DNA of 64,000 nt from Xanthocytophaga agilis (GTDB taxonomy: Bacteria > Bacteroidota > Bacteroidia > Cytophagales > 172606-1): NCBI RefSeq assembly GCF_030068605.1, contig NZ_JASJOU010000004.1, positions 434,001 through 498,000 on the forward strand. The letters run 5' to 3'. Shown here piece after piece: positions 1 through 64,000 of the stretch. Both the position numbers and the translations under genes were made by a program. Each line of letters begins with the position of its first letter. The first letter of the stretch is position 1. A model generated the notes under the pieces. It was not told where the DNA came from and ran no database searches. It saw nothing but the letters and a program-made list of their open reading frames with translations.

Positions 1-95
1 AAAACTGCGCCCGATGGTTTGAAAGATGTTCCGGTTACTTTTTAGCGTGGTGATCATAGAGTGGTGTATTTTAAGTTCCAACAAATCCATACACT

Positions 96-965
96 ATGCT
101 CTCTGTAAAACTGTACATAGGCTATTGGCTGATCGCATTAATACTGATTGCCATTTTACCTGCTCAGGCACAACAACCCAAAACAGATATTTTACTGCTT
201 GGATCAGATCACCTGGCGCAGATTTATAAAAAAGACAATCCCAATACTGATGTTTTGACTCCTTCCAGACAAAAAGAACTGGCTGAAGTGATTCGCACAA
301 TCAATGCTTATCACCCTGACCTGATTCTGGTAGAACGGTTGCCGGAAGAGCAGACCGAACTCGACAGCCTGTATACCTTGTATCAGCAAAACAAACTGGA
401 TATTGCAGATATGGACGGTGGGAGAGGTGAGATATATCAGCTGGCTTTTCCATTAGCCAAAAAAGCCAATCTCAAAAAAATATACGGTGTCAATGCTCCC
501 GGTGGTACTTCACAGAGTATACTGGATAATGGAGAGCACATTGATCTGTACAAACAGGCTACTACTGATCTGAGAAAAGTTGTCGGAGAAAAATATACGG
601 CCCTGGGCAACAATAGCCTTTCGCTGAAAGACTATATGATTTTTCTGAATAAGCCGGAATGCTATAATTTGATTTACAGATTACGCTATATGGTGCCTGC
701 ACGGGTTACAAACGGGAAGTTTAAAAATCCGGATGCAATGGTAGATACCGCTTTTGTAAATCCTAAATATATCGGTGCTGAATTGATTTCTGTATTTAAA
801 AACAGAGATTATAAGATCTATTCCAATATTGTAACTACTCAGATGCAAACCCATGCCAAACGGATTCTGGTGATCATAGGAGTAGCCCATATAGGATCAC
901 TGAAAAGCATTTTCCGGGATGATATAGAGTATACTCTGGTAGACGCCGATAAATACCTGAAATAA
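96..965 (+). CDS. Secreted DUF5694 (TraB/GumN-like) protein
   Basis: 289 aa. An N-terminal signal peptide (hydrophobic residues 8-24, AQA-type cleavage near 24-26) points to export to the periplasm or envelope. The mature part has the TraB/GumN-like arrangement seen in DUF5694: GSDH at 36-39, a conserved Glu in LVERLPEEQ (about 80), and GVAH near the C-terminus (His265). In the wider TraB/PrgY/GumN superfamily such His/Glu residues are thought to form a metal-dependent protease-like site; for DUF5694 itself the reaction is not known, so activity is inferred. It stands alone on the plus strand and is followed by a dispersed hairpin repeat. The start is the first ATG directly before the signal peptide. 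Family call is fairly sure, function is not. Confidence 0.8.
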   Translation: MLSVKLYIGYWLIALILIAILPAQAQQPKTDILLLGSDHLAQIYKKDNPNTDVLTPSRQKELAEVIRTINAYHPDLILVERLPEEQTELDSLYTLYQQNKLDIADMDGGRGEIYQLAFPLAKKANLKKIYGVNAPGGTSQSILDNGEHIDLYKQATTDLRKVVGEKYTALGNNSLSLKDYMIFLNKPECYNLIYRLRYMVPARVTNGKFKNPDAMVDTAFVNPKYIGAELISVFKNRDYKIYSNIVTTQMQTHAKRILVIIGVAHIGSLKSIFRDDIEYTLVDADKYLK

Positions 966-1133
966 TCGTCTATTTTCTACTCCCAGGTTAGTGTTATTAC
1001 TCTGGATAGTGAAAAACAAGTCGTTGGTGATAACACGCAACGACGGACAACAAGGATGACTCGCTGTTCTCCTGAAGGGAAAGGAATACTCCACTCCCTT
1101 TTTGTCTTTCTGAAAGAACCTATCTCTCCTTCC

Positions 1134-1247
1134 TGTCCTCCTGAAAGGAACTTGTGACAAGACCAGCGGCTTTTCCTACTGGAGATATTTTTTTCTCTCA
1201 GAAAGTAAACACAACTCTATTTGTCAAGAGATCCTTTCAGGAGGACA
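1134..1247 (-). repeat. Dispersed hairpin repeat, family A (copy 1, inverted orientation)
   Basis: A 114-bp element with near-perfect terminal inverted repeats of about 27 bp (TGTCCTCCTGAAAGGA... and its complement ...TCCTTTCAGGAGGACA). The centre reads GACCAGCGGC, the complement of the GCCGCCGGTC core of other copies, so this copy is inverted. An isolated extra arm (TGTCTTTCTGAAAGAA) lies at about 1102-1117. Nine further copies are in this window. The open reading frames that cross it (897-1160, 1221-1592) are artefacts of the repeat. Confidence 0.85.
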
Positions 1248-1657
1248 AAGAGGGAGTGTTTAGGGTATTCTAGCCCCGAAGGCACTTTCAGGGAGTTTCA
1301 CTGGCTTGGGCTTTTTTGTAGTAGAATACTTCCAAGAACAACACACATCCAAATCTGCACTAATACATGTATAGTAGTTTACCTTCTACAAAAATCTTCA
1401 CAAAAATCTATACAGACATACGAATTTGTATATTTGTACGTTAGAAAGAAACTGTTGGCCAGAATGTGTTCCTGCACACTGGTCACACAACAAACCTATA
1501 GTCTAAATACGAACTTAGACTACCATACAACCTCTCCCAAGAATAGTACAGATGCTCTGCGTCAAGATTTACAACAAATAACCATTTGGTGAGTAGTAGT
1601 TTAATAAAGCTAGACTGTCTATCTTTTTAATTCTGCTATCATACCTGCAATCTTAAA

Positions 1658-1689
1658 TTCGGATAACGTAATCTGTATACTTAATTTTG
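1658..1689 (+). promoter_or_regulatory. Possible Bacteroidota promoter for the PAP2 gene
   Basis: TAATTTTG at 1682-1689 fits the TAnnTTTG -7 element, with a weak TTCG at 1658-1661 twenty bases upstream in place of TTTG. The predicted leader to the ATG at 1719 is about 25 nt. The -33 match is poor. Confidence 0.4.
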
Positions 1690-1718
1690 TAAAGTTTCTG
1701 TTAATCTACTTGTAAAGA

Positions 1719-2714
1719 ATGAAAAAAATAGTTGGAGTGAGCCTGCTGATGTATGCATGCGTAGGAATGATTCAAGCCAGTGGACAATCCTTGGAGCTAA
1801 AAGATACCGTATACCAGGAAGAGTCTGTATCTGGTGTCAACTCCAGGATAAGCCTGAATCAGACTTCAGAACTTTTAACAACGAGAGAATATTCGTTATC
1901 GGACAACTATTCGTTAAAAGACACTCCTTCCAGATGGTTGCTCCAGTCAGAGCCTGCTCAAAAAACAGAATCAACATCTCCGTATGTGATTCATCCGGTG
2001 CGTGAAGTAGGCTTTCTTACCAGTTCGGTTGTACTGGCCGGGGCGGCTTTGGTTGCAAAGAATAATGCAGGAGCTATTACAGCTAATAAATTGGCTTCTT
2101 TGCAGAGAGAGTCTATCTGGACTGTTGACAGAGGGGCTACCTATCATTATTCTTCATCGGCTCATGCAGCCAGTAATGTGCTTTTATATTCATCCGTAAT
2201 GTCGCCCTGGCTGTATCTGGCAGGCGAGAAAACGCGTAAAGATTTTGGCAAGATTTCGCTGATGCATGCAGAAACCTTTATGATTTGCTGGGGTATTACC
2301 GGACTAACAAAGGCAATGGTATTTCGTCCTCGTCCTTATGTATATAACCCACATGTATCCAATGAAGTAAAGCTGACACAGGCAGGACGGGAAAGCTTCT
2401 TTTCCGGACACGTAGCCATGACAGCTGCTATGTCGTTTTTTACAGCCAGTACTTTTTCGCGCTATTATCCCGATTCCAAATGGAAGCCGCTGGTATGGTC
2501 ATATGCTATTGTGTGGCCTGCTGCTACTGGCTATTATCGGTATACAGCCGGAAAACATTTCGTCTCTGATATTGTAATTGGTTATGCGATCGGAGCAGCT
2601 ACAGGATTGCTGGTGCCAAAACTCCATGAGAAAATAGCAGGCAGGAGAAAGAAGACAATCCCTTCTTCAAATCCTGTATTGTCTAAAGTTGCCTGGCAGC
2701 ATACATCAGAGTAG
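1719..2714 (+). CDS. PAP2 (phosphatidic acid phosphatase type 2) superfamily protein
   Basis: 331 aa. The three PAP2 phosphatase motifs are intact: KX6RP at 198-206 (KAMVFRPRP), SGH at 229-231, and RX5HX3D at 274-284 (Arg274, His280, Asp284). These form the phosphoenzyme site used on lipid phosphates such as phosphatidic acid or undecaprenyl diphosphate. A signal peptide (residues 1-22) is followed by a polar stretch of about 65 residues and then hydrophobic helices, so the catalytic part probably sits in or against a membrane and faces the periplasm. Other Bacteroidota PAP2 proteins work in lipid A dephosphorylation or undecaprenyl-PP recycling; the substrate here cannot be told. Monocistronic. 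Confidence 0.88.
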   Translation: MKKIVGVSLLMYACVGMIQASGQSLELKDTVYQEESVSGVNSRISLNQTSELLTTREYSLSDNYSLKDTPSRWLLQSEPAQKTESTSPYVIHPVREVGFLTSSVVLAGAALVAKNNAGAITANKLASLQRESIWTVDRGATYHYSSSAHAASNVLLYSSVMSPWLYLAGEKTRKDFGKISLMHAETFMICWGITGLTKAMVFRPRPYVYNPHVSNEVKLTQAGRESFFSGHVAMTAAMSFFTASTFSRYYPDSKWKPLVWSYAIVWPAATGYYRYTAGKHFVSDIVIGYAIGAATGLLVPKLHEKIAGRRKKTIPSSNPVLSKVAWQHTSE

Positions 2715-2910
2715 TGATATCATTTCTATTTGCCTTTACATCCTGCATTCCTTTATACCAGAAGGAGTGCAGGATGTTTGCGTTTACTATGGCGCTGTAT
2801 CTGCTCCATAGATTGTCACTTAAAAATCTCTTTTCTCTGTTCCCTCTCTTTTTTATTATTCTGAAAGGAAATCTGTCCTTCCTGTCCAGAAGGCTCATCC
2901 CTTCTTTATA

Positions 2911-3021
2911 TCCTTCCGAAAAATCTTTTGACAAATAGAGCCATCTGCGGTTTCTGAGAGAAAAGATCCTCTCTAAATCCAAAAGCAGTGTGGTTGGGCG
3001 CGAGTTCTTTTCAGGAGGACA
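2911..3021 (+). repeat. Dispersed hairpin repeat, family A (copy 2, degenerate)
   Basis: A weathered copy: the left arm is degraded (TCCTTCCGAAAAATCTTTTG then ACAAATAGAG), the middle keeps TTTCTGAGAG and CAAATCCAAAAG, and the right arm ends in CGAGTTCTTTTCAGGAGGAC. Forward orientation. It appears to be an older copy with more mismatches between arms than the others. Confidence 0.65.
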
Positions 3022-3634
3022 AAAAGGGTAGATTGTGACGGGACACGATAAGGATATATCTGGTACTCTGTTCCTATCCTGGAGATTTTCATAAGAAAAA
3101 TCAGTGTTACTAGCGCTTGGATAACTAGTATTTTAACCGTGGTATGTATAGATAGTTTAGTGTAGTATATGATAGTCTTATAATTGATTTATAGATGGAT
3201 TGATTTACCAAACAGTGTATGTGATGCCAGAGTATAGTATAAATACTGTACGAGCACGATTGTATGTATGATAAGAAAATATAACAGGGTTATAAAGTTT
3301 TGAATTATAATACCAGGCCATATTATGTTTTTAGATCAATATGGAGTATTTGTTGTCTGTTTAATAATGGGCTTTAGAACAGCCTCATTACAAGCTTTTT
3401 CTAGAAATATTGGTTTATTTGTTACAGTAACAATTCTATGTAAAGTTAATGGATAGTATGTTATTTTCCAGTCCGATGATAGTTTTCTGCTAATCGTGTG
3501 GGTTCTTTTACAGAAAAATATTACCTGTTGTTGGAAATTACTATTTTGGTGACGTCTGTTTTTGTAAGTAGCATTGCTGTAAATTCTTCATACTGAAGGA
3601 TTCACCGGATCAATTAATTTAACAGTACCAGACA
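3022..3634. other. AT-rich intergenic stretch, nothing recognised
   Basis: About 610 bp between the family A repeat and the TIG lipoprotein gene. No open frame of coding character and no clear TTTG/TAnnTTTG promoter pair was seen. A GTTACAGTA at 3421-3429 resembles half of the 9-bp motif found at 43.9, 47.7 and 49.9 kb but lacks the second repeat and the -7 box. Confidence 0.5.
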
Positions 3635-4924
3635 ATGATTTTCAATTACAGCAAAACCAGATTTGATTTACTTCGCTTCGGTATAGCCATGGGTCTAGCC
3701 GCTTTTGCCATGACAGGTTGTAAAGATGATGAAGCACCAGCTATTCAGGTAACATCCTTTAGTCCAGCCAGTGCTTTTGTAGGTGATACCATTACCATTA
3801 CAGGTAATAATTTCAATACAAACATTGAGAAAAACGTTATCGCATTTGGCAACCGTGCTGCAGAAATTGTAAGCATCAGTGCTACCGAAATGAAGGTGAT
3901 TGTACCGAAAGAGGCATTCTCCAGCAAAATCAGTCTGAACATGGATGGTAAAGCTACTACTACAGCAACAGATTTTACTTTGATGAAGATGTATTTTGCC
4001 GGATACGATAACAATGCTTCCAAGTATTGGATATCTTCTCCCATTACTACTGCATCTACTGCATTAAGCAATGGAACTATACGTGATTATTCTGCTGCTA
4101 TGAGCGTGTCAGATGGTAATGTGTATATTGCCGGACGTCAGTCTTATAATGGAGTGCTTGTTGCGAAGTACTGGAAAAATGGTACAGCCAAAAACCTATC
4201 AGACAGTGTATATAACACATATGCCACATCTGTAGTTGCTAGCAATGGTAATGTATATGTAGCTGGCTATGGATACGAAGCAGGCAAAAGTGCTCTTGTA
4301 GCTAAATATTGGAAAAACGATACCACAGTAGTAAAACTAACCAATGGAGACTATCACAATTATACTACTGGTATTGCTTCAGTAAATGGCGATGTATATG
4401 TAGCTGGTTATGGATACGAAGCAGGTAAAGATGAATATGTAGCTAAATACTGGAAAAATGGCCAGCAGATGAATCTGACAGATGGGTCTATGGAAGCCAG
4501 AACAACAGGTATATTTGTGGTAAACGGGGATGTGTATGTGACAGGGTATGTATATAATGCAAGTGGAAATGAAATTGCTACTTTTTGGAAAAATGGAGTG
4601 GAAGCGCCTCTTTCTACAGTTAGTTCAGCAGCAACAGCTCTTGCTGTGGTTGGATCTGATGTGTATGTGGCAGGGTATGAATACAAAAACAGCATTCCTG
4701 TTGCTACATACTGGAAAAACGGAACTGCTCAAAATCTTGAGCATGGTACTAGTGGTAGCTATGCAAAAGGAATCTATGTGTTAAACAACCATGTATATGT
4801 ATTAGGACATGATTATAATGCTGGTGACCTTGGTGTAGTCAGATACTGGAAAGACGGCAAAGCTGTTGATCTTACAGATGGTAAAACTTCAGCAACGGTA
4901 GCATACGGTATTGTTGCCCCTTAA
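3635..4924 (+). CDS. Lipoprotein with IPT/TIG domain and tandem beta-propeller-like repeats
   Basis: 429 aa. A lipoprotein signal (FAMTGC, lipid-anchored Cys29) is followed by an IPT/TIG immunoglobulin-like domain at about residues 37-118. The rest is about seven repeats of roughly 40 residues, each built as 'G-VYVAGY-Y...A-YWKNG...L', probably blades or strands of a repeat fold. Two neighbouring repeats (around 195-290) are almost identical at DNA level (VYVAGYGYEAGK twice), a sign of recent duplication. There is no enzymatic motif; a cell-surface structural or binding role is inferred from Bacteroidota TIG lipoproteins. The gene stands alone and ends in a strong terminator. Confidence 0.8.
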   Translation: MIFNYSKTRFDLLRFGIAMGLAAFAMTGCKDDEAPAIQVTSFSPASAFVGDTITITGNNFNTNIEKNVIAFGNRAAEIVSISATEMKVIVPKEAFSSKISLNMDGKATTTATDFTLMKMYFAGYDNNASKYWISSPITTASTALSNGTIRDYSAAMSVSDGNVYIAGRQSYNGVLVAKYWKNGTAKNLSDSVYNTYATSVVASNGNVYVAGYGYEAGKSALVAKYWKNDTTVVKLTNGDYHNYTTGIASVNGDVYVAGYGYEAGKDEYVAKYWKNGQQMNLTDGSMEARTTGIFVVNGDVYVTGYVYNASGNEIATFWKNGVEAPLSTVSSAATALAVVGSDVYVAGYEYKNSIPVATYWKNGTAQNLEHGTSGSYAKGIYVLNNHVYVLGHDYNAGDLGVVRYWKDGKAVDLTDGKTSATVAYGIVAP

Positions 4925-4949
4925 TAAAATATACTTAACTATAATCGTT

Positions 4950-4978
4950 AAAGCACCACAGTGATGTGGTGCTTTTTT
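4950..4978 (+). terminator. Rho-independent terminator after the TIG lipoprotein gene
   Basis: Perfect 11-bp stem AAAGCACCACA / TGTGGTGCTTT around a GTGA loop, followed by a T run. It lies 25 bp after the stop codon. Confidence 0.9.
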
Positions 4979-5061
4979 ATTTTAGACCGTATGTCTCACA
5001 CTTAATCTACATTAAGCTTTTTTCTTAATCTACCTTATTGGAGTCGCCCTGACTAATGCCG

Positions 5062-5069
5062 TATCTTTG
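5062..5069 (+). promoter_or_regulatory. Probable -7 element for the pirin/dioxygenase operon
   Basis: TATCTTTG matches TAnnTTTG. A TATTG at 5036-5040 lies 21 bp upstream and could act as a weak -33 element. The predicted 5' leader is about 70 nt. Confidence 0.5.
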
Positions 5070-5146
5070 TATCATCAGAATTGCAAAAGAGATCGCTAAT
5101 CTGACAGATAAAGAAAATAGATACACAAACCTATATATTGTAGAAA

Positions 5147-5857
5147 ATGAAAACGAAACTTATCCCTGCTGGTGAACGTGGCCTCAAAAAACTGGATTGG
5201 CTACAAAGCAATTTCGTATTTAGCTTTTCGAGTTATTATAATCCTGAACGCAGTGGCTTCGGTTTGTTACGGGTTTTTAACGACGACTATGTAACCCCTG
5301 GCAATGGATTTGGGCTTCATGGACATACCAACATGGAGATTATCTCAGTGATGCTGGCTGGCAAGATGAATCACAAAGACTCAATGGGATATTCGGAAGT
5401 AGTGGAAAAAGATTGGGTTCAGATTATGAGTGGAGGCAGCGGACTCCGGCACGAAGAATACAATGAAGGAGAGGAGGAAGTGAACTTCCTGCAGATATGG
5501 ATTGAGCCCAAGTTGCAAAACATTTCGCCCCGTTATCAACGCAGGTATTTTCCGGAAGAAAAACGTAAAAATCAACTTACAACTATTGTCAGCAACGAAG
5601 AGGGACAGGCGCATTGCTGGATTAACCAGAATGCAAAGCTGTCACTAGGATACTTTGACGCTGGCAAAAATATAGACTATACCTTTAACCCACTGAACAA
5701 ATGTTTGTTTGTGTATGCCATCAGTGGTAACCTGACGATAGGAGATCAGACACTCAATGAAAAAGATTCTTTAGAAATATGGGATACTAACAGTATCTCT
5801 ATCCAAACCAACATAGAAAGTCGCTTCCTGATTATTGAAGTACCTGTGAATCACTAA
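5147..5857 (+). CDS. Pirin family protein (YhhW-like bicupin)
   Basis: 236 aa, the usual length for short bacterial pirins. The N-terminal cupin carries the likely metal ligands His58 and His60 (LHGHTNMEI), His102 and Glu104 (GLRHEEYN), matching the HxH...HxE pattern of pirins; the second cupin (about 150-236) has no such site, as in other family members. Some pirins of this type, including YhhW, have quercetin 2,3-dioxygenase activity; others act as redox-sensing regulators. The gene is 35 bp upstream of a ring-cleaving dioxygenase gene, likely one operon, which supports a role in aromatic or quinone detoxification. Confidence 0.88.
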   Translation: MKTKLIPAGERGLKKLDWLQSNFVFSFSSYYNPERSGFGLLRVFNDDYVTPGNGFGLHGHTNMEIISVMLAGKMNHKDSMGYSEVVEKDWVQIMSGGSGLRHEEYNEGEEEVNFLQIWIEPKLQNISPRYQRRYFPEEKRKNQLTTIVSNEEGQAHCWINQNAKLSLGYFDAGKNIDYTFNPLNKCLFVYAISGNLTIGDQTLNEKDSLEIWDTNSISIQTNIESRFLIIEVPVNH

Positions 5858-5892
5858 AAACTTTATTATTTCATTCTATTCTATTTATTACC

Positions 5893-6843
5893 ATGGAAAC
5901 CAACACTGAAAATCGCATATTAGGTATACATCATATTACTGCCATAGCAGGTAATGCACAACGTAACTTCAACTTCTACAAAAATGTACTGGGATTACGG
6001 TTTGTGAAAAAAACTGTCAACTTTGACGACCCTTATACCTACCACTTCTATTTTGGAGATGAAGTAGGAACCCCTGGTACTATTCTTACTTTCTTCCCCT
6101 GGGAAGGAATCACTCCCGGAAGAAGAGGAACAGGAATGGCTACGGAAATCGGTTATTCTGTACCTGAAGGAAGTCTGGATTTCTGGTTGAAACGATTTGA
6201 GCAGCACAATGTCATTTTTAACAAACCTGCTGAGAAATTTGGTGAGACGTATGTTCCTTTCCTTGATCCGGATGGGTTGAAACTGGAATTGATTGTTTCC
6301 AAAACACCTGATATACGTAAGCCTTGGGAAACGCCAGAGGTGAATGCCAATGTTGCTACCAAAGGGTTTCATAATATTACGCTGACATTGAAAGACATCA
6401 AAGGTACAGCCGATGTGTTGACAGACATCTTTGGATACAAACTCATAGACCAGCATGTGAATCGTTATCGGTTTGCTACTGATGCTATTCCGAATGCTTC
6501 CATTGTGGATCTGGTAGAAGCAGCTGGTGAAAAACCAGGTCAGGTAGCAGGTGGTACAGTACACCATGTGGCCTTCCGGGTTGCCAATGATCAGATTCAA
6601 CAACAGTTTCGTCAAAAAATTGCTGAAAAAGGCTTTAACGTGACGCAACAAATAGATCGTAATTATTTCTATGCTATCTATTTCCGTGAACCAGGCGGAG
6701 TGTTGTTTGAAGTAGCTACAGACAATCCAGGCTTTACTGCTGATGAACCTTTACTGGAATTAGGTACCAATTTAAAATTACCTAGTCAATATGAAGCACA
6801 TCGGGCGGATATCGAAAAACGTCTGGTACAACTGGCAGACTAA
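5893..6843 (+). CDS. VOC-superfamily ring-cleaving dioxygenase (MhqO-like)
   Basis: 316 aa with two tandem glyoxalase/VOC modules. Likely metal ligands are visible: GIHHITAI (His13/14) in the first module, and GTVHHVAF (His224/225) and LFEVATD (Glu273) in the second. The FFPWEGITPGRRG loop is typical of the MhqO/LinE-like hydroquinone dioxygenase group. These Fe(II) enzymes open hydroquinone or catechol rings and in Bacillus belong to quinone-stress operons; that role is inferred here. It follows the pirin gene by 35 bp and is closed by a hairpin terminator at 6899. Confidence 0.88.
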   Translation: METNTENRILGIHHITAIAGNAQRNFNFYKNVLGLRFVKKTVNFDDPYTYHFYFGDEVGTPGTILTFFPWEGITPGRRGTGMATEIGYSVPEGSLDFWLKRFEQHNVIFNKPAEKFGETYVPFLDPDGLKLELIVSKTPDIRKPWETPEVNANVATKGFHNITLTLKDIKGTADVLTDIFGYKLIDQHVNRYRFATDAIPNASIVDLVEAAGEKPGQVAGGTVHHVAFRVANDQIQQQFRQKIAEKGFNVTQQIDRNYFYAIYFREPGGVLFEVATDNPGFTADEPLLELGTNLKLPSQYEAHRADIEKRLVQLAD

Positions 6844-6898
6844 TGGATTCGATGGCGCTGTTCAGTAACTAGTAAGTCAGATTGATTACCAGTTTTAA

Positions 6899-6951
6899 TG
6901 GGTGATAGAGTGCTATACTTGCTGAAAGTATACATTCTATCACCCATTTTT
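6899..6951 (+). terminator. Terminator after the dioxygenase gene
   Basis: Long stem TGGGTGATAGA...TCTATCACCCA with an inner TATACTT/AAAGTATA stem, followed by TTTTTAT. 56 bp after the stop codon. Confidence 0.85.
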
Positions 6952-7929
6952 ATATGATCCGGATGCTAGTGAAAAATATATAGGGAGATTTTTTGGATAC
7001 TATTCATTTGCAGGCTATTATAGGCTATAATAGGATTTTTATAAGAGTAGGTTATCTGATACTTATTTAGTTGCCTTGGAAGGGATGAGTAGTAAATTGT
7101 TTGAAATTATTTTTATGAATAAAGCTACTTTTATTGATGTAACTTTTTGATGATTTTTTGATTTAGTGTCTTTCTTTTGGGTTGATCTATTTTTAAGCCA
7201 ATGTTAAGAAAATATTTCGTGTACTTAACATTGAATAGAAAAAAGCAGACTTATTGAAAGGCCATTTATAGAGTTACAGGGTTGGTAATTAGATTATTGA
7301 AGGGTGATGTAGTTTGTATGGAGAGGGATGCTATTGGGGGTGCAATTGTGTTTTTCTGGTTTAGTTGAAAAAACTTTCAGGTCTTTTTTTTGCCTTATTG
7401 CATATAGAATTCATTTAAGAGTATGAAGATCTAGTAAATCAATTGTATTATTCCTATTTGATGATTAAATCCGTAACATTAACTTAACATTAGCGGAATA
7501 TTAACTAGAATTAACATTTTCTTAATACTAAAAATGCTGCTTTTCATTCCCCTTTCCAATAGATTTACATAAAGCCTCAAATTTAGAATGTAGTGTAACC
7601 TTAAATATTTGTGTGCGTATAAGCCAATAATCACTACTAAATAGGTTATAACTGGAATAGGTAAACATGCTTTTACAAGCGACTTTACCCTAGAATTCTA
7701 AGTATTTTTAAGTGCATATTTTTGATTCCGGGTGACTGCATCTTTCAGGTGCTTTCAGCAATCTAAGTCTGGTAAGGTACCGGTGTTAGTTCTGGAATAT
7801 GTTGAGCCGTTTCAAAGGCCTGGACTTTCTTCAGGCAGGCTGGGTTTGTTGTTATCATCACTTTTTACAGACAACAAACAGATCCATCAAACCATAGGAA
7901 TTTGTAATAAACCATACAAACCTGTTGCT
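6952..7929. other. Long AT-rich leader region of the exopolysaccharide locus
   Basis: Nearly 1 kb without a convincing gene. It holds a cluster of TTAACATT-like motifs described separately. The frame of the next gene stays open back to a GTG at 7732, but the 66 residues so added look random and have no family resemblance, so the region from 7732 to 7929 is treated as leader. Confidence 0.5.
7199..7233. promoter_or_regulatory. Perfect inverted repeat, candidate operator
   Basis: CAATGTTAAG at 7199-7208 and CTTAACATTG at 7224-7233 are exact complements 15 bp apart. The same core recurs nearby as TAACATTAA (7473), CTTAACATTA (7483-7492) and ATTAACATTT (about 7510). All lie upstream of the exopolysaccharide operon. 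No T run follows, which argues against a terminator. Confidence 0.45.
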
Positions 7930-9387
7930 ATGAAAGAATTCGTTTTACAAAACAATGTACAGGGGAATAGCCTCGGCATAACTAATTATGCATGGTCAAA
8001 GGCTAATTCTGCGGTTGATACCCGGAGTAATGAGTGGGGCCGATTTTTGTTATTAGGTATTGAATCGCTTATTATCTATGGTGTATTCAAATTTCTGCTG
8101 GATCTGCACCCGGCCCGCACTGTACACCTCAAAATTACCTACCCACTTATTGCCCTTGTCTTTTGCCTGGCATGGTGGGTGTTTGCGTTTTTGCCCAGTA
8201 AATCCTACCTGAGGAGAGGTTTTTCCTTTAAAGAAGGAATTTCTTTTTCCAATCTTTGGGGACCTTTGCTGCTTCATGGCAGTATGGTAGGATTGATACT
8301 GTCTGCTCTTCGGTTGCCTATTGGCTATTATCCTTTTTTCATTCAGAGTTACCTGGGAATTATTGTTCTTTTGATTGTTGCCCGTGGTATCTATCAGGTA
8401 TCCTATCAGAAAGGACTGCAACTGGCTTCAGGAAAATTTGTGGTAGTGAGTAGTGGTATTTATAGTCAGGAACTAGTTAACAAACTGACACGAAAGTGGG
8501 GAGAAAGTAAATTTGCCGGAAGCTTTGATCATCTGGTTGACCCGAACAAAGACTTTGAAGAAGAGTTTCAGAAATTTAGAGAATATTGCATTGAACATCA
8601 GATTCAGCATATTTTTATCAGCTTGCCCGCTCATCAGCAGGAACAGGTAGAAGCCATTTCACACTTTGCAGGTCAATGTTTTATCCGGTGTCTGATACTA
8701 CCTAATTCAGGATATATCTGGCCAGAACAAAAAAACATTTGTTACGTAGGTGATCTGGTGGTGTGCGATCAATGGTTGCATCCATTGCAGAATAAATTCA
8801 ATACAATCCTGAAGCGCATCTTTGATATAGTGTTTTCGCTGATGGTGATTGTATTTATATTCTCCTGGCTGATACCCATTATTGCACTGGCAGTAAAACT
8901 GTCTTCTCCAGGTCCTATATTTTTTGTGCAACATCGGCCTGGCAAACGGAACAAGGCATTCAAATGTCTGAAATTCCGTACCATGCGTGTTAATAATCAA
9001 TCAGAAGTTCAGGCTACTTTCAAAGATCCTCGTGTCACTGCTGTAGGGCAGTTTCTACGTAAGACCAGCCTGGATGAATTGCCTCAGTTTTTTAATGTAC
9101 TTGTAGGTGATATGTCTATTGTAGGGCCCCGGCCTAATATGGTCAGTCAACTGGAGTACTATTCCAAATTGATTCCGGAGTATCCTTTGCGACATGCCGT
9201 AGCTCCTGGTATTACAGGTTATGCTCAGGTAAAAGGATACCGAGGCGAAACCAGAGAACTCTATCTGATGCAGAAGCGGGTTGATTTTGACCTGGCGTAT
9301 ATCAGAAAATGGAATTTCTGGTTTGACATCAAGATCATATTCCTCACAGTGAAGAACATGATAGTAGGTGAGAAATTTGCCTATTAA
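7930..9387 (+). CDS. Polyprenyl-phosphate sugar-1-phosphate transferase (exopolysaccharide initiation)
   Basis: 485 aa from the ATG at 7930. Four N-terminal membrane helices (about 38-58, 70-90, 110-128, 138-152), a central Rossmann-like domain (about 165-285), one more helix at 299-322 and a C-terminal bacterial sugar transferase domain (about 295-485). Signature blocks are present: KRIFDI, GPIFFVQHRPG, KFRTM, LRKTSLDELPQ with the catalytic Asp-Glu pair at 382-383, GDMSIVGPRP and PGITGYAQV. The family moves a hexose-1-phosphate from UDP-sugar onto undecaprenyl phosphate, the first step of exopolysaccharide assembly. It is the first gene of the locus. The sugar (glucose or galactose) cannot be told. 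Confidence 0.92.
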   Translation: MKEFVLQNNVQGNSLGITNYAWSKANSAVDTRSNEWGRFLLLGIESLIIYGVFKFLLDLHPARTVHLKITYPLIALVFCLAWWVFAFLPSKSYLRRGFSFKEGISFSNLWGPLLLHGSMVGLILSALRLPIGYYPFFIQSYLGIIVLLIVARGIYQVSYQKGLQLASGKFVVVSSGIYSQELVNKLTRKWGESKFAGSFDHLVDPNKDFEEEFQKFREYCIEHQIQHIFISLPAHQQEQVEAISHFAGQCFIRCLILPNSGYIWPEQKNICYVGDLVVCDQWLHPLQNKFNTILKRIFDIVFSLMVIVFIFSWLIPIIALAVKLSSPGPIFFVQHRPGKRNKAFKCLKFRTMRVNNQSEVQATFKDPRVTAVGQFLRKTSLDELPQFFNVLVGDMSIVGPRPNMVSQLEYYSKLIPEYPLRHAVAPGITGYAQVKGYRGETRELYLMQKRVDFDLAYIRKWNFWFDIKIIFLTVKNMIVGEKFAY

Positions 9388-9418
9388 TAAATCCATGTAG
9401 TCAATTTTTCCTGTACTT

Positions 9419-10468
9419 ATGACCAATACAAAACTTTTAGTTACTGGTGGATCTGGATTCATCGGGACTAATCTGATAACCTATTGCCTGAAACATGCTA
9501 TTGATGTAGTGAATGTAGACTGGAATCCGCCTTTGGATGTGTCGCATAAACCACACTGGATCAATTGTGACATCCTGGATCAGGATGCACTGCAAAAAGT
9601 ATTTTCTGATTACCAACCCACACATGTAGTACATCTGGCTGCACGTGCTGATACAGACGAACAACAGGATATGGCTGCTTATCTTCAGAATACCGAGGGT
9701 ACGCGACATGTACTGGAATGTGTGAAGAACACGCCTTCAATAGAGCGGCTTATCGTAACTTCTACACAGTTTGTATGTCAGCCAGGCTATTATCCACAAC
9801 ACGATGAAGATTATAATCCTGTCAATCTGTATGGGATGACTAAAATCCTGACAGAACAATTTACCCGTCACGCTTCCTTGTCCTGTTCCTGGACCATTAT
9901 TCGTCCTACAACCATCTGGGGACCTTGGTCTTTACGGTATCGGGATGTGTTCTTTAAGACGCTTAAGTCTGGCCTGTACTTCCATCCTTCCAAGGAAAAT
10001 GTTATCCGATCCTATGGATATGTAAATAACGTAGTCTTTCAGATTATGCAGATACTGACGCTGGAAGAAGAAAAAGTAAATGGAAAGGTTTTTTATGTTG
10101 GCGATGAGCCGTTTGAACTAAAAGAATGGGTAAATACAGTTTCTCAGGTTCTGACAGGTAAAAAAGTAAATATAATCCCTACAGGACTGGTAAAAACTAT
10201 GGCTAGTATTGGGGATATTCTCACTGCCTTTAAAATTCGTTTTCCAATTACCAGTGGACGCTTTCGAAGTATGACCAGTAGTTATGTGACTCCTATGGAT
10301 GACACCATTAACGTATTGGGCAAAGCTCCATATTCTATCCAGCAGGGAGTAGAAGAAACTATAAACTGGTACAAAACCATCAGTGCTCAGGTGAGTAAAC
10401 CTGAACCTGACATTCCGAGAAAGAGGTATTTCTATACTGCTCCAACATATCAGATGCAGCAAGCATGA
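9419..10468 (+). CDS. NAD-dependent epimerase/dehydratase (SDR family)
   Basis: 349 aa extended short-chain dehydrogenase. The nucleotide-binding TGGSGFIG is at 9-16, the LAARAD stretch at about 73-78, and the catalytic Tyr-x3-Lys is YGMTK (Tyr138, Lys142). Family members interconvert or dehydrate nucleotide sugars; here it probably makes a nucleotide sugar for the polymer. It begins 32 bp after the initiating transferase gene on the same strand, so the two are probably co-transcribed. An inverted repeat follows at 10550-10587. The substrate is unknown. Confidence 0.87.
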   Translation: MTNTKLLVTGGSGFIGTNLITYCLKHAIDVVNVDWNPPLDVSHKPHWINCDILDQDALQKVFSDYQPTHVVHLAARADTDEQQDMAAYLQNTEGTRHVLECVKNTPSIERLIVTSTQFVCQPGYYPQHDEDYNPVNLYGMTKILTEQFTRHASLSCSWTIIRPTTIWGPWSLRYRDVFFKTLKSGLYFHPSKENVIRSYGYVNNVVFQIMQILTLEEEKVNGKVFYVGDEPFELKEWVNTVSQVLTGKKVNIIPTGLVKTMASIGDILTAFKIRFPITSGRFRSMTSSYVTPMDDTINVLGKAPYSIQQGVEETINWYKTISAQVSKPEPDIPRKRYFYTAPTYQMQQA

Positions 10469-10549
10469 TTTTTAAAACAGTATAGACCCTATACTGCAAA
10501 AACGCCTTGTCTCAGTCTGCCATATCAGGTTATTTCTAGTATAAACAAC

Positions 10550-10587
10550 ATTACCACCTACGCTTTAATCATGTGTTAGGTGGTAAT
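10550..10587. promoter_or_regulatory. 11-bp perfect inverted repeat before the export genes
   Basis: ATTACCACCTA and TAGGTGGTAAT flank a 16-bp loop. It sits between the epimerase gene and the Wza-like gene, about 160 bp before the latter. No T run follows, so an operator or a processing/attenuation hairpin is as likely as a terminator. Confidence 0.5.
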
Positions 10588-10744
10588 ACAGGACACTTAT
10601 TAGCCATTCAGTACAGATATGTTGGAAAAAAGAGATCATAATTCATAAGAAATGTTTGTGTAAAGTCACAAATCGGATTGAAACACAGGATTAAAACGGC
10701 AGGGTGAGATCAGACACCAAATTTCATATTATACCACTTACCTT

Positions 10745-11530
10745 ATGAGAATAAAAAACGCACTTAATTTAGTCAAGATAATAGCGCTATGGTTCTTAGT
10801 AAATGCTTGTATACCCAAACATCATATAGTTTATTTTCCTAATCCGTCACTAAATAAAAGTTCGCCTGTTACCACGCCTAACACATTACCTGTGTACAAG
10901 CTGCAACCAACAGATGTTTTATCAATACGCATAAAAACGCTAAACAAAGAAACCTCCGATTATTTCAATATAGTACCGGAAAATGGTGTGCAGCAGTGGA
11001 ATCCGGCGGGTTTGTATATAAATGGATATTCCATTAATGCCGAAGGAGATATAACCTTGCCAGAAGTAGGAAAAGTAAAGGTGGCTGGTATGACTGTTGA
11101 AGAAGCACAAAAAGCAGTGCAGGAAAAAGTGAAAACCTATGTCGGCAATGTGACCATTCTCTTAAAGCTGATTAGCTTCAAAGTTACCGTTCTCGGTGAA
11201 GTGAATAATCCGGGATACTATTACATATACAATGACAATGCAACGTTGTTGAATGCTTTAGCCATGGCAGGTGACCTTACAGATTTCGGGAACCGTACCA
11301 ACATTGTGCTGGTACGACAAACAAAGGAGGGAACCCAATCCATTGTAATAGATTTAAATGATCCTGATGTGCTCTCATCAAAATATTATTACCTGATGCC
11401 TAACGATGCTATTTATGTGCAGCCTTTTAAAGCAAAATATGCCCGAAGCAATGTCAATACCTTGTCAGTACTTGGGGTACTCTTTGGTGCCATTTCCAGC
11501 ACAATTTTAATACTCAATTATTTAAAATAG
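10745..11530 (+). CDS. Polysaccharide export lipoprotein (Wza/BexD family)
   Basis: 261 aa. The lipobox LVNAC gives a lipidated Cys22. A Poly_export (PF02563-type) domain starts at YKLQPTDVLSIRI (about 51) and covers ITLPEVGKVKVAGMTVEEAQ; an SLBB-like domain follows (about 143-220, VTVLGEVNNPGYYYI). A single C-terminal hydrophobic helix (about 238-258) fits the outer-membrane-spanning helix of Wza-type channels. It should form the outer-membrane channel for the polymer together with the Wzc-like protein encoded 9 bp downstream. Confidence 0.92.
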   Translation: MRIKNALNLVKIIALWFLVNACIPKHHIVYFPNPSLNKSSPVTTPNTLPVYKLQPTDVLSIRIKTLNKETSDYFNIVPENGVQQWNPAGLYINGYSINAEGDITLPEVGKVKVAGMTVEEAQKAVQEKVKTYVGNVTILLKLISFKVTVLGEVNNPGYYYIYNDNATLLNALAMAGDLTDFGNRTNIVLVRQTKEGTQSIVIDLNDPDVLSSKYYYLMPNDAIYVQPFKAKYARSNVNTLSVLGVLFGAISSTILILNYLK

Positions 11531-11539
11531 AATAAAGCT

Positions 11540-13876
11540 ATGGAAGATATTGATGTACGATTAGTGCTCGCAAAGTTTCTTCGGAAGTGGCACTTTTTCG
11601 CTATCAGTGTAGGACTGATGCTGGTAGTCGCATTTATATATTTACGATCAACTGAGAAAAAATACATGGTGCAGGCTTCTGTGCAGCTAAAGGAACAGAA
11701 CCTGAATGAAAAAGGTAGTGATGACAAAAAGTTTATCAATGGACTTGAACTGTTGGAGAATAACGCGGCTATAGAGGATGAAATTGGGATACTTACTTCT
11801 TACTCTGTAGTAAAACAAACGGTAGAGAAGCTTGAAAACTATACCAACGTATATAAGACAGACAGCAAGTTAAAGTTTAAACCTGTAGAAAAGTTTTTTT
11901 CCAAAGAAGTATATCATCAGGACATCGAGATTCGGTTGCTGAAAAACAGACCACAACTGATTGATGCCCCAATACAAATCTCTTTTCTGGATAAGAATAC
12001 ATTTCTTGTAGAGGTGCAGGAGCACAATGCTACCATATATGACTATCGGTCCCAAAAGCCGTTGGGAATACAGGACGAAGTTATCTTCTCTCAAAAAGGG
12101 GTAATTGGCAAGCCTTTCGTGAGCCCTCTTATCAGTTTTATGCTGGTGCCTGCAAAAACCAGAGAAGCCGAATTCTGGAAGAATGACTATTATTTTGTAA
12201 ACCGTTCGGTAAAAGATCTGGCAGAATCCTATCAGCAAAAGCTGGGTGTGGCACCCATTGCAGAAAAATCAAACATTGTGAGCTTATCATTGCAGGGAAC
12301 AGTTCCGGAAAAGGAAGCTTTGTTTCTGAATATGCTTTCCAGTGTCTATGTCAATAATGACCTGCAAAAAAGAAATCAGCTGGGTATGAACGCCCTCAGC
12401 TTCATAGACAACCAGATTGATAAGGTATCGAACACACTGAACAAAGTGGAAGGCTCGCTGGAAAAGTTCAGGTCACAAAGCAATGTGATTGATGTAGGTG
12501 TTTCAGCTCAATCCTATACAGATCTGTTGAACCAGTTGGAAGAGAAGCAGGTAGACCGTAAAACACAGCTTATGTACTACCAGTATATAGCTGACTATCT
12601 GGCCCGTAGTGCTACCATGGATGGTGTAGTAACGCCCTCTGCAGCCGGAATAAATGATCCTAGTCTAACCAAATTGCTCGAAGATCTCAATACGTTGAAT
12701 AAGGAACGGGTATCTGTGGCTTATAACTCCAACGCAGATAACAACCCTGTACTGAAAGTGCTGGATCAGAAGATTTCCAATACCAAAAAGACATTAGCTG
12801 ATAATGTTCAGGGCTTGATTCAATCTTCGCAAATTGCTCTCAATGAAAACCAGCATCGGGTAGATGAAGTAAAAGCCAGAATTAACCAGTTGCCTGCCAA
12901 CGAACGCAATCTGAATACAATTCAGCGTAAGTTTCAGCTAAACGATGATGTCTATAAGTACCTGCTTCAGAAACGTGCAGAGGCAAGTATTGCTATTGCC
13001 TCCAGTGCACCAGACAAAAGCATTGTGGATCAGGCACGCCAAGTCGGTAGTAAACCTGTTTCGCCTAATGCAACCCTGACGTATCTGATGGCTATTCTGC
13101 TGGGACTGATCTTTCCGGCAGGTTATTTATCTGTGAAAGATTATATGCATAAGCGGATTGAAGGTGAAGATCAGCTGGAAAAAGAGACAAACCTCTCTGT
13201 GGTTGCATCTATCATGTTCGATTCTAACAGCAAGAAATACAGACCACTGACTACGCATCCGTATAATGACAGTGCTTTTCAGGAAATCCGTCACTACATA
13301 CGATTTAAAAATCAGCAGGTAATAGCTATCACCTCTATGGCCAGCAATGAGGGTAAAACCTATTGTGCCATTAACCTGGCCGTAGCTTTTGCCAAAGCCG
13401 GACATAAAACACTGCTGATCGATACAGATTTTTATCAGTCTGATGTAGGGACAGTATTCAATCTGGAAACCGCTCCTGGTCTGATTGACTTCCTTCCTGA
13501 TCCATCAAAAGTGGTAGTGAGCCAGACTTCTATTCCTTCGCTGGATGTAATCAGTGCAGGACAGGCTTCTGAAAGTTCACGGGCTGCCTTTCTGCGTAGC
13601 TCTCTTGAGAAGTTATTGGCAGAACTACGGCATACCTACACCTATATTATTATAGATACATGTCCGGTAGGGTTAATCTCAGATTACCTGCTTTTTGCAA
13701 GTTGTGTGGATTATACATTGGTGGTTGTGCGCAGTGATGTCACCAAACGGGAGAACATTGGAAGGCTGAACACTATTCTGAATCGCCATAATCTCAAGAA
13801 TAAAAGTGCGATTGTATACAACGCAACCCGTGTATCTAAAGAGCTTACCAATTACTATAAGAAGATTGCAAGCTAG
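11540..13876 (+). CDS. Wzc-like polysaccharide co-polymerase / BY-kinase
   Basis: 778 aa. A Wzz domain with helix at about 18-36, a long periplasmic coiled-coil region (about 220-480), a second helix at 512-531 (with the Pro-rich SKPVSPNATLTY before it) and a cytoplasmic ATPase. The BY-kinase motifs are present: Walker A SMASNEGKT (599-607), Walker A' TLLIDTD (624-630) and Walker B YIIIDT (702-707). It should control chain length and couple to the Wza-like channel encoded 9 bp upstream. The C-terminus has only a YY pair (772-773), not the Tyr-rich cluster typical of Wzc, so its autophosphorylation may differ. Confidence 0.92.
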   Translation: MEDIDVRLVLAKFLRKWHFFAISVGLMLVVAFIYLRSTEKKYMVQASVQLKEQNLNEKGSDDKKFINGLELLENNAAIEDEIGILTSYSVVKQTVEKLENYTNVYKTDSKLKFKPVEKFFSKEVYHQDIEIRLLKNRPQLIDAPIQISFLDKNTFLVEVQEHNATIYDYRSQKPLGIQDEVIFSQKGVIGKPFVSPLISFMLVPAKTREAEFWKNDYYFVNRSVKDLAESYQQKLGVAPIAEKSNIVSLSLQGTVPEKEALFLNMLSSVYVNNDLQKRNQLGMNALSFIDNQIDKVSNTLNKVEGSLEKFRSQSNVIDVGVSAQSYTDLLNQLEEKQVDRKTQLMYYQYIADYLARSATMDGVVTPSAAGINDPSLTKLLEDLNTLNKERVSVAYNSNADNNPVLKVLDQKISNTKKTLADNVQGLIQSSQIALNENQHRVDEVKARINQLPANERNLNTIQRKFQLNDDVYKYLLQKRAEASIAIASSAPDKSIVDQARQVGSKPVSPNATLTYLMAILLGLIFPAGYLSVKDYMHKRIEGEDQLEKETNLSVVASIMFDSNSKKYRPLTTHPYNDSAFQEIRHYIRFKNQQVIAITSMASNEGKTYCAINLAVAFAKAGHKTLLIDTDFYQSDVGTVFNLETAPGLIDFLPDPSKVVVSQTSIPSLDVISAGQASESSRAAFLRSSLEKLLAELRHTYTYIIIDTCPVGLISDYLLFASCVDYTLVVVRSDVTKRENIGRLNTILNRHNLKNKSAIVYNATRVSKELTNYYKKIAS

Positions 13877-13937
13877 TGAATCTGGCAGGGCTTCAACAAA
13901 TAACTTAACAACCGATTTTATTCAACAGAAGTAATTT

Positions 13938-14846
13938 ATGGCTGCATCCATTTCTGTAGTAATACCTGTTTTTAACCGCAAAGAGGAGTTGATTCGGGCA
14001 TTGGATTCTGTGAAGAAACAGACACTGCAACCATCTGAGGTTATTGTAGTGGATGACTGCTCTTCTTTTCTGATAGAGGATTTTCTCAGAGAGAGCAATT
14101 ACCTGGATCAGGATTGGGTACGGGTAGTCCGAAACGAAATAAATCAGGGGCCTAGTGGTACCCGGAATACAGGAGTGATGCATGCGAAAGAAGAGTTTAT
14201 TGCCTTTCTGGATTCGGATGATTACTGGGACCCTCACAAGCTGGAAAAGCAGATGGCGCTTTTTACAAAGAAGCCGGAACTGGATCTGGTATACAATGGA
14301 ACCTGGGTAGTGTATGAAAATAAGACGGTTCCATCTCATACCAAGCTGTTTAAGGACAATATATGGTATCAGCTGGTAGACAATTGCTGGACTCCGCCCA
14401 ATCCATCTACGATGTTGATGCGAAATGCGTCCATTCGAAAGTTGAATGCGTTTGATCTGACATTAAAACATGCAGAAGATATTGATTTATGGATGCGGAT
14501 GACATTGCACGATATGAAAATAGATTATTGTGACGAACGCCTGACATATTTTATGTATAACTCAACAGGGCGACTATCCAAACAGTATCGTGCAAAGTTC
14601 AAGAAGGTAGAACCCTTCTTTGCCAAATGGGAACCATATTTCAGACAACAGGGGAAGGAAAGTTCTTTTCATCAATTTAAACAACGGTCATTTACAAAGT
14701 TTGCTCTGGAAACTTTTGTAGATAGCCTTCGGGATCGTAGTGTGAGCATCCCTGCTCAAATGTATTTTAAGTATCTCTGGAACCGAAAGGAATTTTATGA
14801 TCTGATTCTGAATAAGTTTCGACGTGTACAGCCGCAACCTTCCTGA
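13938..14846 (+). CDS. Family 2 glycosyltransferase
   Basis: 302 aa GT-A fold enzyme. It starts with the standard ISVVIPVFNRKEEL strand, has VVDDCSS at about 38-43 and the metal/nucleotide-binding DSDD motif at 92-95 (FLDSDDYWDP). The C-terminal portion has LKHAEDIDLWMRM, the acceptor-side ED motif common in GT2. It adds one sugar to the lipid-linked repeat unit on the cytoplasmic side; donor and linkage are unknown. The gene lies 61 bp after the Wzc-like gene and 58 bp before the pyruvyltransferase-like gene. Confidence 0.9.
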   Translation: MAASISVVIPVFNRKEELIRALDSVKKQTLQPSEVIVVDDCSSFLIEDFLRESNYLDQDWVRVVRNEINQGPSGTRNTGVMHAKEEFIAFLDSDDYWDPHKLEKQMALFTKKPELDLVYNGTWVVYENKTVPSHTKLFKDNIWYQLVDNCWTPPNPSTMLMRNASIRKLNAFDLTLKHAEDIDLWMRMTLHDMKIDYCDERLTYFMYNSTGRLSKQYRAKFKKVEPFFAKWEPYFRQQGKESSFHQFKQRSFTKFALETFVDSLRDRSVSIPAQMYFKYLWNRKEFYDLILNKFRRVQPQPS

Positions 14847-14904
14847 AAGAAAGGAATTGCCAATACCCTAGATGTGACATCCTACAACCTATACCTTTTT
14901 GCTT

Positions 14905-15813
14905 ATGAAACTTTGCTATTTTGATGATAATGTGAATTTTGGAGATGCCTTGAATGCAACCATCTTTCCTACATTGTTAGCTGACTTTTTTGACGAGGAT
15001 CCGTCTGTTTCCTTTTTTGGTATAGGCTCATTGTTTGGATTGCCCTTGCTGGAAAACAGCAGTGCCGTCCGAAAGATAATCTTTAGTACAGGTTATGGTA
15101 AGTATGGTGTGAAGCCCCGCCTAGATTCATCATATGAAATCATGTGTGTAAGAGGGCCACTCACTGCCGAATACCTGGGACTGGATAAGTCCATGGCAGT
15201 AGCCGATGGAGCCTTGTTGTTGTCACATTTTTCATTCCCTTCCTACAAAAAGACCTATGCTTTTTCGTACATGCCGCATTGGGAAAGCGAAACCCGCTTT
15301 GACTGGGCCGGATTGTGCGAACAGGCTGGCTACCACTATATAAGCCCCATGTGGCACAAAGACAGAATTCTGGAAGAGATACTCAAGTCTGAAGTTATCA
15401 TTACCGAAGCCATGCATGGAGCCATAGTAGCCGATACACTTAGAGTACCCTGGATACCTGTAAAAGGGTACAAGAATATCAGTGAATTCAAATGGCAGGA
15501 CTGGACACAATCCATACAGACCACCTACAATCCTGTTCAGATGCCTCCTCTCTATAGCGAAGTCAAGGAAGCAGAAAAGATCATCCAGGTAAAAACCAAA
15601 GGTATGCTCGGTGATATGGCTACCCAATACCTGGCGAAGGCTTTTGTATCCTATCAGAAAAATTTTAAGTGGAAAGAAACCCTGAAACAGTTCGCAGATA
15701 TAAAAAATACGAAACCCTCTCTAAGCCAGAACGGCGTAGTAACCTCCCTCGCCGATGAACTAAGAGACCGCCTGGAAAAGGTTAAGAGCAAGTACACAAC
15801 CATTCTTAGTTAG
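14905..15813 (+). CDS. Polysaccharide pyruvyl transferase family protein
   Basis: About 302 aa from the ATG at 14905; a TTG six bases upstream is less likely. The N-terminus MKLCYFDDNVNFGDALN and GIGSLFG, then CVRGPLTAEYLG, VADGALLLS and ITEAMHGAIVADTLRVPWIP, match the PF04230 family (CsaB/WcaK-like). These enzymes put ketal pyruvate on sugars using phosphoenolpyruvate, giving the polymer negative charge and binding sites for S-layer-type proteins. Some homologues act as glycosyltransferase-like proteins, so the exact chemistry is inferred. Last gene of the first exopolysaccharide block, before a repeat cluster. Confidence 0.85.
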   Translation: MKLCYFDDNVNFGDALNATIFPTLLADFFDEDPSVSFFGIGSLFGLPLLENSSAVRKIIFSTGYGKYGVKPRLDSSYEIMCVRGPLTAEYLGLDKSMAVADGALLLSHFSFPSYKKTYAFSYMPHWESETRFDWAGLCEQAGYHYISPMWHKDRILEEILKSEVIITEAMHGAIVADTLRVPWIPVKGYKNISEFKWQDWTQSIQTTYNPVQMPPLYSEVKEAEKIIQVKTKGMLGDMATQYLAKAFVSYQKNFKWKETLKQFADIKNTKPSLSQNGVVTSLADELRDRLEKVKSKYTTILS

Positions 15814-15917
15814 GAGAAGATGCCTGTAATAAAGAAAAAACACTTTGAGAATACTCTCTTTTGGACGTACTCGTCACTCTGTTGATAGTGTTGTCCTGGT
15901 GACAGGCTTTCTCTCCC

Positions 15918-16033
15918 TGTCCTTCTGAAAGAAACTCGTGACAAATAGAGTTGCATTTACTTTCTGGGAGAAAAAAAATATACTCCAGTCGGAAAGGCCG
16001 CCGGTCTTGTCACGAGATCCTTTCAGGAGGACA
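15918..16033 (+). repeat. Dispersed hairpin repeat, family A (copy 3)
   Basis: 116-bp copy with arms TGTCCTTCTGAAAGAA... and ...GATCCTTTCAGGAGGACA, inner arm parts CTCGTGACAA / TTGTCACGAG perfectly complementary, core GCCGCCGGTC. A family B element follows 93 bp later. Sits between the pyruvyltransferase and Wzx genes. Confidence 0.9.
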
Positions 16034-16125
16034 GCGAAGGGGGCTGAAGGAATGAAAAGAGAACTTTCATTTCAGGAGGACAAAGAAGGAAAAGGAGGAA
16101 GATAGAGATGAGAAAGGTTTTTTAT

Positions 16126-16364
16126 CGTCACAAAGAGAGTGACGTTGACTTCAATCGTGTGCGGAAGTGTAGGTGCGTAGGGAGTCTTTTTCCCGCGAGG
16201 TTGGCCTTTGGCCTTGCGGGCGGAAGGATTGGGAAAAAGTGCCCTTTTTTGCACACACACAAATCTGGCTCACCAAATTCTCATTTGGTGCCCTGTTTTT
16301 TGGGCAAGCAAAAAATGAAGAGGCCTGTGGAAGAATGATGTGAGGGACAATGAATAGACGAAGG
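16126..16364 (+). repeat. Dispersed structured repeat, family B (copy 1)
   Basis: About 240 bp. Begins CACAAAGAGAGTGACG, runs through GTGTAGGTGCGTAGGG, the nested hairpin CTTTTTCCCGC...GCGGG...GGGAAAAAG, a CACCAAAT-TCTC-ATTTGGTG hairpin, a GCCC...GGGC hairpin and a tail AAGCAAAAAATGAAGA...GACAATGAATAGAC. Shared with copies at 20.7, 24.0, 32.0, 36.2, 48.7 and 50.1 kb. Confidence 0.85.
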
Positions 16365-16470
16365 AAGAGTGAAAAAAATGAAAAAGTTAGCGGGAGAGCA
16401 AAGTTCAGGAATCTGAACAAATATAGGAAGAGAGATCTAAAATGCTGTAAACAGCTTAAAACCCTTACAA

Positions 16471-17937
16471 ATGAATAAACAGAAAACAGTAAAAACAGGC
16501 ATTGTATGGTCTTTCATTGAAGGTTTTGGAATAAAGATCATCTCCACACTTGTTTTCTTTATTCTGGCAAAATTATTAGGTGCCACCCATTTTGGACTGG
16601 TCGCCATTGCTACCGCCTTTATTGATTTTGGAAACGTGCTGGTAGAACAAGGAATGGTAGCTGCCCTTGTACAAAAAGAAAAACTGGAACGTGCCCATCT
16701 GGATACCGCCTTCTGGATCAATATAGGGTTAGGGGCTAGTGTATTTGCGATACTCTGTTTGTCTGCTCCTTTTATTGCAGACATCTACAAAGAACCCTCG
16801 CTTACACCCGTACTACAAACCTCCGGCCTCGTCTTTCTGATCGGTCCATCCGGATTGGTACAAGTAGCTCAGCTAACCCGGGAGATGAATTTCAAGCTTA
16901 TCGCCAGAATCCGGATTGTAGGTCTGCTGGCTGCGGCTGTCGTTAGCTTAACGATGGCATTTATGGGATATGGTGTATGGGCACTGGTATTTCAGAAACT
17001 GGTATTTATGGGATTGTCTACCGTATTGTTCTGGTTCTGGACCAAATGGATACCGCGGCTATCGTTTTCCATTGATCATTTTCGGGAGCTGTTTCCTTTC
17101 TCCTACAAGATGATGATCAACAACTTTTTAACCTACTTCAGCCGGAACTCCATTGAGCTACTGATAGGATTCTTTCATGGTACAGAGGCCGTAGGTATAT
17201 ACTCTTTCTGTTACAAGGTATTTCAGTCAACCATCGAAACCGCCAATACATCTGTCAACAAAGTAATGCTACCACTTTTTTCATCCGTGCAAGATGACAA
17301 AGCACAACTGACAAAGTATTTCTATAAGGCTATAGAATCCAGCTTTACCTTGTTGCTGCCAGTTCTGGCCTTGATTGTATTTCTGTCACCTGAGGCAATT
17401 CTGTATTTCTTTAACGCTACCTGGGCACAAAGTGCAGATCTGCTTAAGCTGGTGTCTATCGGAGGTACTATCTACATGATCTATTATTATACAAATACCT
17501 TATGGATCAGTACCGGAAGACCTGATCTGGTTGTCCGATTTACATTGATTAATGTGGTAATTAACCTGGCATTGTTAGCCGCTGTAAGTAAGTTGCCATT
17601 GATTTATGTGGGGTATATTTCTATTGTACGAAGTCTACTCTTGTTGCCTGTGGCGTATGTGCTATCCTTAAAAACAGCGCCAATAAGCATTCAGGGATCA
17701 TTACAACATTTGTCGCGTCCATTTTGGATGGGGGGAGTTACATTCCTGATTCTGGCAATCTCTTCAGCAGTAATTCCTGTACTCTCTCCGGAATGGATCT
17801 GGTTTGCTATTCAGGGTGTGATCTGGAGTGTTACTGTTTTTGTTGCGCTGTATTTCCTTCTTCCATCTGTATTAACACCTGTGTTTAACTCTGTATCACG
17901 TGTGTACCTGCGTGTTTCAGGAAGTCGGAAAGTATAG
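16471..17937 (+). CDS. Wzx-type lipid-linked oligosaccharide flippase
   Basis: 488 aa polytopic membrane protein of the MATE/MOP superfamily (oligosaccharide flippase type). The N-terminus KTGIVWSFIEGFGIKIISTL and the following FFILAKLLGATHFGLVAIA, with about 12-14 hydrophobic segments over the whole length, match the flippases that move undecaprenyl-PP-linked repeat units across the inner membrane. It supplies the step between the glycosyltransferases and the Wzy-like polymerase. The gene opens the second block of the locus, after a repeat cluster, and is followed 41 bp later by a glycosyltransferase gene. Confidence 0.92.
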   Translation: MNKQKTVKTGIVWSFIEGFGIKIISTLVFFILAKLLGATHFGLVAIATAFIDFGNVLVEQGMVAALVQKEKLERAHLDTAFWINIGLGASVFAILCLSAPFIADIYKEPSLTPVLQTSGLVFLIGPSGLVQVAQLTREMNFKLIARIRIVGLLAAAVVSLTMAFMGYGVWALVFQKLVFMGLSTVLFWFWTKWIPRLSFSIDHFRELFPFSYKMMINNFLTYFSRNSIELLIGFFHGTEAVGIYSFCYKVFQSTIETANTSVNKVMLPLFSSVQDDKAQLTKYFYKAIESSFTLLLPVLALIVFLSPEAILYFFNATWAQSADLLKLVSIGGTIYMIYYYTNTLWISTGRPDLVVRFTLINVVINLALLAAVSKLPLIYVGYISIVRSLLLLPVAYVLSLKTAPISIQGSLQHLSRPFWMGGVTFLILAISSAVIPVLSPEWIWFAIQGVIWSVTVFVALYFLLPSVLTPVFNSVSRVYLRVSGSRKV

Positions 17938-17978
17938 AGCCGGTTTTGTATGTCAATTAGTTATTATTTCTATAGGCT

Positions 17979-19001
17979 ATGAAAGTTGTTTTTTTTCAGA
18001 GAAATCCCGGAACCAAGTTGTTCAGTATAGAAATACTGTTCAAGAGCATTCGTAACAGTTTGCCTTCTTTTATCGAAGCAACAACTATTGTGAGTTCAAA
18101 GGTGAATAGCGGGATTACCAAGAAGTTATACAATATACTGGAAGTCTTGTTCAGGCCACAGGGGGATATCAACCATGTGACAGGCGATGTACATTATCTG
18201 ACTTTCTTTCTGAGAAAAAACAAAACCATCCTGACGATTCACGATATAAACCTGATGTACTCTACCAACGCCTTGAAGAAGGCCGTTCACCGGTGGTTCT
18301 GGTTAAAGATTCCTATGTACAGATCTGGGATGGTAACAGTGATTTCACAAACAACCAAAAACGAGTTGCTCAAACATGTCGATTATCCGGAAGAGAAGAT
18401 ACGTGTGATTTATAACTGCATCTCTCCCCACTTTACACCACATCCAAAAGCTTTTACTAAACGTAAGCCTGTATTGCTGCATATAGGCGTAAAACCCAAT
18501 AAAAACCTGAGTCGTTTGATTCCAGCCTTGGAAGGCATTTCGTGTGCACTTCGGATTATCGGACAGCCTTCTGCAGATATGCTGGCTTTACTGGAAAAAC
18601 ATAAAATTGATTACTCCTGGAAATCCAATCTGACAGATGAAGAGGTACTTCAGGAATACATACAGAGCGATATGCTGGTATTTGTATCCACCTTCGAAGG
18701 GTTTGGATTGCCTATTGTAGAAGCAAACATGGTGGAACGGCCAGTAGTGACAAGCAATGTTTCTTCTATGCCTGAAATTGCAGACAACGCAGCTTGTCTC
18801 GTAGACCCCTTTGATATATCCTCCATTCGGGAGGGTATCCTGCGGGTGATTGAAGATGATGAATACCGGGAACAGTTGCTGGAAAACGGGCGTGTTAACC
18901 GCGAGCGGTTTACTCCCCAGTCCATTGCACATCTGTATAGTGAATTATATATCGAAATGTACGCCAATCGGTTAGAGCAACTGCATGAAGCAATCGCCTG
19001 A
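17979..19001 (+). CDS. GT-B glycosyltransferase (GT4/group 1)
   Basis: 340 aa. The C-terminal Rossmann domain shows LLHIGVKPNKNLSRLIPAL, then the GT4 donor-binding stretch VSTFEGFGLPIVEANMVERP with the Glu-x7-Glu pattern, and VTSNVSSMPEIADNAACLVDP. It is expected to transfer a sugar from an activated donor to the growing repeat unit on the inner leaflet. The flanking flippase (41 bp upstream) and polymerase (30 bp downstream) support co-transcription. Donor and linkage cannot be told. Confidence 0.9.
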   Translation: MKVVFFQRNPGTKLFSIEILFKSIRNSLPSFIEATTIVSSKVNSGITKKLYNILEVLFRPQGDINHVTGDVHYLTFFLRKNKTILTIHDINLMYSTNALKKAVHRWFWLKIPMYRSGMVTVISQTTKNELLKHVDYPEEKIRVIYNCISPHFTPHPKAFTKRKPVLLHIGVKPNKNLSRLIPALEGISCALRIIGQPSADMLALLEKHKIDYSWKSNLTDEEVLQEYIQSDMLVFVSTFEGFGLPIVEANMVERPVVTSNVSSMPEIADNAACLVDPFDISSIREGILRVIEDDEYREQLLENGRVNRERFTPQSIAHLYSELYIEMYANRLEQLHEAIA

Positions 19002-19031
19002 CAGAGGGCATATTATTACTAAGTCAGCTAT

Positions 19032-20432
19032 ATGAACGAAAAATATGCAAAGCCCTATTTTGAATCTTTCATGGTGGCATTGAGCCTCAGCTTATTGCCT
19101 ATCAAGATCTTTTCATATGTAGTGCCATTTGTTGCGTTATTCTGGTTTATTGTACGTTCTTCTTCAGGTAGAGTGCTGCAACGTACCTTAATGGCTATCA
19201 CAGGCATAGTAGTACTGCTGGGATTTTATTATATCATTTACCTATATCAGGGAACATCTTTTCTGTTGGGAAACAGTGTAGTTGCCATCTTTACCTACAG
19301 TACCTTTTTTCTCTTGCTGGTAATTCCCGGAAGAGGTATCAGTTCGGCTTTTTCCTATGAGAAATATGCTCCTGTTTTAAAGTGGATTATCTTGATAGAA
19401 GGAATCATAGGCATTCTGCAGTTTGTGATTGTGACTGTAACAGGCATCACCTACATCATCAATGGCGACTCGGTACAGGGTACTATTGGGATAGATGCTA
19501 TACTGAATGGCAATGCCGGATTTGGAAATCAGATCTTTGTGATCAGTATGATTTTCTTCATCTTCCTGTTTATACCTTATGTATTACAGCAACGCAAATA
19601 TTATTATGTAGTACTGATAGGTCTGTTGTCGATCATGCTGGCTGGAGTGTTACATGTATTTGTGAGTCTGGTCTGGGCGTTATTGTTTACCATTTTGTTT
19701 TATCGAAAAAACCTTATTTTCAGTGACTTATCCAAGATAATAGGAGGTGTGGCTATGGCCTTGCTGATGCTGCTTCCGCTGGAGTTTTTCTTTCCGGGTA
19801 TTTCAAAAACAACCGCTGTGTTTTTTCAGATTTACCAGGATCGGGATTCCCCCAAGTTCGAAGCGATGGATAATGCTTTTGATAAGCTACCAGAGCAATA
19901 TCCGCTGGTGTCTCTGATCGGCTTGGGGCCAGGGCAATATTCCAGCAGGGCTGGCTTGATTAGCTCGGGCAATTACTATGGTTCAAAAATGAATTTCCTG
20001 CCCAATGAAGTATCTGAGCCTTTCCGGAAACTATTTCAGCATACATGGTTAGAGTATACCCACGGTTCCGATCGGTATGGAAACTCAACCATGCACAGAC
20101 CATTCTTTTCAATACTTTCTCTGTTTGCTGAGTTTGGATTTATAGGAATTGGTCTTTTTCTGGGATGTATCCTGTATTTCTTTATGAAGATCCGTTTGCT
20201 CTTTGTGTTTTTTAAAGAGAGAAAAAACAAGGTCAATACCTATCTGGCTTTTGCCATGGGCGTATTACTGATCATGCTGGTATTTATCTCGACATTCGAA
20301 AACTACCTGGAAACTGTACAGGCCTTATTGCCTGGAATGATGCTTTTCAAAGTTTTATATAGTCAACTACTGACCAAAGCCAAACAAAAACCACAGGAAG
20401 AATTAATACAGAAAGAACTAGTATCTGCTTAG
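19032..20432 (+). CDS. Wzy-like polysaccharide polymerase (O-antigen ligase-type membrane protein)
   Basis: 466 aa with about 10-12 predicted membrane helices spread over the length and one larger polar loop at about 270-350 (from FFQIYQDRDSPKFEAM through GLGPGQYSSRAG to TWLEYTHGSDRYGNS), the layout of Wzy polymerases and O-antigen ligases. No strongly conserved motif exists in this family, so the call rests on topology and on its place between a glycosyltransferase and further transferases next to a Wzx. Ends the second block; a repeat cluster follows. Confidence 0.8.
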   Translation: MNEKYAKPYFESFMVALSLSLLPIKIFSYVVPFVALFWFIVRSSSGRVLQRTLMAITGIVVLLGFYYIIYLYQGTSFLLGNSVVAIFTYSTFFLLLVIPGRGISSAFSYEKYAPVLKWIILIEGIIGILQFVIVTVTGITYIINGDSVQGTIGIDAILNGNAGFGNQIFVISMIFFIFLFIPYVLQQRKYYYVVLIGLLSIMLAGVLHVFVSLVWALLFTILFYRKNLIFSDLSKIIGGVAMALLMLLPLEFFFPGISKTTAVFFQIYQDRDSPKFEAMDNAFDKLPEQYPLVSLIGLGPGQYSSRAGLISSGNYYGSKMNFLPNEVSEPFRKLFQHTWLEYTHGSDRYGNSTMHRPFFSILSLFAEFGFIGIGLFLGCILYFFMKIRLLFVFFKERKNKVNTYLAFAMGVLLIMLVFISTFENYLETVQALLPGMMLFKVLYSQLLTKAKQKPQEELIQKELVSA

Positions 20433-20549
20433 AAAAGGGATACTCAGAGAGCATTCTTTGAGAAAGGAATATCCTTTGTCTTTCTGAAACAAACACCTTG
20501 TGTGGACACAGACGTTACTCTTTTGTTCAGGCGACAGGCTTTCTCTTTT

Positions 20550-20682
20550 TGTCCTTCTGAAAGAATCTTCCCACCACGGCGGGACACGTGTGACAAATAG
20601 AGCCAAGCTTACCGTTTGAGGAAAAAAATATCTCCAGTAGGAAAAGCCGCCGGTCTTGCCACGAGATCCTTTCAGGAGGACA
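20550..20682 (+). repeat. Dispersed hairpin repeat, family A (copy 4, with nested insert)
   Basis: Like other A copies but the left arm is split by an inserted CCCACCACGGCGGGACACGT, itself related to the CCCGCCGTGGCGGG hairpin at about 31984. Core GCCGCCGGTC and right arm (CACGAGATCCTTTCAGGAGG) are intact. Confidence 0.85.
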
Positions 20683-20729
20683 GAGAGCGGTTGAGTAGGA
20701 GGATAGGGTATGAGAAAGGTTTTTTATTG

Positions 20730-21010
20730 ATACAAAGAGAGCCATGGAAACTTTAATCGCGAGTGGTGGTGTAGGTGTATGAGGCTTCTTTTTCCCGCGA
20801 GGTTGGCCTTTGGCCTGCGGGAGGAAGGATCGGAGAAAAGTGCCCTTTTTTGGTTATCACGCCGTGGCGTGACAAAAAAAGTAACAGGCCGTAGGAAGAG
20901 AGATATTCTGGGCTATAAACAAAGATGGATACTAGCAAGCAAAACAGTAACAGATTGTAGGAAGAATGTTTTGAACAATGAAAGAAGAGAGGAAATAAAG
21001 CAATGGCATT
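20730..21010 (+). repeat. Dispersed structured repeat, family B (copy 2)
   Basis: Starts ATACAAAGAGAGCCATGG, contains TTTTTCCCGCGAGGTTGGCC and GGCCTGCGGG, but replaces the CACCAAAT hairpin of copy 1 with a CACGCC-GT-GGCGTG hairpin. The tail (TGTTTTGAACAATGAAAGAA) is less conserved. 48 bp after family A copy 4. Confidence 0.8.
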
Positions 21011-21282
21011 GTTAATAGTCTAAACACTGAACCACCGTGTTTGGAATAATAAATCATCTAACAATTTAAACCAGGAACAACCTATAAACAAAAGAATGAT
21101 AACATATCTGAGAAAATAGATTCAAAGATATGGAGCAGAGTAATGTAATCAGTATAGGAAAACCTATACAATTGAATAAACTGACTGGACATGAAATAAT
21201 CGATTTTTCATAATCCATTCAGTATAGGCATAGGATTGTATTCATGAAGCAGTTTCTGTTCTTTTTATATTTTTTACAGGCT

Positions 21283-22431
21283 ATGGATATGAAAACCATT
21301 ATGTCATCCTACCACTGCGAGCCAGACCGGGGTAGTGAGTTTGAAACAGGCTGGCAAGAGCTGTTACAATTAGCGGCAAAATGTTCTGATCTTATTGTTG
21401 TAACCCGTCCTTTCAACCGGGAAAAAGCGGAGAAGGTGTTCAGGGAAAAAGGAATCAGCAATACTACGTTTCTTTTTTTTGATTTGCCGGTAGCCGTTAA
21501 CGGATTCAAGAAAACGTCAGTAGGTAAGCAGGTAGTCCCTTATATCTGGGAGCTTATTTTGTTTTTCTTTTTACTCAAAAGGTACTCCCGAAACCAGTTT
21601 CAGCATGCACATCGGGCGAGTGTAGGCTCGTATAGGTTTCCTTCCCTGTTATGGTACTTTTCGCCATACTTTACCTGGGGACCTATTGCCAGTGGCGAAA
21701 TCGTTCCCATTCGCTTTTTATCTGTATTCAGTTGGAAAGGACGTGTACAAGAGGTGCTGAGGTTGGTTCTCCAGCATACATCCTTTGTTGATCCGTTTGT
21801 ATTAAGCGGATTATACAAGGCACAGAAAATAGGAGTTGCCACAACCGCTACCCGAAATATTCTGCCACCTTTTGTGAGAAAGAAAGCATACCTGCAACCT
21901 GACTATTATGTAGTCAATAAAAATGATTTTCAGGTTGACTTTTCTGCTTATAAAGCAAAAGAAGAAGGAGTGCTTAAGTTACTATTTGTAGGTCGGTTGC
22001 TGGAATGGAAAGGTATTATGTTTATTCTGAAAGCGCTAAGACAACTGGAAGGAAAGATAAATTATGAGTTCACCATTATAGGAGAAGGCCCTGATAGGGC
22101 TGTATTTCAACAGTATGCAGAAAAATACAAATTAAAAGTGTCGTTTTTAGGGGCTAAGCCACGACGTGATCTATCCTCTTATTATGCCTCACATGATTTG
22201 TTTGTGAGCTTGGATATGCATGGAAGAGGAAGCTTTACGATGGTAGAGGCCAAAATGCATAATCTGCCTGTTCTGGCTCTGGATATTACAGATCCGGATA
22301 AACTGACAGGGGAAGAACTGATGATTATTATAACAACCAAACAACAGTCTGTAAAGGCTATTATTAATCAGATTGCACAGGTTCTTCTAGATAAATATAC
22401 TGAACAGAATCCGGTGCCTTTGTGTCTGTAA
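21283..22431 (+). CDS. GT-B glycosyltransferase (group 1)
   Basis: 382 aa from the ATG at 21283; an upstream in-frame ATG at 21244 would add 13 hydrophobic residues (FLFFLYFLQ) but GT-B enzymes normally begin directly with the first beta strand, here KTIMSSYHCEPDRGSEFE. The C-terminal domain has LLFVGRLLEWKGIMFILKAL, IIGEGPDR, LGAKPRRDLSSYY and the donor-site region SLDMHGRGSFTMVEAKMHNLPV. It should extend the lipid-linked repeat unit. It opens the third block of the locus after a repeat cluster, followed 75 bp later by another glycosyltransferase gene. Confidence 0.87.
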   Translation: MDMKTIMSSYHCEPDRGSEFETGWQELLQLAAKCSDLIVVTRPFNREKAEKVFREKGISNTTFLFFDLPVAVNGFKKTSVGKQVVPYIWELILFFFLLKRYSRNQFQHAHRASVGSYRFPSLLWYFSPYFTWGPIASGEIVPIRFLSVFSWKGRVQEVLRLVLQHTSFVDPFVLSGLYKAQKIGVATTATRNILPPFVRKKAYLQPDYYVVNKNDFQVDFSAYKAKEEGVLKLLFVGRLLEWKGIMFILKALRQLEGKINYEFTIIGEGPDRAVFQQYAEKYKLKVSFLGAKPRRDLSSYYASHDLFVSLDMHGRGSFTMVEAKMHNLPVLALDITDPDKLTGEELMIIITTKQQSVKAIINQIAQVLLDKYTEQNPVPLCL

Positions 22432-22506
22432 CTCTTTCTTTTATTAGAGGCTGTATAGGGTAATTCGCTGTTGTAAAAATACCCTATACAACTTCAGTTA
22501 AATACC

Positions 22507-23739
22507 ATGCAAATGAACGAAAAACCTGTGAAAATTTTAGTGGTAGGGCAGACCCCTCCACCGTATATGGGACAAGCCATGATGATTAAGCGGTTGGTAG
22601 ATGCAGAGTTTGACAGAATCAAAATTTATCATGTGCGCATGTCTTTCTCGGATTCGTTTAAATCCGTAGGTAACTTCAGATTCAAGAAGATATTTCACTT
22701 GTTTGAAGTGATTTGGAAGGTATTGAAACTACGCTTTAGTAAGAATGTAAATACATTGTATTATCCTCCGGCAGGTCCTAACCGGACACCTATTATACGG
22801 GATATTATTTTACTGGGTATTACCCGTGTGTTTTTCAAGAAGGTTATCTATCACTTTCGGGCTGCGGGTATTTCTGATTATTTAGAGCAGCAGCCCGGAC
22901 TCTTTAAAAAGCTTGCAAGGTGGGCTTATGGTTCTCCGGATGCATCTATTCAGCTCTCGGCATTAAATCCGGCTGATGGAAAGTACTTTAACTCTGATCG
23001 GGTATATATCATCCACAATGGCCTGGAAGATGCTGCCACTCCATACCTGCCTCTGGTACGAGCACAAAAGGAGCAGACTAACATCCTGTTTGTGGGAGTT
23101 TTGCGTGAAGACAAAGGCGTAACCGTGCTGATTGAAGCGGCCCGATTGCTGAAAAACATAATCCATAACTTCAGTATTTCATTGGTTGGCGAGTTTGTAT
23201 CCAATGAGTATGAGAACGATGTAAGGGCAAAAGTTCAGGAATATAATCTGCAGGATCATGTGCAGTTTTTGGGTACAAAGACGGGTGATGAAAAGTGGCA
23301 GGAGTTTGTGAAGGCGGATATATTCTGTTTTCCTTCCTATTTCGAATCGGAATCTTTCGGAAATGTACTGGTAGAAGCCATGATGTTTGAGTTACCGGTT
23401 GTGTCTACTCTCTGGAGAGGTATACCGGATATTGTAGTGGAAGGAGACACAGGCTTTCTGGTGCAGGTTCAACAGCCTCAATTAATTGCAGAGAAACTAC
23501 TGTTGTTGATGTCAGATCCTGCATTACAAAAAAGCATGGGTAAAAAAGGACGTGAACGCTATCTGCAATCTTTCTCTCTACAAAAACACCTGAAAGCTAT
23601 GGAAGAAACCATCGAGACTGTAGTAGGGTACAAACGCCAGTTTCAGAAAGAGAAGTCAGTCAAACCAATACTGGAATCGGTTAAACCCGTTGTTGGAAAA
23701 GAACTCGTATCCGGAACCAGCAAAGCTAAATCCGCTTAA
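22507..23739 (+). CDS. GT4 family glycosyltransferase
   Basis: 410 aa. N-terminal strand KILVVGQTPPPYMGQAMM with the glycine-rich acceptor loop; C-terminal domain with ILFVGVLREDKGVTVLIEA, FLGTKTGDEKWQEF, and the GT4 signature FPSYFESESFGNVLVEAMMF (Glu-x7-Glu) followed by VSTLWRGIPDIVVEGDTGFL. Extra 30-residue Lys-rich tail without known function. Last transferase of the locus; probably an inner-leaflet enzyme working on the repeat unit. Confidence 0.9.
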   Translation: MQMNEKPVKILVVGQTPPPYMGQAMMIKRLVDAEFDRIKIYHVRMSFSDSFKSVGNFRFKKIFHLFEVIWKVLKLRFSKNVNTLYYPPAGPNRTPIIRDIILLGITRVFFKKVIYHFRAAGISDYLEQQPGLFKKLARWAYGSPDASIQLSALNPADGKYFNSDRVYIIHNGLEDAATPYLPLVRAQKEQTNILFVGVLREDKGVTVLIEAARLLKNIIHNFSISLVGEFVSNEYENDVRAKVQEYNLQDHVQFLGTKTGDEKWQEFVKADIFCFPSYFESESFGNVLVEAMMFELPVVSTLWRGIPDIVVEGDTGFLVQVQQPQLIAEKLLLLMSDPALQKSMGKKGRERYLQSFSLQKHLKAMEETIETVVGYKRQFQKEKSVKPILESVKPVVGKELVSGTSKAKSA

Positions 23740-23826
23740 CAACTTTCTAGGTGAATTGATTATATGGTATAATTCCTTTTTGGGCTATCCTGAAAGGATC
23801 GCCTCTTTCTCTATCTCTCCTCTCTC

Positions 23827-23936
23827 TGTCCTCCTGAAAGGATCTCGTGACAAATAGAGTGGTCTCTGGTTTCTGAAAATATTTTCTCCAGTAGGAAAAG
23901 CCGCCGGTCTTGCCACGAGTTCCTTTCAGGAGGACA
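23827..23936 (+). repeat. Dispersed hairpin repeat, family A (copy 5, near consensus)
   Basis: 110 bp. The left arm TGTCCTCCTGAAAGGATCTC plus GTGACAA and the right arm (TTGCCACGAG then TTCCTTTCAGGAGGACA) differ at only two positions when folded. Core CTCCAGTAGGAAAAGCCGCC. One of the best-preserved copies. Confidence 0.9.
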
Positions 23937-24046
23937 GAGAGGGAGGAAAGGCAAAAGTGGAGAGGAAGATAGGGAAGGAGAGGACGCATATATGACAAAA
24001 GAGGCAGGACAAAGGAATGAAGTTGAAAGTTAATAATACTAAAATC

Positions 24047-24400
24047 GGTACAAAGAGAGTTGCGATAATTTCAATCGTGTAAGGTAGTGTAGGTGCGTTG
24101 GCAATCTTTTTCCCACGAGGTTGGCCTTTGGCCTGCGGGCAGAAGGATCGGGAAAAAGTGCCCTTTTTGCTAACACACAAATCTGGCTCACCAAATTCTC
24201 ATTTGGTGCCCTTCTTTTGGGCAAGCAAAAAAGTAACATGGTAGGCAGAGTGATGAAAAGGACAATAAACCAATCTAGGAAAAGACAAGTAAAAAAGTGA
24301 CAAGGCAATAAGCAGAGATATGCTCTGGACTAGAAACCAACTCAGACAGAGACAAGCAAAAAATGAAGAAGCCTATGGAATAGTAATGATCGGGAGACTT
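24047..24400 (+). repeat. Dispersed structured repeat, family B (copy 3) with duplicated tail
   Basis: From GGTACAAAGAGAGTTGCG, with CTTTTTCCC...GGGAAAAAG stem, CACCAAAT-TCTC-ATTTGGTG hairpin and GCCC...GGGC hairpin. The AAGCAAAAAATGAAGAAGCC tail appears a second time at about 24354. 110 bp after family A copy 5. Confidence 0.82.
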
Positions 24401-24508
24401 AATAAACGAAGGAAAAGAGCAAAAAACGAAGAAGAATGAAGACAAGGACAAAGAGTAAACTCAGGTAAAGATCAATAAAATACTACAACCAGCTAAAAAT
24501 CAGTATGT

Positions 24509-26569
24509 ATGCCAACCAACTATATTTATATACTTATCGGATTGCTGCTAAGCCTACAACCTGAAACCTGTGCAGGACAAGCCTATCCCAGTGGAGAGAA
24601 ACACTTTCCGGCAACAGCTGTCATCAATGTCAGGGAAAAGTATGGCGCCAAAGGAGACGGCTCTACCGATGATACCCAAGCCATTCAGCAAGCCATCAGC
24701 GAGAATATAGGCAAAGACAGAACACTCTATTTTCCCAAAGGTACCTATCTGGTTACCCAACCTATCAAGTGGGTGCATATTGTAGAACAAGATAGCTTGT
24801 GGAGAGCCCGGCTAACGATACAGGGACAAAGTCAGAAGGAAACAATCATTCGATTAAAAGACCATTTGTCTGAATTTTCAAATCCGGAAACTCCCAAAGC
24901 TTGTCTGGCTACAGGTTCCAATAAAGTTAATAACAAAGAGAGCAAAAATGGAGGAGGCATCAATGCTTTTAACAACCTGATCTATGATTTGACCATACAT
25001 ACCGGTAATGGAAATCCGGGAGCTGTAGCATTGGATTTCGTAGGGACTAATCTGGCAGGTCTGCGAAATGTCACTATTGTGTCTGGGGATGGTGAGGGAG
25101 TAGCAGGTATTCTTCTCAAACGCCAGGGTGCAGGTCCCTGTCTATTTAAGAATGTAACTATTCAAGGCTTTGATTATGGCATTGATGTGTATGGCTCAGA
25201 ATATAGCCAGACATACGAATACATTACCCTAAAAGATCAGAAAAAAGCTTCTATCCGAAATACGAGCAACGTCCTTTCGCTAAGAAAAATCCGAAGCGAA
25301 AACAAAAATGCGGTTCCTGTTATTCTGAATGCACGTCGGAAAGATCTTAAGAGTGCTAAACGGCCTGATAATTATGGTTTGATTACACTTTTGGATGCGG
25401 AATTTGTTAAAAATGGCGAACCTGCAACAATCAGTCCTATTGTGAATGAGAGTGATACAAATACCCAGGCAGGTAATCTTTATATACGGAATGTAGCAGT
25501 TAAGGGCTATCAGCGTACTATGGAAAATCAGAGTGTCGTCGCCAAAGGTACAGCGATCAAAGAGTTTGTCAGTACATCCGTAAATGGCTCTGCCTCTGGT
25601 AACCGGGCAGACAAACCTGAGACTTTTTCGTTATCCATTAAAGAAACACCTCAATTTCATCAGAACGACCTTACTCAATGGGCCAGTGTAACCGACTATG
25701 GAGCCTCTGCCGATGACCCGAATGGAGATGACACTCAGGCTATTCAGGAAGCGCTTAACTCTGGTAAAGAAGTCATCTTTTTTCCAAAAGGCAAATTCCG
25801 GTATGTTATTTCCAAAACACTTGTCATTAAGGGTAATGTACGACAGTTGATGGGAATGCAGTCAGGAATAGATATTGGAGGTAAGAACGATTTTAGTGAC
25901 TCTACACAGATAGCACCTGTATTTCGGTTTGAACAAGGCAAGCATGATACAGTATACTTTGAGCGGTTTAATTTGAGTGACGAACGCAAATCTCCTTTCT
26001 GGGGTGGAGTATTTATTGAACATGCTTCTTCGCAGGTGTTGGTGGTAAAGGATATAGACAATGATGTGTATGCCAGAGGAAAGTATTTTTATCAGAATAC
26101 AAAAGGAGCAGGGGACTTATTTCTGGAAAATGTAGCGACAATTATGCCCTGGAACTTTGCATATGCACAACATGTATGGGCTCGCCAGCTAAATCCTGAG
26201 GCACATTTTGTCCCATTAGGTAAGCCTATTATTACACAGAAAGGAGGATCTTTATGGATATTGGGCTTAAAAACAGAAGGTCCAAGAACAGTTTTGGAAT
26301 CCGATCAGGGCTCTGTGGAAGTATTAGGTGGTTTTTTGTATCCTGTAAAAAACATTCAGAACAGAGACCTCCCTGCATTTATATCCAATAAGGCAAAGCT
26401 AAAATTAACCTATGTGGTTAATGCCTACAATCCTGCTGCTAGCTATACTTCTATGGTAAGCAATGGAAATAAAAGTAGCAGAAAGAGTATTACTACTGAT
26501 AAAAAGCAGTTCAGCAACAGAGGCGCAGGTACTGCTGTACCACTGTATATAACAACAGGAGAAAAATGA
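24509..26569 (+). CDS. Secreted right-handed beta-helix protein (pectate lyase superfamily type)
   Basis: 686 aa with a signal peptide (1-24, ending TCAGQ). Two pectate_lyase_3-type (PF12708-like) start blocks are visible: NVREKYGAKGDGSTDDTQAI at about 39-58 with TLYFPKGTYLV, and VTDYGASADDPNGDDTQAI at about 397 with VIFFPKGKF, each leading a parallel beta-helix. Such folds serve in polysaccharide lyases, hydrolases and epimerases; no catalytic residues can be assigned. It follows the exopolysaccharide locus on the same strand and could trim or bind that polymer (inference). No T9SS tail. Paralogue of the convergent gene at 26840-28999. Confidence 0.82.
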   Translation: MPTNYIYILIGLLLSLQPETCAGQAYPSGEKHFPATAVINVREKYGAKGDGSTDDTQAIQQAISENIGKDRTLYFPKGTYLVTQPIKWVHIVEQDSLWRARLTIQGQSQKETIIRLKDHLSEFSNPETPKACLATGSNKVNNKESKNGGGINAFNNLIYDLTIHTGNGNPGAVALDFVGTNLAGLRNVTIVSGDGEGVAGILLKRQGAGPCLFKNVTIQGFDYGIDVYGSEYSQTYEYITLKDQKKASIRNTSNVLSLRKIRSENKNAVPVILNARRKDLKSAKRPDNYGLITLLDAEFVKNGEPATISPIVNESDTNTQAGNLYIRNVAVKGYQRTMENQSVVAKGTAIKEFVSTSVNGSASGNRADKPETFSLSIKETPQFHQNDLTQWASVTDYGASADDPNGDDTQAIQEALNSGKEVIFFPKGKFRYVISKTLVIKGNVRQLMGMQSGIDIGGKNDFSDSTQIAPVFRFEQGKHDTVYFERFNLSDERKSPFWGGVFIEHASSQVLVVKDIDNDVYARGKYFYQNTKGAGDLFLENVATIMPWNFAYAQHVWARQLNPEAHFVPLGKPIITQKGGSLWILGLKTEGPRTVLESDQGSVEVLGGFLYPVKNIQNRDLPAFISNKAKLKLTYVVNAYNPAASYTSMVSNGNKSSRKSITTDKKQFSNRGAGTAVPLYITTGEK

Positions 26570-26650
26570 GTTTGCTTTGTGAAAAATACTAGCATAGGTT
26601 GGTATCCAATGCTGTCAACTCAAGAAGAATGGGTTTAAAAAATCCCTTCC

Positions 26651-26763
26651 TGTCCTCCTGAAAGGACCTCGTGACAAATAGAGCTGTGTTTGGTTTTGGA
26701 GAAAATAATTATTTCCAAATCCAAAAGCCACCGGTCTTGCCACGAGATCCTTTCAGGAGGACA
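26651..26763 (+). repeat. Dispersed hairpin repeat, family A (copy 6)
   Basis: 113 bp between two convergent beta-helix genes. Arms TGTCCTCCTGAAAGGACCTC and GAGATCCTTTCAGGAGGACA; the core is ATTTCCAAATCCAAAAGCCA then CCGGTC. In this position it could serve as a two-way terminator. Confidence 0.9.
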
Positions 26764-26839
26764 AAAAAGGTAAGGATAAAAAAATCCTTAAATTGACAAC
26801 ATTCAGTGGATATCTTCGTCAGTAACTCTTTATTTAACT

Positions 26840-28999
26840 CTAATGCACAACTATCATCTTCTCTGTAAAGACCTTTTGACCCACTAGTATTTTAACAATA
26901 TAAAGCCCATTCATCAGTTGATTGGTGGCTAACTGGTGGTGGGTAGTATGGGATACAGTTTTTTCATAGACAACCGACCCCTGTAAGGAGACTACCTGTA
27001 TAGTTACTGTTTCCTCTTCCTGCTCTGGCCATTCCAGTTCAACTGCCTGATCTGTAGGGACAGGCCATATAGAGATTGTCTCTCTTTGAAGAGTATCTGC
27101 TATCACTCTGGCCGAAGAACCTCCAGAGCAGGCACCATTGATACCTACATGCAAGGGCATCATAAAGCGTATGGCACCATTGTATTTGAGCTCTTTGGTT
27201 ATACCATTTTGTACTTCCCGAATCAATACCGGATGCATCATCCCTGTAGTGTAGGAGCTGGCTCCAAATACAAGCGAATGTTGTGCATTTTCACAGATAA
27301 AAGCAGGCGGATCAGATGTTGTCATACTTTTGGCTGGATAGATCAACCCTCCCAGTAATTCTGTTTTGCCACAATCGGTTGTTTTGATCACATAACCTCT
27401 CTGTTCGGTCTTCATACCTAATATCCATAACGTAGCTCCTTTGTTCCAGATTTGTCCGGGTAGAATTTCACTGTTGAATTGTCGTGCCCATACTTTCTGC
27501 TGAGGATACAACGTAATCAGATTGACAGACTCCATATCCTGCAGATATAGTTTTCCGGCCTGTGCCGAACTGGTGTAACTCCGTATTTTACAGTGTTTGA
27601 TCACAATAGGACGCTTGCACAAATGTTCTATCGAAATACCGAAGCCAAAATGCTCGATGATAAGAGGCGGACTATTTTCATTGCCATCTTTGACTACCAG
27701 CTTCATAGCAAACTGATCCCCACCATTCACCACAGCTCCAAAGCCCATAAATTTTCGTACACTTACGGGTATGTTATAGGTTCGGTTATTCGCCTGGTAG
27801 GTACCTGTTTTGAGATAAATCACCGACTTACCTGAGTTGATTGTATTTTGCCAGTTGGTGTTATCTCCATACCAGCCTGGCGAGGAAAGCTGAGCCCATT
27901 TGGTGATGTCTCCCTCATCGTAGTCAGGTGTTTCTTCCACCGGAATATTTAAAGCCCGTGTACCATTCGCATACAGATTGGATACTGCACCATTTACATA
28001 TCCCTGTAGCGTAAGCCCACTAACCAATGTGCCTTTGTTGTTAATGGCAGTGCGGTAGCCTGTTGCCGTAACCGTTCGGACGAAAAGATTCCCATTCACA
28101 TTATCAATCGCACTTACACTACTGCTACCACCTGAAAGAGTTGCTTCCAGAAGAGTAATCATACCATATTGGTTAAGATTACGTACCGCAGGTACTGAGT
28201 TTGTACTGGTTAGTTTGCGGATAAGTAGAATATTACCATCATTCTCTATGCCTGTAACCTTTTGATTGGTAAGCGAAATATCCTCGAAAGTGATACTATA
28301 TTCTGCTCTGCATGCCTGAATGCCATAATCAAAGCCCGTTATTGCCACCTTCTTTAACATACAGGGGCCAGGATAGGCACGTCGCATACTGATGCCTGCT
28401 TTCCCGGACCGATCTTCAGATCGAACCTCTACATTGACTATACCCCCACTGTTATTGGCTATAAAGTCAATACCTATGGCACCTGCATTGCCAGATCCTA
28501 CACTGACTGTCAGATCCCGGATGTAATTATGAAACTGATAAATACCATCTGGTGAGGAAAGCACGGCTTTAGGTACACTGGCATTGGTAAATCCGGACGT
28601 ACTGTTTTTCAGCTTAATAATTGTTTGTCCTTTTCCCTGACCCATCATCATCATCGCTTGTCCAATCCAGGTTAATGTGTTAGAGACAAGGTAGGTACCA
28701 CGCGGAAAGTATAGGGTTTTGGGACGGGCATAGAAGTAGGCCGATTCTCCCCCGGTGTCTACACCTTTTCGATTGGCGTCCAGAGCTGCCTGTATGGCCT
28801 TCGTGTCGTCTGTGACCCCATCACCTTTGGCTCCATACTGTTTCACATTGAAGAAACCGCCTGTATTGGCAATAGTGTATCCATCATATTGTTGAATATG
28901 AGTGCTGTCTAAACTGCTTGGGTAATTGATTAACTGGGCATTTGACTGGATATACGCACTGGAAAGAAGTAAAATACTCAGAATTATTTTTTTCATCAT
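26840..28999 (-). CDS. Secreted beta-helix protein with T9SS type A sorting domain
   Basis: 719 aa. Signal peptide 1-21 (LLLSSAYIQSNAQ), then NVKQYGAKGDGVTDDTKAI at about 51 with TLYFPRGTYLV, a pectate_lyase_3-like beta-helix over about 600 residues, and a C-terminal T9SS type A sorting domain of about 75 residues (ISIWPVPTDQAVELEW ... LMNGLYIVKILVGQKVFTEK). It should cross the outer membrane by the type IX system and stay on the surface or be released. It shares whole segments with the neighbouring plus-strand protein (GFDYGI, RQFNxE, WILGMKTE, LLGGLIYP), so the two are diverged duplicates in convergent orientation. Substrate unknown. Confidence 0.87.
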   Translation of the reverse strand: MMKKIILSILLLSSAYIQSNAQLINYPSSLDSTHIQQYDGYTIANTGGFFNVKQYGAKGDGVTDDTKAIQAALDANRKGVDTGGESAYFYARPKTLYFPRGTYLVSNTLTWIGQAMMMMGQGKGQTIIKLKNSTSGFTNASVPKAVLSSPDGIYQFHNYIRDLTVSVGSGNAGAIGIDFIANNSGGIVNVEVRSEDRSGKAGISMRRAYPGPCMLKKVAITGFDYGIQACRAEYSITFEDISLTNQKVTGIENDGNILLIRKLTSTNSVPAVRNLNQYGMITLLEATLSGGSSSVSAIDNVNGNLFVRTVTATGYRTAINNKGTLVSGLTLQGYVNGAVSNLYANGTRALNIPVEETPDYDEGDITKWAQLSSPGWYGDNTNWQNTINSGKSVIYLKTGTYQANNRTYNIPVSVRKFMGFGAVVNGGDQFAMKLVVKDGNENSPPLIIEHFGFGISIEHLCKRPIVIKHCKIRSYTSSAQAGKLYLQDMESVNLITLYPQQKVWARQFNSEILPGQIWNKGATLWILGMKTEQRGYVIKTTDCGKTELLGGLIYPAKSMTTSDPPAFICENAQHSLVFGASSYTTGMMHPVLIREVQNGITKELKYNGAIRFMMPLHVGINGACSGGSSARVIADTLQRETISIWPVPTDQAVELEWPEQEEETVTIQVVSLQGSVVYEKTVSHTTHHQLATNQLMNGLYIVKILVGQKVFTEKMIVVH

Positions 29000-29503
29000 T
29001 CAAATCTCCTGCACGAGGCTAACTAGGGTTAATTAAAATCAGAATCCGGTTTCGGGCGGAATTCTATCTGTTAGAGGGTGATAATTCTTACAAGCGCTTG
29101 CATGAATAGATACGTTTTGTGAGGGGTAAAAGATGCCGCAATTGTTGTGCAAAAGGTACGCGTTGAAAGGGTGTTAACCAGGAGGGGAGATGGCTGAATT
29201 TTAAGCTCTAACAAGATGAGATAGTTGTTTTTTACCTGCTAGTGGTACTATTTATTACCAGATTGCTATAGGAGGCCAAGAAAATGTGGGCCTACTGGTA
29301 GATGACTGTATTTTGACTTATTTAATTCTTACATGTTACTTGTATTTTATTTTTCATTCTTCTGCCCTTCCGCCAAATTAACTTTTCTACGTAATGTAAG
29401 ACTGCCTGATTTCTTATCTTAAGTCAAGGAACTCTAGTATCCGGCTTATCTACCTTTGGAGTATTACTAAAAAAGTGTTTCTAACAATTTAACGCCATGT
29501 ACT
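29000..29503. other. Divergent intergenic region
   Basis: About 500 bp between the minus-strand beta-helix gene and the DUF4345 gene. TACCTTTG at 29451-29458 fits a plus-strand -7 element, 45 bp before the DUF4345 start, without a TTTG at -33. ACAAGCGCTTGCA at 29090-29102 is a near-perfect short palindrome. Nothing else recognised. Confidence 0.45.
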
Positions 29504-29896
29504 ATGAAACAATCACTTTATGTAAAAGCCCTGTTATTTTTTGCGGGCATTATTGGAGCTGCCGTTGGCATTGGCCAGTTGATTTTCCCTGTTGCTTTTG
29601 AAGCTTCTACTGGGATAGATATAGCAGGCAATAGTAGTTTATTAAGCGAGATCCGTGGATCAGGAGGTACTCTGTTAGCTGCAGGAGTAGTTATGATTTT
29701 AGGGGCATTTATGCCGTCTTTAAGCGCTAAGGCTCTATTTATTGCTGCCTTGTTTTATCTGTGTTACGGCTTATCCAGAGTATATGGTATGTTGATTGAT
29801 GGTATACCTGATCAAGGTTTGGTTTTGGTAACTATAGGTGAAATCATAATCGGTAGTGCAGTTTTAACGGCCTATCGGAGATTGCAAAGGCAATGA
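29504..29896 (+). CDS. DUF4345 family membrane protein
   Basis: 130 aa with four hydrophobic segments (about 7-27, 50-70, 76-93, 103-121) and the family-typical EIRGSGGTLLAAGVV and ALFYLCYGLSRVYGMLIDG. The role is not known for this family. It ends 2 bp before the stop of the minus-strand Crp/Fnr gene, so the two are convergent and overlap in their untranslated ends; they may affect each other's transcripts. Confidence 0.82.
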   Translation: MKQSLYVKALLFFAGIIGAAVGIGQLIFPVAFEASTGIDIAGNSSLLSEIRGSGGTLLAAGVVMILGAFMPSLSAKALFIAALFYLCYGLSRVYGMLIDGIPDQGLVLVTIGEIIIGSAVLTAYRRLQRQ

Positions 29897-29898
29897 TT

Positions 29899-30486
29899 TT
29901 ACGGCTTATCTGTATGGAACATAATTCTTTTTCTGATTCTGCTCAGAGACTCTGGAGTTACGCCTATATAAGAGGCTATGTAAACAAGAGGCACTCTGTT
30001 TAAAATTTCGGGTCTTGTTTCCAATAAAGCCAGGTATCTTTGTTCCGGATTGAAACAGGTAAGTAGGGTGATATAACTTTCGGCCTTTTTGTAATCATCA
30101 GACAATAAAGTATATATCAGATGTTCAAGAGAGGGATTGGTTTTGTGCATGGTAATTTCCTGTTCTTTTGTGCCACTAAGTAAAATGCAATCTTCCAGAC
30201 ATTGTACGCTACTCTCTGCAGGTTTGCGATCCATATAGCTGGAATACAAAACAACAGGTTCTTTTTCCAGAAAGAAATCCGATGTCTTTTCTACTCCGTC
30301 AATGATTCTGAATTGGCGGAGACATCCTTGTAGCACAAAGTAGCATTTCTTACAGATGCTTCCTGCCTGTACAACAAATTGCCCTTTCCTGAATCTCTCT
30401 ATGGATGTGTTGTCCAGAATCAGGTTAATCTCGTCTGAACTAAACTTATTGAATTTGAGTAAAAACTGCCTGGCAATATCCTGCAT
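29899..30486 (-). CDS. Crp/Fnr family transcriptional regulator
   Basis: 195 aa. A cyclic-nucleotide-binding-like beta-roll (about 20-120, FRKGQFVVQAGSICKKCYFVLQGCLRQF) and a C-terminal winged helix with YIASYIGVTPESLSRIRKRI as the recognition helix. This short Bacteroidota subtype often lacks the residues that bind cAMP; no R/S phosphate-binding cassette is seen here. It lies next to DUF4345, a common partner of such regulators. A similar protein is encoded at 41168-41749. Target and effector are unknown. Confidence 0.87.
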   Translation of the reverse strand: MQDIARQFLLKFNKFSSDEINLILDNTSIERFRKGQFVVQAGSICKKCYFVLQGCLRQFRIIDGVEKTSDFFLEKEPVVLYSSYMDRKPAESSVQCLEDCILLSGTKEQEITMHKTNPSLEHLIYTLLSDDYKKAESYITLLTCFNPEQRYLALLETRPEILNRVPLVYIASYIGVTPESLSRIRKRIMFHTDKP

Positions 30487-30696
30487 GTTGCTTGTTTTTA
30501 AAGATGTAAACCCTGGTTGTACCTATATATATCAGGAAATTACAGCGAGACTTATTTCGCTGTAACGGTACAACTATCTATTCTGACAAAATACGGAAAA
30601 TTGCCTTGACTATAAACAACAGAGCGGATGTAAGGCCGGAATACAGGAAGGAGTACAGATTACTAAGGGTAGCTTAGTCCCAGAATTGTCATTTGA

Positions 30697-31044
30697 CTAG
30701 TATTTTATATAACCTAGAAAGAGAACAGAGATAATAATCAGAAACAGTGCTGTAATCCAAAGCAACTTGTATCTGTGCAGATAAAATTGGAATGCCTGTT
30801 TAGTAGTATCACTAACCAGATCTAATTGCTGACGTTTTGCCTTGAATTTCTGTAGAGAGTCCTCTGTATCAATATCTGCCGAAGGTTGGTCATCTGTATG
30901 GGTCCACTCTTCTTCCAGTGCAGTTTCAAATACGGAGAGGTCTCCTCCTTTCTGGATATATGTTTCCACTTGTGCCTTTTCTTGTGGGGTACAGTTGCCT
31001 TGCAGGTATTTTTCTACTAATTCTTTTGTAATATGAGTATCCAA
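30697..31044 (-). CDS. FecR-like anti-sigma factor stub, membrane-anchored
   Basis: 115 aa. The N-terminus ITKELVEKYLQGNCTPQEKA is the helical start typical of Bacteroidota FecR-family anti-sigma factors. Instead of the usual periplasmic FecR domain (about 200 more residues) the protein ends right after one helix (about 95-113, LLWITALFLIIISVLFLGYI). It could be a minimal anti-sigma factor or a truncated remnant. No ECF sigma gene is adjacent; the nearest is at 34162-34758. Moderate confidence for the family, low for a working role. Confidence 0.6.
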   Translation of the reverse strand: MDTHITKELVEKYLQGNCTPQEKAQVETYIQKGGDLSVFETALEEEWTHTDDQPSADIDTEDSLQKFKAKRQQLDLVSDTTKQAFQFYLHRYKLLWITALFLIIISVLFLGYIKY

Positions 31045-31310
31045 TGGATGTCCTATTTGCTTTTTATACCAGTTGATCCTGTTGATGTATACATGATAGT
31101 ATATCTGTCACAGGTTTCCATAAAATAGTCTTTTGTATGGTTCTGCTTTTCAGAAAATGGTGTTAATACTGAAAATAGTGGTATAAAAATAGGAATATAT
31201 TTAAGTAAATACTATCAGATATTCAAAATACTAGCTTGTGGTACTATCTTTTTTACTGTTACATGAACATTTTGTTATGTTTTCAGGGGTATAATGGGTA
31301 GCACACGTTT

Positions 31311-31354
31311 AATGAAAGAGAAAAGTACCTGTCTAGGCACTTTTCTCTTTCATT
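31311..31354 (-). terminator. 16-bp perfect inverted repeat overlapping a gene end
   Basis: AATGAAAGAGAAAAGT and ACTTTTCTCTTTCATT flank a 12-bp loop. The right arm encodes the last residues (MKEKS) of the minus-strand gene ending at 31333. It is probably the terminator of that gene, though a run of T is short. Confidence 0.65.
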
Positions 31355-31722
31355 AATTCTAAATCTATGTTTTGGGATAAACCTTTAGGAATACCTAATG
31401 TACTGGGCGAAACCGACATACTGACTAATACTTTCCGGATCTGATGTGCCTGTTGTATCATCTGAAGTCTGATTTGTTTGATCCCTACCGCAAACTCCTG
31501 CTGAGCCTGTCGTAAGGCTTGTTCCTTATCCTGATACTCCTGCTGAAAACGCAGCAGATCTTCTTCCATCTGTTTTAGGTTTGTTACAGAATCATCTTTT
31601 TCGTCAAACAACTGTTCATGGCAATCTACTGCCCATTGAAGCTTACGCAATGCGCGAAGTAATGCCTGATACTGTTTCTCATCTACTCTTGCCATAGGTT
31701 TTGGTTGGGTCTGATTGCACAT
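31333..31722 (-). CDS. Small coiled-coil protein of unknown function
   Basis: 129 aa, not recognised. No signal peptide or membrane segment. Residues about 20-95 are rich in Gln, Glu, Leu and Lys in heptad-like order (KQMEEDLLRFQQEYQDKEQA), so a long alpha-helical coiled coil is likely. The C-terminus is encoded by the arm of a perfect inverted repeat. An inner Met at residue 10 could be the start. The gene is alone between a FecR-like stub and a repeat cluster; the frame has coding character, but no family can be named. Confidence 0.6.
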   Translation of the reverse strand: MCNQTQPKPMARVDEKQYQALLRALRKLQWAVDCHEQLFDEKDDSVTNLKQMEEDLLRFQQEYQDKEQALRQAQQEFAVGIKQIRLQMIQQAHQIRKVLVSMSVSPSTLGIPKGLSQNIDLELMKEKSA

Positions 31723-31977
31723 AGTTAAAAAAATAGGTTTTCTATCCCTGTAATGGTATATACCCTGATTTTATAGCCTACCCTAGCCAGGTATGTCTAT
31801 TTTTTTTCATGAAGAGTTAAAAACATAGGTGTTAAAAAATAAATCAGCCTGTATGACTAGGGTAGAGGCTGTATTTGAGGTAGTATGTTATATGAGCGAG
31901 TGGGACGCAAAGAATAACAGAATCGATTGTGCATTATAACTATCTGGTCAAAAGCTAAAAAGGGTTTTATTTATCAC

Positions 31978-32310
31978 ACCTGTCCCGCCGTGGCGGGAAG
32001 TTTCTTTCAGAAGGAAAGGATGGTATATATTGGTAGAAAGAGAGCAAAGTTGACTTTAATCGTGTGTGGTTGTGTAGGTGCGTTGGCAATCTTTTTCCCG
32101 CGAGGTTGGCCTTTGGCCTTGTGGGTAGAAGGATCGGGAAAAAGTGCCTTTTCTTTGGTTACTTTCTTTGGGCAAGCAAAGAAAGTGACAGGTGGTAGGA
32201 AGAGATATGAAAAGGAGCTATAAATAAGTATGGATACTAGCAAGCAAAAAATGAAGAGGTTGCAAATAGAGTGAAGAAAGAGACAATAAACCACTAAAAG
32301 ATAAGAAAAA
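31978..32310 (+). repeat. Dispersed structured repeat, family B (copy 4) with half family A element
   Basis: Starts with a half A element (CCCGCCGTGGCGGG hairpin then GTTTCTTTCAGAAGGA). Family B proper runs from 32033: TTTAATCGTGTGTGGTTGTG, CTTTTTCCCGC...GGGAAAAAG stem, and in place of the CACCAAAT hairpin a CTTTCTTTG...CAAAGAAAG hairpin. The AAGCAAAAAATGAAGAGG tail ends at GACAATAAACCA. Confidence 0.82.
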
Positions 32311-32438
32311 AACAGAAGCCACAGGAGGAGCGATGCTGTGGACTATAAGCCCTCATATAGGGAAAACATACTATAAGTAGACATCAGTCTACTGAAGTTA
32401 AAAGAATAAATGATAAACCAATTACAACCTATACTTCT

Positions 32439-34019
32439 ATGAAATTACTACTACATACATATAAATTAAACATAGGATTGTGTCTGATTATATATGTTTT
32501 GGGAACAATTACATCTTACGCCTTTGAAGGCCAAGCCAATCAAGCACCCAGATTAAATCCAATCGGTAACCAATCTGTCATTATCGGACAGACAGTTTCC
32601 TTTACAGCAACCGCCTCAGATGCAGACAGTGGACAATCGCTTACCTATAGTCTGGAGAACGGGCCGGAAGGAGCAAGTATTGATCCTGTCAGTGGGGTAT
32701 TTCGGTATACACCAGATAGTACAGGAGTAGTAACACTTACCATTCGGGTAACAGATAATGCATCCCTTCCACTATGGGATGAAGAAGAAGTGACACTATC
32801 TATCGTATATCCTCCTATTCGAATCAATTGTGGGGGTACAGAACTTAATACCGCAGCAGGTCTTACCTTTGTTTCGGATCGGTATACCAGTAATAGTAGT
32901 GATGAACATTATTTTCCGGATGCAGCTATTGAAGGTACTACCAGCGACGAACTGTATCGTACCTTCCGGAGTGGCGATAATTTTTCATACAATATTCCGG
33001 TAACAAATGGCAGCTATCAGGTGATCCTGCACTTTGCTGAAGTGTATTATACCACAGCCAATCAACGCAGATTTTCTATTAACCTGGAAGGCGGTGATAC
33101 AGAGATAGCTAATCTGGATGTCTTTACTTCTGCTGGTGGAGCTAACAAAGCCCTTGTCAATACATATCTGATAACGGTGAATGATGGCACGCTGGATCTG
33201 GAGTTAAATAGCAGCATTAGCCGGGGACTGATTTCTGCTATTGAAGTTATACCTGCGGTCTCTGATCCATCTTTGTCGACAGTGCGTATTAATTGTGGAG
33301 GACCAGAAATAACGGTTGGCGGAACAATATTCGGAGCAGATCAATACTTTACAGATAGTAGTGAATCGCGTTTTCCTGGTACTACCCGGATTGCCAACAC
33401 TACGAATGATGAGCTATATCGTACCTTTCGAAGTGGTGATACCTTTTCCTATACTATCCCGGTAGCAAACGGCAACTATCAGGTGGTGCTGCATTTTGCA
33501 GAAATATACTATACATCAGCCAATCAGCGTAAGTTTTCTATTAACCTGGAAGAGGGTGATCAGGAAGTCACTGACCTGGATGTGTTTGTATCAGCAGGAG
33601 GTGCTAATAAAGCTCTGACCAATACCTATATCGTAACAGTAGAAGATGGTATGCTGGATCTGGTATTTACCAGTACCATCAGCCGGGCTATGATTTCGGC
33701 TATTGAGGTAATTCCATTGATTACAAATCCAGGGAGTGGGAATCCATCTGCTACTGAAATGACACTAAAGGTGTTTCCTAACCCATCCAATAGTGGTGTT
33801 ATCGTAGAGTTTGAATCTGCTGAAAATTTGTCGGCTACTTTAGAAGTATATACGCTGCAGGGAGTCTTGATTGAGAAGCATACAACTAACTTTATTCAGA
33901 TTGGATCAGAAAAATTGCTGGTGCTGAATCAGGAAGCTTCGCTAGCATCGGGGTTATATCTGGTGAAGGTCGAAACCAATGGAAAGCATACACAAAAGAA
34001 ACTCGTTATTAATCGGTAG
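32439..34019 (+). CDS. T9SS-secreted protein with Ig-like and two malectin domains
   Basis: 526 aa. Signal peptide (about 1-29), a cadherin/putative-Ig domain (about 35-122, NQAPRLNPIGNQSVIIGQTV), two tandem malectin-like carbohydrate-binding domains (about 127-270 and 283-428) that are clearly duplicates (RINCGG, DELYRTFRSGD, YQVxLHFAE, DVFxSAGGANKAL in both), and a C-terminal T9SS type A sorting domain (about 440-526, LKVFPNPSNSGVIVEFE ... GLYLVKVETNGK). Malectin domains bind di- or oligosaccharides; here probably a surface carbohydrate-binding protein with no catalytic module seen. Alone in its transcript. Confidence 0.9.
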   Translation: MKLLLHTYKLNIGLCLIIYVLGTITSYAFEGQANQAPRLNPIGNQSVIIGQTVSFTATASDADSGQSLTYSLENGPEGASIDPVSGVFRYTPDSTGVVTLTIRVTDNASLPLWDEEEVTLSIVYPPIRINCGGTELNTAAGLTFVSDRYTSNSSDEHYFPDAAIEGTTSDELYRTFRSGDNFSYNIPVTNGSYQVILHFAEVYYTTANQRRFSINLEGGDTEIANLDVFTSAGGANKALVNTYLITVNDGTLDLELNSSISRGLISAIEVIPAVSDPSLSTVRINCGGPEITVGGTIFGADQYFTDSSESRFPGTTRIANTTNDELYRTFRSGDTFSYTIPVANGNYQVVLHFAEIYYTSANQRKFSINLEEGDQEVTDLDVFVSAGGANKALTNTYIVTVEDGMLDLVFTSTISRAMISAIEVIPLITNPGSGNPSATEMTLKVFPNPSNSGVIVEFESAENLSATLEVYTLQGVLIEKHTTNFIQIGSEKLLVLNQEASLASGLYLVKVETNGKHTQKKLVINR

Positions 34020-34161
34020 AAGCGGTGTAGTAAGAGTGTGGGTTGTGGTTTAACAGACTGATATAGTGTAAAGAGTAATGAGCCGGGTTTTAGTATAACG
34101 TTTTTTAAGGGTAAGATATGGGTTAGATATCTTTTATAGAGGTGGTGGCAGATAGTACTTT

Positions 34162-34758
34162 TTAAAAAATGTAAGAGACCGAAAGAAACAGGAAAACGAG
34201 ATCTGTATGTACGCGTAAATTTTTTCGGAACCATTTCAGACAGTCATTCATATGGAATTCGACTGTTTTTACGGACACCTGTAACTGGCTGGCGATTTCA
34301 CGATAGGATAGTTCTTCCTGGCGGTGTAATAGAAAAATTTCTTTTTTTCGTGCGGGAAGGGCATTCAGTGCGCATTGATATAGCTGGAGATAATCCGTAA
34401 AATGCAGATCCTGCTCTGTTGGATTGGCATTAGGAGTTTGTCCTTCAAATGAAAAGTTGACGGTAACCGGTGAGTTGGTTTGTTTGCGCAGATAACGGAA
34501 AATTTCATTTTTAATAATGGTAAAAATATAGGCTTGAAAAGATCGTTGTGGATCAATCTTGTCTTTATTCTGCCAAACCTTCATAAATACATCGTGAACA
34601 ATCTCTTCAGTTAGGGCTTGAGATTTGGTTATTTTAAAGGCTAGCCGGAATAAACGCGGATGGTATCGATAATACAATTTATCGAATGCCTTCTCATCTC
34701 CCTGTTGCCAGTCAGAGATAAGTACCGTATCCGGGGGAGAATTGTGTGTGTCTTTCAT
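34162..34758 (-). CDS. ECF-type RNA polymerase sigma-70 factor
   Basis: 198 aa. Region 2 (about 22-88: AFDKLYYRYHPRLFRLAFK, EEIVHDVFMKVWQNKD, AYIFTIIKNEIFRYLRK) and region 4 (about 130-180: LPARKKEIFLLHRQEELSYR, EIASQLQVSVKTVEFHMND) are complete. It has the length and form of Bacteroidota ECF sigma factors that normally sit next to a FecR anti-sigma and a SusC/SusD pair. Neither is adjacent, so it is an orphan; the FecR-like stub 3 kb away on the same strand is a possible but unproven partner. The C-terminal FLFLSVSYIF extension is unusual. Confidence 0.9.
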   Translation of the reverse strand: MKDTHNSPPDTVLISDWQQGDEKAFDKLYYRYHPRLFRLAFKITKSQALTEEIVHDVFMKVWQNKDKIDPQRSFQAYIFTIIKNEIFRYLRKQTNSPVTVNFSFEGQTPNANPTEQDLHFTDYLQLYQCALNALPARKKEIFLLHRQEELSYREIASQLQVSVKTVEFHMNDCLKWFRKNLRVHTDLVFLFLSVSYIF

Positions 34759-35205
34759 AAGGTCCTATTGCTTAGTGCTATAAAAAATGAATAGAGAAGG
34801 GGAAGAGAAGTTATGCCAGACTTTTATTTATGTTTTTTTTATACTTATAGAAAAAATTCTATTGGCAACTACTCAACTAGAGTAAAATACGTAAAACACC
34901 TGAGGAAAGTACATTTATTTTCAGACTATTTTTGAAAATATTGGGAATGTTACAAAAAATATTGTGTAGTGTACAAATTGAAAAGGATAGATTCTGTAGA
35001 AAGGTTCAGATACTCAGTAGATTGTCTGAATTATATCTTTGCCTATTTTGAGATTGCTCTATCTTAGAAAAATAACCCCCTTTTTTGGGCTGAACCTAGA
35101 CAGAACAAGGTATGGGTATATATACTTTTGTGTTGTTTATAGAAAGAACAGGAGGATTAATTTTGTTTGTTGTGTTGTTTTATTTGAAAGTGAAATGCCT
35201 TTCTT
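34759..35205. other. AT-rich divergent intergenic region
   Basis: Between the sigma factor and AraC genes. TATCTTTG at 35034-35041 fits a plus-strand -7 element but has no clear TTTG 19 bp upstream. A 65-codon open frame at 35039-35236 has no recognisable character. Confidence 0.4.
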
Positions 35206-36114
35206 TTGTGTTTCTTACCTAACAATACTGGATTAAACTACCTCATCCGTTTGCATTTTTCAGGACAACCTATCAAACAGTTTGATCTTACTCCACTGGC
35301 AAAGGCAGGAGTGTTTGTGATACATATCGGGAATGATGAACCGGAAGGAGGACATGATATCTTCAAGCCTCACCGTGACAGGCATTATATGTTGATTATT
35401 GCTCTGGGCGGATCTCTGAAGATGATGCTTGATTTTGAAGAGGTGCTGATAAATCAACCTTCTATGTTGCTGGTTTTTCCAGAGCAGGTGCATCATGTAG
35501 TTGAACTGAAAGATCCTCAGGGATGGGCTATTCACTTTGATCCTTCGCTGATTCAGGAGGAGTTTCAGCGTGTATTACAAACAGGCTTTGCCAAACCTCT
35601 GCTTTTTACGCAAACAGACACATTACAGGCTCAGGTAATTACCATTGCAAGTCTGATGCACCAACTCCAATCTGAAGTACCTACTACCTATACAGGAAGA
35701 ACTATGCATGAACTGCTGGCCGCCATCCTGAGTCTGCTGGCTGGAAAGTTCTCTCAGATGCCGGTTGGAAATAAATCCAAAGAAGGCCGTCCCTCTATTA
35801 TTGAACGGGATTTCAGCCAATTGCTATTACGTTATTATAAAACCTGGAAGCAACCATCCCAGTATGCACAGGCGTTGTCTGTATCTGTTTCACATCTGAA
35901 TGATACTGTCAAAGATATCAGTGGGTATCCGGTATCGGTACGCATACAACAAACATCCATTCTGGAAGCCAAACGATTGTTGTACTTTACTAATCTGAGT
36001 GTAAAAGAGATTGGCTATGAAGTTGGCTATGACAATCCGGTTTATTTTTCAAAGCTATTTAAAAAAGCCACAGATCTGACGCCACTGGAGTTTCGCCAGC
36101 AATTCCGCGATTAG
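35206..36114 (+). CDS. AraC family transcriptional regulator
   Basis: About 302 aa. N-terminal cupin-like sensor domain (FVIHIGNDEPEGGHDIFKPH, HYMLIIALGG) and a C-terminal AraC/XylS DNA-binding domain (about 195-302, YAQALSVSVSHLNDTVKDIS and VKEIGYEVGYDNPVYFSKLF). The frame has no ATG before the sensor domain: an in-frame stop lies at 35191, and only TTG codons at 35206 or 35251 can start it; 35251 gives an N-terminus closer to the family (MHFSGQPIKQFDL). It is likely to control the NAD(P)-binding protein gene downstream, as AraC genes often do, but a repeat separates them. Confidence 0.82.
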   Translation: MCFLPNNTGLNYLIRLHFSGQPIKQFDLTPLAKAGVFVIHIGNDEPEGGHDIFKPHRDRHYMLIIALGGSLKMMLDFEEVLINQPSMLLVFPEQVHHVVELKDPQGWAIHFDPSLIQEEFQRVLQTGFAKPLLFTQTDTLQAQVITIASLMHQLQSEVPTTYTGRTMHELLAAILSLLAGKFSQMPVGNKSKEGRPSIIERDFSQLLLRYYKTWKQPSQYAQALSVSVSHLNDTVKDISGYPVSVRIQQTSILEAKRLLYFTNLSVKEIGYEVGYDNPVYFSKLFKKATDLTPLEFRQQFRD

Positions 36115-36246
36115 AACTATTCTTCCCTCTTTTACGGCTATAATATCCTGTTTTTTCCCTCTTCCTTTGCTATGTCAAAAACAAAGGGAAATGTCGATAG
36201 ATTTATCTGCTTTCCTACCCCTTTTCTAGAAATAAAGAAAAATTTT

Positions 36247-36480
36247 GGTACAAAGAGAATAAAGTAAACTTCAATCGTGGTTGGTGGTGAAGGTGCGTAG
36301 GGCTTCCTTTTCCCGCGAGGTTGGCCTTTGGCCTTGCGGGGGGAAGGATCGGGAAAAGGCGCCCTTTTTTGCTTCGTTTTTTGGGCAAGCAAAAAATGAA
36401 GGAGCCACAAGAAGAATGATGTTTGGAACAATAAACAAATAAAGGAAAAGACAAGCAAAAAGGAAGATGCTTGTGGAAAA
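36247..36480 (+). repeat. Dispersed structured repeat, family B (copy 5)
   Basis: GGTACAAAGAGAATAAAG start, TCCTTTTCCCGC...GCGGG...GGGAAAAGG stem (matching change on both sides compared with copy 1), then a CTTCGTTTTTTG...CAAAAAATGAAG hairpin and the GAATGATG...ACAATAAACAAA tail. No family A element next to it. Confidence 0.82.
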
Positions 36481-36578
36481 GCAATGATCGAGAATTAGAA
36501 CCAGTATAGTAGATCAAACCTATTTAGATATGAGTTACACTGCTCTGCTTTATCTTACTCTATATACATTTATAAAAT

Positions 36579-37211
36579 ATGAATATTACAGTTATAGGCG
36601 CTTCCTCCGGTATCGGGCTACTGGTAGTGAAACAGGCACTGGATAAGGGCTATCAGGTTACTACATTATCCAGACGAACACAATCCTTACCCGCACATGC
36701 TGCGTTGTCAGCGATTAGTGGGAGTGCTACTTCGGTCACTTATGTAAAACGGGCTATTAGCAAGGCAGACGCAGTGATTGTCACCATTGGAAAGAGTTCT
36801 GACAAACAACCTTCTCTCTTTTCAGATACAGGCCGGGCACTGATTGCCGCTGCCACTGAATTACACACCCGTGTGCCTTTCCTGGCTATTACGGGATTTG
36901 GAGCAGGGGAGAGTCATTCGTACAATCCTTTGTGGGTAAAACTGGTGATGAATACGATACTCAAAAAGGAATATGAAGACAAAACCCGGTTTGAAAAGAT
37001 GCTGGCAGACAGCTCACTTCGCTGGGAGATTGTACGGCCGGGCCTGCTCACCAACCACTCCTGGACAGGGCAGTATCAGGTGGTACCTGAACTCTACAAA
37101 GGAATGAAGGTTAGTCGTATTTCCCGAGCTGATGTGGCTGATTTTCTGCTGCGCCAGGCGGAAAATCCTACACTCCTACACAAGTATGTAGCACTTACCT
37201 ATTCACGATAA
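36579..37211 (+). CDS. NAD(P)H-binding atypical SDR protein
   Basis: 210 aa. The Rossmann motif GASSGIG at 7-13 and layout (KADAVIVTIG, FLAITGFGAGES, LRWEIVRPGLLTN, ISRADVADFLL) match the NAD(P)H-binding (PF13460-like) atypical short-chain dehydrogenase group related to NmrA and BLVRB. These act as reductases or redox sensors; the substrate is unknown. It is 35 bp upstream of the IMPase-like gene, so the two are likely co-transcribed, possibly under the AraC regulator encoded upstream. Confidence 0.85.
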   Translation: MNITVIGASSGIGLLVVKQALDKGYQVTTLSRRTQSLPAHAALSAISGSATSVTYVKRAISKADAVIVTIGKSSDKQPSLFSDTGRALIAAATELHTRVPFLAITGFGAGESHSYNPLWVKLVMNTILKKEYEDKTRFEKMLADSSLRWEIVRPGLLTNHSWTGQYQVVPELYKGMKVSRISRADVADFLLRQAENPTLLHKYVALTYSR

Positions 37212-37246
37212 TTTTATTTATTCTCACATTTTTCAATTGTAATTCC

Positions 37247-38083
37247 ATGAAAACTGAACGTAACGCTATGCAGGAAATCGATGTACCCTTTATTTTGGAA
37301 AGCATCCGTCATACAGGTGATACCTTTTTGCAAACATTTAAACAAAACAATATCCCACAAGATCAGGAAGACCTGATGTCTCAATTTCAGGAAATAGATA
37401 AAAAATGTCTGGTGATGTTACAGGATGCCCTAAACCCAATGTATCCGGAGATTCCCTGGGCAGAGGATAGCGAATTTGACTTCGAACAACAAAAGCAACC
37501 GCTGGACTTGCCTGAGTTTTGGTTATGCGATTCTATGGATGGGGCTGTACAATATATGCGACACCTTCCGGGCTGGACTATCAATCTGGTATTGGTGAGA
37601 GAGGGGCGTCCGTATCTGGCTGTAATTTATGATCCTATGCAACAGGAGATGTACTGGGCTAAAGAAGGAGAAGGTGCCTATCTGAATGGCAAGCCTTTAC
37701 AAGCGAAAGCGAAAAGCGAACTATGGTTAATGCTGAGTGTATTTGAACATCCTGCTCTTTCAAAAAGTGTAACAGGGCTGAATCACCGAATAGGGGCATC
37801 CGTAGAAGAGCTGTTAGACCAGTTTGGTACGGTACGTAATTATGGTCCACATGGTTTGCAGCTAGCCTGGTTGGGTGCCGGACGTATTGATGTGTTTTGT
37901 CAGGAAGGGTTGGATACCTACAATTGTCTGCCCGGTATTCTGATTGCCAGAGAAGCAGGTGCGCAGATTTCCACTACCGATGGCCAAGACTGGACCTGGG
38001 GCGCGGATAGTTTGTTTGTCGCAGCTCCGGGTGTGCTGGAAAGGTTTCTAAAAAAAGAATCCAACGGTATGCTCTCGTTTTAA
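37247..38083 (+). CDS. Inositol monophosphatase-like protein with altered metal site
   Basis: 278 aa of the IMPase/SuhB/CysQ fold. The first metal motif reads CDSMDG (Asp95, Asp98) rather than DPLDG, the upstream acid is in WAEDSEF (about 73), and GEGAYLNGKPL (142-151) is typical of the family. In the last motif the usual Trp-Asp is replaced by Tyr225-Asn226 (LDTYNCLPG), so one metal ligand appears lost. It may be a weak or changed phosphatase, or a non-catalytic relative. Co-transcribed with the NAD(P)H-binding gene. Either Met1 or Met8 could be the start. Confidence 0.8.
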   Translation: MKTERNAMQEIDVPFILESIRHTGDTFLQTFKQNNIPQDQEDLMSQFQEIDKKCLVMLQDALNPMYPEIPWAEDSEFDFEQQKQPLDLPEFWLCDSMDGAVQYMRHLPGWTINLVLVREGRPYLAVIYDPMQQEMYWAKEGEGAYLNGKPLQAKAKSELWLMLSVFEHPALSKSVTGLNHRIGASVEELLDQFGTVRNYGPHGLQLAWLGAGRIDVFCQEGLDTYNCLPGILIAREAGAQISTTDGQDWTWGADSLFVAAPGVLERFLKKESNGMLSF

Positions 38084-38100
38084 CCAATCTTGTTTTGGTG

Positions 38101-38296
38101 ACCCTTATCGTGTTCCATATCTTTTCTGGAAATGAAGGTTTTAAAAAGAGAGCACTGGTTCGAACGTCCGTTCGGACCTAAAATGAAAGCAACGTCCGTT
38201 GCGTTGGGACAAATTGAGCTATGTTCAGGTTTGTGATAGTACCTAAACAAGGTTTTACCTACCAAAGCAGCGGACGCTCAATGCAGTCAACTTAAG
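38101..38296 (+). repeat. Dispersed repeat, family C (copy 1)
   Basis: About 195 bp: CCATATCTTTTCTGGAAATG, TTTTAAAAAGAGAGCACTGG, TCGAACGTCCGTTCGGAC, GCAACGTCCGTTGCGTTGG, and on to CAGCGGACGCTCAATGCAGT and CAACTTAAG. An inverted copy is at 60083-60283, and parts at 44140-44310 and 59611-59690. Several short palindromes (GAACG/CGTTC type) lie inside. Confidence 0.75.
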
Positions 38297-38319
38297 AAAA
38301 CCACTCAAACTACCTTACC

Positions 38320-38433
38320 TGTCCTTCTGGAAGAATCTTGTGGCAAGACCGGCGGCCTTTCCGACTAGAGAGTATTTTTTCTCTCAAAAACCAAACGTAG
38401 CTCTATTTGTCACAAGATTCTTTCAGAAGGACA
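38320..38433 (-). repeat. Dispersed hairpin repeat, family A (copy 7, inverted)
   Basis: 114 bp with arms TGTCCTTCTGGAAGAATCTT and GATTCTTTCAGAAGGACA: relative to copy 5, the GGATCTCG to GAATCTTG changes occur on both arms, keeping the stem paired. Core GACCGGCGGCC shows reverse orientation. Confidence 0.88.
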
Positions 38434-38550
38434 ATAAAGAAATATGAAAAATAAGAAATAAACTCCCTTACCTTGACAGCATTGAACGGACGCTTACGCC
38501 AGAAATTTTCTTTATTTCCTGAAAAAGTTATGGGACACGACAATGGTTAG

Positions 38551-38665
38551 CTTTTGATCTTGCGGGTGAGAGCATCGCCGGAGGTATCCTGTTCTTTAGC
38601 AAGCAAAAAATGAAGAAGCTACAAGTAGAGTGATGAAAACCACAATAAACAAACTCAGGACGATA
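38551..38665 (+). repeat. Partial family B repeat
   Basis: Only the 3' half is recognisable: TCTTGCGGGTGAGAGCATCG..., AGCAAGCAAAAAATGAAGAA, and GATGAAAACCACAATAAACA. Followed directly by a family D hairpin. Confidence 0.6.
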
Positions 38666-38679
38666 GCTTCCTCAAAACT

Positions 38680-38750
38680 AACCCAAGCCTACACTCTTTG
38701 CAAAAGTATAAGCTTGGGTTTTACTCATATCCTAAACTTGGGATGACTCA
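38680..38750. repeat. Family D hairpin repeat (copy 1), terminator-like
   Basis: AACCCAAGC...GCTTGGGTT stem (38680-38720) followed by TTTACTCATATCC and GGGATGACTCAT. Downstream of the chemoreceptor gene end (38763, minus strand); the run of A before the stem is short, so it may terminate plus-strand transcripts better. Confidence 0.75.
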
Positions 38751-38762
38751 TATAGTAGATAG

Positions 38763-40469
38763 TTACGCACCTACTGTATACTCACTCAGATCAATCGTAT
38801 TTTTCTTTTTGGACGCCTGTTCTGCCATTTTTTGAAGTTTTTGATAAGCAAATTTTTCCAGTTTAAAGAAAGAGATAACATCTTTCAGTTGTTCTGCCTG
38901 AGCCGATAGTTCTTCAGAGCTGGTTGCCATCTCTTCAGATGCTGCTGCATTCTGCTGAATTACCTGATTCAGTTGTTGTATAGCCAGACTTATTTGTTCC
39001 GTACCTGAATTCTGTTCCAGGCTTGCAGCTGATATCTCCTGCACCAGATGAGAGGTTTTCTGAATATTAGGCACCAGTTGCTCCAGTATTTTGCCTGATT
39101 TGTCTGCTGTCAGCACACTGGATTTGGATAGTCCGTCAATTTCCAAGGCTGCTGTCTGACTTCTCTCTGCCAGTTTGCGAACCTCTGCTGCCACAACGGC
39201 AAATCCTTTACCATGTTCTCCGGCACGGGCTGCCTCTACCGCTGCATTCAAGGCCAACAGATTGGTCTGACGGGCAATCTCACCTACAATGGAAATCTTT
39301 TCAGCAATAATCTTCATGGATGCGACCGTATTGCGTACCGATTCATTGCCTGTTTTGATATCTTCTGTTGCTTGCAGAGCAATCTTCTCGGTTTGTTGTG
39401 CATTGTCTGTATTCTGGCTTATGTTTGAACTCATTTGTTCAATAGATGAAGATACTTCTTCGATAGAGGCGGCCTGTTCGGTTGCTCCCTGAGATACCTG
39501 TTGAGCTGATGCACTCATCTGCAAACTGGCCGAAGCTATGTTATCAGCACCCTGCATAATCATGCCCATAATATCCCGCAGGCGATTGACCATCTCTGTT
39601 AATGCCGTATCCAGTTCGCCTTCTGCCTGATGACTTTGATCTATAGAAAGATCTCCTGCCGCCACACGTTTAGCCAGATCCACACTGGAACGTAACTTAC
39701 TGATCATATATCGAATCTGATCCAGCAGCGCACCTATTTCATCATGATCATAATCGTCAATGGTTACAGAGAAGTTGCCTGCAGCCAATGAGGTGATAGC
39801 ATCGTGTGCCTGTTTCAATGATTTTCGCAGTGAGGTAATGATCCAGAAGCCAATACCCGCAGCCACAAGTGCACCTATTCCTACCAACAGAAGCATTGTA
39901 GTTTGTCCATCTGCATAAATGGCTGCTGTTTCTTCTTTTGCTTTTGCCAGAGAGTCTTCATTGCGTTTTACTATTCTGCTCATAATGGCAGAAGACTCGG
40001 TGGCTATCTTTCTGTTTACTGTACTGGATAGCATATACGCTGCCTGGTTGCTTGAGTCTGTATTAAGTGTAAAGGCAAGATATTTTAGTTTCTTAAAGTT
40101 TTTATTATAGTCTTTCCATGCTGTTTGGAACTGTCCGATCAGCTCCTGATCTTCTTTGCTGGAGAGGGATTGCAACTCTTCCAATCGTTTACTCATATCG
40201 ACATTGCGTGACTCACTGTCATCAATCCACTCCTGCATCTGGTCCTTATCACGAGTGATAATCAAGTCTTTTTCTCTCTTGGTAATAAACTGGACATCTT
40301 CAGCAATTTTAGCTGATAAAGTGATTAATCGGGCATTTATATCGACAATCTGATTCACCCGTGCATTGATAATGCTGGTGTTGCGATTGCCCATAAAGAA
40401 GATCACTCCTGCTAAAAGCAGAAGTGCGGAAAACGCTAGAATTAGTTTTACTTTTATTGAGAGTTGCAT
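38763..40469 (-). CDS. Methyl-accepting chemotaxis protein
   Basis: 568 aa. Helix TM1 at 8-26, a periplasmic four-helix bundle sensor (about 30-190), TM2 at 191-212, HAMP (213-265) and a long signalling domain (about 300-545) with the conserved hairpin tip [20 protein letters not shown] followed by [20 protein letters not shown]. It should sense a signal in the periplasm and steer the CheA kinase. No che genes are in the window, so it is an isolated receptor; in gliding Bacteroidota such receptors may act on motility or other outputs. The ligand is unknown. The gene is monocistronic. Confidence 0.93.
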
Positions 40470-41167
40470 GCTCGTAAGACTTTTGGAAGCTTTTAGTAAT
40501 AGAAATACAGACTGATGAATCCAGAAGAGGCTATAGTATTTTGTTAATCTGGCCTTTGGGTATTACTTATTGAATTTTATATTGCCTGATAACATGTATT
40601 TTTTGCTAGTAAAATAGACTAATTTTCGCTAGTTATTTTTATTATATCGTTGTAATAGGTATGTGTGAACTTTTTTCTGTATAAGGTAGCAGGTAACGAA
40701 GGTCTTTTTCTTTTTTATTTGTATTGAAAAATATCCTGAAGTTTCTGATAAATAAACTGGAGTTCTGGTACTATTTAAAGTTAATTGCTCTTTATAGGTA
40801 TTAATTCAGGTAATAGATAAAGAAAAATTTTACTCCCGACAACTTCGCATCTCTACATAAAAACTACGAGTACTAATGTCCTGAACGGATGTGTTTTAGC
40901 TATAGATAAGTAATCAAAAGTAGAAAGAAAAATAACCAAAGGATATATGGTTTTGAGTAGATTCTTACATACTTCTGAATAGTAAGATTATGCTCTTGAA
41001 AGAGAGATGGAGAGGAGAAAATGCATAAAACCTACATTGTTCTTCAGAGTGAAAAACTCCAAAGAACAATGTACTTCTTATGTAAAATTTTGTCTTTGAA
41101 AGCTATAAACGTTCTTATCCACACACCGGAAATCAAACTTGCCAGTATGGTTGTATGATCTGAGCTA
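40470..41167. other. Intergenic region with one strong hairpin
   Basis: Nearly 700 bp, AT-rich and without coding signals. At 41034-41072 the arms ACATTGTTCTT and AAGAACAATGT, with inner GAGT/ACTC, form a strong hairpin; it may terminate the Crp/Fnr gene (ends 41168, minus strand), though no T run follows on that strand. Confidence 0.5.
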
Positions 41168-41749
41168 CTAGGAGGATACCAGTCTTTTTCGGATTCGGCT
41201 TAAGGATTGCGGTTTCACACCTACAAATGAAGACGTATAGTATTGAGGAATGCGTTGTTGTAAATCAGGATAGGTTTCCATAAAATGCAGATACCGTTTT
41301 TCAGGAGGATGTGTATACAGGGATGTGATCTTACGGATGGCGTCTACAAAAATCTGCTCACATACAATCCTGCCAAACTTTTGTCCTTCTCTGATCTGTT
41401 CATAAAACACCTGAAGATGATCATAGGAGATAGTCAGAAAGTGGCTATCCTCAATAAACTGGATATTTTTATTAGAGGCTGAGTGATCCAGAAAACTTTC
41501 ATAATTGCATATAAAGTTGCCTTCTTTTCCAAAGTCATAAATCATTTCCTCCCCATCATTATTGATAAAATACCGTATGAGGCCCTTTACAAGAAACCCT
41601 ACCTGACGACACACCTCACCCTCTTGCAGGAAATAGTCTCCTTTGGCAGCTGTCTTTTCTTTAAACAGCTGCTTTATACAGGTAATTTCTCGTTCATCAA
41701 GAGAAATTACACTACTGATAGCCTGAATTAGGGTGGTGTGCATGGACAA
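41168..41749 (-). CDS. Crp/Fnr family transcriptional regulator
   Basis: 193 aa. Effector beta-roll (about 25-115, AKGDYFLQEGEVCRQVGFLV, DGEEMIYDFGKEGNFIC) and a C-terminal winged helix with YYTSSFVGVKPQSLSRIRKR. Same short subtype as the protein at 29899-30486, with similar recognition helix ((V/K)(T/P)xSLSRIRKR), so the two may bind related sites. No Cys cluster for an Fe-S centre is present, so it is not a classical FNR oxygen sensor. Stands alone; targets unknown. Confidence 0.87.
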   Translation of the reverse strand: MSMHTTLIQAISSVISLDEREITCIKQLFKEKTAAKGDYFLQEGEVCRQVGFLVKGLIRYFINNDGEEMIYDFGKEGNFICNYESFLDHSASNKNIQFIEDSHFLTISYDHLQVFYEQIREGQKFGRIVCEQIFVDAIRKITSLYTHPPEKRYLHFMETYPDLQQRIPQYYTSSFVGVKPQSLSRIRKRLVSS

Positions 41750-42230
41750 TAAAAATTAAGCGTTTGTCTACGAAGCTAGGAGAAAACAGAGAAATGTCCT
41801 AACAGAATAAAAATGTTGAAACATGAAATACGGATCCCTAGAGTTTATGTTTGGTTGTATAGATGCCTAGGGCATTTTTTCCTGCAAGGTTGACTCCTTA
41901 TGTCGTCTCATATCTTTTCTGAAAATAAAGAAAGTCTCCGACGCAAGTATTTACCTCATGTTTTTAACTAAAGAGAGTTTATTTCTTTTTCTCTTGTTTC
42001 TTTCAGAAGGACAAATAGGGAGGGCGTTTTTTCTTAAGTTCACATCATTAAACAGATGTTGCTTTCAGATCCGAACAGGCATCTGAGCCAGTGTCTTCTT
42101 TCCTTAAACTATTGAAAAGCAATCTGAGAAAATGAATTTCAAAAGCAAACAGAGCCTATGCTAAAGCACAGACTCTGTATTACTATAGGTTAAGTTAGAT
42201 AATAAAAATACTCTTTCTAATATCAAACCA
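41750..42230. other. Intergenic region with repeat remnants
   Basis: Fragments of several repeat families: GTATAGATGCCTAGGGCATT and TTTTCCTGCAAGGTTGAC (family B), CTCATATCTTTTCTGAAAAT (family C end), TTTCTTTCAGAAGGACAAAT (family A right arm, about 41997-42014). At 42149-42177 a weak CAGAG...CTCTG hairpin may end the astacin gene. Confidence 0.55.
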
Positions 42231-43847
42231 TTATAATGGATATGGAATCGGATAGATGTATCCCCGGCGTGATATATTGTTGTTAGCGTCGGTCAGCCAG
42301 ATTCGTTCAAGCGTAGTGGCACACAGACTTTCTCCGGCTCCAGGTTGTAGAGTCCAGCTGTTTCCATTCCATTTATACAGATTCTTCTCCCACTTTTCTA
42401 ACATAAACAGTTTGTTATCAGGGCTAATACTGATGTCGTGTACCTGCTTGCCTAGTGGAAGCCACTCTACACCATTGTATAGAAATGGTTGATATTGGCT
42501 ATCAACAATAACAATAACATTATTGGAAAATGCAGCTATCTGATTGCCTCCCTTGTTACCACCTATTGCCGTCCAGGTTGCTGTGTTTTCATTCCATTTG
42601 AATATTTTATGCCCTCCTGGAGCTAGTTCTGTTCCAAGCCGGAATACACTTCCAATACTATTGATGGCAAGATCCACTGCCTGACCAGGTACCTGTTTCC
42701 ACTGATTATTAACCAGCCGATAAATGTATCCTCCGGCTGTGCAAAGCCAGGGTTGTCCATTAGGCATAACGGCTACATGTACACCTCCTTGGTCCGGATC
42801 AATATCTTGCCAGCTACTACCTGTCCACTTGGAAATAATATAACCACCAGGAGCATTTACTGTACCTACTTTGTAAATAGAACCATCTGCTCCCGCTACA
42901 ATTTCGCGTGCTTTACCTGCTATCGGATCAAAGGTGGGCGAAGCCGGATACATATCATTGATACAGTTGATATCTGCTTGAGAGAGTCCTTCTCTTTGTG
43001 CCTCATAGGTATTGCCACTGGTTGTTGTGATTACTGGTTTGGATGGATCAATAGCTGCTTTGGAAGAATAACTGCCATACAGCATAACAGAACCAAAATC
43101 AAAGTTACTGTGATCAAATCCATTGTAGCCAAACTCAGCCCATTTCTTAAACTGATCTCTTATAGCCTGATCGGATTTGATATTATTCCATTTGATAACC
43201 AAATGGTTATCCCGATCAGTACGGCTATGTTCATGGAACAGTCCTACTGCATGGCCTATTTCGTGAATAACAGTGCCTTTGGTGCAGTCTGGTCCCAGAA
43301 TAATAGACTGCTCCTGTGCCTGCATACCCACTGCTGATGAACAGCCTGCCCCGGGCATGAATACAATCCGATGGGATGCATTGGGATTGTTCACAAACTT
43401 CAGGTTTGTCGCCTCCTCCCAATGAGCAATAGCTTGTGTGACCCGTGCTGGATTAGGCAAGGCAGGATCTATTCTGTAATAGACCGTATTGTTAGGCCAG
43501 CGATAGGCCAACATATTACGACCTGTAGCCGACGTACGTCCATTGGGACTTTCCGAGCTTAGCATGTCTTCTGATAAGAGCATATCGCCTTGAAATACAG
43601 CCTGACCCTCTATTTCTTCATAGGTAACAGGTGAACCAAACAGATAACCTGTTTTGACGATTCCTCTTTTACCCGGAAAGGCTATTTCCAGATCTGCCGG
43701 ATTGCTTGTTGTTTCAGAGCCTACGGGTGCCGGATCTTTTACTTCACCCAGTGGTTCTTTACAGCTTTGTACAGATAAACTTAAACCGATAACACAGCCG
43801 GTAAATACTATGCGCAGTGTGCATGCATATAACATAGTTGATTGCAT
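42231..43847 (-). CDS. Astacin-family (M12A) metalloprotease lipoprotein with tectonin-like propeller
   Basis: 538 aa. Lipoprotein signal with Cys29 (LSVQSC). The astacin domain (about 113-308) has the zinc motif HEIGHAVGLFHEH: His195, His199, His205 and catalytic Glu196, and a Met-turn SVMLYG (253-258). The C-terminal half (about 310-538) shows repeats of about 40 residues with GxIYKV/W-G-W patterns (GADGSIYKVGTVNAPGGYII, PNGQPWLCTAGGYIYRL), a tectonin/TECPR-like beta-propeller likely used for binding. A secreted zinc endopeptidase held at the cell surface is predicted. Its promoter carries paired GTTACAATA boxes shared with two other loci. Confidence 0.9.
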   Translation of the reverse strand: MQSTMLYACTLRIVFTGCVIGLSLSVQSCKEPLGEVKDPAPVGSETTSNPADLEIAFPGKRGIVKTGYLFGSPVTYEEIEGQAVFQGDMLLSEDMLSSESPNGRTSATGRNMLAYRWPNNTVYYRIDPALPNPARVTQAIAHWEEATNLKFVNNPNASHRIVFMPGAGCSSAVGMQAQEQSIILGPDCTKGTVIHEIGHAVGLFHEHSRTDRDNHLVIKWNNIKSDQAIRDQFKKWAEFGYNGFDHSNFDFGSVMLYGSYSSKAAIDPSKPVITTTSGNTYEAQREGLSQADINCINDMYPASPTFDPIAGKAREIVAGADGSIYKVGTVNAPGGYIISKWTGSSWQDIDPDQGGVHVAVMPNGQPWLCTAGGYIYRLVNNQWKQVPGQAVDLAINSIGSVFRLGTELAPGGHKIFKWNENTATWTAIGGNKGGNQIAAFSNNVIVIVDSQYQPFLYNGVEWLPLGKQVHDISISPDNKLFMLEKWEKNLYKWNGNSWTLQPGAGESLCATTLERIWLTDANNNISRRGYIYPIPYPL

Positions 43848-43936
43848 TGTTTGTAAGTTGTTTTTATTTAGGTAGTGTATTACAATGTCTTGTCACCGCA
43901 ACTGTCCCGGGCTGGTTGTGGTGACGAAGACAGGAG

Positions 43937-44002
43937 CAAAAGTATAGGGAAGAGAGGAGGGAGGGTTATTACTATTGTAACTGAGTTTGCTCTTATTGTA
44001 AC
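43937..44002 (-). promoter_or_regulatory. Paired-box promoter of the astacin lipoprotein gene
   Basis: On the minus strand: GTTACAATA (43994-44002), 12-bp gap, GTTACAATA (43973-43981), 28-bp gap, then the -7 box TACTTTTG (43937-43944). No TTTG is found 19 bp upstream of the -7 box, so an activator on the repeats probably replaces it. The same spacing is found at 49905-49970 and 47705-47770. Confidence 0.75.
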
Positions 44003-44139
44003 GCTTGGAAAAAGAAGACCAGGAATCCTGTAAGATGTTGATTGTCTGTGAGATTTATAATGGGTTTTTGATGAGAGCAGGGTTGGGGAGAGCAGAAATG
44101 GAATGTTGTGTCCGCTACTTTGGTACAAAAAGAGTCTTG

Positions 44140-44310
44140 TCAGGTTTGTGATAGTATCCAAAAAGGTTTTTAACAACCAACGCAGCGTCTGCTCAATGCT
44201 GTCAACTTAAGGTAGTTTGAGTGGTTTTCTTAAGTTAACTGCATTGAACGGACGTTCAAACCAACGCTATCTTTTTAGAACCTTCATTTCCAGAAAAAAT
44301 CTGAGACAAG
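44140..44310 (-). repeat. Family C repeat (copy 2, rearranged)
   Basis: CAGGTTTGTGATAGTATCC, AACCAACGCAGCGTCTGCTC, GCTGTCAACTTAAGGTAGTT, then the inverted match CTTAAGTTAACTGCATTGAA, CGGACGTTCAAACCAACGCT and TTTTTAGAACCTTCATTTCC. The two halves, joined around GTCAACTTAAG and CTTAAGTTAAC, form a large imperfect palindrome. Confidence 0.65.
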
Positions 44311-44316
44311 ATAAGG

Positions 44317-44398
44317 AGCCAACCTCGCGGGAAAAGGAATCCCTATGCACTTACAGGGCCTTCCACGAGTAAAGTCATCTTTGCTCTCTTTGTGGCTC
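44317..44398 (-). repeat. Family B repeat (partial copy, inverted)
   Basis: GCCAACCTCGCGGGAAAAGG and TTTGCTCTCTTTGTGGCTCC are the complement of the family B start. Only the first 80 bp are kept; the inner hairpin partner is missing. Confidence 0.65.
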
Positions 44399-44487
44399 CT
44401 TTGTTTTGCTTTCATGAAAGAAAATAACTTTTTTTTCTTAAAATTTGAGATAACGTATGTGATGAATTATGTATAAGTTTCCTCGGG

Positions 44488-47400
44488 TTACACCACTGAG
44501 GCAACTTGCCGGGCCAGGTATTCGCTGGGAGTACAATCAAACTGTTCACGGAAGCACTTGGAGAAGTATGGCAGATTATCAAAGCCTACCTGATAGGCCA
44601 CATCTGAAACATTGCCAGCTCTGGCATCAAGCAGTTGAGCGGCTCGTTTCAATCGCATGCTGCGCAAAAATTCGCTGGTCGACTGTCCGGTCAGGGCGGT
44701 GAGTTTGCGATGGAGCTGCATACGGCTCAGGCCTGCTTCACGGGCAAATTCTTCAGACCCAAATTCTGTATTACTCATATTCTCCTCTACCACCTTCAGA
44801 ATACGTTCCAGCAGCTTTTCATCTACCGAACTAACCGCTATATCCGAAGGGGCAATCCGAATTTGTTTGCTAAACCGTTCGCGTAGTTTACGGCGACTTT
44901 CCAGCAAATTACCTACACGTAACCGTAATTCCCGGGCATCAAAGGGTTTGGTCAGGTAATCATCCGCACCTGTCTGAAGTCCCTGTAGTTTGCTTTCCTG
45001 AGTAGCTAATGCCGTTAGCATAATCACTGAAATATGATTGGTGCGTTCATCGGTTTTTAAGCGTTCACATAGTTCCGTACCACTCATTTCGGGCATCATC
45101 AGGTCTGTAATAACCAGATCCGGAATCTGGGCTAGTGCTGTGTCAAATCCTTCTTTCCCATTGCTACTTTCAAGAATGCGATAGGGGCCTTCCAGATGCT
45201 TTCGAATATAGGCACGTAAATCGTCATTGTCTTCTACGATCAGTATCAGTGGTTGTTCATTGCCAGCAACAGTATCTATATCATCTGTAGATTCAACAGA
45301 TGCATTATCAGCTATCTGTTCATAGGATGTTGTAGTAGTAGCAATGGAAGGTATAGGCTCTATATCTGTAGTAGAGCATGGAGCCAATGGCAGTTCGATG
45401 ACAAACCGGGTGCCCTGAAGTGCATCACTGGCTACATATACCTGGCCACCATGCAACTGAACCAACTCTTTTACCAATGCCAGCCCAATACCTGTACCTT
45501 GCTGGTCACTATAATGCTGAGAACCCTGATAAAACCGTTCAAAAACAGAGTTCAGCTGTTCAACAGAAATACCGCTGCCACTATCCTGTACAGTAATTTT
45601 TAATCGGGGAAGTGCATCTGTAACAGAAGGAAGGACTTCTGCCCGAAGGGATACCTCTCCATTGTTAGGCGTAAATTTAAAGGCATTGGATAGCAGGTTG
45701 GCAAAAATCTTATGGAGTTTGTCTGAGTCAAAGGCATAATATAACTCCTTTGCCGGCAAATCCAGTTTGAATGCAATTTCACGAGATTCAGCCAGAGACG
45801 AGAACGAAGCCGTGAGTAGACGAAAGAACTGACTGAGATTACCTGCCTGTGGCTGTAAGTGCATCTTCCCGGATTCCAGTTTGGATAGATCCAGCAATTG
45901 ATTGATCAGCTCTAGCAGGCGACCTGCATTACGATGCATACTGGTTACTTCTCCAGAACCAAAAGAAAGCGTTTCCGGATGGCCAGCACCTTTGCCAGCT
46001 TCCAGCTTATCCTGCAGATTGCCCAGAATAAGTGTTAATGGTGTACGAAATTCATGGGATATATTGGCAAAGAATGTAGACTTTACCTGATCCAGTTCTT
46101 TTAATTTCGTTGTTTGCTCTGCCAGTTGTCTGGATTGTTGACTAAGTGTTTCATTGATGATAGATAGTTGCTCGGACTGGGAGGATAGTAGTTCATTGGT
46201 ATGGGCAAGTTCCTCATTTTTCTGGCTGATTTCCAGGCTTTTTTCAACCAGTAACCGATTGTTTCGTATTTTCAGTCGCTGACGGCTCACAATCAGTCCG
46301 CCAATGATCAGAGTTGCCAGCAAGCCCAGTCCAATAATATTGCGTAGTAATGCTTCCTTTTCGCTTTCTTTTTTCAGAAGTTCAATCTCTGCCTGTTTCT
46401 TTTCAGTTTCGTAGTCTGCCTGTAATTTGGCAATCTGACGGGTGTTCTCGTCATTGCGGAGTGAATCCTGCGTTTGGATAAACCGTGACTGATAGTCGTA
46501 AGCTTGCTGGTATTTTTTCTGCCTGGAGGCCAGTTGTGATAAGAGTTGGTAAAGTTCTGCCACCAGACTTTTGATTTCCATCTGTCGGGCCATTTGCAGT
46601 GCCTGCTGTGCATTGGCTTCACTTTTTGTTAATTCATCTGTTTTCTGGTATACATAGGCCAGTCCTGTGAGGACATACGGTATAGTATAGGGATCTTTCA
46701 CTTCCTGCTGAAGTCTTAACCCCTGATTAAGATATTCAAGTGCTTTGGAATACTGTTGAAGGCCTCCATCCGGTAGTCCGCCATATACCAGACCCATATT
46801 GATAAAACAGGCAGCCTGAATATCTTTATCCTGTTCTGTAAGCCCGTCTAAGGCTTTGGTAAAATAAGGCAATGCTTTCTGATACTCTTTCTGTCGCATA
46901 TGCAAATCCCCGAGATTGTTCAGTACCTGGCTTACCGGCCTTCCTCTGGTGAAACGTTTTTTCTTTAGTTCCAGTGACTTCTGATAATATACAATGGCTT
47001 GGGGATAATCTTCCAGTTCACTGTATATATTACCCAGGAAGTTATAGATATTGGCTATCCGGATGTCATCTTCCAGCTTTTCTGCAATTTTCAATCCTTT
47101 CAGATAGTACTCAGTAGCTTTGGGACGGTTATCCTGTTTGTGATAGACCATACCAATATTAAGCATCAGGGCCAGCTCTCCTGGTAAATCGCCAAGTTCC
47201 TGGGAGAGTGGTAATGCTTTATCATAGTATGCCATTGCCTGTGCATATTTATTCTGATGCGAATAGCCTATACCCAACCGATTGAATGCCTGAGCCATTC
47301 CTTTCTTAAAATCCAGTTGCTGACTAAGCTGTAATGCCTGGGTAGCATAGGCAATGGCTTTGGCAGGGTCAGCAGCATTGTAGTGAAAGCTTAGTTGATT

Positions 47401-47631
47401 CAATACATTGATTCGGCTTGTGTCTTTGGCAAGTTTTAATTGCTGTAGCAGGCTATCTGCTTCAGTATCTTGTGCCTGAAGTACAACAACAGCGAAAAGC
47501 GCTGCTATTGTGAGCAGACAGGCCTTACCTAGCCATGTGGTATGCCCTAACGGAACAGAAGAACATACACAAAGATGTTGGGGCCCTCTCGCTTTGTGTA
47601 GTGTGTAAGGAGTTTGGTTCTTTGATATCAT
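44488..47631 (-). CDS. Hybrid two-component sensor: TPR, histidine kinase, receiver, AraC output
   Basis: 1047 aa. A signal-like hydrophobic segment (about 34-52), a periplasmic TPR array (about 80-395), a membrane helix at 431-449, a coiled-coil linker (455-515), a histidine kinase with phospho-acceptor His526 (SHEFRTPLTL), N-box NLLSNAFKFTPN (646-657) and DSGSGIS / GTGIGLALVKEL, a receiver domain (795-910) with Asp843 (VITDLMMPEMSG) and Lys895 (TKPF), and an AraC-type output domain (940-1047). It is a one-protein signalling system like the HTCS glycan sensors but with TPRs as sensor. It faces a divergent promoter with paired GTTACMATA boxes, and is a candidate regulator of these. Confidence 0.93.
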   Translation of the reverse strand: MISKNQTPYTLHKARGPQHLCVCSSVPLGHTTWLGKACLLTIAALFAVVVLQAQDTEADSLLQQLKLAKDTSRINVLNQLSFHYNAADPAKAIAYATQALQLSQQLDFKKGMAQAFNRLGIGYSHQNKYAQAMAYYDKALPLSQELGDLPGELALMLNIGMVYHKQDNRPKATEYYLKGLKIAEKLEDDIRIANIYNFLGNIYSELEDYPQAIVYYQKSLELKKKRFTRGRPVSQVLNNLGDLHMRQKEYQKALPYFTKALDGLTEQDKDIQAACFINMGLVYGGLPDGGLQQYSKALEYLNQGLRLQQEVKDPYTIPYVLTGLAYVYQKTDELTKSEANAQQALQMARQMEIKSLVAELYQLLSQLASRQKKYQQAYDYQSRFIQTQDSLRNDENTRQIAKLQADYETEKKQAEIELLKKESEKEALLRNIIGLGLLATLIIGGLIVSRQRLKIRNNRLLVEKSLEISQKNEELAHTNELLSSQSEQLSIINETLSQQSRQLAEQTTKLKELDQVKSTFFANISHEFRTPLTLILGNLQDKLEAGKGAGHPETLSFGSGEVTSMHRNAGRLLELINQLLDLSKLESGKMHLQPQAGNLSQFFRLLTASFSSLAESREIAFKLDLPAKELYYAFDSDKLHKIFANLLSNAFKFTPNNGEVSLRAEVLPSVTDALPRLKITVQDSGSGISVEQLNSVFERFYQGSQHYSDQQGTGIGLALVKELVQLHGGQVYVASDALQGTRFVIELPLAPCSTTDIEPIPSIATTTTSYEQIADNASVESTDDIDTVAGNEQPLILIVEDNDDLRAYIRKHLEGPYRILESSNGKEGFDTALAQIPDLVITDLMMPEMSGTELCERLKTDERTNHISVIMLTALATQESKLQGLQTGADDYLTKPFDARELRLRVGNLLESRRKLRERFSKQIRIAPSDIAVSSVDEKLLERILKVVEENMSNTEFGSEEFAREAGLSRMQLHRKLTALTGQSTSEFLRSMRLKRAAQLLDARAGNVSDVAYQVGFDNLPYFSKCFREQFDCTPSEYLARQVASVV

Positions 47632-47704
47632 CCTTTGAAGCGGGTAGTGAAAAAATACTATAAAGAATGGCCTGGCAGCAAGATTTTGTCCATTTCAGGA
47701 CTAT

Positions 47705-47770
47705 GTTACCATACTATAAAACAGAGTTACAATACTGTTAACAGCTACTATATCTCAGACTATACTTTTG
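47705..47770 (+). promoter_or_regulatory. Paired-box promoter upstream of the DinB-like pseudogene
   Basis: GTTACCATA (47705-47713), 12-bp gap, GTTACAATA (47726-47734), 28-bp gap, TACTTTTG (47763-47770). Architecture identical to the boxes at 43.9 and 49.9 kb but on the plus strand. It lies 74 bp upstream of the divergent hybrid-sensor gene start. Confidence 0.72.
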
Positions 47771-47877
47771 CCATCGTCTCTGATAGCATTGGAGATGAAG
47801 TAATTTGCTTGTTTACCAGGCTCTTATCTTAACAATACACATTAGTTAACTTTCACGCTTTATTGTAAACTTCAATT

Positions 47878-48363
47878 ATGAAAACCATTCACATCGTTAT
47901 TGTTTTTTTATTTAATTGTATTCTTTCATGCACTGTTTCTGCACAGGAAGTGAGTCAGTAGACAGAAGAGGAGCGAAAGTATCTACTGGACAATCTGATT
48001 CGAACCCGTGATGAGGTTGTTAAACAGACAGCACAACTGACTGCTAAAGTTAACGAAGCCTGACAGTGTGATCCTGGATTTCTTGCTGGATGAAACGCCA
48101 CATAGTACTACTGATTATACCGAACCGTTCACCTTTAGTGTACCAATGGGATTGGATGAAGGAAAGAATACACTGGCCTGGTCCTGAAAATGCGAAGCGA
48201 ATCTATTGCTTACCTCACCAAAGCTCCTGAAGATTTACGTTTGTATTTCCTACGGGCTGGGAGACCGAGTGTACAGCAAGTATATATCAATGTGTTTGGG
48301 CATATTGACCGCCATCTGCGACAAATCAAAAAAGTAAAGCAACACCCCAATTACCCACGTTAG
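47878..48363 (+). pseudogene. Decayed secreted DinB-like gene
   Basis: Starts with ATG and a good signal peptide (MKTIHIVIVFLFNCILSC ... SAQ), then stops (TAG) after EVSQ. The reading continues in frame as TEEERKYLLDNLIRTRDEVV, the typical first helix of DinB-superfamily proteins, until a second stop (TGA). After frame changes, SVILDFLLDE and GLDEGKNTLAWS are readable, and finally AYLTKAPEDLRLYFLR ... YINVFGHIDRHLRQIKKVKQ HPNYPR, the usual DinB C-terminus with its His-x3-His. The metal-binding middle is largely missing. The intact family comprises metal-binding four-helix proteins of mostly unknown function. Its promoter still looks intact. Confidence 0.75.
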
Positions 48364-48619
48364 AAAGATAATCTGAACATGTTCCTATAAAACAGATTTA
48401 TCCTGAAAGCCAGTCATGCCTGTAGAGCTATTCTTTATGGGCGTGGCTGGTTTTGTTTTGAAATTTCTGCTCTTGATCCAAAAGGAGAATCCTTTGACGG
48501 CATTTCTAGTTGTATAAAAATTGATAACAACATTTGTTTATCTTGCTGAATGAAGTGTTCTTAAGGAAATAGTTATCTCTTTCCTCTAAGGTCTTTCAAC
48601 TGAAGTATACATATGATCC

Positions 48620-48996
48620 ATGAGTCATCCCAACTTTTGAGTAAAAGGGTATCATTGAGAAATGATAAAAAATGTCACAAGGAGAGCTGCGATTCCTTTA
48701 AACGCGAGTGGTTGTGTAGGTGCGTAGGAATAAAAATTCCGCGGGTCTAGCGATAGCCCTGCGGGGCGAAGCTTTGGAATTTTTTGCCCTTTTTTGCACA
48801 CACACAAATCTGGCTCACCAAATTCTCATTTGGTGCCCTGTTTTGGACAAGCAAAAAATGAAGAAGCCTAGGGAAGAATAAGGTAAGGGGCTATAAACCA
48901 ATTCAGAAAGAAACATCTCTCAAATGAACCCAAGCCCATATTTTTCAAAAATATAGTCTTGGGTTTTACTCATATCCAACATTCGGGATGACTCAT
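48620..48996 (+). repeat. Composite repeat (families B and D) with terminal inverted repeats
   Basis: A 377-bp unit bounded by ATGAGTCATCCCAA (48620-48633) and TCGGGATGACTCAT (48983-48996). Inside: family B copy 6 (from 48671: CACAAGGAGAGCTGCG; stem TAAAAATTCC ... GGAATTTTT, with CCGC...GCGG and GGG-CTA-GCGA-TAG-CCC nested hairpins; CACCAAAT-TCTC-ATTTGGTG hairpin), and a family D hairpin (AACCCAAG...CTTGGGTT, 48927-48965). MITE-like in form. No gene inside. Confidence 0.8.
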
Positions 48997-49443
48997 GTTG
49001 TTATGAGCTACTTTCATGAGAACAGAAAGAGATTTTCCGGAATCCTTTACCTTAATTTGACACTACTGTGTTTATATCGACAAATATATTTACCAGATAG
49101 CACAAACCTGAATGTAACTTTAATGATGCCAACCCAACGGCTCCTGAATGCTCTCAACTGAAGAGTTTTAAGCAGTAAAGTCTATTTTTTGCTACTCTCC
49201 CTGGCCTCCTGTAAGAATGTCCCCCTCTCCGTCTTTCAGAAGGACAAAAAAGGTACGAGGATCAAAGGAGAGAAACTCTCTTTAGTGGATAGCCTTGGGT
49301 AGACACTTGCGCCGGATACTTCTTTATTTCTAGAAAAGTATGAAATTAGAAAAGGAATCAAAGTTCAAATTACAGTAGGTTAAATAAAAAAGCGCCAAGT
49401 TGGTAAACCTGACGCTTCTCCATTTTACTACAAACGTATTACA
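48997..49443. other. Intergenic region with family A remnants
   Basis: A decayed family A left arm (GGCCTCCTGTAAGAATG, about 49203) and a right arm (GTCTTTCAGAAGGACAAAAA, about 49231-49250). A hairpin at 49385-49417 (AAGCG...CGCTT with a T run on the minus strand) is the likely terminator of the small lipoprotein gene. Confidence 0.6.
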
Positions 49444-49821
49444 CTAATCTTCATACTTAAGACGTATTTTCTTGCAGTAATTAGCTTCAAAATTGAGATC
49501 AGTATTCCAGGAAGTTACATATTCGCCGTTTTTGTAGGCCGTAGCCTTTAGCGTGTGTGTACCTGCTGTACGTTCAGCCCGAAGTATAGCTCCCGGACTA
49601 GTGGTTTCACATACAGGAGTGTCCATATAGGGCGCTGTAAGTGTTCCTGCTACCTCGTTATCAATCTTAATCTCGATTTGATCAAATTCAACATCCGGCA
49701 TATTGGTATAGAGCTGATACGAACCCAGATTAGCTGGTTTTATATTCTCTTTGTCTTTACAGCCGAATGTAGTTACGAAAACAAGTACTAAGAGAGCGAA
49801 TGTGCTGATTGTGCGAATCAT
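49444..49821 (-). CDS. Small lipoprotein of unknown function
   Basis: 125 aa. The lipobox TTFGC gives an anchored Cys21. The rest (about 100 residues) has alternating beta-strand character (YQLYTNMPDVEFDQIEIKID, GTHTLKATAYKNGEYVTSW), like a small Ig-like or carboxypeptidase-regulatory-like sandwich, and two further Cys (about 70 and 116) that may form a disulfide. No family recognised. It shares its promoter layout (paired GTTACAATA boxes) with the astacin lipoprotein gene, so both are probably made under the same condition. Confidence 0.72.
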   Translation of the reverse strand: MIRTISTFALLVLVFVTTFGCKDKENIKPANLGSYQLYTNMPDVEFDQIEIKIDNEVAGTLTAPYMDTPVCETTSPGAILRAERTAGTHTLKATAYKNGEYVTSWNTDLNFEANYCKKIRLKYED

Positions 49822-49904
49822 AGTTGTAAATGAATAAATGAAGTGAAAATAAAATAGTGTTTGTTTTTGTTTTCCCTCTGCCGATTAGCAGATTGAAGAT
49901 GGGA

Positions 49905-49970
49905 CAAAGGTATGGCCAGGAGGTTTTGAGGGGTTATTACTATTGTAACAGTATCTGTTACTATTGTAAC
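49905..49970 (-). promoter_or_regulatory. Paired-box promoter of the small lipoprotein gene
   Basis: On the minus strand: GTTACAATA (49962-49970), 12-bp gap, GTTACAATA (49941-49949), 28-bp gap, TACCTTTG (49905-49912). The 19 bases GTTACAATAGTAATAACCC at the proximal box are identical to those at the astacin promoter. Leader length about 75-80 nt. Confidence 0.75.
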
Positions 49971-50060
49971 CAACCGCAAAAAAGCCTCATTTGACCAAAT
50001 AGGCGATAGGGAAAGAAGCGAGAGAAGCAAAAAAAAGCAGAAAAAGTCGCCCCGTAATCC

Positions 50061-50419
50061 ATGACTCATCCCAAATTTTGAGGAAAAGACTATTGCCTCC
50101 TTTAGAAAAAGAGAAACAAAGGAGCTACAAAGAGAGCCAAGATAACTTCAATCTGTGTGGTCGTGTAGGTGCGTGAAGATAAAAATTCCGCGGGCCTAGC
50201 GTTGGCCTGTGGGGCGAAGCTTTGGAATCTCTTGTCCTTTTTGGGGTATTACGCCGTGGCATGACAAAAAAGTACCATGACAGGTAGAGTGAAGAAGGAG
50301 ACAATAAACTGACTCAACTAAATAGATGCTCAAAAATTAATCAGCGCCTATACTCTTTTCAAAAGTTTAGGCTCTGATTTTGTAAAACAAATACCCATCC
50401 AAAATTCAGAATGACTCGT
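50061..50419 (+). repeat. Composite repeat (families B and D), second copy
   Basis: Bounded by ATGACTCATCCCAAATTTTG (50061) and CAAAATTCAGAATGACTCGTG-like end (to 50419). Holds family B copy 7 (from 50126; stem AAAAATTCC...GGAAT; GGGCC-TAGCGTT-GGCCT inner hairpin; an ACGCC-GT-GGCAT hairpin) and a family D hairpin with a changed but still paired stem (AATCAG...CTGATT, 50339-50379). Confidence 0.78.
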
Positions 50420-50671
50420 GTACATCAGAAATAAGTCGGAAAGGAGGTCATTCTACCAAAATTTCTTCTACAAATCACCTGATTTGATAATTCTCATAAA
50501 AATGTGTAATTTTTTTCCAAGAAAAATTGTATTAATTTAGACAGGCGAAGCTCCCAGACTGTCAAAAATAGTACATATTATTCACCAAGCATCCCAATTG
50601 ATTGATATTCAGTTAATTTAAAGGTATTGGTAATTACACTATTTGTAATTCATCCTATTTTCATTTCTCTT

Positions 50672-51193
50672 ATGGGTAAGAAAGTATTGGTATTAAATCA
50701 GGATTATTCAGCTCTCACGATCTGCAGTGTAGAAAAAGCCTTTATTCTTGTATTTCTGGACAAAGCAGAGTTAGTGAGTGAATCACAATCAAATTATTTA
50801 CGAAGCATATCTTCTACATTTCCGATGCCTTCCATCATTCGGTTGCATCGGTATGTGCATCTGCCTTTCAAAGGGGTGATCCTGACCCGGCAGAACATTT
50901 TTAAACGAGATGGACATCGGTGCCAGTATTGTGGTACACACGAAGACCTGACCCTTGACCACGTATTGCCTAAGTCACGTGGTGGCAAGTCGTCCTGGGA
51001 CAATCTGGTGGCTGCCTGCCGGCGATGCAACGCCCGTAAAGGTGACTACACCCCGGAAGAAGCCGAAATGGCCCTGAGACAAAAGCCCTATCGTCCGTCG
51101 TTTATTATGTTCCTGCGTGATTTTTCAGGACACCTAGAAGATGACTGGCATCCGTATCTGAGTAAAAAGATGAAAGCGTTTGATTACGAATAA
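50672..51193 (+). CDS. HNH endonuclease family protein
   Basis: About 173 aa from the ATG at 50672 (a TTG 45 bp upstream is in frame but unlikely). N-terminal MGKKVLVLNQDYSALTICSV, then an HNH nuclease core with zinc-binding CQYCG ... CRRCN (Cys pairs at about 89/92 and 125/128) and the HNH motif LDHVLPKSRGGKSSWDNLV. This stand-alone type is common and chromosomal in Bacteroidota and cyanobacteria; its biological role is unsettled (repair or DNA processing). 32 bp upstream of a PH-domain protein gene, probably co-transcribed. Confidence 0.92.
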   Translation: MGKKVLVLNQDYSALTICSVEKAFILVFLDKAELVSESQSNYLRSISSTFPMPSIIRLHRYVHLPFKGVILTRQNIFKRDGHRCQYCGTHEDLTLDHVLPKSRGGKSSWDNLVAACRRCNARKGDYTPEEAEMALRQKPYRPSFIMFLRDFSGHLEDDWHPYLSKKMKAFDYE

Positions 51194-51225
51194 CGCTTTC
51201 TTTTCCACTTATTTACTGACAGATT

Positions 51226-51660
51226 ATGGAAGCTACCATTTTCTATTCGCGGAAAAATGCCTTTACAGTCATCACGTTTGGCGTCATTGCACTGATTCTG
51301 GTGGCAGTAACAGTGCTTACTTTGTGGACTAAGCCGCTTTCGATGGTATGGATTCCGGTTGTAGTGGTACTGGCAGTATTGGTCTGGGTATGGACACGCA
51401 CTTTTTATAGTATTGACGGAAACTATCTCTACTACCAATCGGGGCCAATACGTGGCAAAATAGCCATCTCACAAATACGGCAGATGGATGTCAATCAAAC
51501 ACTATGGGTAGGCTTTCGCCCTGCTTTGAGTACAGGCGGAATTATCATTCATTACAATAAGTGGGATGAGATCTATATTTCTCCAAAAGACAGCGACAGA
51601 TTTGTTGCAACTCTAACTACGGCTAATGAGAACATACAGGTGAATGTAAAGGAGACCTAA
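51226..51660 (+). CDS. Bacterial PH-domain membrane protein
   Basis: 144 aa. Two N-terminal membrane helices (about 14-33 and 39-57) and a cytoplasmic domain with strands FYSIDGNYLYYQSGPIRGKI, ISQIRQMDVNQTLWVGFRPA and IIIHYNKWDEIYISPKD, typical of the bacterial PH-like (PF06713-type) family. Function of these small proteins is unknown. It follows the HNH gene by 32 bp. Confidence 0.82.
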   Translation: MEATIFYSRKNAFTVITFGVIALILVAVTVLTLWTKPLSMVWIPVVVVLAVLVWVWTRTFYSIDGNYLYYQSGPIRGKIAISQIRQMDVNQTLWVGFRPALSTGGIIIHYNKWDEIYISPKDSDRFVATLTTANENIQVNVKET

Positions 51661-51684
51661 TTTAGGTGGCCTGCATATCCTGAT

Positions 51685-52965
51685 TTATATTTTTGGTGAC
51701 AGTTTCAGTTTTAGAATCAATGGTTTTTTTAGCTTTTCGGAGTGGGTATAGGAGCCATCCGGATTCAGATTGCGTAACTGGCTGTTGGCAATATAGAAAA
51801 ACTCATCTCCCACAATTGTTCCTGTAGTAGGAATCACAAAGTCCGGATGAAAAGACTGGAGGGTTTGGGCTTTGGCAAGCTTCTTCTTGTCTTTATCCAG
51901 ATACAGCCGTATAATCCGGTCGTCATTATTCCCCGAATCCTGGATTGCGACAAGTGTACCTTTGTAGATATATAATCCATCAATACCATTCAGGTAGGTT
52001 ACCTGGTTAGTTGCAATCCGGTAATAGTTGCCTGTGGTGAGTTCTATACGGATTAGGCCTGTCAAATCAGCTACATAAAGATTTTCTTCTTTTTCATCCA
52101 TCGCAATGCCATTGGGGTAGATGAAGTCGACTTCTTTCGGTAACGGTACTATCTGGTTGGTATTGGGTTGGATAGTGAGTACCTGTCCGCCTTTGCTATC
52201 GGTAAAGTAAACGGCATTTTTGCGGGTAACCACTATGTCATTGAAAAGGTGTGCTCCGGTTTTGTTGTCCAGCAGATACTTGTGACGCAGTTTTCCAGTA
52301 GAAATGTCATACTGGAAGATGCCGGAATACCCATTCAGCGAATCTCTTTCAGATGCGCTGCATACCCATAGCGATTGACCATCTTTGCTTACTTTCATCC
52401 CCAGCACCGAAAACATCCCATCCTGTTGAGAAGCTACCCAGTCGTGCTCGCCTGCCAGTGGGGTATAAGAGGCAATCTTATTTTTAGCTAGGCTGCCGAT
52501 AAAAAATTGTTCTCCCTGTGAGGTTGCTGCAATGCCTTCCGGAATCAGTAACGGGTCTGACAGCTCAAATGCTTTTGAGCTGTTTTGTACAGGCTGTCGG
52601 TTTTGGGCAAACTGCTCACGAATCTTTAGGAAATTTTTATGGGTTGTCAGTGCCTGAAAGTTTTCGTTTTCCTCTGGTTGGTAGGGAAGCCCCAGCACGG
52701 CTAGCTGGCCAAGTAAGGCGAGACTTTGCTCAGTAAGGCCTGACTGACATTGACATTGGGCCAGTTTGTATAACACATTGGGATGTTCCAGCCGTTTTTG
52801 CAACTGAGATCCAATGTTTACACACTGGCTATAGTCTTTAGCAGTATACACTTGTATGAATTTCTGATACTGGGCAAGTATGCTCAGGGAATCTGAAGAG
52901 GATTGTGCCTGCAGAGAGGTTACACAGGTTAATAACATACAGGCACTACTCAGAAGAGCTTTCAT
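51685..52965 (-). CDS. Secreted SMP-30/gluconolactonase-like beta-propeller protein
   Basis: 426 aa. Signal peptide 1-21 (LLTCVTSLQAQ). Residues about 30-115 look helical and TPR-like (YTAKDYSQCVNIGSQLQKRL, VLYKLAQCQCQSGLTEQSLA); 130-426 form a six-bladed propeller of SMP-30/NHL type (FIYPNGIAMDEKEENLYVAD, HLFNDIVVTRKNAVYFTDSK, YLNGIDGLYIYKGTLVAIQD). The D/N pattern of the metal site of SMP-30 is partly kept, so lactonase activity is possible but not shown. Secreted or periplasmic. Convergent with the PH-domain gene (25 bp apart). Confidence 0.82.
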   Translation of the reverse strand: MKALLSSACMLLTCVTSLQAQSSSDSLSILAQYQKFIQVYTAKDYSQCVNIGSQLQKRLEHPNVLYKLAQCQCQSGLTEQSLALLGQLAVLGLPYQPEENENFQALTTHKNFLKIREQFAQNRQPVQNSSKAFELSDPLLIPEGIAATSQGEQFFIGSLAKNKIASYTPLAGEHDWVASQQDGMFSVLGMKVSKDGQSLWVCSASERDSLNGYSGIFQYDISTGKLRHKYLLDNKTGAHLFNDIVVTRKNAVYFTDSKGGQVLTIQPNTNQIVPLPKEVDFIYPNGIAMDEKEENLYVADLTGLIRIELTTGNYYRIATNQVTYLNGIDGLYIYKGTLVAIQDSGNNDDRIIRLYLDKDKKKLAKAQTLQSFHPDFVIPTTGTIVGDEFFYIANSQLRNLNPDGSYTHSEKLKKPLILKLKLSPKI

Positions 52966-53200
52966 AAGTGAACCGATTGGCTTTGTGGTAGTTATACAAG
53001 TGTTTTGTTTAAAGATAGGAGTAGAAGATATATGAGGGAAACAGATAGTGATATATGGAAATTAGGTTACCTGATTGGTTTGCTTATACTTATTCCTGCC
53101 TTGTTTCCTGGAGGGATTTAAGAATATGATAGGATCATTCGCTTTTACACCGTTATTTTACTGATGCTTTCAGAGCCAACATCAGGTACAAGATTTATAC

Positions 53201-53797
53201 ATGTATTCACAACAAAACTGGACACCCACAGAAGTAGCCACCTTTGTCCTGGAACTCCGGCGGGTAATAAACTGGACACAAAGACTTGCCGCAAACTTTG
53301 ATCCCACCCATGAATCCTATGGCAGAGTATTTCGGCAGACTAATCCTGAGATAGGAGGCACAAAATTGTATACATTTGAAGAGAATGGTGGCTATCGCTG
53401 TGACACAGACAAATACTATCCTGATCACTTGAGAGAAATGCTTCAACTGGCAAAAAATGCCAGACCACACTATGCCACTGAAGATTTGAAGGAACTACTG
53501 AAACAAGGAAGAGTATTGTCCTTCGAAGCATGTAACACCACTTGTGATGGAGCAGCTGAGCATGAGAGTAAGACTTTTTTTGATCTGGGTGATACACCAC
53601 CCATTGATACATGGTTTTTTCTGAAAGAGAAGTACCTGCATGCAGATCGTCTTTGTGAGCAAGCCTTGTTTTGCTGGATACCCAGAGCATTTGAGTCAGT
53701 TGTTCAGGCAGGAATAGATGTAGAGGTCTATGAAAGCTATCGGTGGCTGGACGAAAACGATCCGTATATGTATTATACCATACAGTCGGTTTATTAA
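53201..53797 (+). CDS. Hypothetical cytoplasmic protein
   Basis: 198 aa, not recognised. No signal peptide or membrane helix. It contains a largely helical N-terminus (TEVATFVLELRRVINWTQRL), an acidic and aromatic-rich composition, and four Cys, two in ACNTTC (residues about 111-115) and two later (about 152, 159), possibly a metal site. The frame has a normal codon pattern and stands alone between the SMP-30-like and the reductase genes. No function can be proposed. Confidence 0.62.
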   Translation: MYSQQNWTPTEVATFVLELRRVINWTQRLAANFDPTHESYGRVFRQTNPEIGGTKLYTFEENGGYRCDTDKYYPDHLREMLQLAKNARPHYATEDLKELLKQGRVLSFEACNTTCDGAAEHESKTFFDLGDTPPIDTWFFLKEKYLHADRLCEQALFCWIPRAFESVVQAGIDVEVYESYRWLDENDPYMYYTIQSVY

Positions 53798-53901
53798 TGA
53801 AACAGGATCAAGGTTATTTCTTTGTATGCATAATAGAAAGAAGGCCTGGCTATTACTCCGTAATTTTCTGAAAATTATAGTTTAACAACCAGGCCATACG
53901 T

Positions 53902-54537
53902 TTATCTGGAGCCGGCTGCCTTTTGCATCTCCTGCAACGACATTGGCTTGTTGTAAAATAGCTGGTCTACTTCCATCACTTTGGAGTCTGCTATACTCCC
54001 TACATCCAGCACATCAAAACCTATTTCATGTAATAGATCTGTAACCTCCTTCTTGGCCGTTTCGCGATTACCGGCAATAGGTAATGCATACCGGCTACCT
54101 TCCGGACGAAAAGCATAATCGCGTAAATTCACAAAGTAGATTGTATTCAGCGCCTTAACCACAGAGGCCATAGGGAAGGAATCTACGGTAAGCTGAGTTT
54201 CCCGAAGATCCGGATTTTGCCGGACCCGTTCGGCAATTTCACCATCCCGTTGCGGATAGGCGTTGCAGGTATCAATCAATGTCTTGCCATGTACAAACGT
54301 ACCCACCTGTTCGGCTACCTCAGGAATTTTCCCGTAGGGAATGGATAACACCACGAGACTACCGGAATCTGCTGCTTGTGCAATAGTGCCTGCCTGTGCG
54401 TTAGATCCCGCCTGTCTGACAAGGTCTGCCAGCTGTTCAGGATGGCGGGAACTAAACATAACCTGATGCCCCGCTTTGGCGAGATGAAGTCCAAAATTGC
54501 CTCCTATATGGCCTGATCCAATAATTCCGATATTCAT
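53902..54537 (-). CDS. F420-dependent-reductase-like NADP-binding protein
   Basis: 211 aa. The N-terminus MNIGIIGSGHIGGNFGLHLA holds the GxGxxG dinucleotide motif (7-12), followed by VMFSSRHPEQL with an Arg suitable for the NADP phosphate, and LVVLSIPYGKIPEV. This matches the F420-oxidoreductase / NADPH-dependent reductase family (PF03807 type). Outside F420-making organisms such proteins use NADPH on unknown substrates. Single gene; a family A repeat lies upstream. Confidence 0.87.
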   Translation of the reverse strand: MNIGIIGSGHIGGNFGLHLAKAGHQVMFSSRHPEQLADLVRQAGSNAQAGTIAQAADSGSLVVLSIPYGKIPEVAEQVGTFVHGKTLIDTCNAYPQRDGEIAERVRQNPDLRETQLTVDSFPMASVVKALNTIYFVNLRDYAFRPEGSRYALPIAGNRETAKKEVTDLLHEIGFDVLDVGSIADSKVMEVDQLFYNKPMSLQEMQKAAGSR

Positions 54538-54754
54538 TATGCTGGTTGTATTTACGTTGAAAAAATGGTTTAGTGATTGTAATGTGTTGTAAATCAGTGG
54601 TTAACAAAAGGATTGTGTGAGATTGTTTTCCAAACACAGGCCAGGAATGACATGCTATAAAAGCTCTCTATTGGTTTTTAGAAAAGATAATTCTTTCTGT
54701 CATTCTGCAAGATACACTCTCCTCCCTGTCATCCTGAAAGGATCGGTCCCTTTC

Positions 54755-54868
54755 TGTCTTTCTGAAAGAATCTTGTGACAAATAGAGTGATGTTTGGTTT
54801 CTGGGAGAAATAATTATCTCCAGTCGGAAAAGCCGCCGGTCTTGTCACAAGATTCCTTCAGAAGGACA
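54755..54868 (+). repeat. Dispersed hairpin repeat, family A (copy 8)
   Basis: 114 bp: arms TGTCTTTCTGAAAGAATCTT and AAGATTCCTTCAGAAGGACA, core CTCCAGTCGGAAAAGCCGCC. An extra partial arm (TGTCATCCTGAAAGGATCGG) precedes it at 54727. Confidence 0.88.
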
Positions 54869-55010
54869 GGGAAGAGAGGGCTGTAGAAGAGAGATGTAGA
54901 GTTTAGTAGGGCAGCGAGGGCAGATATTGTTCTGCAAGGACATAGGACAGAAAGGGAGTGCTCCTTTCAAGAGCACTCCGAAAGAAAGCTTGCAAAGCTA
55001 TAGATAAGCC

Positions 55011-56588
55011 TTACGGGTATACCACAGAAACAAAGCGGAATAAACCACTTTGCTTTTCTGTACCACTTACCTGTAATCCAATACGAGGTGCGCGATCCCA
55101 ACGTGGCAGTGAGTTCGCTTCAAATGCCTGGGCATTGAAAGTTTCCATTTTGGCCTCAGCACGACCCCAGCGAAACTGATACAGATGTCCTTTCGTGCTT
55201 TGTACCTGTAATCGGATAGAGCCTTTACCTTTTGGCAGTACACGGCTCTGAAGTATCTCTTTTTTGCCCTCTTTTACCTGCCAGAGTTGCAGCGAATCTT
55301 TGGTTATTCCGAAGTTCAGCGTATTCTCAGCATCTCCATACAGGCAGATACTTTGGGTGCTGGTAGCCTGTGGAAGAATTTCGGTGGTAAAGGTATAATT
55401 TCCCTTTTTGAGTACTAGTCCCAGAAAGCTGCCGGAAGATGCCTGTGTTCCATTGGATGGACTTGTGAGTTCCAGATAGCCATTGCGAACAGCATATGCA
55501 GGTTTAGGCTGACTTACATCCCATACCCAGTTGATAGAGCTAGCTTTGTCTTTTGAAAAATCTGCTGATACACTGAGTTGTTGCTGTTGTGTTTTTCCAG
55601 TTGCTGCGGTTCCCTCTACAGGTGTGGTAGTACCATACCGGAACGCAGGCCAGCCTGTTTTTTTATCCCAGATGAGTTCGCTGAGTACTCCCTGCCGTCC
55701 AATAAAGGTAAAGTCGGTTCCGGAATAGGCATGATGCAGGTAAAAGTATCGGTTATCAGGTGTCGTTACCACCGTACCATGTCCAGGGCATTTCCAGTCG
55801 TTACTGCTCTTTAAAACCGGATTGTCTGCATACCGTTCCCAGGGGCCTTTCAGTGACTTGGCCCGTGCCAGGCCTACCATGTAATTACAATCCGGACCAC
55901 AGCATATGTTGCCAGAATAAGTCATATAAAAATAGTCGCCATGTTTGAACAATGCCTGTCCTTCCATACCTCCTGCCTCCCAGGAATTAGGATCGGCCTG
56001 GAGCAACATAAGTACCTCCCCCTGCACTTTGAGTCCATCAGGAGTCAGTTCACGCCCCAGTAGCTGAATCAGTTTTCCCTGATCCAGTCCATAAGCCTTC
56101 CAGGTAATATACAGCTTTCCGGCATCTTCAATAATAAAGGCATCAATAGCTTCATTGGTCCATTCAATGATACAGCCATGGTCTGTGAATCCTTTTCGAA
56201 TGTCTGTAGTGGTTGCCACACCAATGTATGAGTGTTGATCTGATTTGCGGCGGGCGGTATAGTAGACATAGAAAGTGCCGTTTCGGTAATACAGTTCCGG
56301 AGCCCAGAAGCTACCCATAGTCCAGGAAGGCATTTCTGAAAAGACAGGTCCCAGATACTGCCAGTTTACAAGGTCTTTGGATGTATAGATAGGGTAGGCA
56401 GGCCCCCATTCAGAAGAGGTTCCGGCTGCATAATAGGTATCGCCTACCCGAATTACGGATGGGTCAGCAAAGTCTCCTGCTATGACTGGATTGTGATAGG
56501 TTACGTCTTTTTTGACTTGGGCAACAGCTATCAGACACGAAAGTCCTGCAAACAGGCTGGTTAGAAACAAAGAAATAAATCTGAACAT
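55011..56588 (-). CDS. Secreted family 43 glycoside hydrolase
   Basis: 525 aa. Signal peptide 1-23 (LSCLIAVAQ). The five-bladed GH43 propeller (about 28-325) shows the three acidic residues: Asp42 in DFADPSVI (base), Asp149 in NEAIDAFIIED (pKa modulator) and Glu209 in AGGMEGQALF (acid). The C-terminal half (about 340-525) is a beta-sandwich like GH43_C2, often carbohydrate-binding. GH43 enzymes act mostly on arabinose- or xylose-containing plant polysaccharides or galactans. No SusC/SusD partner is near. Substrate not predictable from sequence alone. Confidence 0.9.
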   Translation of the reverse strand: MFRFISLFLTSLFAGLSCLIAVAQVKKDVTYHNPVIAGDFADPSVIRVGDTYYAAGTSSEWGPAYPIYTSKDLVNWQYLGPVFSEMPSWTMGSFWAPELYYRNGTFYVYYTARRKSDQHSYIGVATTTDIRKGFTDHGCIIEWTNEAIDAFIIEDAGKLYITWKAYGLDQGKLIQLLGRELTPDGLKVQGEVLMLLQADPNSWEAGGMEGQALFKHGDYFYMTYSGNICCGPDCNYMVGLARAKSLKGPWERYADNPVLKSSNDWKCPGHGTVVTTPDNRYFYLHHAYSGTDFTFIGRQGVLSELIWDKKTGWPAFRYGTTTPVEGTAATGKTQQQQLSVSADFSKDKASSINWVWDVSQPKPAYAVRNGYLELTSPSNGTQASSGSFLGLVLKKGNYTFTTEILPQATSTQSICLYGDAENTLNFGITKDSLQLWQVKEGKKEILQSRVLPKGKGSIRLQVQSTKGHLYQFRWGRAEAKMETFNAQAFEANSLPRWDRAPRIGLQVSGTEKQSGLFRFVSVVYP

Positions 56589-56848
56589 GATGGATAGGTT
56601 GATGGAATGTATTCAGTCGTTTTGGTATACAAGTTTAAAATTTTATCGTCATGATTAGATTTTATAAATAAATTTTACGACAATACGCCTCAAAAGCTTC
56701 TAAATCGTGCGCCTATATGGGTATGTATACTGATACTATTTTAGTGTGAAGAGTAGGGAATAGCTAAAGGTGCAAATTTTTAGGTGTAAAAGTTATGTTT
56801 GCATTTCATTCTACTAAGAATGTCTTTTACCTATTTACGTATGAACGA

Positions 56849-57406
56849 ATGGATATAGATAAATTTTGGCAGATTATTGAAAAGTCCAAAGAAAGGACAG
56901 ATCGGAATTTTGATAAACAGATAGAAAATATCATAGACTTACTAACTAACCTACCTGTAAAAAGCATTATCCGGTTTGACCAGATAATTGGAGAATTGTA
57001 TTCTAAATTACATTCTTCGATCATTTGGGCCTCAGGTGAACTAATACGAGGGCATTGTTCTGATGATAACTATGATTATTTCCGAGCCTGGCTAATTGGT
57101 CAGGGTAGCAGGATTTATACTATCGCATTAACCAATCCGGATGATTTAGCAGATATTGATTTTATTGCAGAGGCAAGAGAATATAGTGGTGAGTTATTGT
57201 TATATGCTGCCAGTGAAGCATACGAACAAAAAACAGGGGAAGACAATTTTGAGGAATTATTGACTGAAGAAGATTTCGGAGAAAATATGGATTCTCTTGT
57301 ATATATAGATCTGGAGTTAGAATGGATTCAAGATGGGAAGCCAATAGAAGACAAACTACAAGTAATGCTACCAAAGCTTTATCAGCGATTCAGAATAGGT
57401 AGATAG
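56849..57406 (+). CDS. DUF4240 domain protein
   Basis: 185 aa from the ATG at 56849; an ATG 54 bp upstream (56795) adds residues unlike the family. The N-terminus MDIDKFWQIIEKSK and FDQIIGELYSKLHSSIIWAS, YDYFRAWLIGQGSRIYTIAL match DUF4240 (also found in WGR-linked proteins and immunity-like proteins). It is acidic and lacks membrane segments. Possibly an immunity or stress protein; unproven. It ends 63 bp before the AraC gene. Confidence 0.82.
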   Translation: MDIDKFWQIIEKSKERTDRNFDKQIENIIDLLTNLPVKSIIRFDQIIGELYSKLHSSIIWASGELIRGHCSDDNYDYFRAWLIGQGSRIYTIALTNPDDLADIDFIAEAREYSGELLLYAASEAYEQKTGEDNFEELLTEEDFGENMDSLVYIDLELEWIQDGKPIEDKLQVMLPKLYQRFRIGR

Positions 57407-57469
57407 AAGTAAAAAAGTTTACGTGAGGAATCAAATGTATCTAAGGTTTGATTTTATTAATTTTGTAGG

Positions 57470-58354
57470 ATGAATCTACCCCCTCATTGTGAAGCTTCTG
57501 CCTTTTATACGCCTGATTCGAAAGTAAAAGGTTTTAAAGTCCTTGAGATTACAGGACCGGCTTATCCTGCACTGTCTTATAATAGACGTGATTTCTATAA
57601 GATAGTGTTGGGAACCGGCAATATGCATATTTATTATGGTGATCAAACCTTTGATATAACAGGTACTTTCCTATTTTTTGCCAACCCTTATATACCCTAT
57701 TCCTCTGAACATCGGTCTCCCGAACAAAAAGGATTTGCCTGCCTGTTTACCAAAGATTTTATCGGAAGCAGAGATCGGACAGAACGTTTGCTGAACTCTC
57801 CGCTATTCCGTTTTGATGGAACTCCTGTCATTCCGGTGAGCAGCGAACAAGCAGCATTTATTGAAGTGCTGTATCGGCAAATGCTCTCTGTATATAGTGG
57901 TGAGTATGATGAGAAAGATGAAATGCTCAGAAGTTGTATAGACCTGATCATGCACGAAGCCTTGAGGATTCTGCCTCAAAACGGAGCAAAGCAGAGAAAT
58001 GCAGCTTCACGGATTACCTATCTGTTTATGGACTTACTGGAAAAGCAATTCCCTATTGAAGTTGCTACTGATCCCCTTAAATTACGGACTGCCCAGGATT
58101 TTGCTGATCAGTTGGCTGTACATGTCAACTATCTGAATCGTTCCGTAAAGGAAGTGACAGGCAAACCCATTTCTGTACACATTGCCGAACGGATCACTGC
58201 TGAAGCTAAGGCTTTGCTTCAACATACCAACTGGAGTATAGGGGATATAGGCTATAGTCTGGGTTTTGAGTATCCAAGCTACTTTAACAACTACTTCAAA
58301 CGGGTGACTGGTGCTAGCCCTAACTCCTTTCGGAAGAGCTTAGGGAAAGTATGA
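57470..58354 (+). CDS. AraC family transcriptional regulator
   Basis: 294 aa. N-terminal cupin sensor (about 40-130, FYKIVLGTGNMHIYYGDQTF, FANPYIPYSSEH) and C-terminal double helix-turn-helix (about 200-294, TAQDFADQLAVHVNYLNRSV, IGDIGYSLGFEYPSYFNNYF). TAATTTTG at 57458-57465 fits the -7 element only five bases upstream of the ATG, which would give a leaderless or near-leaderless mRNA if used. The next gene, an alpha/beta hydrolase on the same strand, is the likely target. Confidence 0.88.
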   Translation: MNLPPHCEASAFYTPDSKVKGFKVLEITGPAYPALSYNRRDFYKIVLGTGNMHIYYGDQTFDITGTFLFFANPYIPYSSEHRSPEQKGFACLFTKDFIGSRDRTERLLNSPLFRFDGTPVIPVSSEQAAFIEVLYRQMLSVYSGEYDEKDEMLRSCIDLIMHEALRILPQNGAKQRNAASRITYLFMDLLEKQFPIEVATDPLKLRTAQDFADQLAVHVNYLNRSVKEVTGKPISVHIAERITAEAKALLQHTNWSIGDIGYSLGFEYPSYFNNYFKRVTGASPNSFRKSLGKV

Positions 58355-58484
58355 AAATCATAACTTTTCGTTCGAATCTCTTAAAAAGTACCCACCAATT
58401 ACCCAGAGCTTTGTATCCATACATGCAACGAAGAAATCAGTCGTCAGGACTGACTTTGTAATACACTTTTATGATACAAAACGT

Positions 58485-59489
58485 ATGGAACAAACAGCAT
58501 TAAACAGCGTGGAGACATCCACTTTACGTAAAGGAGAAGATGGACGTAGTACACCAACACCTGTCATCTCAGTAAGTCCGGTTGTGTTGTCAGCACCAGG
58601 TCGGAGAGTGGCTTTGGAGGTACGGGTTTCTGCCCCTGTAACCGGAAGCCAGTTACCAATCATCGTTTTTGCCCATGGCTTTGGCTCTTCGATGGATGGC
58701 TATGCACCCCTTGCCAATTTTTGGGCTGCACATGGCTTTGTAGTAATCCAGCCTACCTTTCTCGATTCCAAAACACTGAGTCCTAATCCGTCCGCAAAAC
58801 ACAGTGAAGCACTTGCCACCTATCTGGCCGATCCGGCTTCGGCTTCCATCTGGCGGGTTCGCGTAGAGGATATGAAGCATATTCTCGACCAGTTGGATGT
58901 GATTGAAACTGCTATTCCCGGACTTACAGGCCGCCTCGACCGAAGCCGTATTGCTGCGGTTGGACATTCGTTTGGTGCGCATACAGTCAGTATGTTATTG
59001 GGTTCACGGGTTATCGGTGCGGATGGCAGCCTGGACGAAGATATGTCTGATGCCCGTATCAAGGTTGGGGTGCTGCTTTGTGCAAGTGGTAGAGGAGGGG
59101 AGGATCTGAGTCCATTTGCTGCCGAACATCTGTCGTATCTGAATCAGAATTATGCCGGACTCACCACACCGACGCTTGTCGTAGCAGGTGATCAGGATTA
59201 CTCACAGTTGACCGTTCGCGGGCCAGAGTGGTTTACAGATGCCTATACGCTGAGTCCTGGGGCTGATTGGCTGGTTACATTGTTTGGAGCTGAACATATG
59301 CTCGGGGGAATTTCCGGCTATCAGGTCACAGAAACCACCGATGAAAATCCGGATCGGGTGGCTGCCGTGCAGCAACTTACCTGGGCCTATCTGCGCAGTG
59401 CTCTCTATTCGGAAGATCCAGCCTGGACAGTAGCGTGTGAGGCGTTACAAAACAATCCAAATCCGCAAGGACGGGTGGATGGAAAGTAG
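58485..59489 (+). CDS. Alpha/beta hydrolase (chlorophyllase / PAF-acetylhydrolase-like)
   Basis: 334 aa. Oxyanion-hole block IIVFAHGFGSSMDGY (59-73), nucleophile elbow AVGHSFGAHT with Ser162, likely acid Asp236 or Asp238 (VVAGDQDYS) and His271 (FGAEHMLGG). No signal peptide is clear. The fold subgroup resembles platelet-activating-factor acetylhydrolase / chlorophyllase-like esterases; substrate unknown. It is 130 bp after an AraC gene; the gap holds the inverted repeat CAGTC-GTCAG-GACTG (58438-58452), a candidate operator. GC content is slightly higher than in its neighbours, possibly due to transfer. Confidence 0.85.
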   Translation: MEQTALNSVETSTLRKGEDGRSTPTPVISVSPVVLSAPGRRVALEVRVSAPVTGSQLPIIVFAHGFGSSMDGYAPLANFWAAHGFVVIQPTFLDSKTLSPNPSAKHSEALATYLADPASASIWRVRVEDMKHILDQLDVIETAIPGLTGRLDRSRIAAVGHSFGAHTVSMLLGSRVIGADGSLDEDMSDARIKVGVLLCASGRGGEDLSPFAAEHLSYLNQNYAGLTTPTLVVAGDQDYSQLTVRGPEWFTDAYTLSPGADWLVTLFGAEHMLGGISGYQVTETTDENPDRVAAVQQLTWAYLRSALYSEDPAWTVACEALQNNPNPQGRVDGK

Positions 59490-59610
59490 GCAGCCTTTGC
59501 ATCTGTAGTTTTACTTTATTTTCAGAGAAGTATAAGACACGATAATAGCTACTGGTTCCCATTCGAATGATATGGATTATTCTGAACCAATGTAGGGGCG
59601 CACCTGCGTG

Positions 59611-59690
59611 TCTTATCATGTCCCATATCTTTTCTGGAAACAAAGAAAGTTCCTGGCGCAAGCGACCGCTCAATGCAGTCAAAGTGAGAG
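59611..59690 (+). repeat. Family C repeat (copy 3, partial)
   Basis: TATCATGTCCCATATCTTTT, CTGGAAACAAAGAAAG and GCGACCGCTCAATGCAGTCA. An inverted partial end (TTTTCAGAGAAGTATAAGAC) lies 90 bp upstream at about 59519. Confidence 0.65.
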
Positions 59691-59787
59691 AGTTTAAGCC
59701 TGCCTTTCAGGATTGCTAAAAGTTCGAGCGTTTTAAGCACGCCTAAAATAGGATCTTATTTTGTGGCATCTTACAAACTCCAACCGT

Positions 59788-59981
59788 TTGAACCACCCCG
59801 CCCTCCGGGCACCCCTCCTTAGAAAGGAGGGGAGTTTATCGAGTCTATGACCTAACTTGTCCAATATACTAAAAGACAATACTCTACACTTAAAGTACTT
59901 ATTGTAGAAATGGTAGCTAACAAAAGGCTCGCCACTCCCCTCCTTTTTAAGGAGGGGTGCCCGGAGGGTGGGGTGGTTCAA
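59788..59981. repeat. 194-bp element with long GC-rich terminal inverted repeats
   Basis: Left arm TTGAACCACCCCGCCCTCCG... to ...GGAGGGGAGT and right arm ACTCCCC... to ...GGGTGGTTCAA, about 48 bp each and almost perfect complements. Each arm has its own hairpin (CCCCTCCTT-AGAA-AGGAGGGG). The inner 100 bp is AT-rich and unique. Similar GC-rich units are common in Bacteroidota intergenic DNA (from memory, not searched). Confidence 0.85.
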
Positions 59982-60082
59982 AAGTCCGGTTATTGGCACA
60001 TGTTACAAAAAAGGCTCCTACTTTATAGGTAGTCCAATCGCTAGGTTTCTGAGAAATCCTGCAAAACAGACTTACATTTTAT

Positions 60083-60283
60083 ATGGTCTTGACAGCATTG
60101 AGCGTCCGCTGCGTTGGTAGGCAAAACCCTGTTTGAGTAATATCACACACCCAAACAAGGCTCAATTTGTACCAACGCAACGGACGTTGCTTTCAATGTA
60201 GGTCCGAACGGACATTCGAACCAGCACTCTCTTTTTAAAACATTCATTTCTGGAAAAGATATGAGACAGGATAAGACCTGCGT
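60083..60283 (-). repeat. Family C repeat (copy 4, inverted, complete)
   Basis: Complement of the copy at 38101-38296: TTGACAGCATTGAGCGTCCG, CTGCGTTGGTAGGCAAAACC, CAACGCAACGGACGTTGC, GGTCCGAACGGACATTCGAA, CTCTCTTTTTAAAACATTCA, TTTCTGGAAAAGATATGAGA. Confidence 0.78.
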
Positions 60284-60396
60284 GTGCGCCCACGTTCCCA
60301 AGGACACGGCATGGAGTAAACCGAACCTGTAGGGGCATCCCCTTGCGGGTGCCCATGTTTCGTGCAGCGAATGGTTGGATTGGTGAACCACCATTG

Positions 60397-60531
60397 TGCA
60401 ATATAGGGGCGATTGGCAGATCGCCCTGGTTCCATTCGCGAATGGCCGGGTTTATCAGACGACTCTTTCGGATGTATCCCATACCGTGTCTGCACGAATC
60501 AGGGCGATCTGCCAATCGCCCCTACAATATC
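60397..60531. repeat. Inverted repeat around GGGGCGATTGGCAGATCGCC
   Basis: ATATAGGGGCGATTGGCAGA / TCGCCCTG at 60400 and the complement CAGGGCGATCTGCCAATCGC / CCCTACAATAT at 60499 flank about 70 bp. Each arm also contains GGCGAT...ATCGCC. The upstream part (60253-60396) has similar GTAGGGGCATCCCCTTGCGG and GTGCCCATG units. Confidence 0.75.
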
Positions 60532-60639
60532 GGATTTTCACAAACAGGGTTTGCGGGAAACCGGGCGCATACATAGGTCTTATCATGTCCCACAACTTTT
60601 CTGGAAAAGTGGTTTGTAACTAAAGAAAAACACTCTCCC

Positions 60640-60752
60640 TGTCTTCCTGGAAGGATCTCTTGACAAATAGAGCCGCGTTTGGGGTATGAGAAAAGAATTA
60701 TTTCCAAATCCAGAGGCCGCCGGTCTTGCCACGAGTTCCTTTCAGGAGGACA
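60640..60752 (+). repeat. Dispersed hairpin repeat, family A (copy 9)
   Basis: 113 bp; arms TGTCTTCCTGGAAGGATCTC and GAGTTCCTTTCAGGAGGACA, core TTTCCAAATCCAGAGGCCGC. It ends 37 bp before the 28-bp-period array. Confidence 0.86.
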
Positions 60753-60788
60753 AAAAAGGGGAGAGAATGAAGTGATTGTCGTAAATGT

Positions 60789-61126
60789 TGACCGGAGTTC
60801 TGGTCACACAGAAGAAATATCCGAACTATGGTCAATATAGGTGACTGACCGGAAGTATGGTCAAAATGGAAATCGATGGTCAAGTGACTGGAAAATTGTT
60901 CGGCAAGGCAAGTGAACAGAAATCGAATCACTTTGTAAAATGACTGGAACTCTGTTCGCTTTCGGTTTTGACCATACTTCCGTTCACTTTTTGTTTTGAC
61001 TGGAATACCAGTCACGTTGAAGAAATATTCGATCTCTGTTCACTTTCCAAAATGACTGGAAGTATGTTCAGTTTCAGCTTTAACCGGAGTTCCAGTCACA
61101 GATAACAATGACTGGAACTCCGGTCA
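60789..61126. repeat. Array of twelve 18-bp imperfect palindromes at 28-bp period
   Basis: Unit consensus TGACYGGAANTNYNGTYCA (18 bp) with 10-bp spacers. Unit starts: 60789, 60817, 60846, 60885, 60913, 60941, 60969, 60997, 61025, 61053, 61081, 61109; nine of eleven steps are exactly 28 bp, one is 29 and one 39. Best palindromes: TGACTGGAATACCAGTCA (60997) and TGACTGGAACTCCGGTCA (61109). The array ends 52 bp before the -33 element of the rpsA promoter. Confidence 0.9.
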
Positions 61127-61178
61127 CTTCGTTTACAATAAAATATCTTCAAAGAATACGAATGCCAGATCGGAAAAT

Positions 61179-61209
61179 TTTGATTCTCTGATATTTTTTT
61201 CTACTTTTG
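61179..61209 (+). promoter_or_regulatory. rpsA promoter (Bacteroidota consensus)
   Basis: TTTG (61179-61182), 19-bp spacer, TACTTTTG (61202-61209): an exact -33/-7 match for the main Bacteroidota sigma factor. The 5' leader to the ATG at 61316 is about 100 nt. Confidence 0.88.
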
Positions 61210-61315
61210 CAGCCCGTTTTCCCTTTTTACAAAAAGACAAGACGTCTATTATTCACTAAATTTCAGCTTGCCCGACCCACAGGCTGATGTATATTTGGGT
61301 CATACACACAACATT

Positions 61316-63082
61316 ATGAGTAAATCTCCTGAAAATTTTGACTGGGACAAGGTAACCTCCAAAGGTCTTGGTAGCGGCTACACGGCAGCCGAAAGAGCCG
61401 CAATGGAAGCTCTTATTGAAGGTACACTGACAGAAGTAGCCGAGAAAGAAGTGGTGAAAGGTACAGTGGTAGGCATTTCGGAAAGAGATGTGATCGTCAA
61501 TATCGGTTTTAAATCAGACGGTCTGGTGCCTCTGTCCGAGTTCCGCGATAATCCAACCCTTAAAGTAGGTGATGTTATCGATGTATTCGTTGAAAACCAG
61601 GAAGATCCAAACGGACAATTGATTCTTTCCCGCAAAAAGGCTAAAATCCTGACTGCATGGGACAACATTCAGAAAGCCCTGGATCAGGACCTGGTAATCG
61701 AAGCGTTTGTAAAACGCCGTACCAAAGGTGGTCTGATTGTAGATATTTTCAGTATCGAAGCTTTCTTACCTGGTTCTCAAATTGATGTGAAGCCAATCCG
61801 TGACTTCGACATCTATGTAGGTAAGAAAATGGAAGTGAAAGTTGTGAAGATCAACTATGCTAACGATAACGTAGTCGTATCTCACAAAGTCCTGATCGAG
61901 AAAGATCTGGAAAACCAACGCCAGGTAATCCTTACCAACCTCGAAAAAGGTCAGGTATTGGAAGGCGTTGTGAAAAACATTACCAACTTCGGTGTGTTCA
62001 TCGACCTTGGTGGTGTAGACGGTCTGTTGCACATCACAGATATTTCCTGGGGCCGCGTAACGCATCCGGAAGAAGTATTGAAGCTGGACGACAAAGTTAC
62101 CGTAGTTGTGCTTGACTTCGATGAAGACAAGAAACGTATCTCATTGGGTATGAAACAACTTACTCCTCACCCATGGGATTCATTACCAGCAGACGTACAG
62201 GTAGGTTCAAAAGTTCGTGGCAAAATCGTAAACGTAGCAGATTACGGTGCATTCCTGGAACTGATGCCTGGTGTAGAAGGTCTGATCCACGTATCCGAAA
62301 TGTCATGGTCTCAACACCTGCGTAACCCTCAGGAGTTTGTGAAGATCGGTGACGAAATCGATGCGGTAGTATTGACTCTTGACCGTGATGAGCGCAAAAT
62401 GTCTCTGGGTATCAAACAACTGACTGAAGATCCTTGGACTAACCCTGCGTTGTTGACTAAATACGCTCCTGGTACTCAGCACAAAGGTATTGTACGTAAC
62501 CTGACTAACTTCGGTCTGTTCGTAGAACTGGAAGAAGGTATCGATGGTTTGGTACACGTATCTGACCTGTCTTGGACCAAGAAAATCAAACATCCTTCTG
62601 AGTTTACAAAAGTAGGCGAAGAAATCGATGTAATCGTTCTTGAAATCGATGCTGACAGCCGTCGTTTGGCTCTGGGTCATAAACAACTGGAAGAAAACCC
62701 ATGGGATACTTTCGAAACAGTATTCTATGTAGGTTCTACTCACCGTGGTACTGTGATCTCTAAAAACGACAAAGGTGCAACTATCGAATTGCCATATGGT
62801 ATTGAAGGCATCGCTGCTCTGAAAAACCTGGCAAAAGAAGATGGTTCTGTAGCTGAAGTAGGCGAGTCTCTTGACTTTAAAGTAGCTGAGTTCCATAAAG
62901 ACGAAAAACGTATTGTGGTTTCTCATTCTAAAGTATACACAGACGCAGCAGAGGCAGCCACTGAAAAAGCGGCTCCTAAGAAAAAAGCGAAAGAAACTAA
63001 AGAGGAAGACAAACCTGAAACTCTTGGTGACAACGAAGCTTTAGCTGCCCTGAAAGAGCAACTGAATTCTGGAAAGAAATAA
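61316..63082 (+). CDS. rpsA: 30S ribosomal protein S1
   Basis: 588 aa from the ATG at 61316 (MSKSPENFDWDKVTSKG); the frame stays open to a TTG at 61268, but the ATG and its Bacteroidota-typical FDWDK start are preferred. Six S1 (OB-fold) domains in order are recognisable by their openings: KGTVVGISERDVIVNIGFKS, IEAFVKRRTKGGLIVDI, EGVVKNITNFGVFIDLGG, RGKIVNVADYGAFLELMPG, KGIVRNLTNFGLFVELEEG and RGTVISKNDKGATIELPYG. A Lys/Glu-rich tail (about 545-588) ends the protein. S1 brings mRNA to the 30S subunit, which matters in a phylum with few Shine-Dalgarno sites. Codon use is strongly biased (AAC, GAC, CTG, CGT), as for highly expressed genes. Confidence 0.96.
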   Translation: MSKSPENFDWDKVTSKGLGSGYTAAERAAMEALIEGTLTEVAEKEVVKGTVVGISERDVIVNIGFKSDGLVPLSEFRDNPTLKVGDVIDVFVENQEDPNGQLILSRKKAKILTAWDNIQKALDQDLVIEAFVKRRTKGGLIVDIFSIEAFLPGSQIDVKPIRDFDIYVGKKMEVKVVKINYANDNVVVSHKVLIEKDLENQRQVILTNLEKGQVLEGVVKNITNFGVFIDLGGVDGLLHITDISWGRVTHPEEVLKLDDKVTVVVLDFDEDKKRISLGMKQLTPHPWDSLPADVQVGSKVRGKIVNVADYGAFLELMPGVEGLIHVSEMSWSQHLRNPQEFVKIGDEIDAVVLTLDRDERKMSLGIKQLTEDPWTNPALLTKYAPGTQHKGIVRNLTNFGLFVELEEGIDGLVHVSDLSWTKKIKHPSEFTKVGEEIDVIVLEIDADSRRLALGHKQLEENPWDTFETVFYVGSTHRGTVISKNDKGATIELPYGIEGIAALKNLAKEDGSVAEVGESLDFKVAEFHKDEKRIVVSHSKVYTDAAEAATEKAAPKKKAKETKEEDKPETLGDNEALAALKEQLNSGKK

Positions 63083-63107
63083 TTTCTTTTCACTTTTCGA
63101 AAGCCAT

Positions 63108-63144
63108 AAAAAGCCTGTCTGAGCAACCTCAGGCAGGCTTTTTT
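63108..63144 (+). terminator. Terminator after rpsA
   Basis: AAAAGCCTGTCTGAG-CAAC-CTCAGGCAGGCTTTT, 15-bp stem with one T-G mismatch pair and a T run. 25 bp after the stop codon. Confidence 0.93.
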
Positions 63145-63197
63145 GCTTTTGGAGTAATCTTTTTTGTGAAAGATTTTTTTTTCTGTGGCGCTAATTG

Positions 63198-63228
63198 TTT
63201 GGAAAATGTAATATTATTCCTACTTTTG
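63198..63228 (+). promoter_or_regulatory. tRNA-Cys promoter (Bacteroidota consensus)
   Basis: TTTG (63198-63201), 19-bp spacer, TACTTTTG (63221-63228). Same spacing and -7 box as the rpsA promoter. The tRNA begins 18 bp after the -7 box. Confidence 0.88.
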
Positions 63229-63245
63229 CGTCACGAAAAACGAAT

Positions 63246-63316
63246 GGTCCTGTGGCCGAGTGGCTAGGCTGAGCTCTGCAAAAGCTCCTACAGCGGTTCG
63301 AATCCGCTCGGGACCT
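63246..63316 (+). tRNA. tRNA-Cys (anticodon GCA)
   Basis: 71 nt without encoded CCA. Acceptor stem GGTCCTG / CGGGACC, D arm GCC...GGC, anticodon arm GAGCT-CTGCAAA-AGCTC with GCA, T arm AGCGG-TTCGAAT-CCGCT, and discriminator T (U73), the identity base of tRNA-Cys. Confidence 0.96.
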
Positions 63317-63328
63317 CAACAAATCACG

Positions 63329-63364
63329 AAAACCCTTGATTTATGAAAATAAGTCAGGGGTTTT
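63329..63364 (+). terminator. Terminator after tRNA-Cys
   Basis: AAAACCCTTGATTTAT-GAAA-ATAAGTCAGGGGTTTT, 13 bp after the tRNA. Confidence 0.85.
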
Positions 63365-63413
63365 GTGTTTTTAAGCAGTTGCTGTTGGGGTTACACATTG
63401 GTTACTCACCTAA

Positions 63414-63503
63414 ATTTTCACCAACACTCTGTCCATCTTTTCGTTACTATTCTGGTTCAAGAAGGACCGCCAACCTGAAACCGTACTTATGGTGAAAAAA
63501 TAG
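63414..63503 (+). other. Possible remnant of a tyrosine integrase N-terminus
   Basis: A short open stretch reads NTLSIFSLLFWFKKDRQPET before a stop, resembling the start of the arm-type DNA-binding domain of Bacteroidota site-specific integrases (S-x-LFxLKKDR pattern). It begins about 100 bp after tRNA-Cys, a usual integration site. There is no ATG and no downstream continuation; short length makes chance resemblance possible. Confidence 0.25.
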
Positions 63504-63680
63504 CTCACCATAAGGGTGAAAATACCTTATTTGAGGTATTGTGGGAGGAAAGGAGAATGGTTATTATTGGATTGGCCTCAATATTTCACTTATTACACTC
63601 AAACCAAAAGTGTGTCTATTTATGAACTAGCGCTAGTTTTGACACAGACTCAAACAAGAATATAAAGACATCTAACACGT

Positions 63681-64000
63681 ATGTGGAGTAAATCTAAAAA
63701 AGCAATAACTGCCCTAAACAAATACTTGAGTGATATCGATTCAATTTCGAATGTTCAAGAAGGAAATACTTGGAAGGCGGCACTAAAAGACACTATTAAC
63801 TTATACACTGGTAACAATTCTTCCATATCTCAAAGACTTGACAAACTCTATTTCACAAGGGAGGAACATAGCACTGTTCCAGGTGTTATTGGAATTTTCA
63901 AAGACTATGTTTACGACGATTCGAAAAAACAGAATTTCAAAGATTTAATTTTGTTTGCAATAAAGCATATTGAATCAAATGGTATTTATAAAAGCCCAGA
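63681..64000 (+). CDS. Unrecognised protein, cut by the window end
   Basis: The ATG at 63681 opens a frame of at least 106 codons with no stop before the window end. The protein starts MWSKSKKAITALNKYLSDID and continues SNVQEGNTWKAALKDTINLY, RLDKLYFTREEHSTVPGVIG, FKDYVYDDSKKQNFKDLILF; soluble, Lys/Asn/Asp-rich and helical. No family is recognised with certainty. Its codon use is more AT-rich than rpsA, and it follows tRNA-Cys, so it may belong to a mobile island; that is inference. Confidence 0.6.
   Translation, partial: MWSKSKKAITALNKYLSDIDSISNVQEGNTWKAALKDTINLYTGNNSSISQRLDKLYFTREEHSTVPGVIGIFKDYVYDDSKKQNFKDLILFAIKHIESNGIYKSP

Follow-up and report, generated by a model that had tools for sequence, protein, structure and literature searches.

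The window analysed here is a stretch of 64,000 nucleotides of Xanthocytophaga agilis DNA (contig NZ_JASJOU010000004.1, positions 434,001-498,000 of the forward strand, assembly GCF_030068605.1; C4:434001-498000), from a genome (G000) of 9,768,099 bases in 66 contigs. It contains a block with four genes only, coding for an astacin lipoprotein, a hybrid two-component regulator (HTCS), a broken exported protein and a small lipoprotein, and there is neither a SusC/SusD pair nor any sugar enzyme among them (Table 1). The Pfam domains of the regulator are HisKA (residues 517-588), HATPase_c (635-750), Response_reg (796-906) and HTH_18 (963-1040), with TPR repeats in the N-terminal part, and kinase, receiver and AraC-type output thus lie in one chain, as is characteristic of an HTCS. 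The translation, read by eye, has a hydrophobic stretch near the start and another ahead of the kinase, and because these flank the TPR part we place that part, provisionally, in the periplasm. The TPR part aligns with the NCBIfam FimS model at residues 39-307, with 174 bits, far below the 600-bit cut-off.

Table 1. Features of the locus in window coordinates; the assignments as target and activator are proposals.
Feature	Coordinates	Strand	Description and basis
8,632-bp block	41815..50446		Absent from G006, which has 1,030 unrelated bp between matching flanks
Target 1	42231..43847	-	Astacin (M12A) lipoprotein with tectonin-type part, 538 aa; Pfam, lipobox read from translation
Site 1	43937..44002	-	GTTACAATA-N12-GTTACAATA-N28-TACTTTTG; 90 bp before astacin lipoprotein gene
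Regulator (HTCS)	44488..47631	-	1047 aa; TPR, HisKA, HATPase_c, receiver, AraC-type HTH_18; Pfam; proposed activator
Site 2	47705..47770	+	GTTACCATA-N12-GTTACAATA-N28-TACTTTTG; between regulator start and broken gene
Target 3	47878..48363	+	Broken exported gene, weakly DinB-like in last 30 residues; stops, pairwise matches
Target 2	49444..49821	-	Small lipoprotein, 125 aa, no Pfam family; lipobox by rule
Site 3	49905..49970	-	GTTACAATA-N12-GTTACAATA-N28-TACCTTTG; before small lipoprotein gene

The third gene had been described as a DinB-like pseudogene. Its frame is indeed interrupted by stops, with an export signal present, and the likeness to DinB is weak: neither of two pieces tested has a Pfam DinB match, and one of them aligns with the DinB_2 protein encoded at locus L121 (see below) at 8 of 30 residues (E 3e-5 in a single comparison), the other having no match to that protein. 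The astacin part of the first gene product scores 178 bits with the NCBIfam LegP model, a resemblance that falls short of the cut-off of 300.

Three sites of 66 bp each match the pattern GTTACNATA-N12-GTTACNATA-N28-TAYNTTTG without a mismatch, and their positions, sequences and constant spacing are exactly those of the original prediction. The direct-repeat boxes are 21 bp apart at all three, and inspection of the sequences confirms that TTTG, the usual -33 element, is missing from that position in every copy. In the whole genome the box pair alone has 20 matches with up to two mismatches (three exact, one with one mismatch and 16 with two), and the three exact pairs in 9.77 Mb are those of sites 1-3, all within 6 kb. 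A reversed control pattern gives 46 matches at the same threshold, and we therefore regard the pairs with mismatches as background. When the -7 box is included there are five matches with up to three mismatches, the three exact ones and two at three mismatches, compared with one for the control. Since the exact box pair is confined to 6 kb of the genome, it marks a local cluster rather than a scattered regulon. A genome-wide regulon is rejected, there being no exact site outside the block in the whole genome; the genome scan proposed with the original prediction thus gave a third outcome, in which the exact pattern is not genome-wide but restricted to the block of the sensor.

The block is absent from G006, a genome of the same genus that is listed as 100% complete. 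Window segments 38599-41814 and 50447-54691 match G006 at 92% and 96% identity respectively (overall 92-97%), and because these flanks are only 1,030 bp apart there, the regulator, the three sites and the three targets are absent as a unit. In G006 the regulator has no match at 1e-150 and the astacin none at 1e-20, and there is no exact site; one match with three mismatches is present, as is one for the control. Gain in the window genome and loss in G006 cannot be told apart from the comparison of the block, and if the block is a single insertion or loss the joint absence from G006 would follow anyway. A MITE-like element at 48619-48997 (~380 bp) has terminal inverted repeats of 13-14 bp (CATGAGTCATCCC), and a second, partial copy beginning at 50060 is close to where the block ends on the right. 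G006 has similar stretches in many places, and these elements might have helped the gain or loss of the block. Window segment 38103-38544 also has many copies in G006, 80-93% identical.

Relatives of the regulator are found at a threshold of 1e-150 in six of the eight genomes of the family and at 1e-170 in six of the sampled 148 genomes of the order, its own included in both counts. The window and 20 fetched regions were scanned for 9-bp pairs 21 bp apart, with at least 7 of 9 positions alike and 27-29 bases before TAnnTTTG, the letters GTTAC not being used. The locus of the closest orthologue (L121, 55%) has GTTACATTT-N12-GTTACATCT-N28-TACTTTTG (8 of 9), and in L122 (43%) the regulator is flanked by two sites, each with 7 of 9. 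L123, in which the sensor part differs and the kinase-to-AraC identity is 54%, has GTTACAATA-N12-GTTACATAT-N28-TAGCTTTG (7 of 9), a site also recovered by the genome pattern search, and two copies (7 of 9) accompany L134, a canonical HTCS of the X. agilis genome. Further pairs in L121, L124, L129 and L140 (7 to 8 of 9) are taken as chance. In the AraC region, the identity to the window regulator is 60% for L123 and 58% for L121. The paired-box promoters of L134, at 13773 and 15201, are identical and 1,428 bp apart, and one of them precedes a TonB-type receptor-like frame.

A unit consensus (GWWACMNNNGTGTT) was read from L121, L122, L156, L054 and L099, and was then counted in those same loci too. 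Among 18 TPR-type loci, unit pairs with up to three mismatches occur 12 times at a period of 21 (including one place counted on both strands in L156 and two overlapping pairs in L047), once at 22, and not at all at 16-20 and 23-27. In six of the 18 loci they are no more than 5 kb from the regulator and in L049 8.4 kb from it, and no consensus pair at this threshold is present in 11 of the 18; L155 has a four-mismatch pair in the same N28 register 6.8 kb away. The spacing to the -7 box is N28 in the window, L121, L123 and L155, and one base less in L122, L156, L054 and L099. At the window sites the left half of the orthologue unit is retained but the right half is a poor match (4, 5 and more than 6 mismatches out of 22). 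A consensus-free best-score test gives a weak signal at offset 21, both in TPR loci (4 of 19, versus 0-3 of 19 at other offsets) and in canonical loci (3 of 14, versus 0-2). Taken together, paired 21-bp boxes at nearly the same distance from TAnnTTTG stand beside several relatives, but 11 of the 18 TPR-type loci have none. A pair resembling the orthologue consensus is also present in the window at 17872-17908, on both strands with three mismatches, 26.6 kb from the regulator and with no TAnnTTTG box behind it.

The genes behind the sites differ among these loci. Five proteins compared for target homology between loci, two from the window and three from L121 and L122, matched only themselves among 101 sequences, and neither the astacin nor the lipoprotein target is conserved in the loci of the regulator's relatives. 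Astacin matches are found in two of the eight family genomes, the window's own and G005, and in the latter they lie in two places far from the TPR regulator of that genome. The L121 DinB_2 protein likewise has matches in two of the eight, is absent from G000, and in G003 is encoded on a contig other than that of the regulator. In L121 itself the site is followed by a small lipoprotein gene and then by the DinB_2 gene. From translations read by eye, the gene directly behind the site starts as a lipoprotein at two of the three window sites, in L121, at the minus-strand sites of L122 and L156, in L047, at both plus-strand sites of L054, and in L099. Exceptions are the plus-strand site of L122, which precedes a TonB-dependent receptor gene, the minus-strand site of L054, with a frame of 1172 aa behind it, and the plus-strand site of L156, which precedes the regulator itself; in L049 the site is followed by a 224-aa frame lacking a lipobox, and the remaining window site by the broken gene. 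A crude lipobox rule is positive in 6 of 19 TPR loci, of which at least two are spurious while several real ones are missed, and in none of 19 canonical loci.

We propose that the three sites are, with good probability, the local target set of the HTCS encoded between them. The original prediction had one regulator acting on all three promoters as an activator seated at the repeats, with the hybrid sensor and its AraC output as first candidate, and both points gain support, the choice of regulator from the occurrence of the same promoter geometry beside the sensor's relatives. From the arrangement of domains and boxes we infer phosphorylation, binding, activation and the distance to the transcription start as follows. 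The putatively periplasmic TPR part would receive the signal, upon which the kinase would phosphorylate the receiver within the same chain and the AraC outputs of a dimer would bind the two direct-repeat units, which at 21 bp are two helical turns apart. The TAnnTTTG box is the -7 element of Bacteroidota promoters; assuming that it acts as such here, the proximal unit, which starts 37 bp before it, would have its centre near -42. A protein bound at this position could contact RNA polymerase and so compensate for the absent -33 element, and the astacin lipoprotein, the small lipoprotein and the now broken exported gene would be switched on.

It is unlikely that a regulator from elsewhere binds the boxes and that the hybrid sensor is a mere neighbour. 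For LytTR regulators such as AgrA, ComE and VirR the binding sites are paired 9-bp direct repeats at a distance of about two helical turns (~21 bp), and the genome has 45 LytTR matches; a free AraC regulator is also encoded at 35206-36114, 8 kb from site 1. However, none of the 45 LytTR matches is on the 588-kb contig C4, and the regulator linked to the sites has an AraC output, so the LytTR alternative raised originally is not supported. Binding by an outside regulator, whether LytTR or AraC, also leaves unexplained why the hybrid sensor has all exact sites around it within 6 kb, why its relatives have the same geometry beside them, and why sites and sensor are jointly missing from G006.

Still less probable is that the sites are remnants of the duplication of one promoter segment within the block and no longer work as binding sites. 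Sites 1 and 3 do have ten further bases in common after the proximal box, and one of the target genes is broken. Against this, the N12 spacers are alike at 5-6 of 12 positions and the N28 spacers at 10, 12 and 17 of 28 among the three sites, and their 100-bp flanks are alike at 25-34 of 100, which is the chance level. Conservation is mainly in the boxes, and selection on the boxes would leave them intact in this way amid diverged spacers and flanks. That AT-rich promoters resemble each other by chance can be dismissed, for although a single box is common and nothing special (the window has 26 places within one mismatch where 21 are expected), the three-box pattern with up to three mismatches is found in the window at sites 1-3 only and in none of 100 dinucleotide shuffles, and with independent bases the exact pattern is expected ~1e-7 times per genome (the box pair alone ~0.015).

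Returning to the HTCS as the regulator of these promoters, both the regulator class and the site class, direct repeats ~21 bp apart, are known. Predicted motifs have been described for 16 of 36 HTCSs of B. thetaiotaomicron, all of them direct repeats an average of 21 bp apart, with HTCS dimers proposed to occupy one face of the helix (Ravcheev et al. 2013, PMC3878776), and receiver-AraC proteins have been tested on promoters with such predicted sites (PMC11253607). The HTCSs of Bacteroides polysaccharide loci, as presented in these sources, resemble the window regulator in having sensor, kinase, receiver and AraC output in one chain, and in acting through direct repeats ~21 bp apart, a spacing found here at three exact sites and beside several relatives, on targets adjoining the regulator gene (PMC3878776, PMC11253607). 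They differ in that the window sensor consists of TPR repeats, that its block is without a SusC/SusD pair or sugar enzymes, and that it would act on the genes of an astacin lipoprotein and a small lipoprotein and on a broken exported gene. In Porphyromonas gingivalis, GppX is a natural kinase-regulator hybrid with reported effects on surface proteases and on many hypothetical proteins; the likeness lies in the hybrid chain and these effects, and the regulon reported for GppX is broad whereas that of the window is a local cluster (PMC5706477). FimS of the same species is a periplasmic TPR sensor, but it signals to a separate regulator, FimR, while the window protein carries its own receiver and AraC output (PMC11053733, PMC5706477).

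The original prediction had also stated that no matching regulon was known. This does not hold for the class of motif, the 21-bp direct repeats being those described for Bacteroides HTCSs (PMC3878776), but our literature search returned no report of this particular regulon. Nor did it return a paper on a TPR-type HTCS, a looser search being judged by the titles of the matches listed. The window's promoter geometry is not described in the portions of PMC11501099 and PMC10994844 considered here, and PMC12125979, in the portion considered, concerns another regulator. The distance from the repeats to the -7 box is unmentioned in the portions of the HTCS motif papers considered here, and we claim no novelty for it. 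What is new is the TPR type of sensor, the secreted lipoprotein and astacin-protease targets in place of sugar uptake, and the block-wise presence.

Regulator, sites and promoter geometry are thereby assigned within a Bacteroidota regulator class that has been studied mostly for sugar use, and the rule seen in these loci, a pair of direct-repeat units at a 21-bp period whose proximal member begins 36-37 bp ahead of TAnnTTTG, could be of use in predicting the target promoters of orphan HTCSs from sequence. Since a TPR-type sensor here comes with target promoters capable of driving a reporter, the signal of such sensors becomes testable. As a speculation that we consider rather doubtful, TPR-type hybrid regulators may be self-contained envelope modules in which the TPR sensor monitors lipoproteins after their export, perhaps those made under its own control or misfolded ones, with sensor, paired-box promoters and non-homologous small lipoproteins coming and going as one block.

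The 21-bp geometry was also counted near HTCSs in general, using the best 80 of 445 named HTCS loci. Pairs of 9 bp with at least 7 of 9 positions alike before TAnnTTTG number 264 at period 21 and 31-100 at each of 17 other periods from 14 to 31 (992 boxes; the counts overlap, one site being able to appear at several gaps). At 1308 boxes in 99 loci, the stretch ~20-40 bases ahead of the box has raised self-identity at offset 21. As to coding periodicity, the value is 8050 at offset 21 compared with 7372-7585 at offsets 12, 15, 18, 24, 27, 30 and 33. Coding DNA slightly raises offsets divisible by three, 21 among them, which means that codon periodicity could account for some of the raw excess. 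A stricter score provides a cleaner test than these raw counts. With it, 15 of the 478 boxes that are no farther than 4 kb from an HTCS match have a 21-bp pair before them, versus 0-3 at 18 other offsets, compared with 6 of 345 boxes beyond 5 kb of an HTCS (versus 0-4) and 0 of 162 in sequence not chosen for HTCSs (versus 0-3). TTTG at -33 is present in none of the 15 paired sites and in 27 of 463 other boxes, a difference that is not significant. These 15 sites come from 15 of the best 80 loci, four of them of one genus, Marinilabilia.

Two further observations concern the units themselves. At L047 14092-14147, before a lipocalin-like lipoprotein gene, there are three tandem units in 21-bp steps, not two. 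The single orthologue units at L156 4355-4391 and L121 8074-8108 are palindromes (AACA-N3/4-TGTT), which would suit an AraC part whose two helix-turn-helix motifs read mirrored halves.
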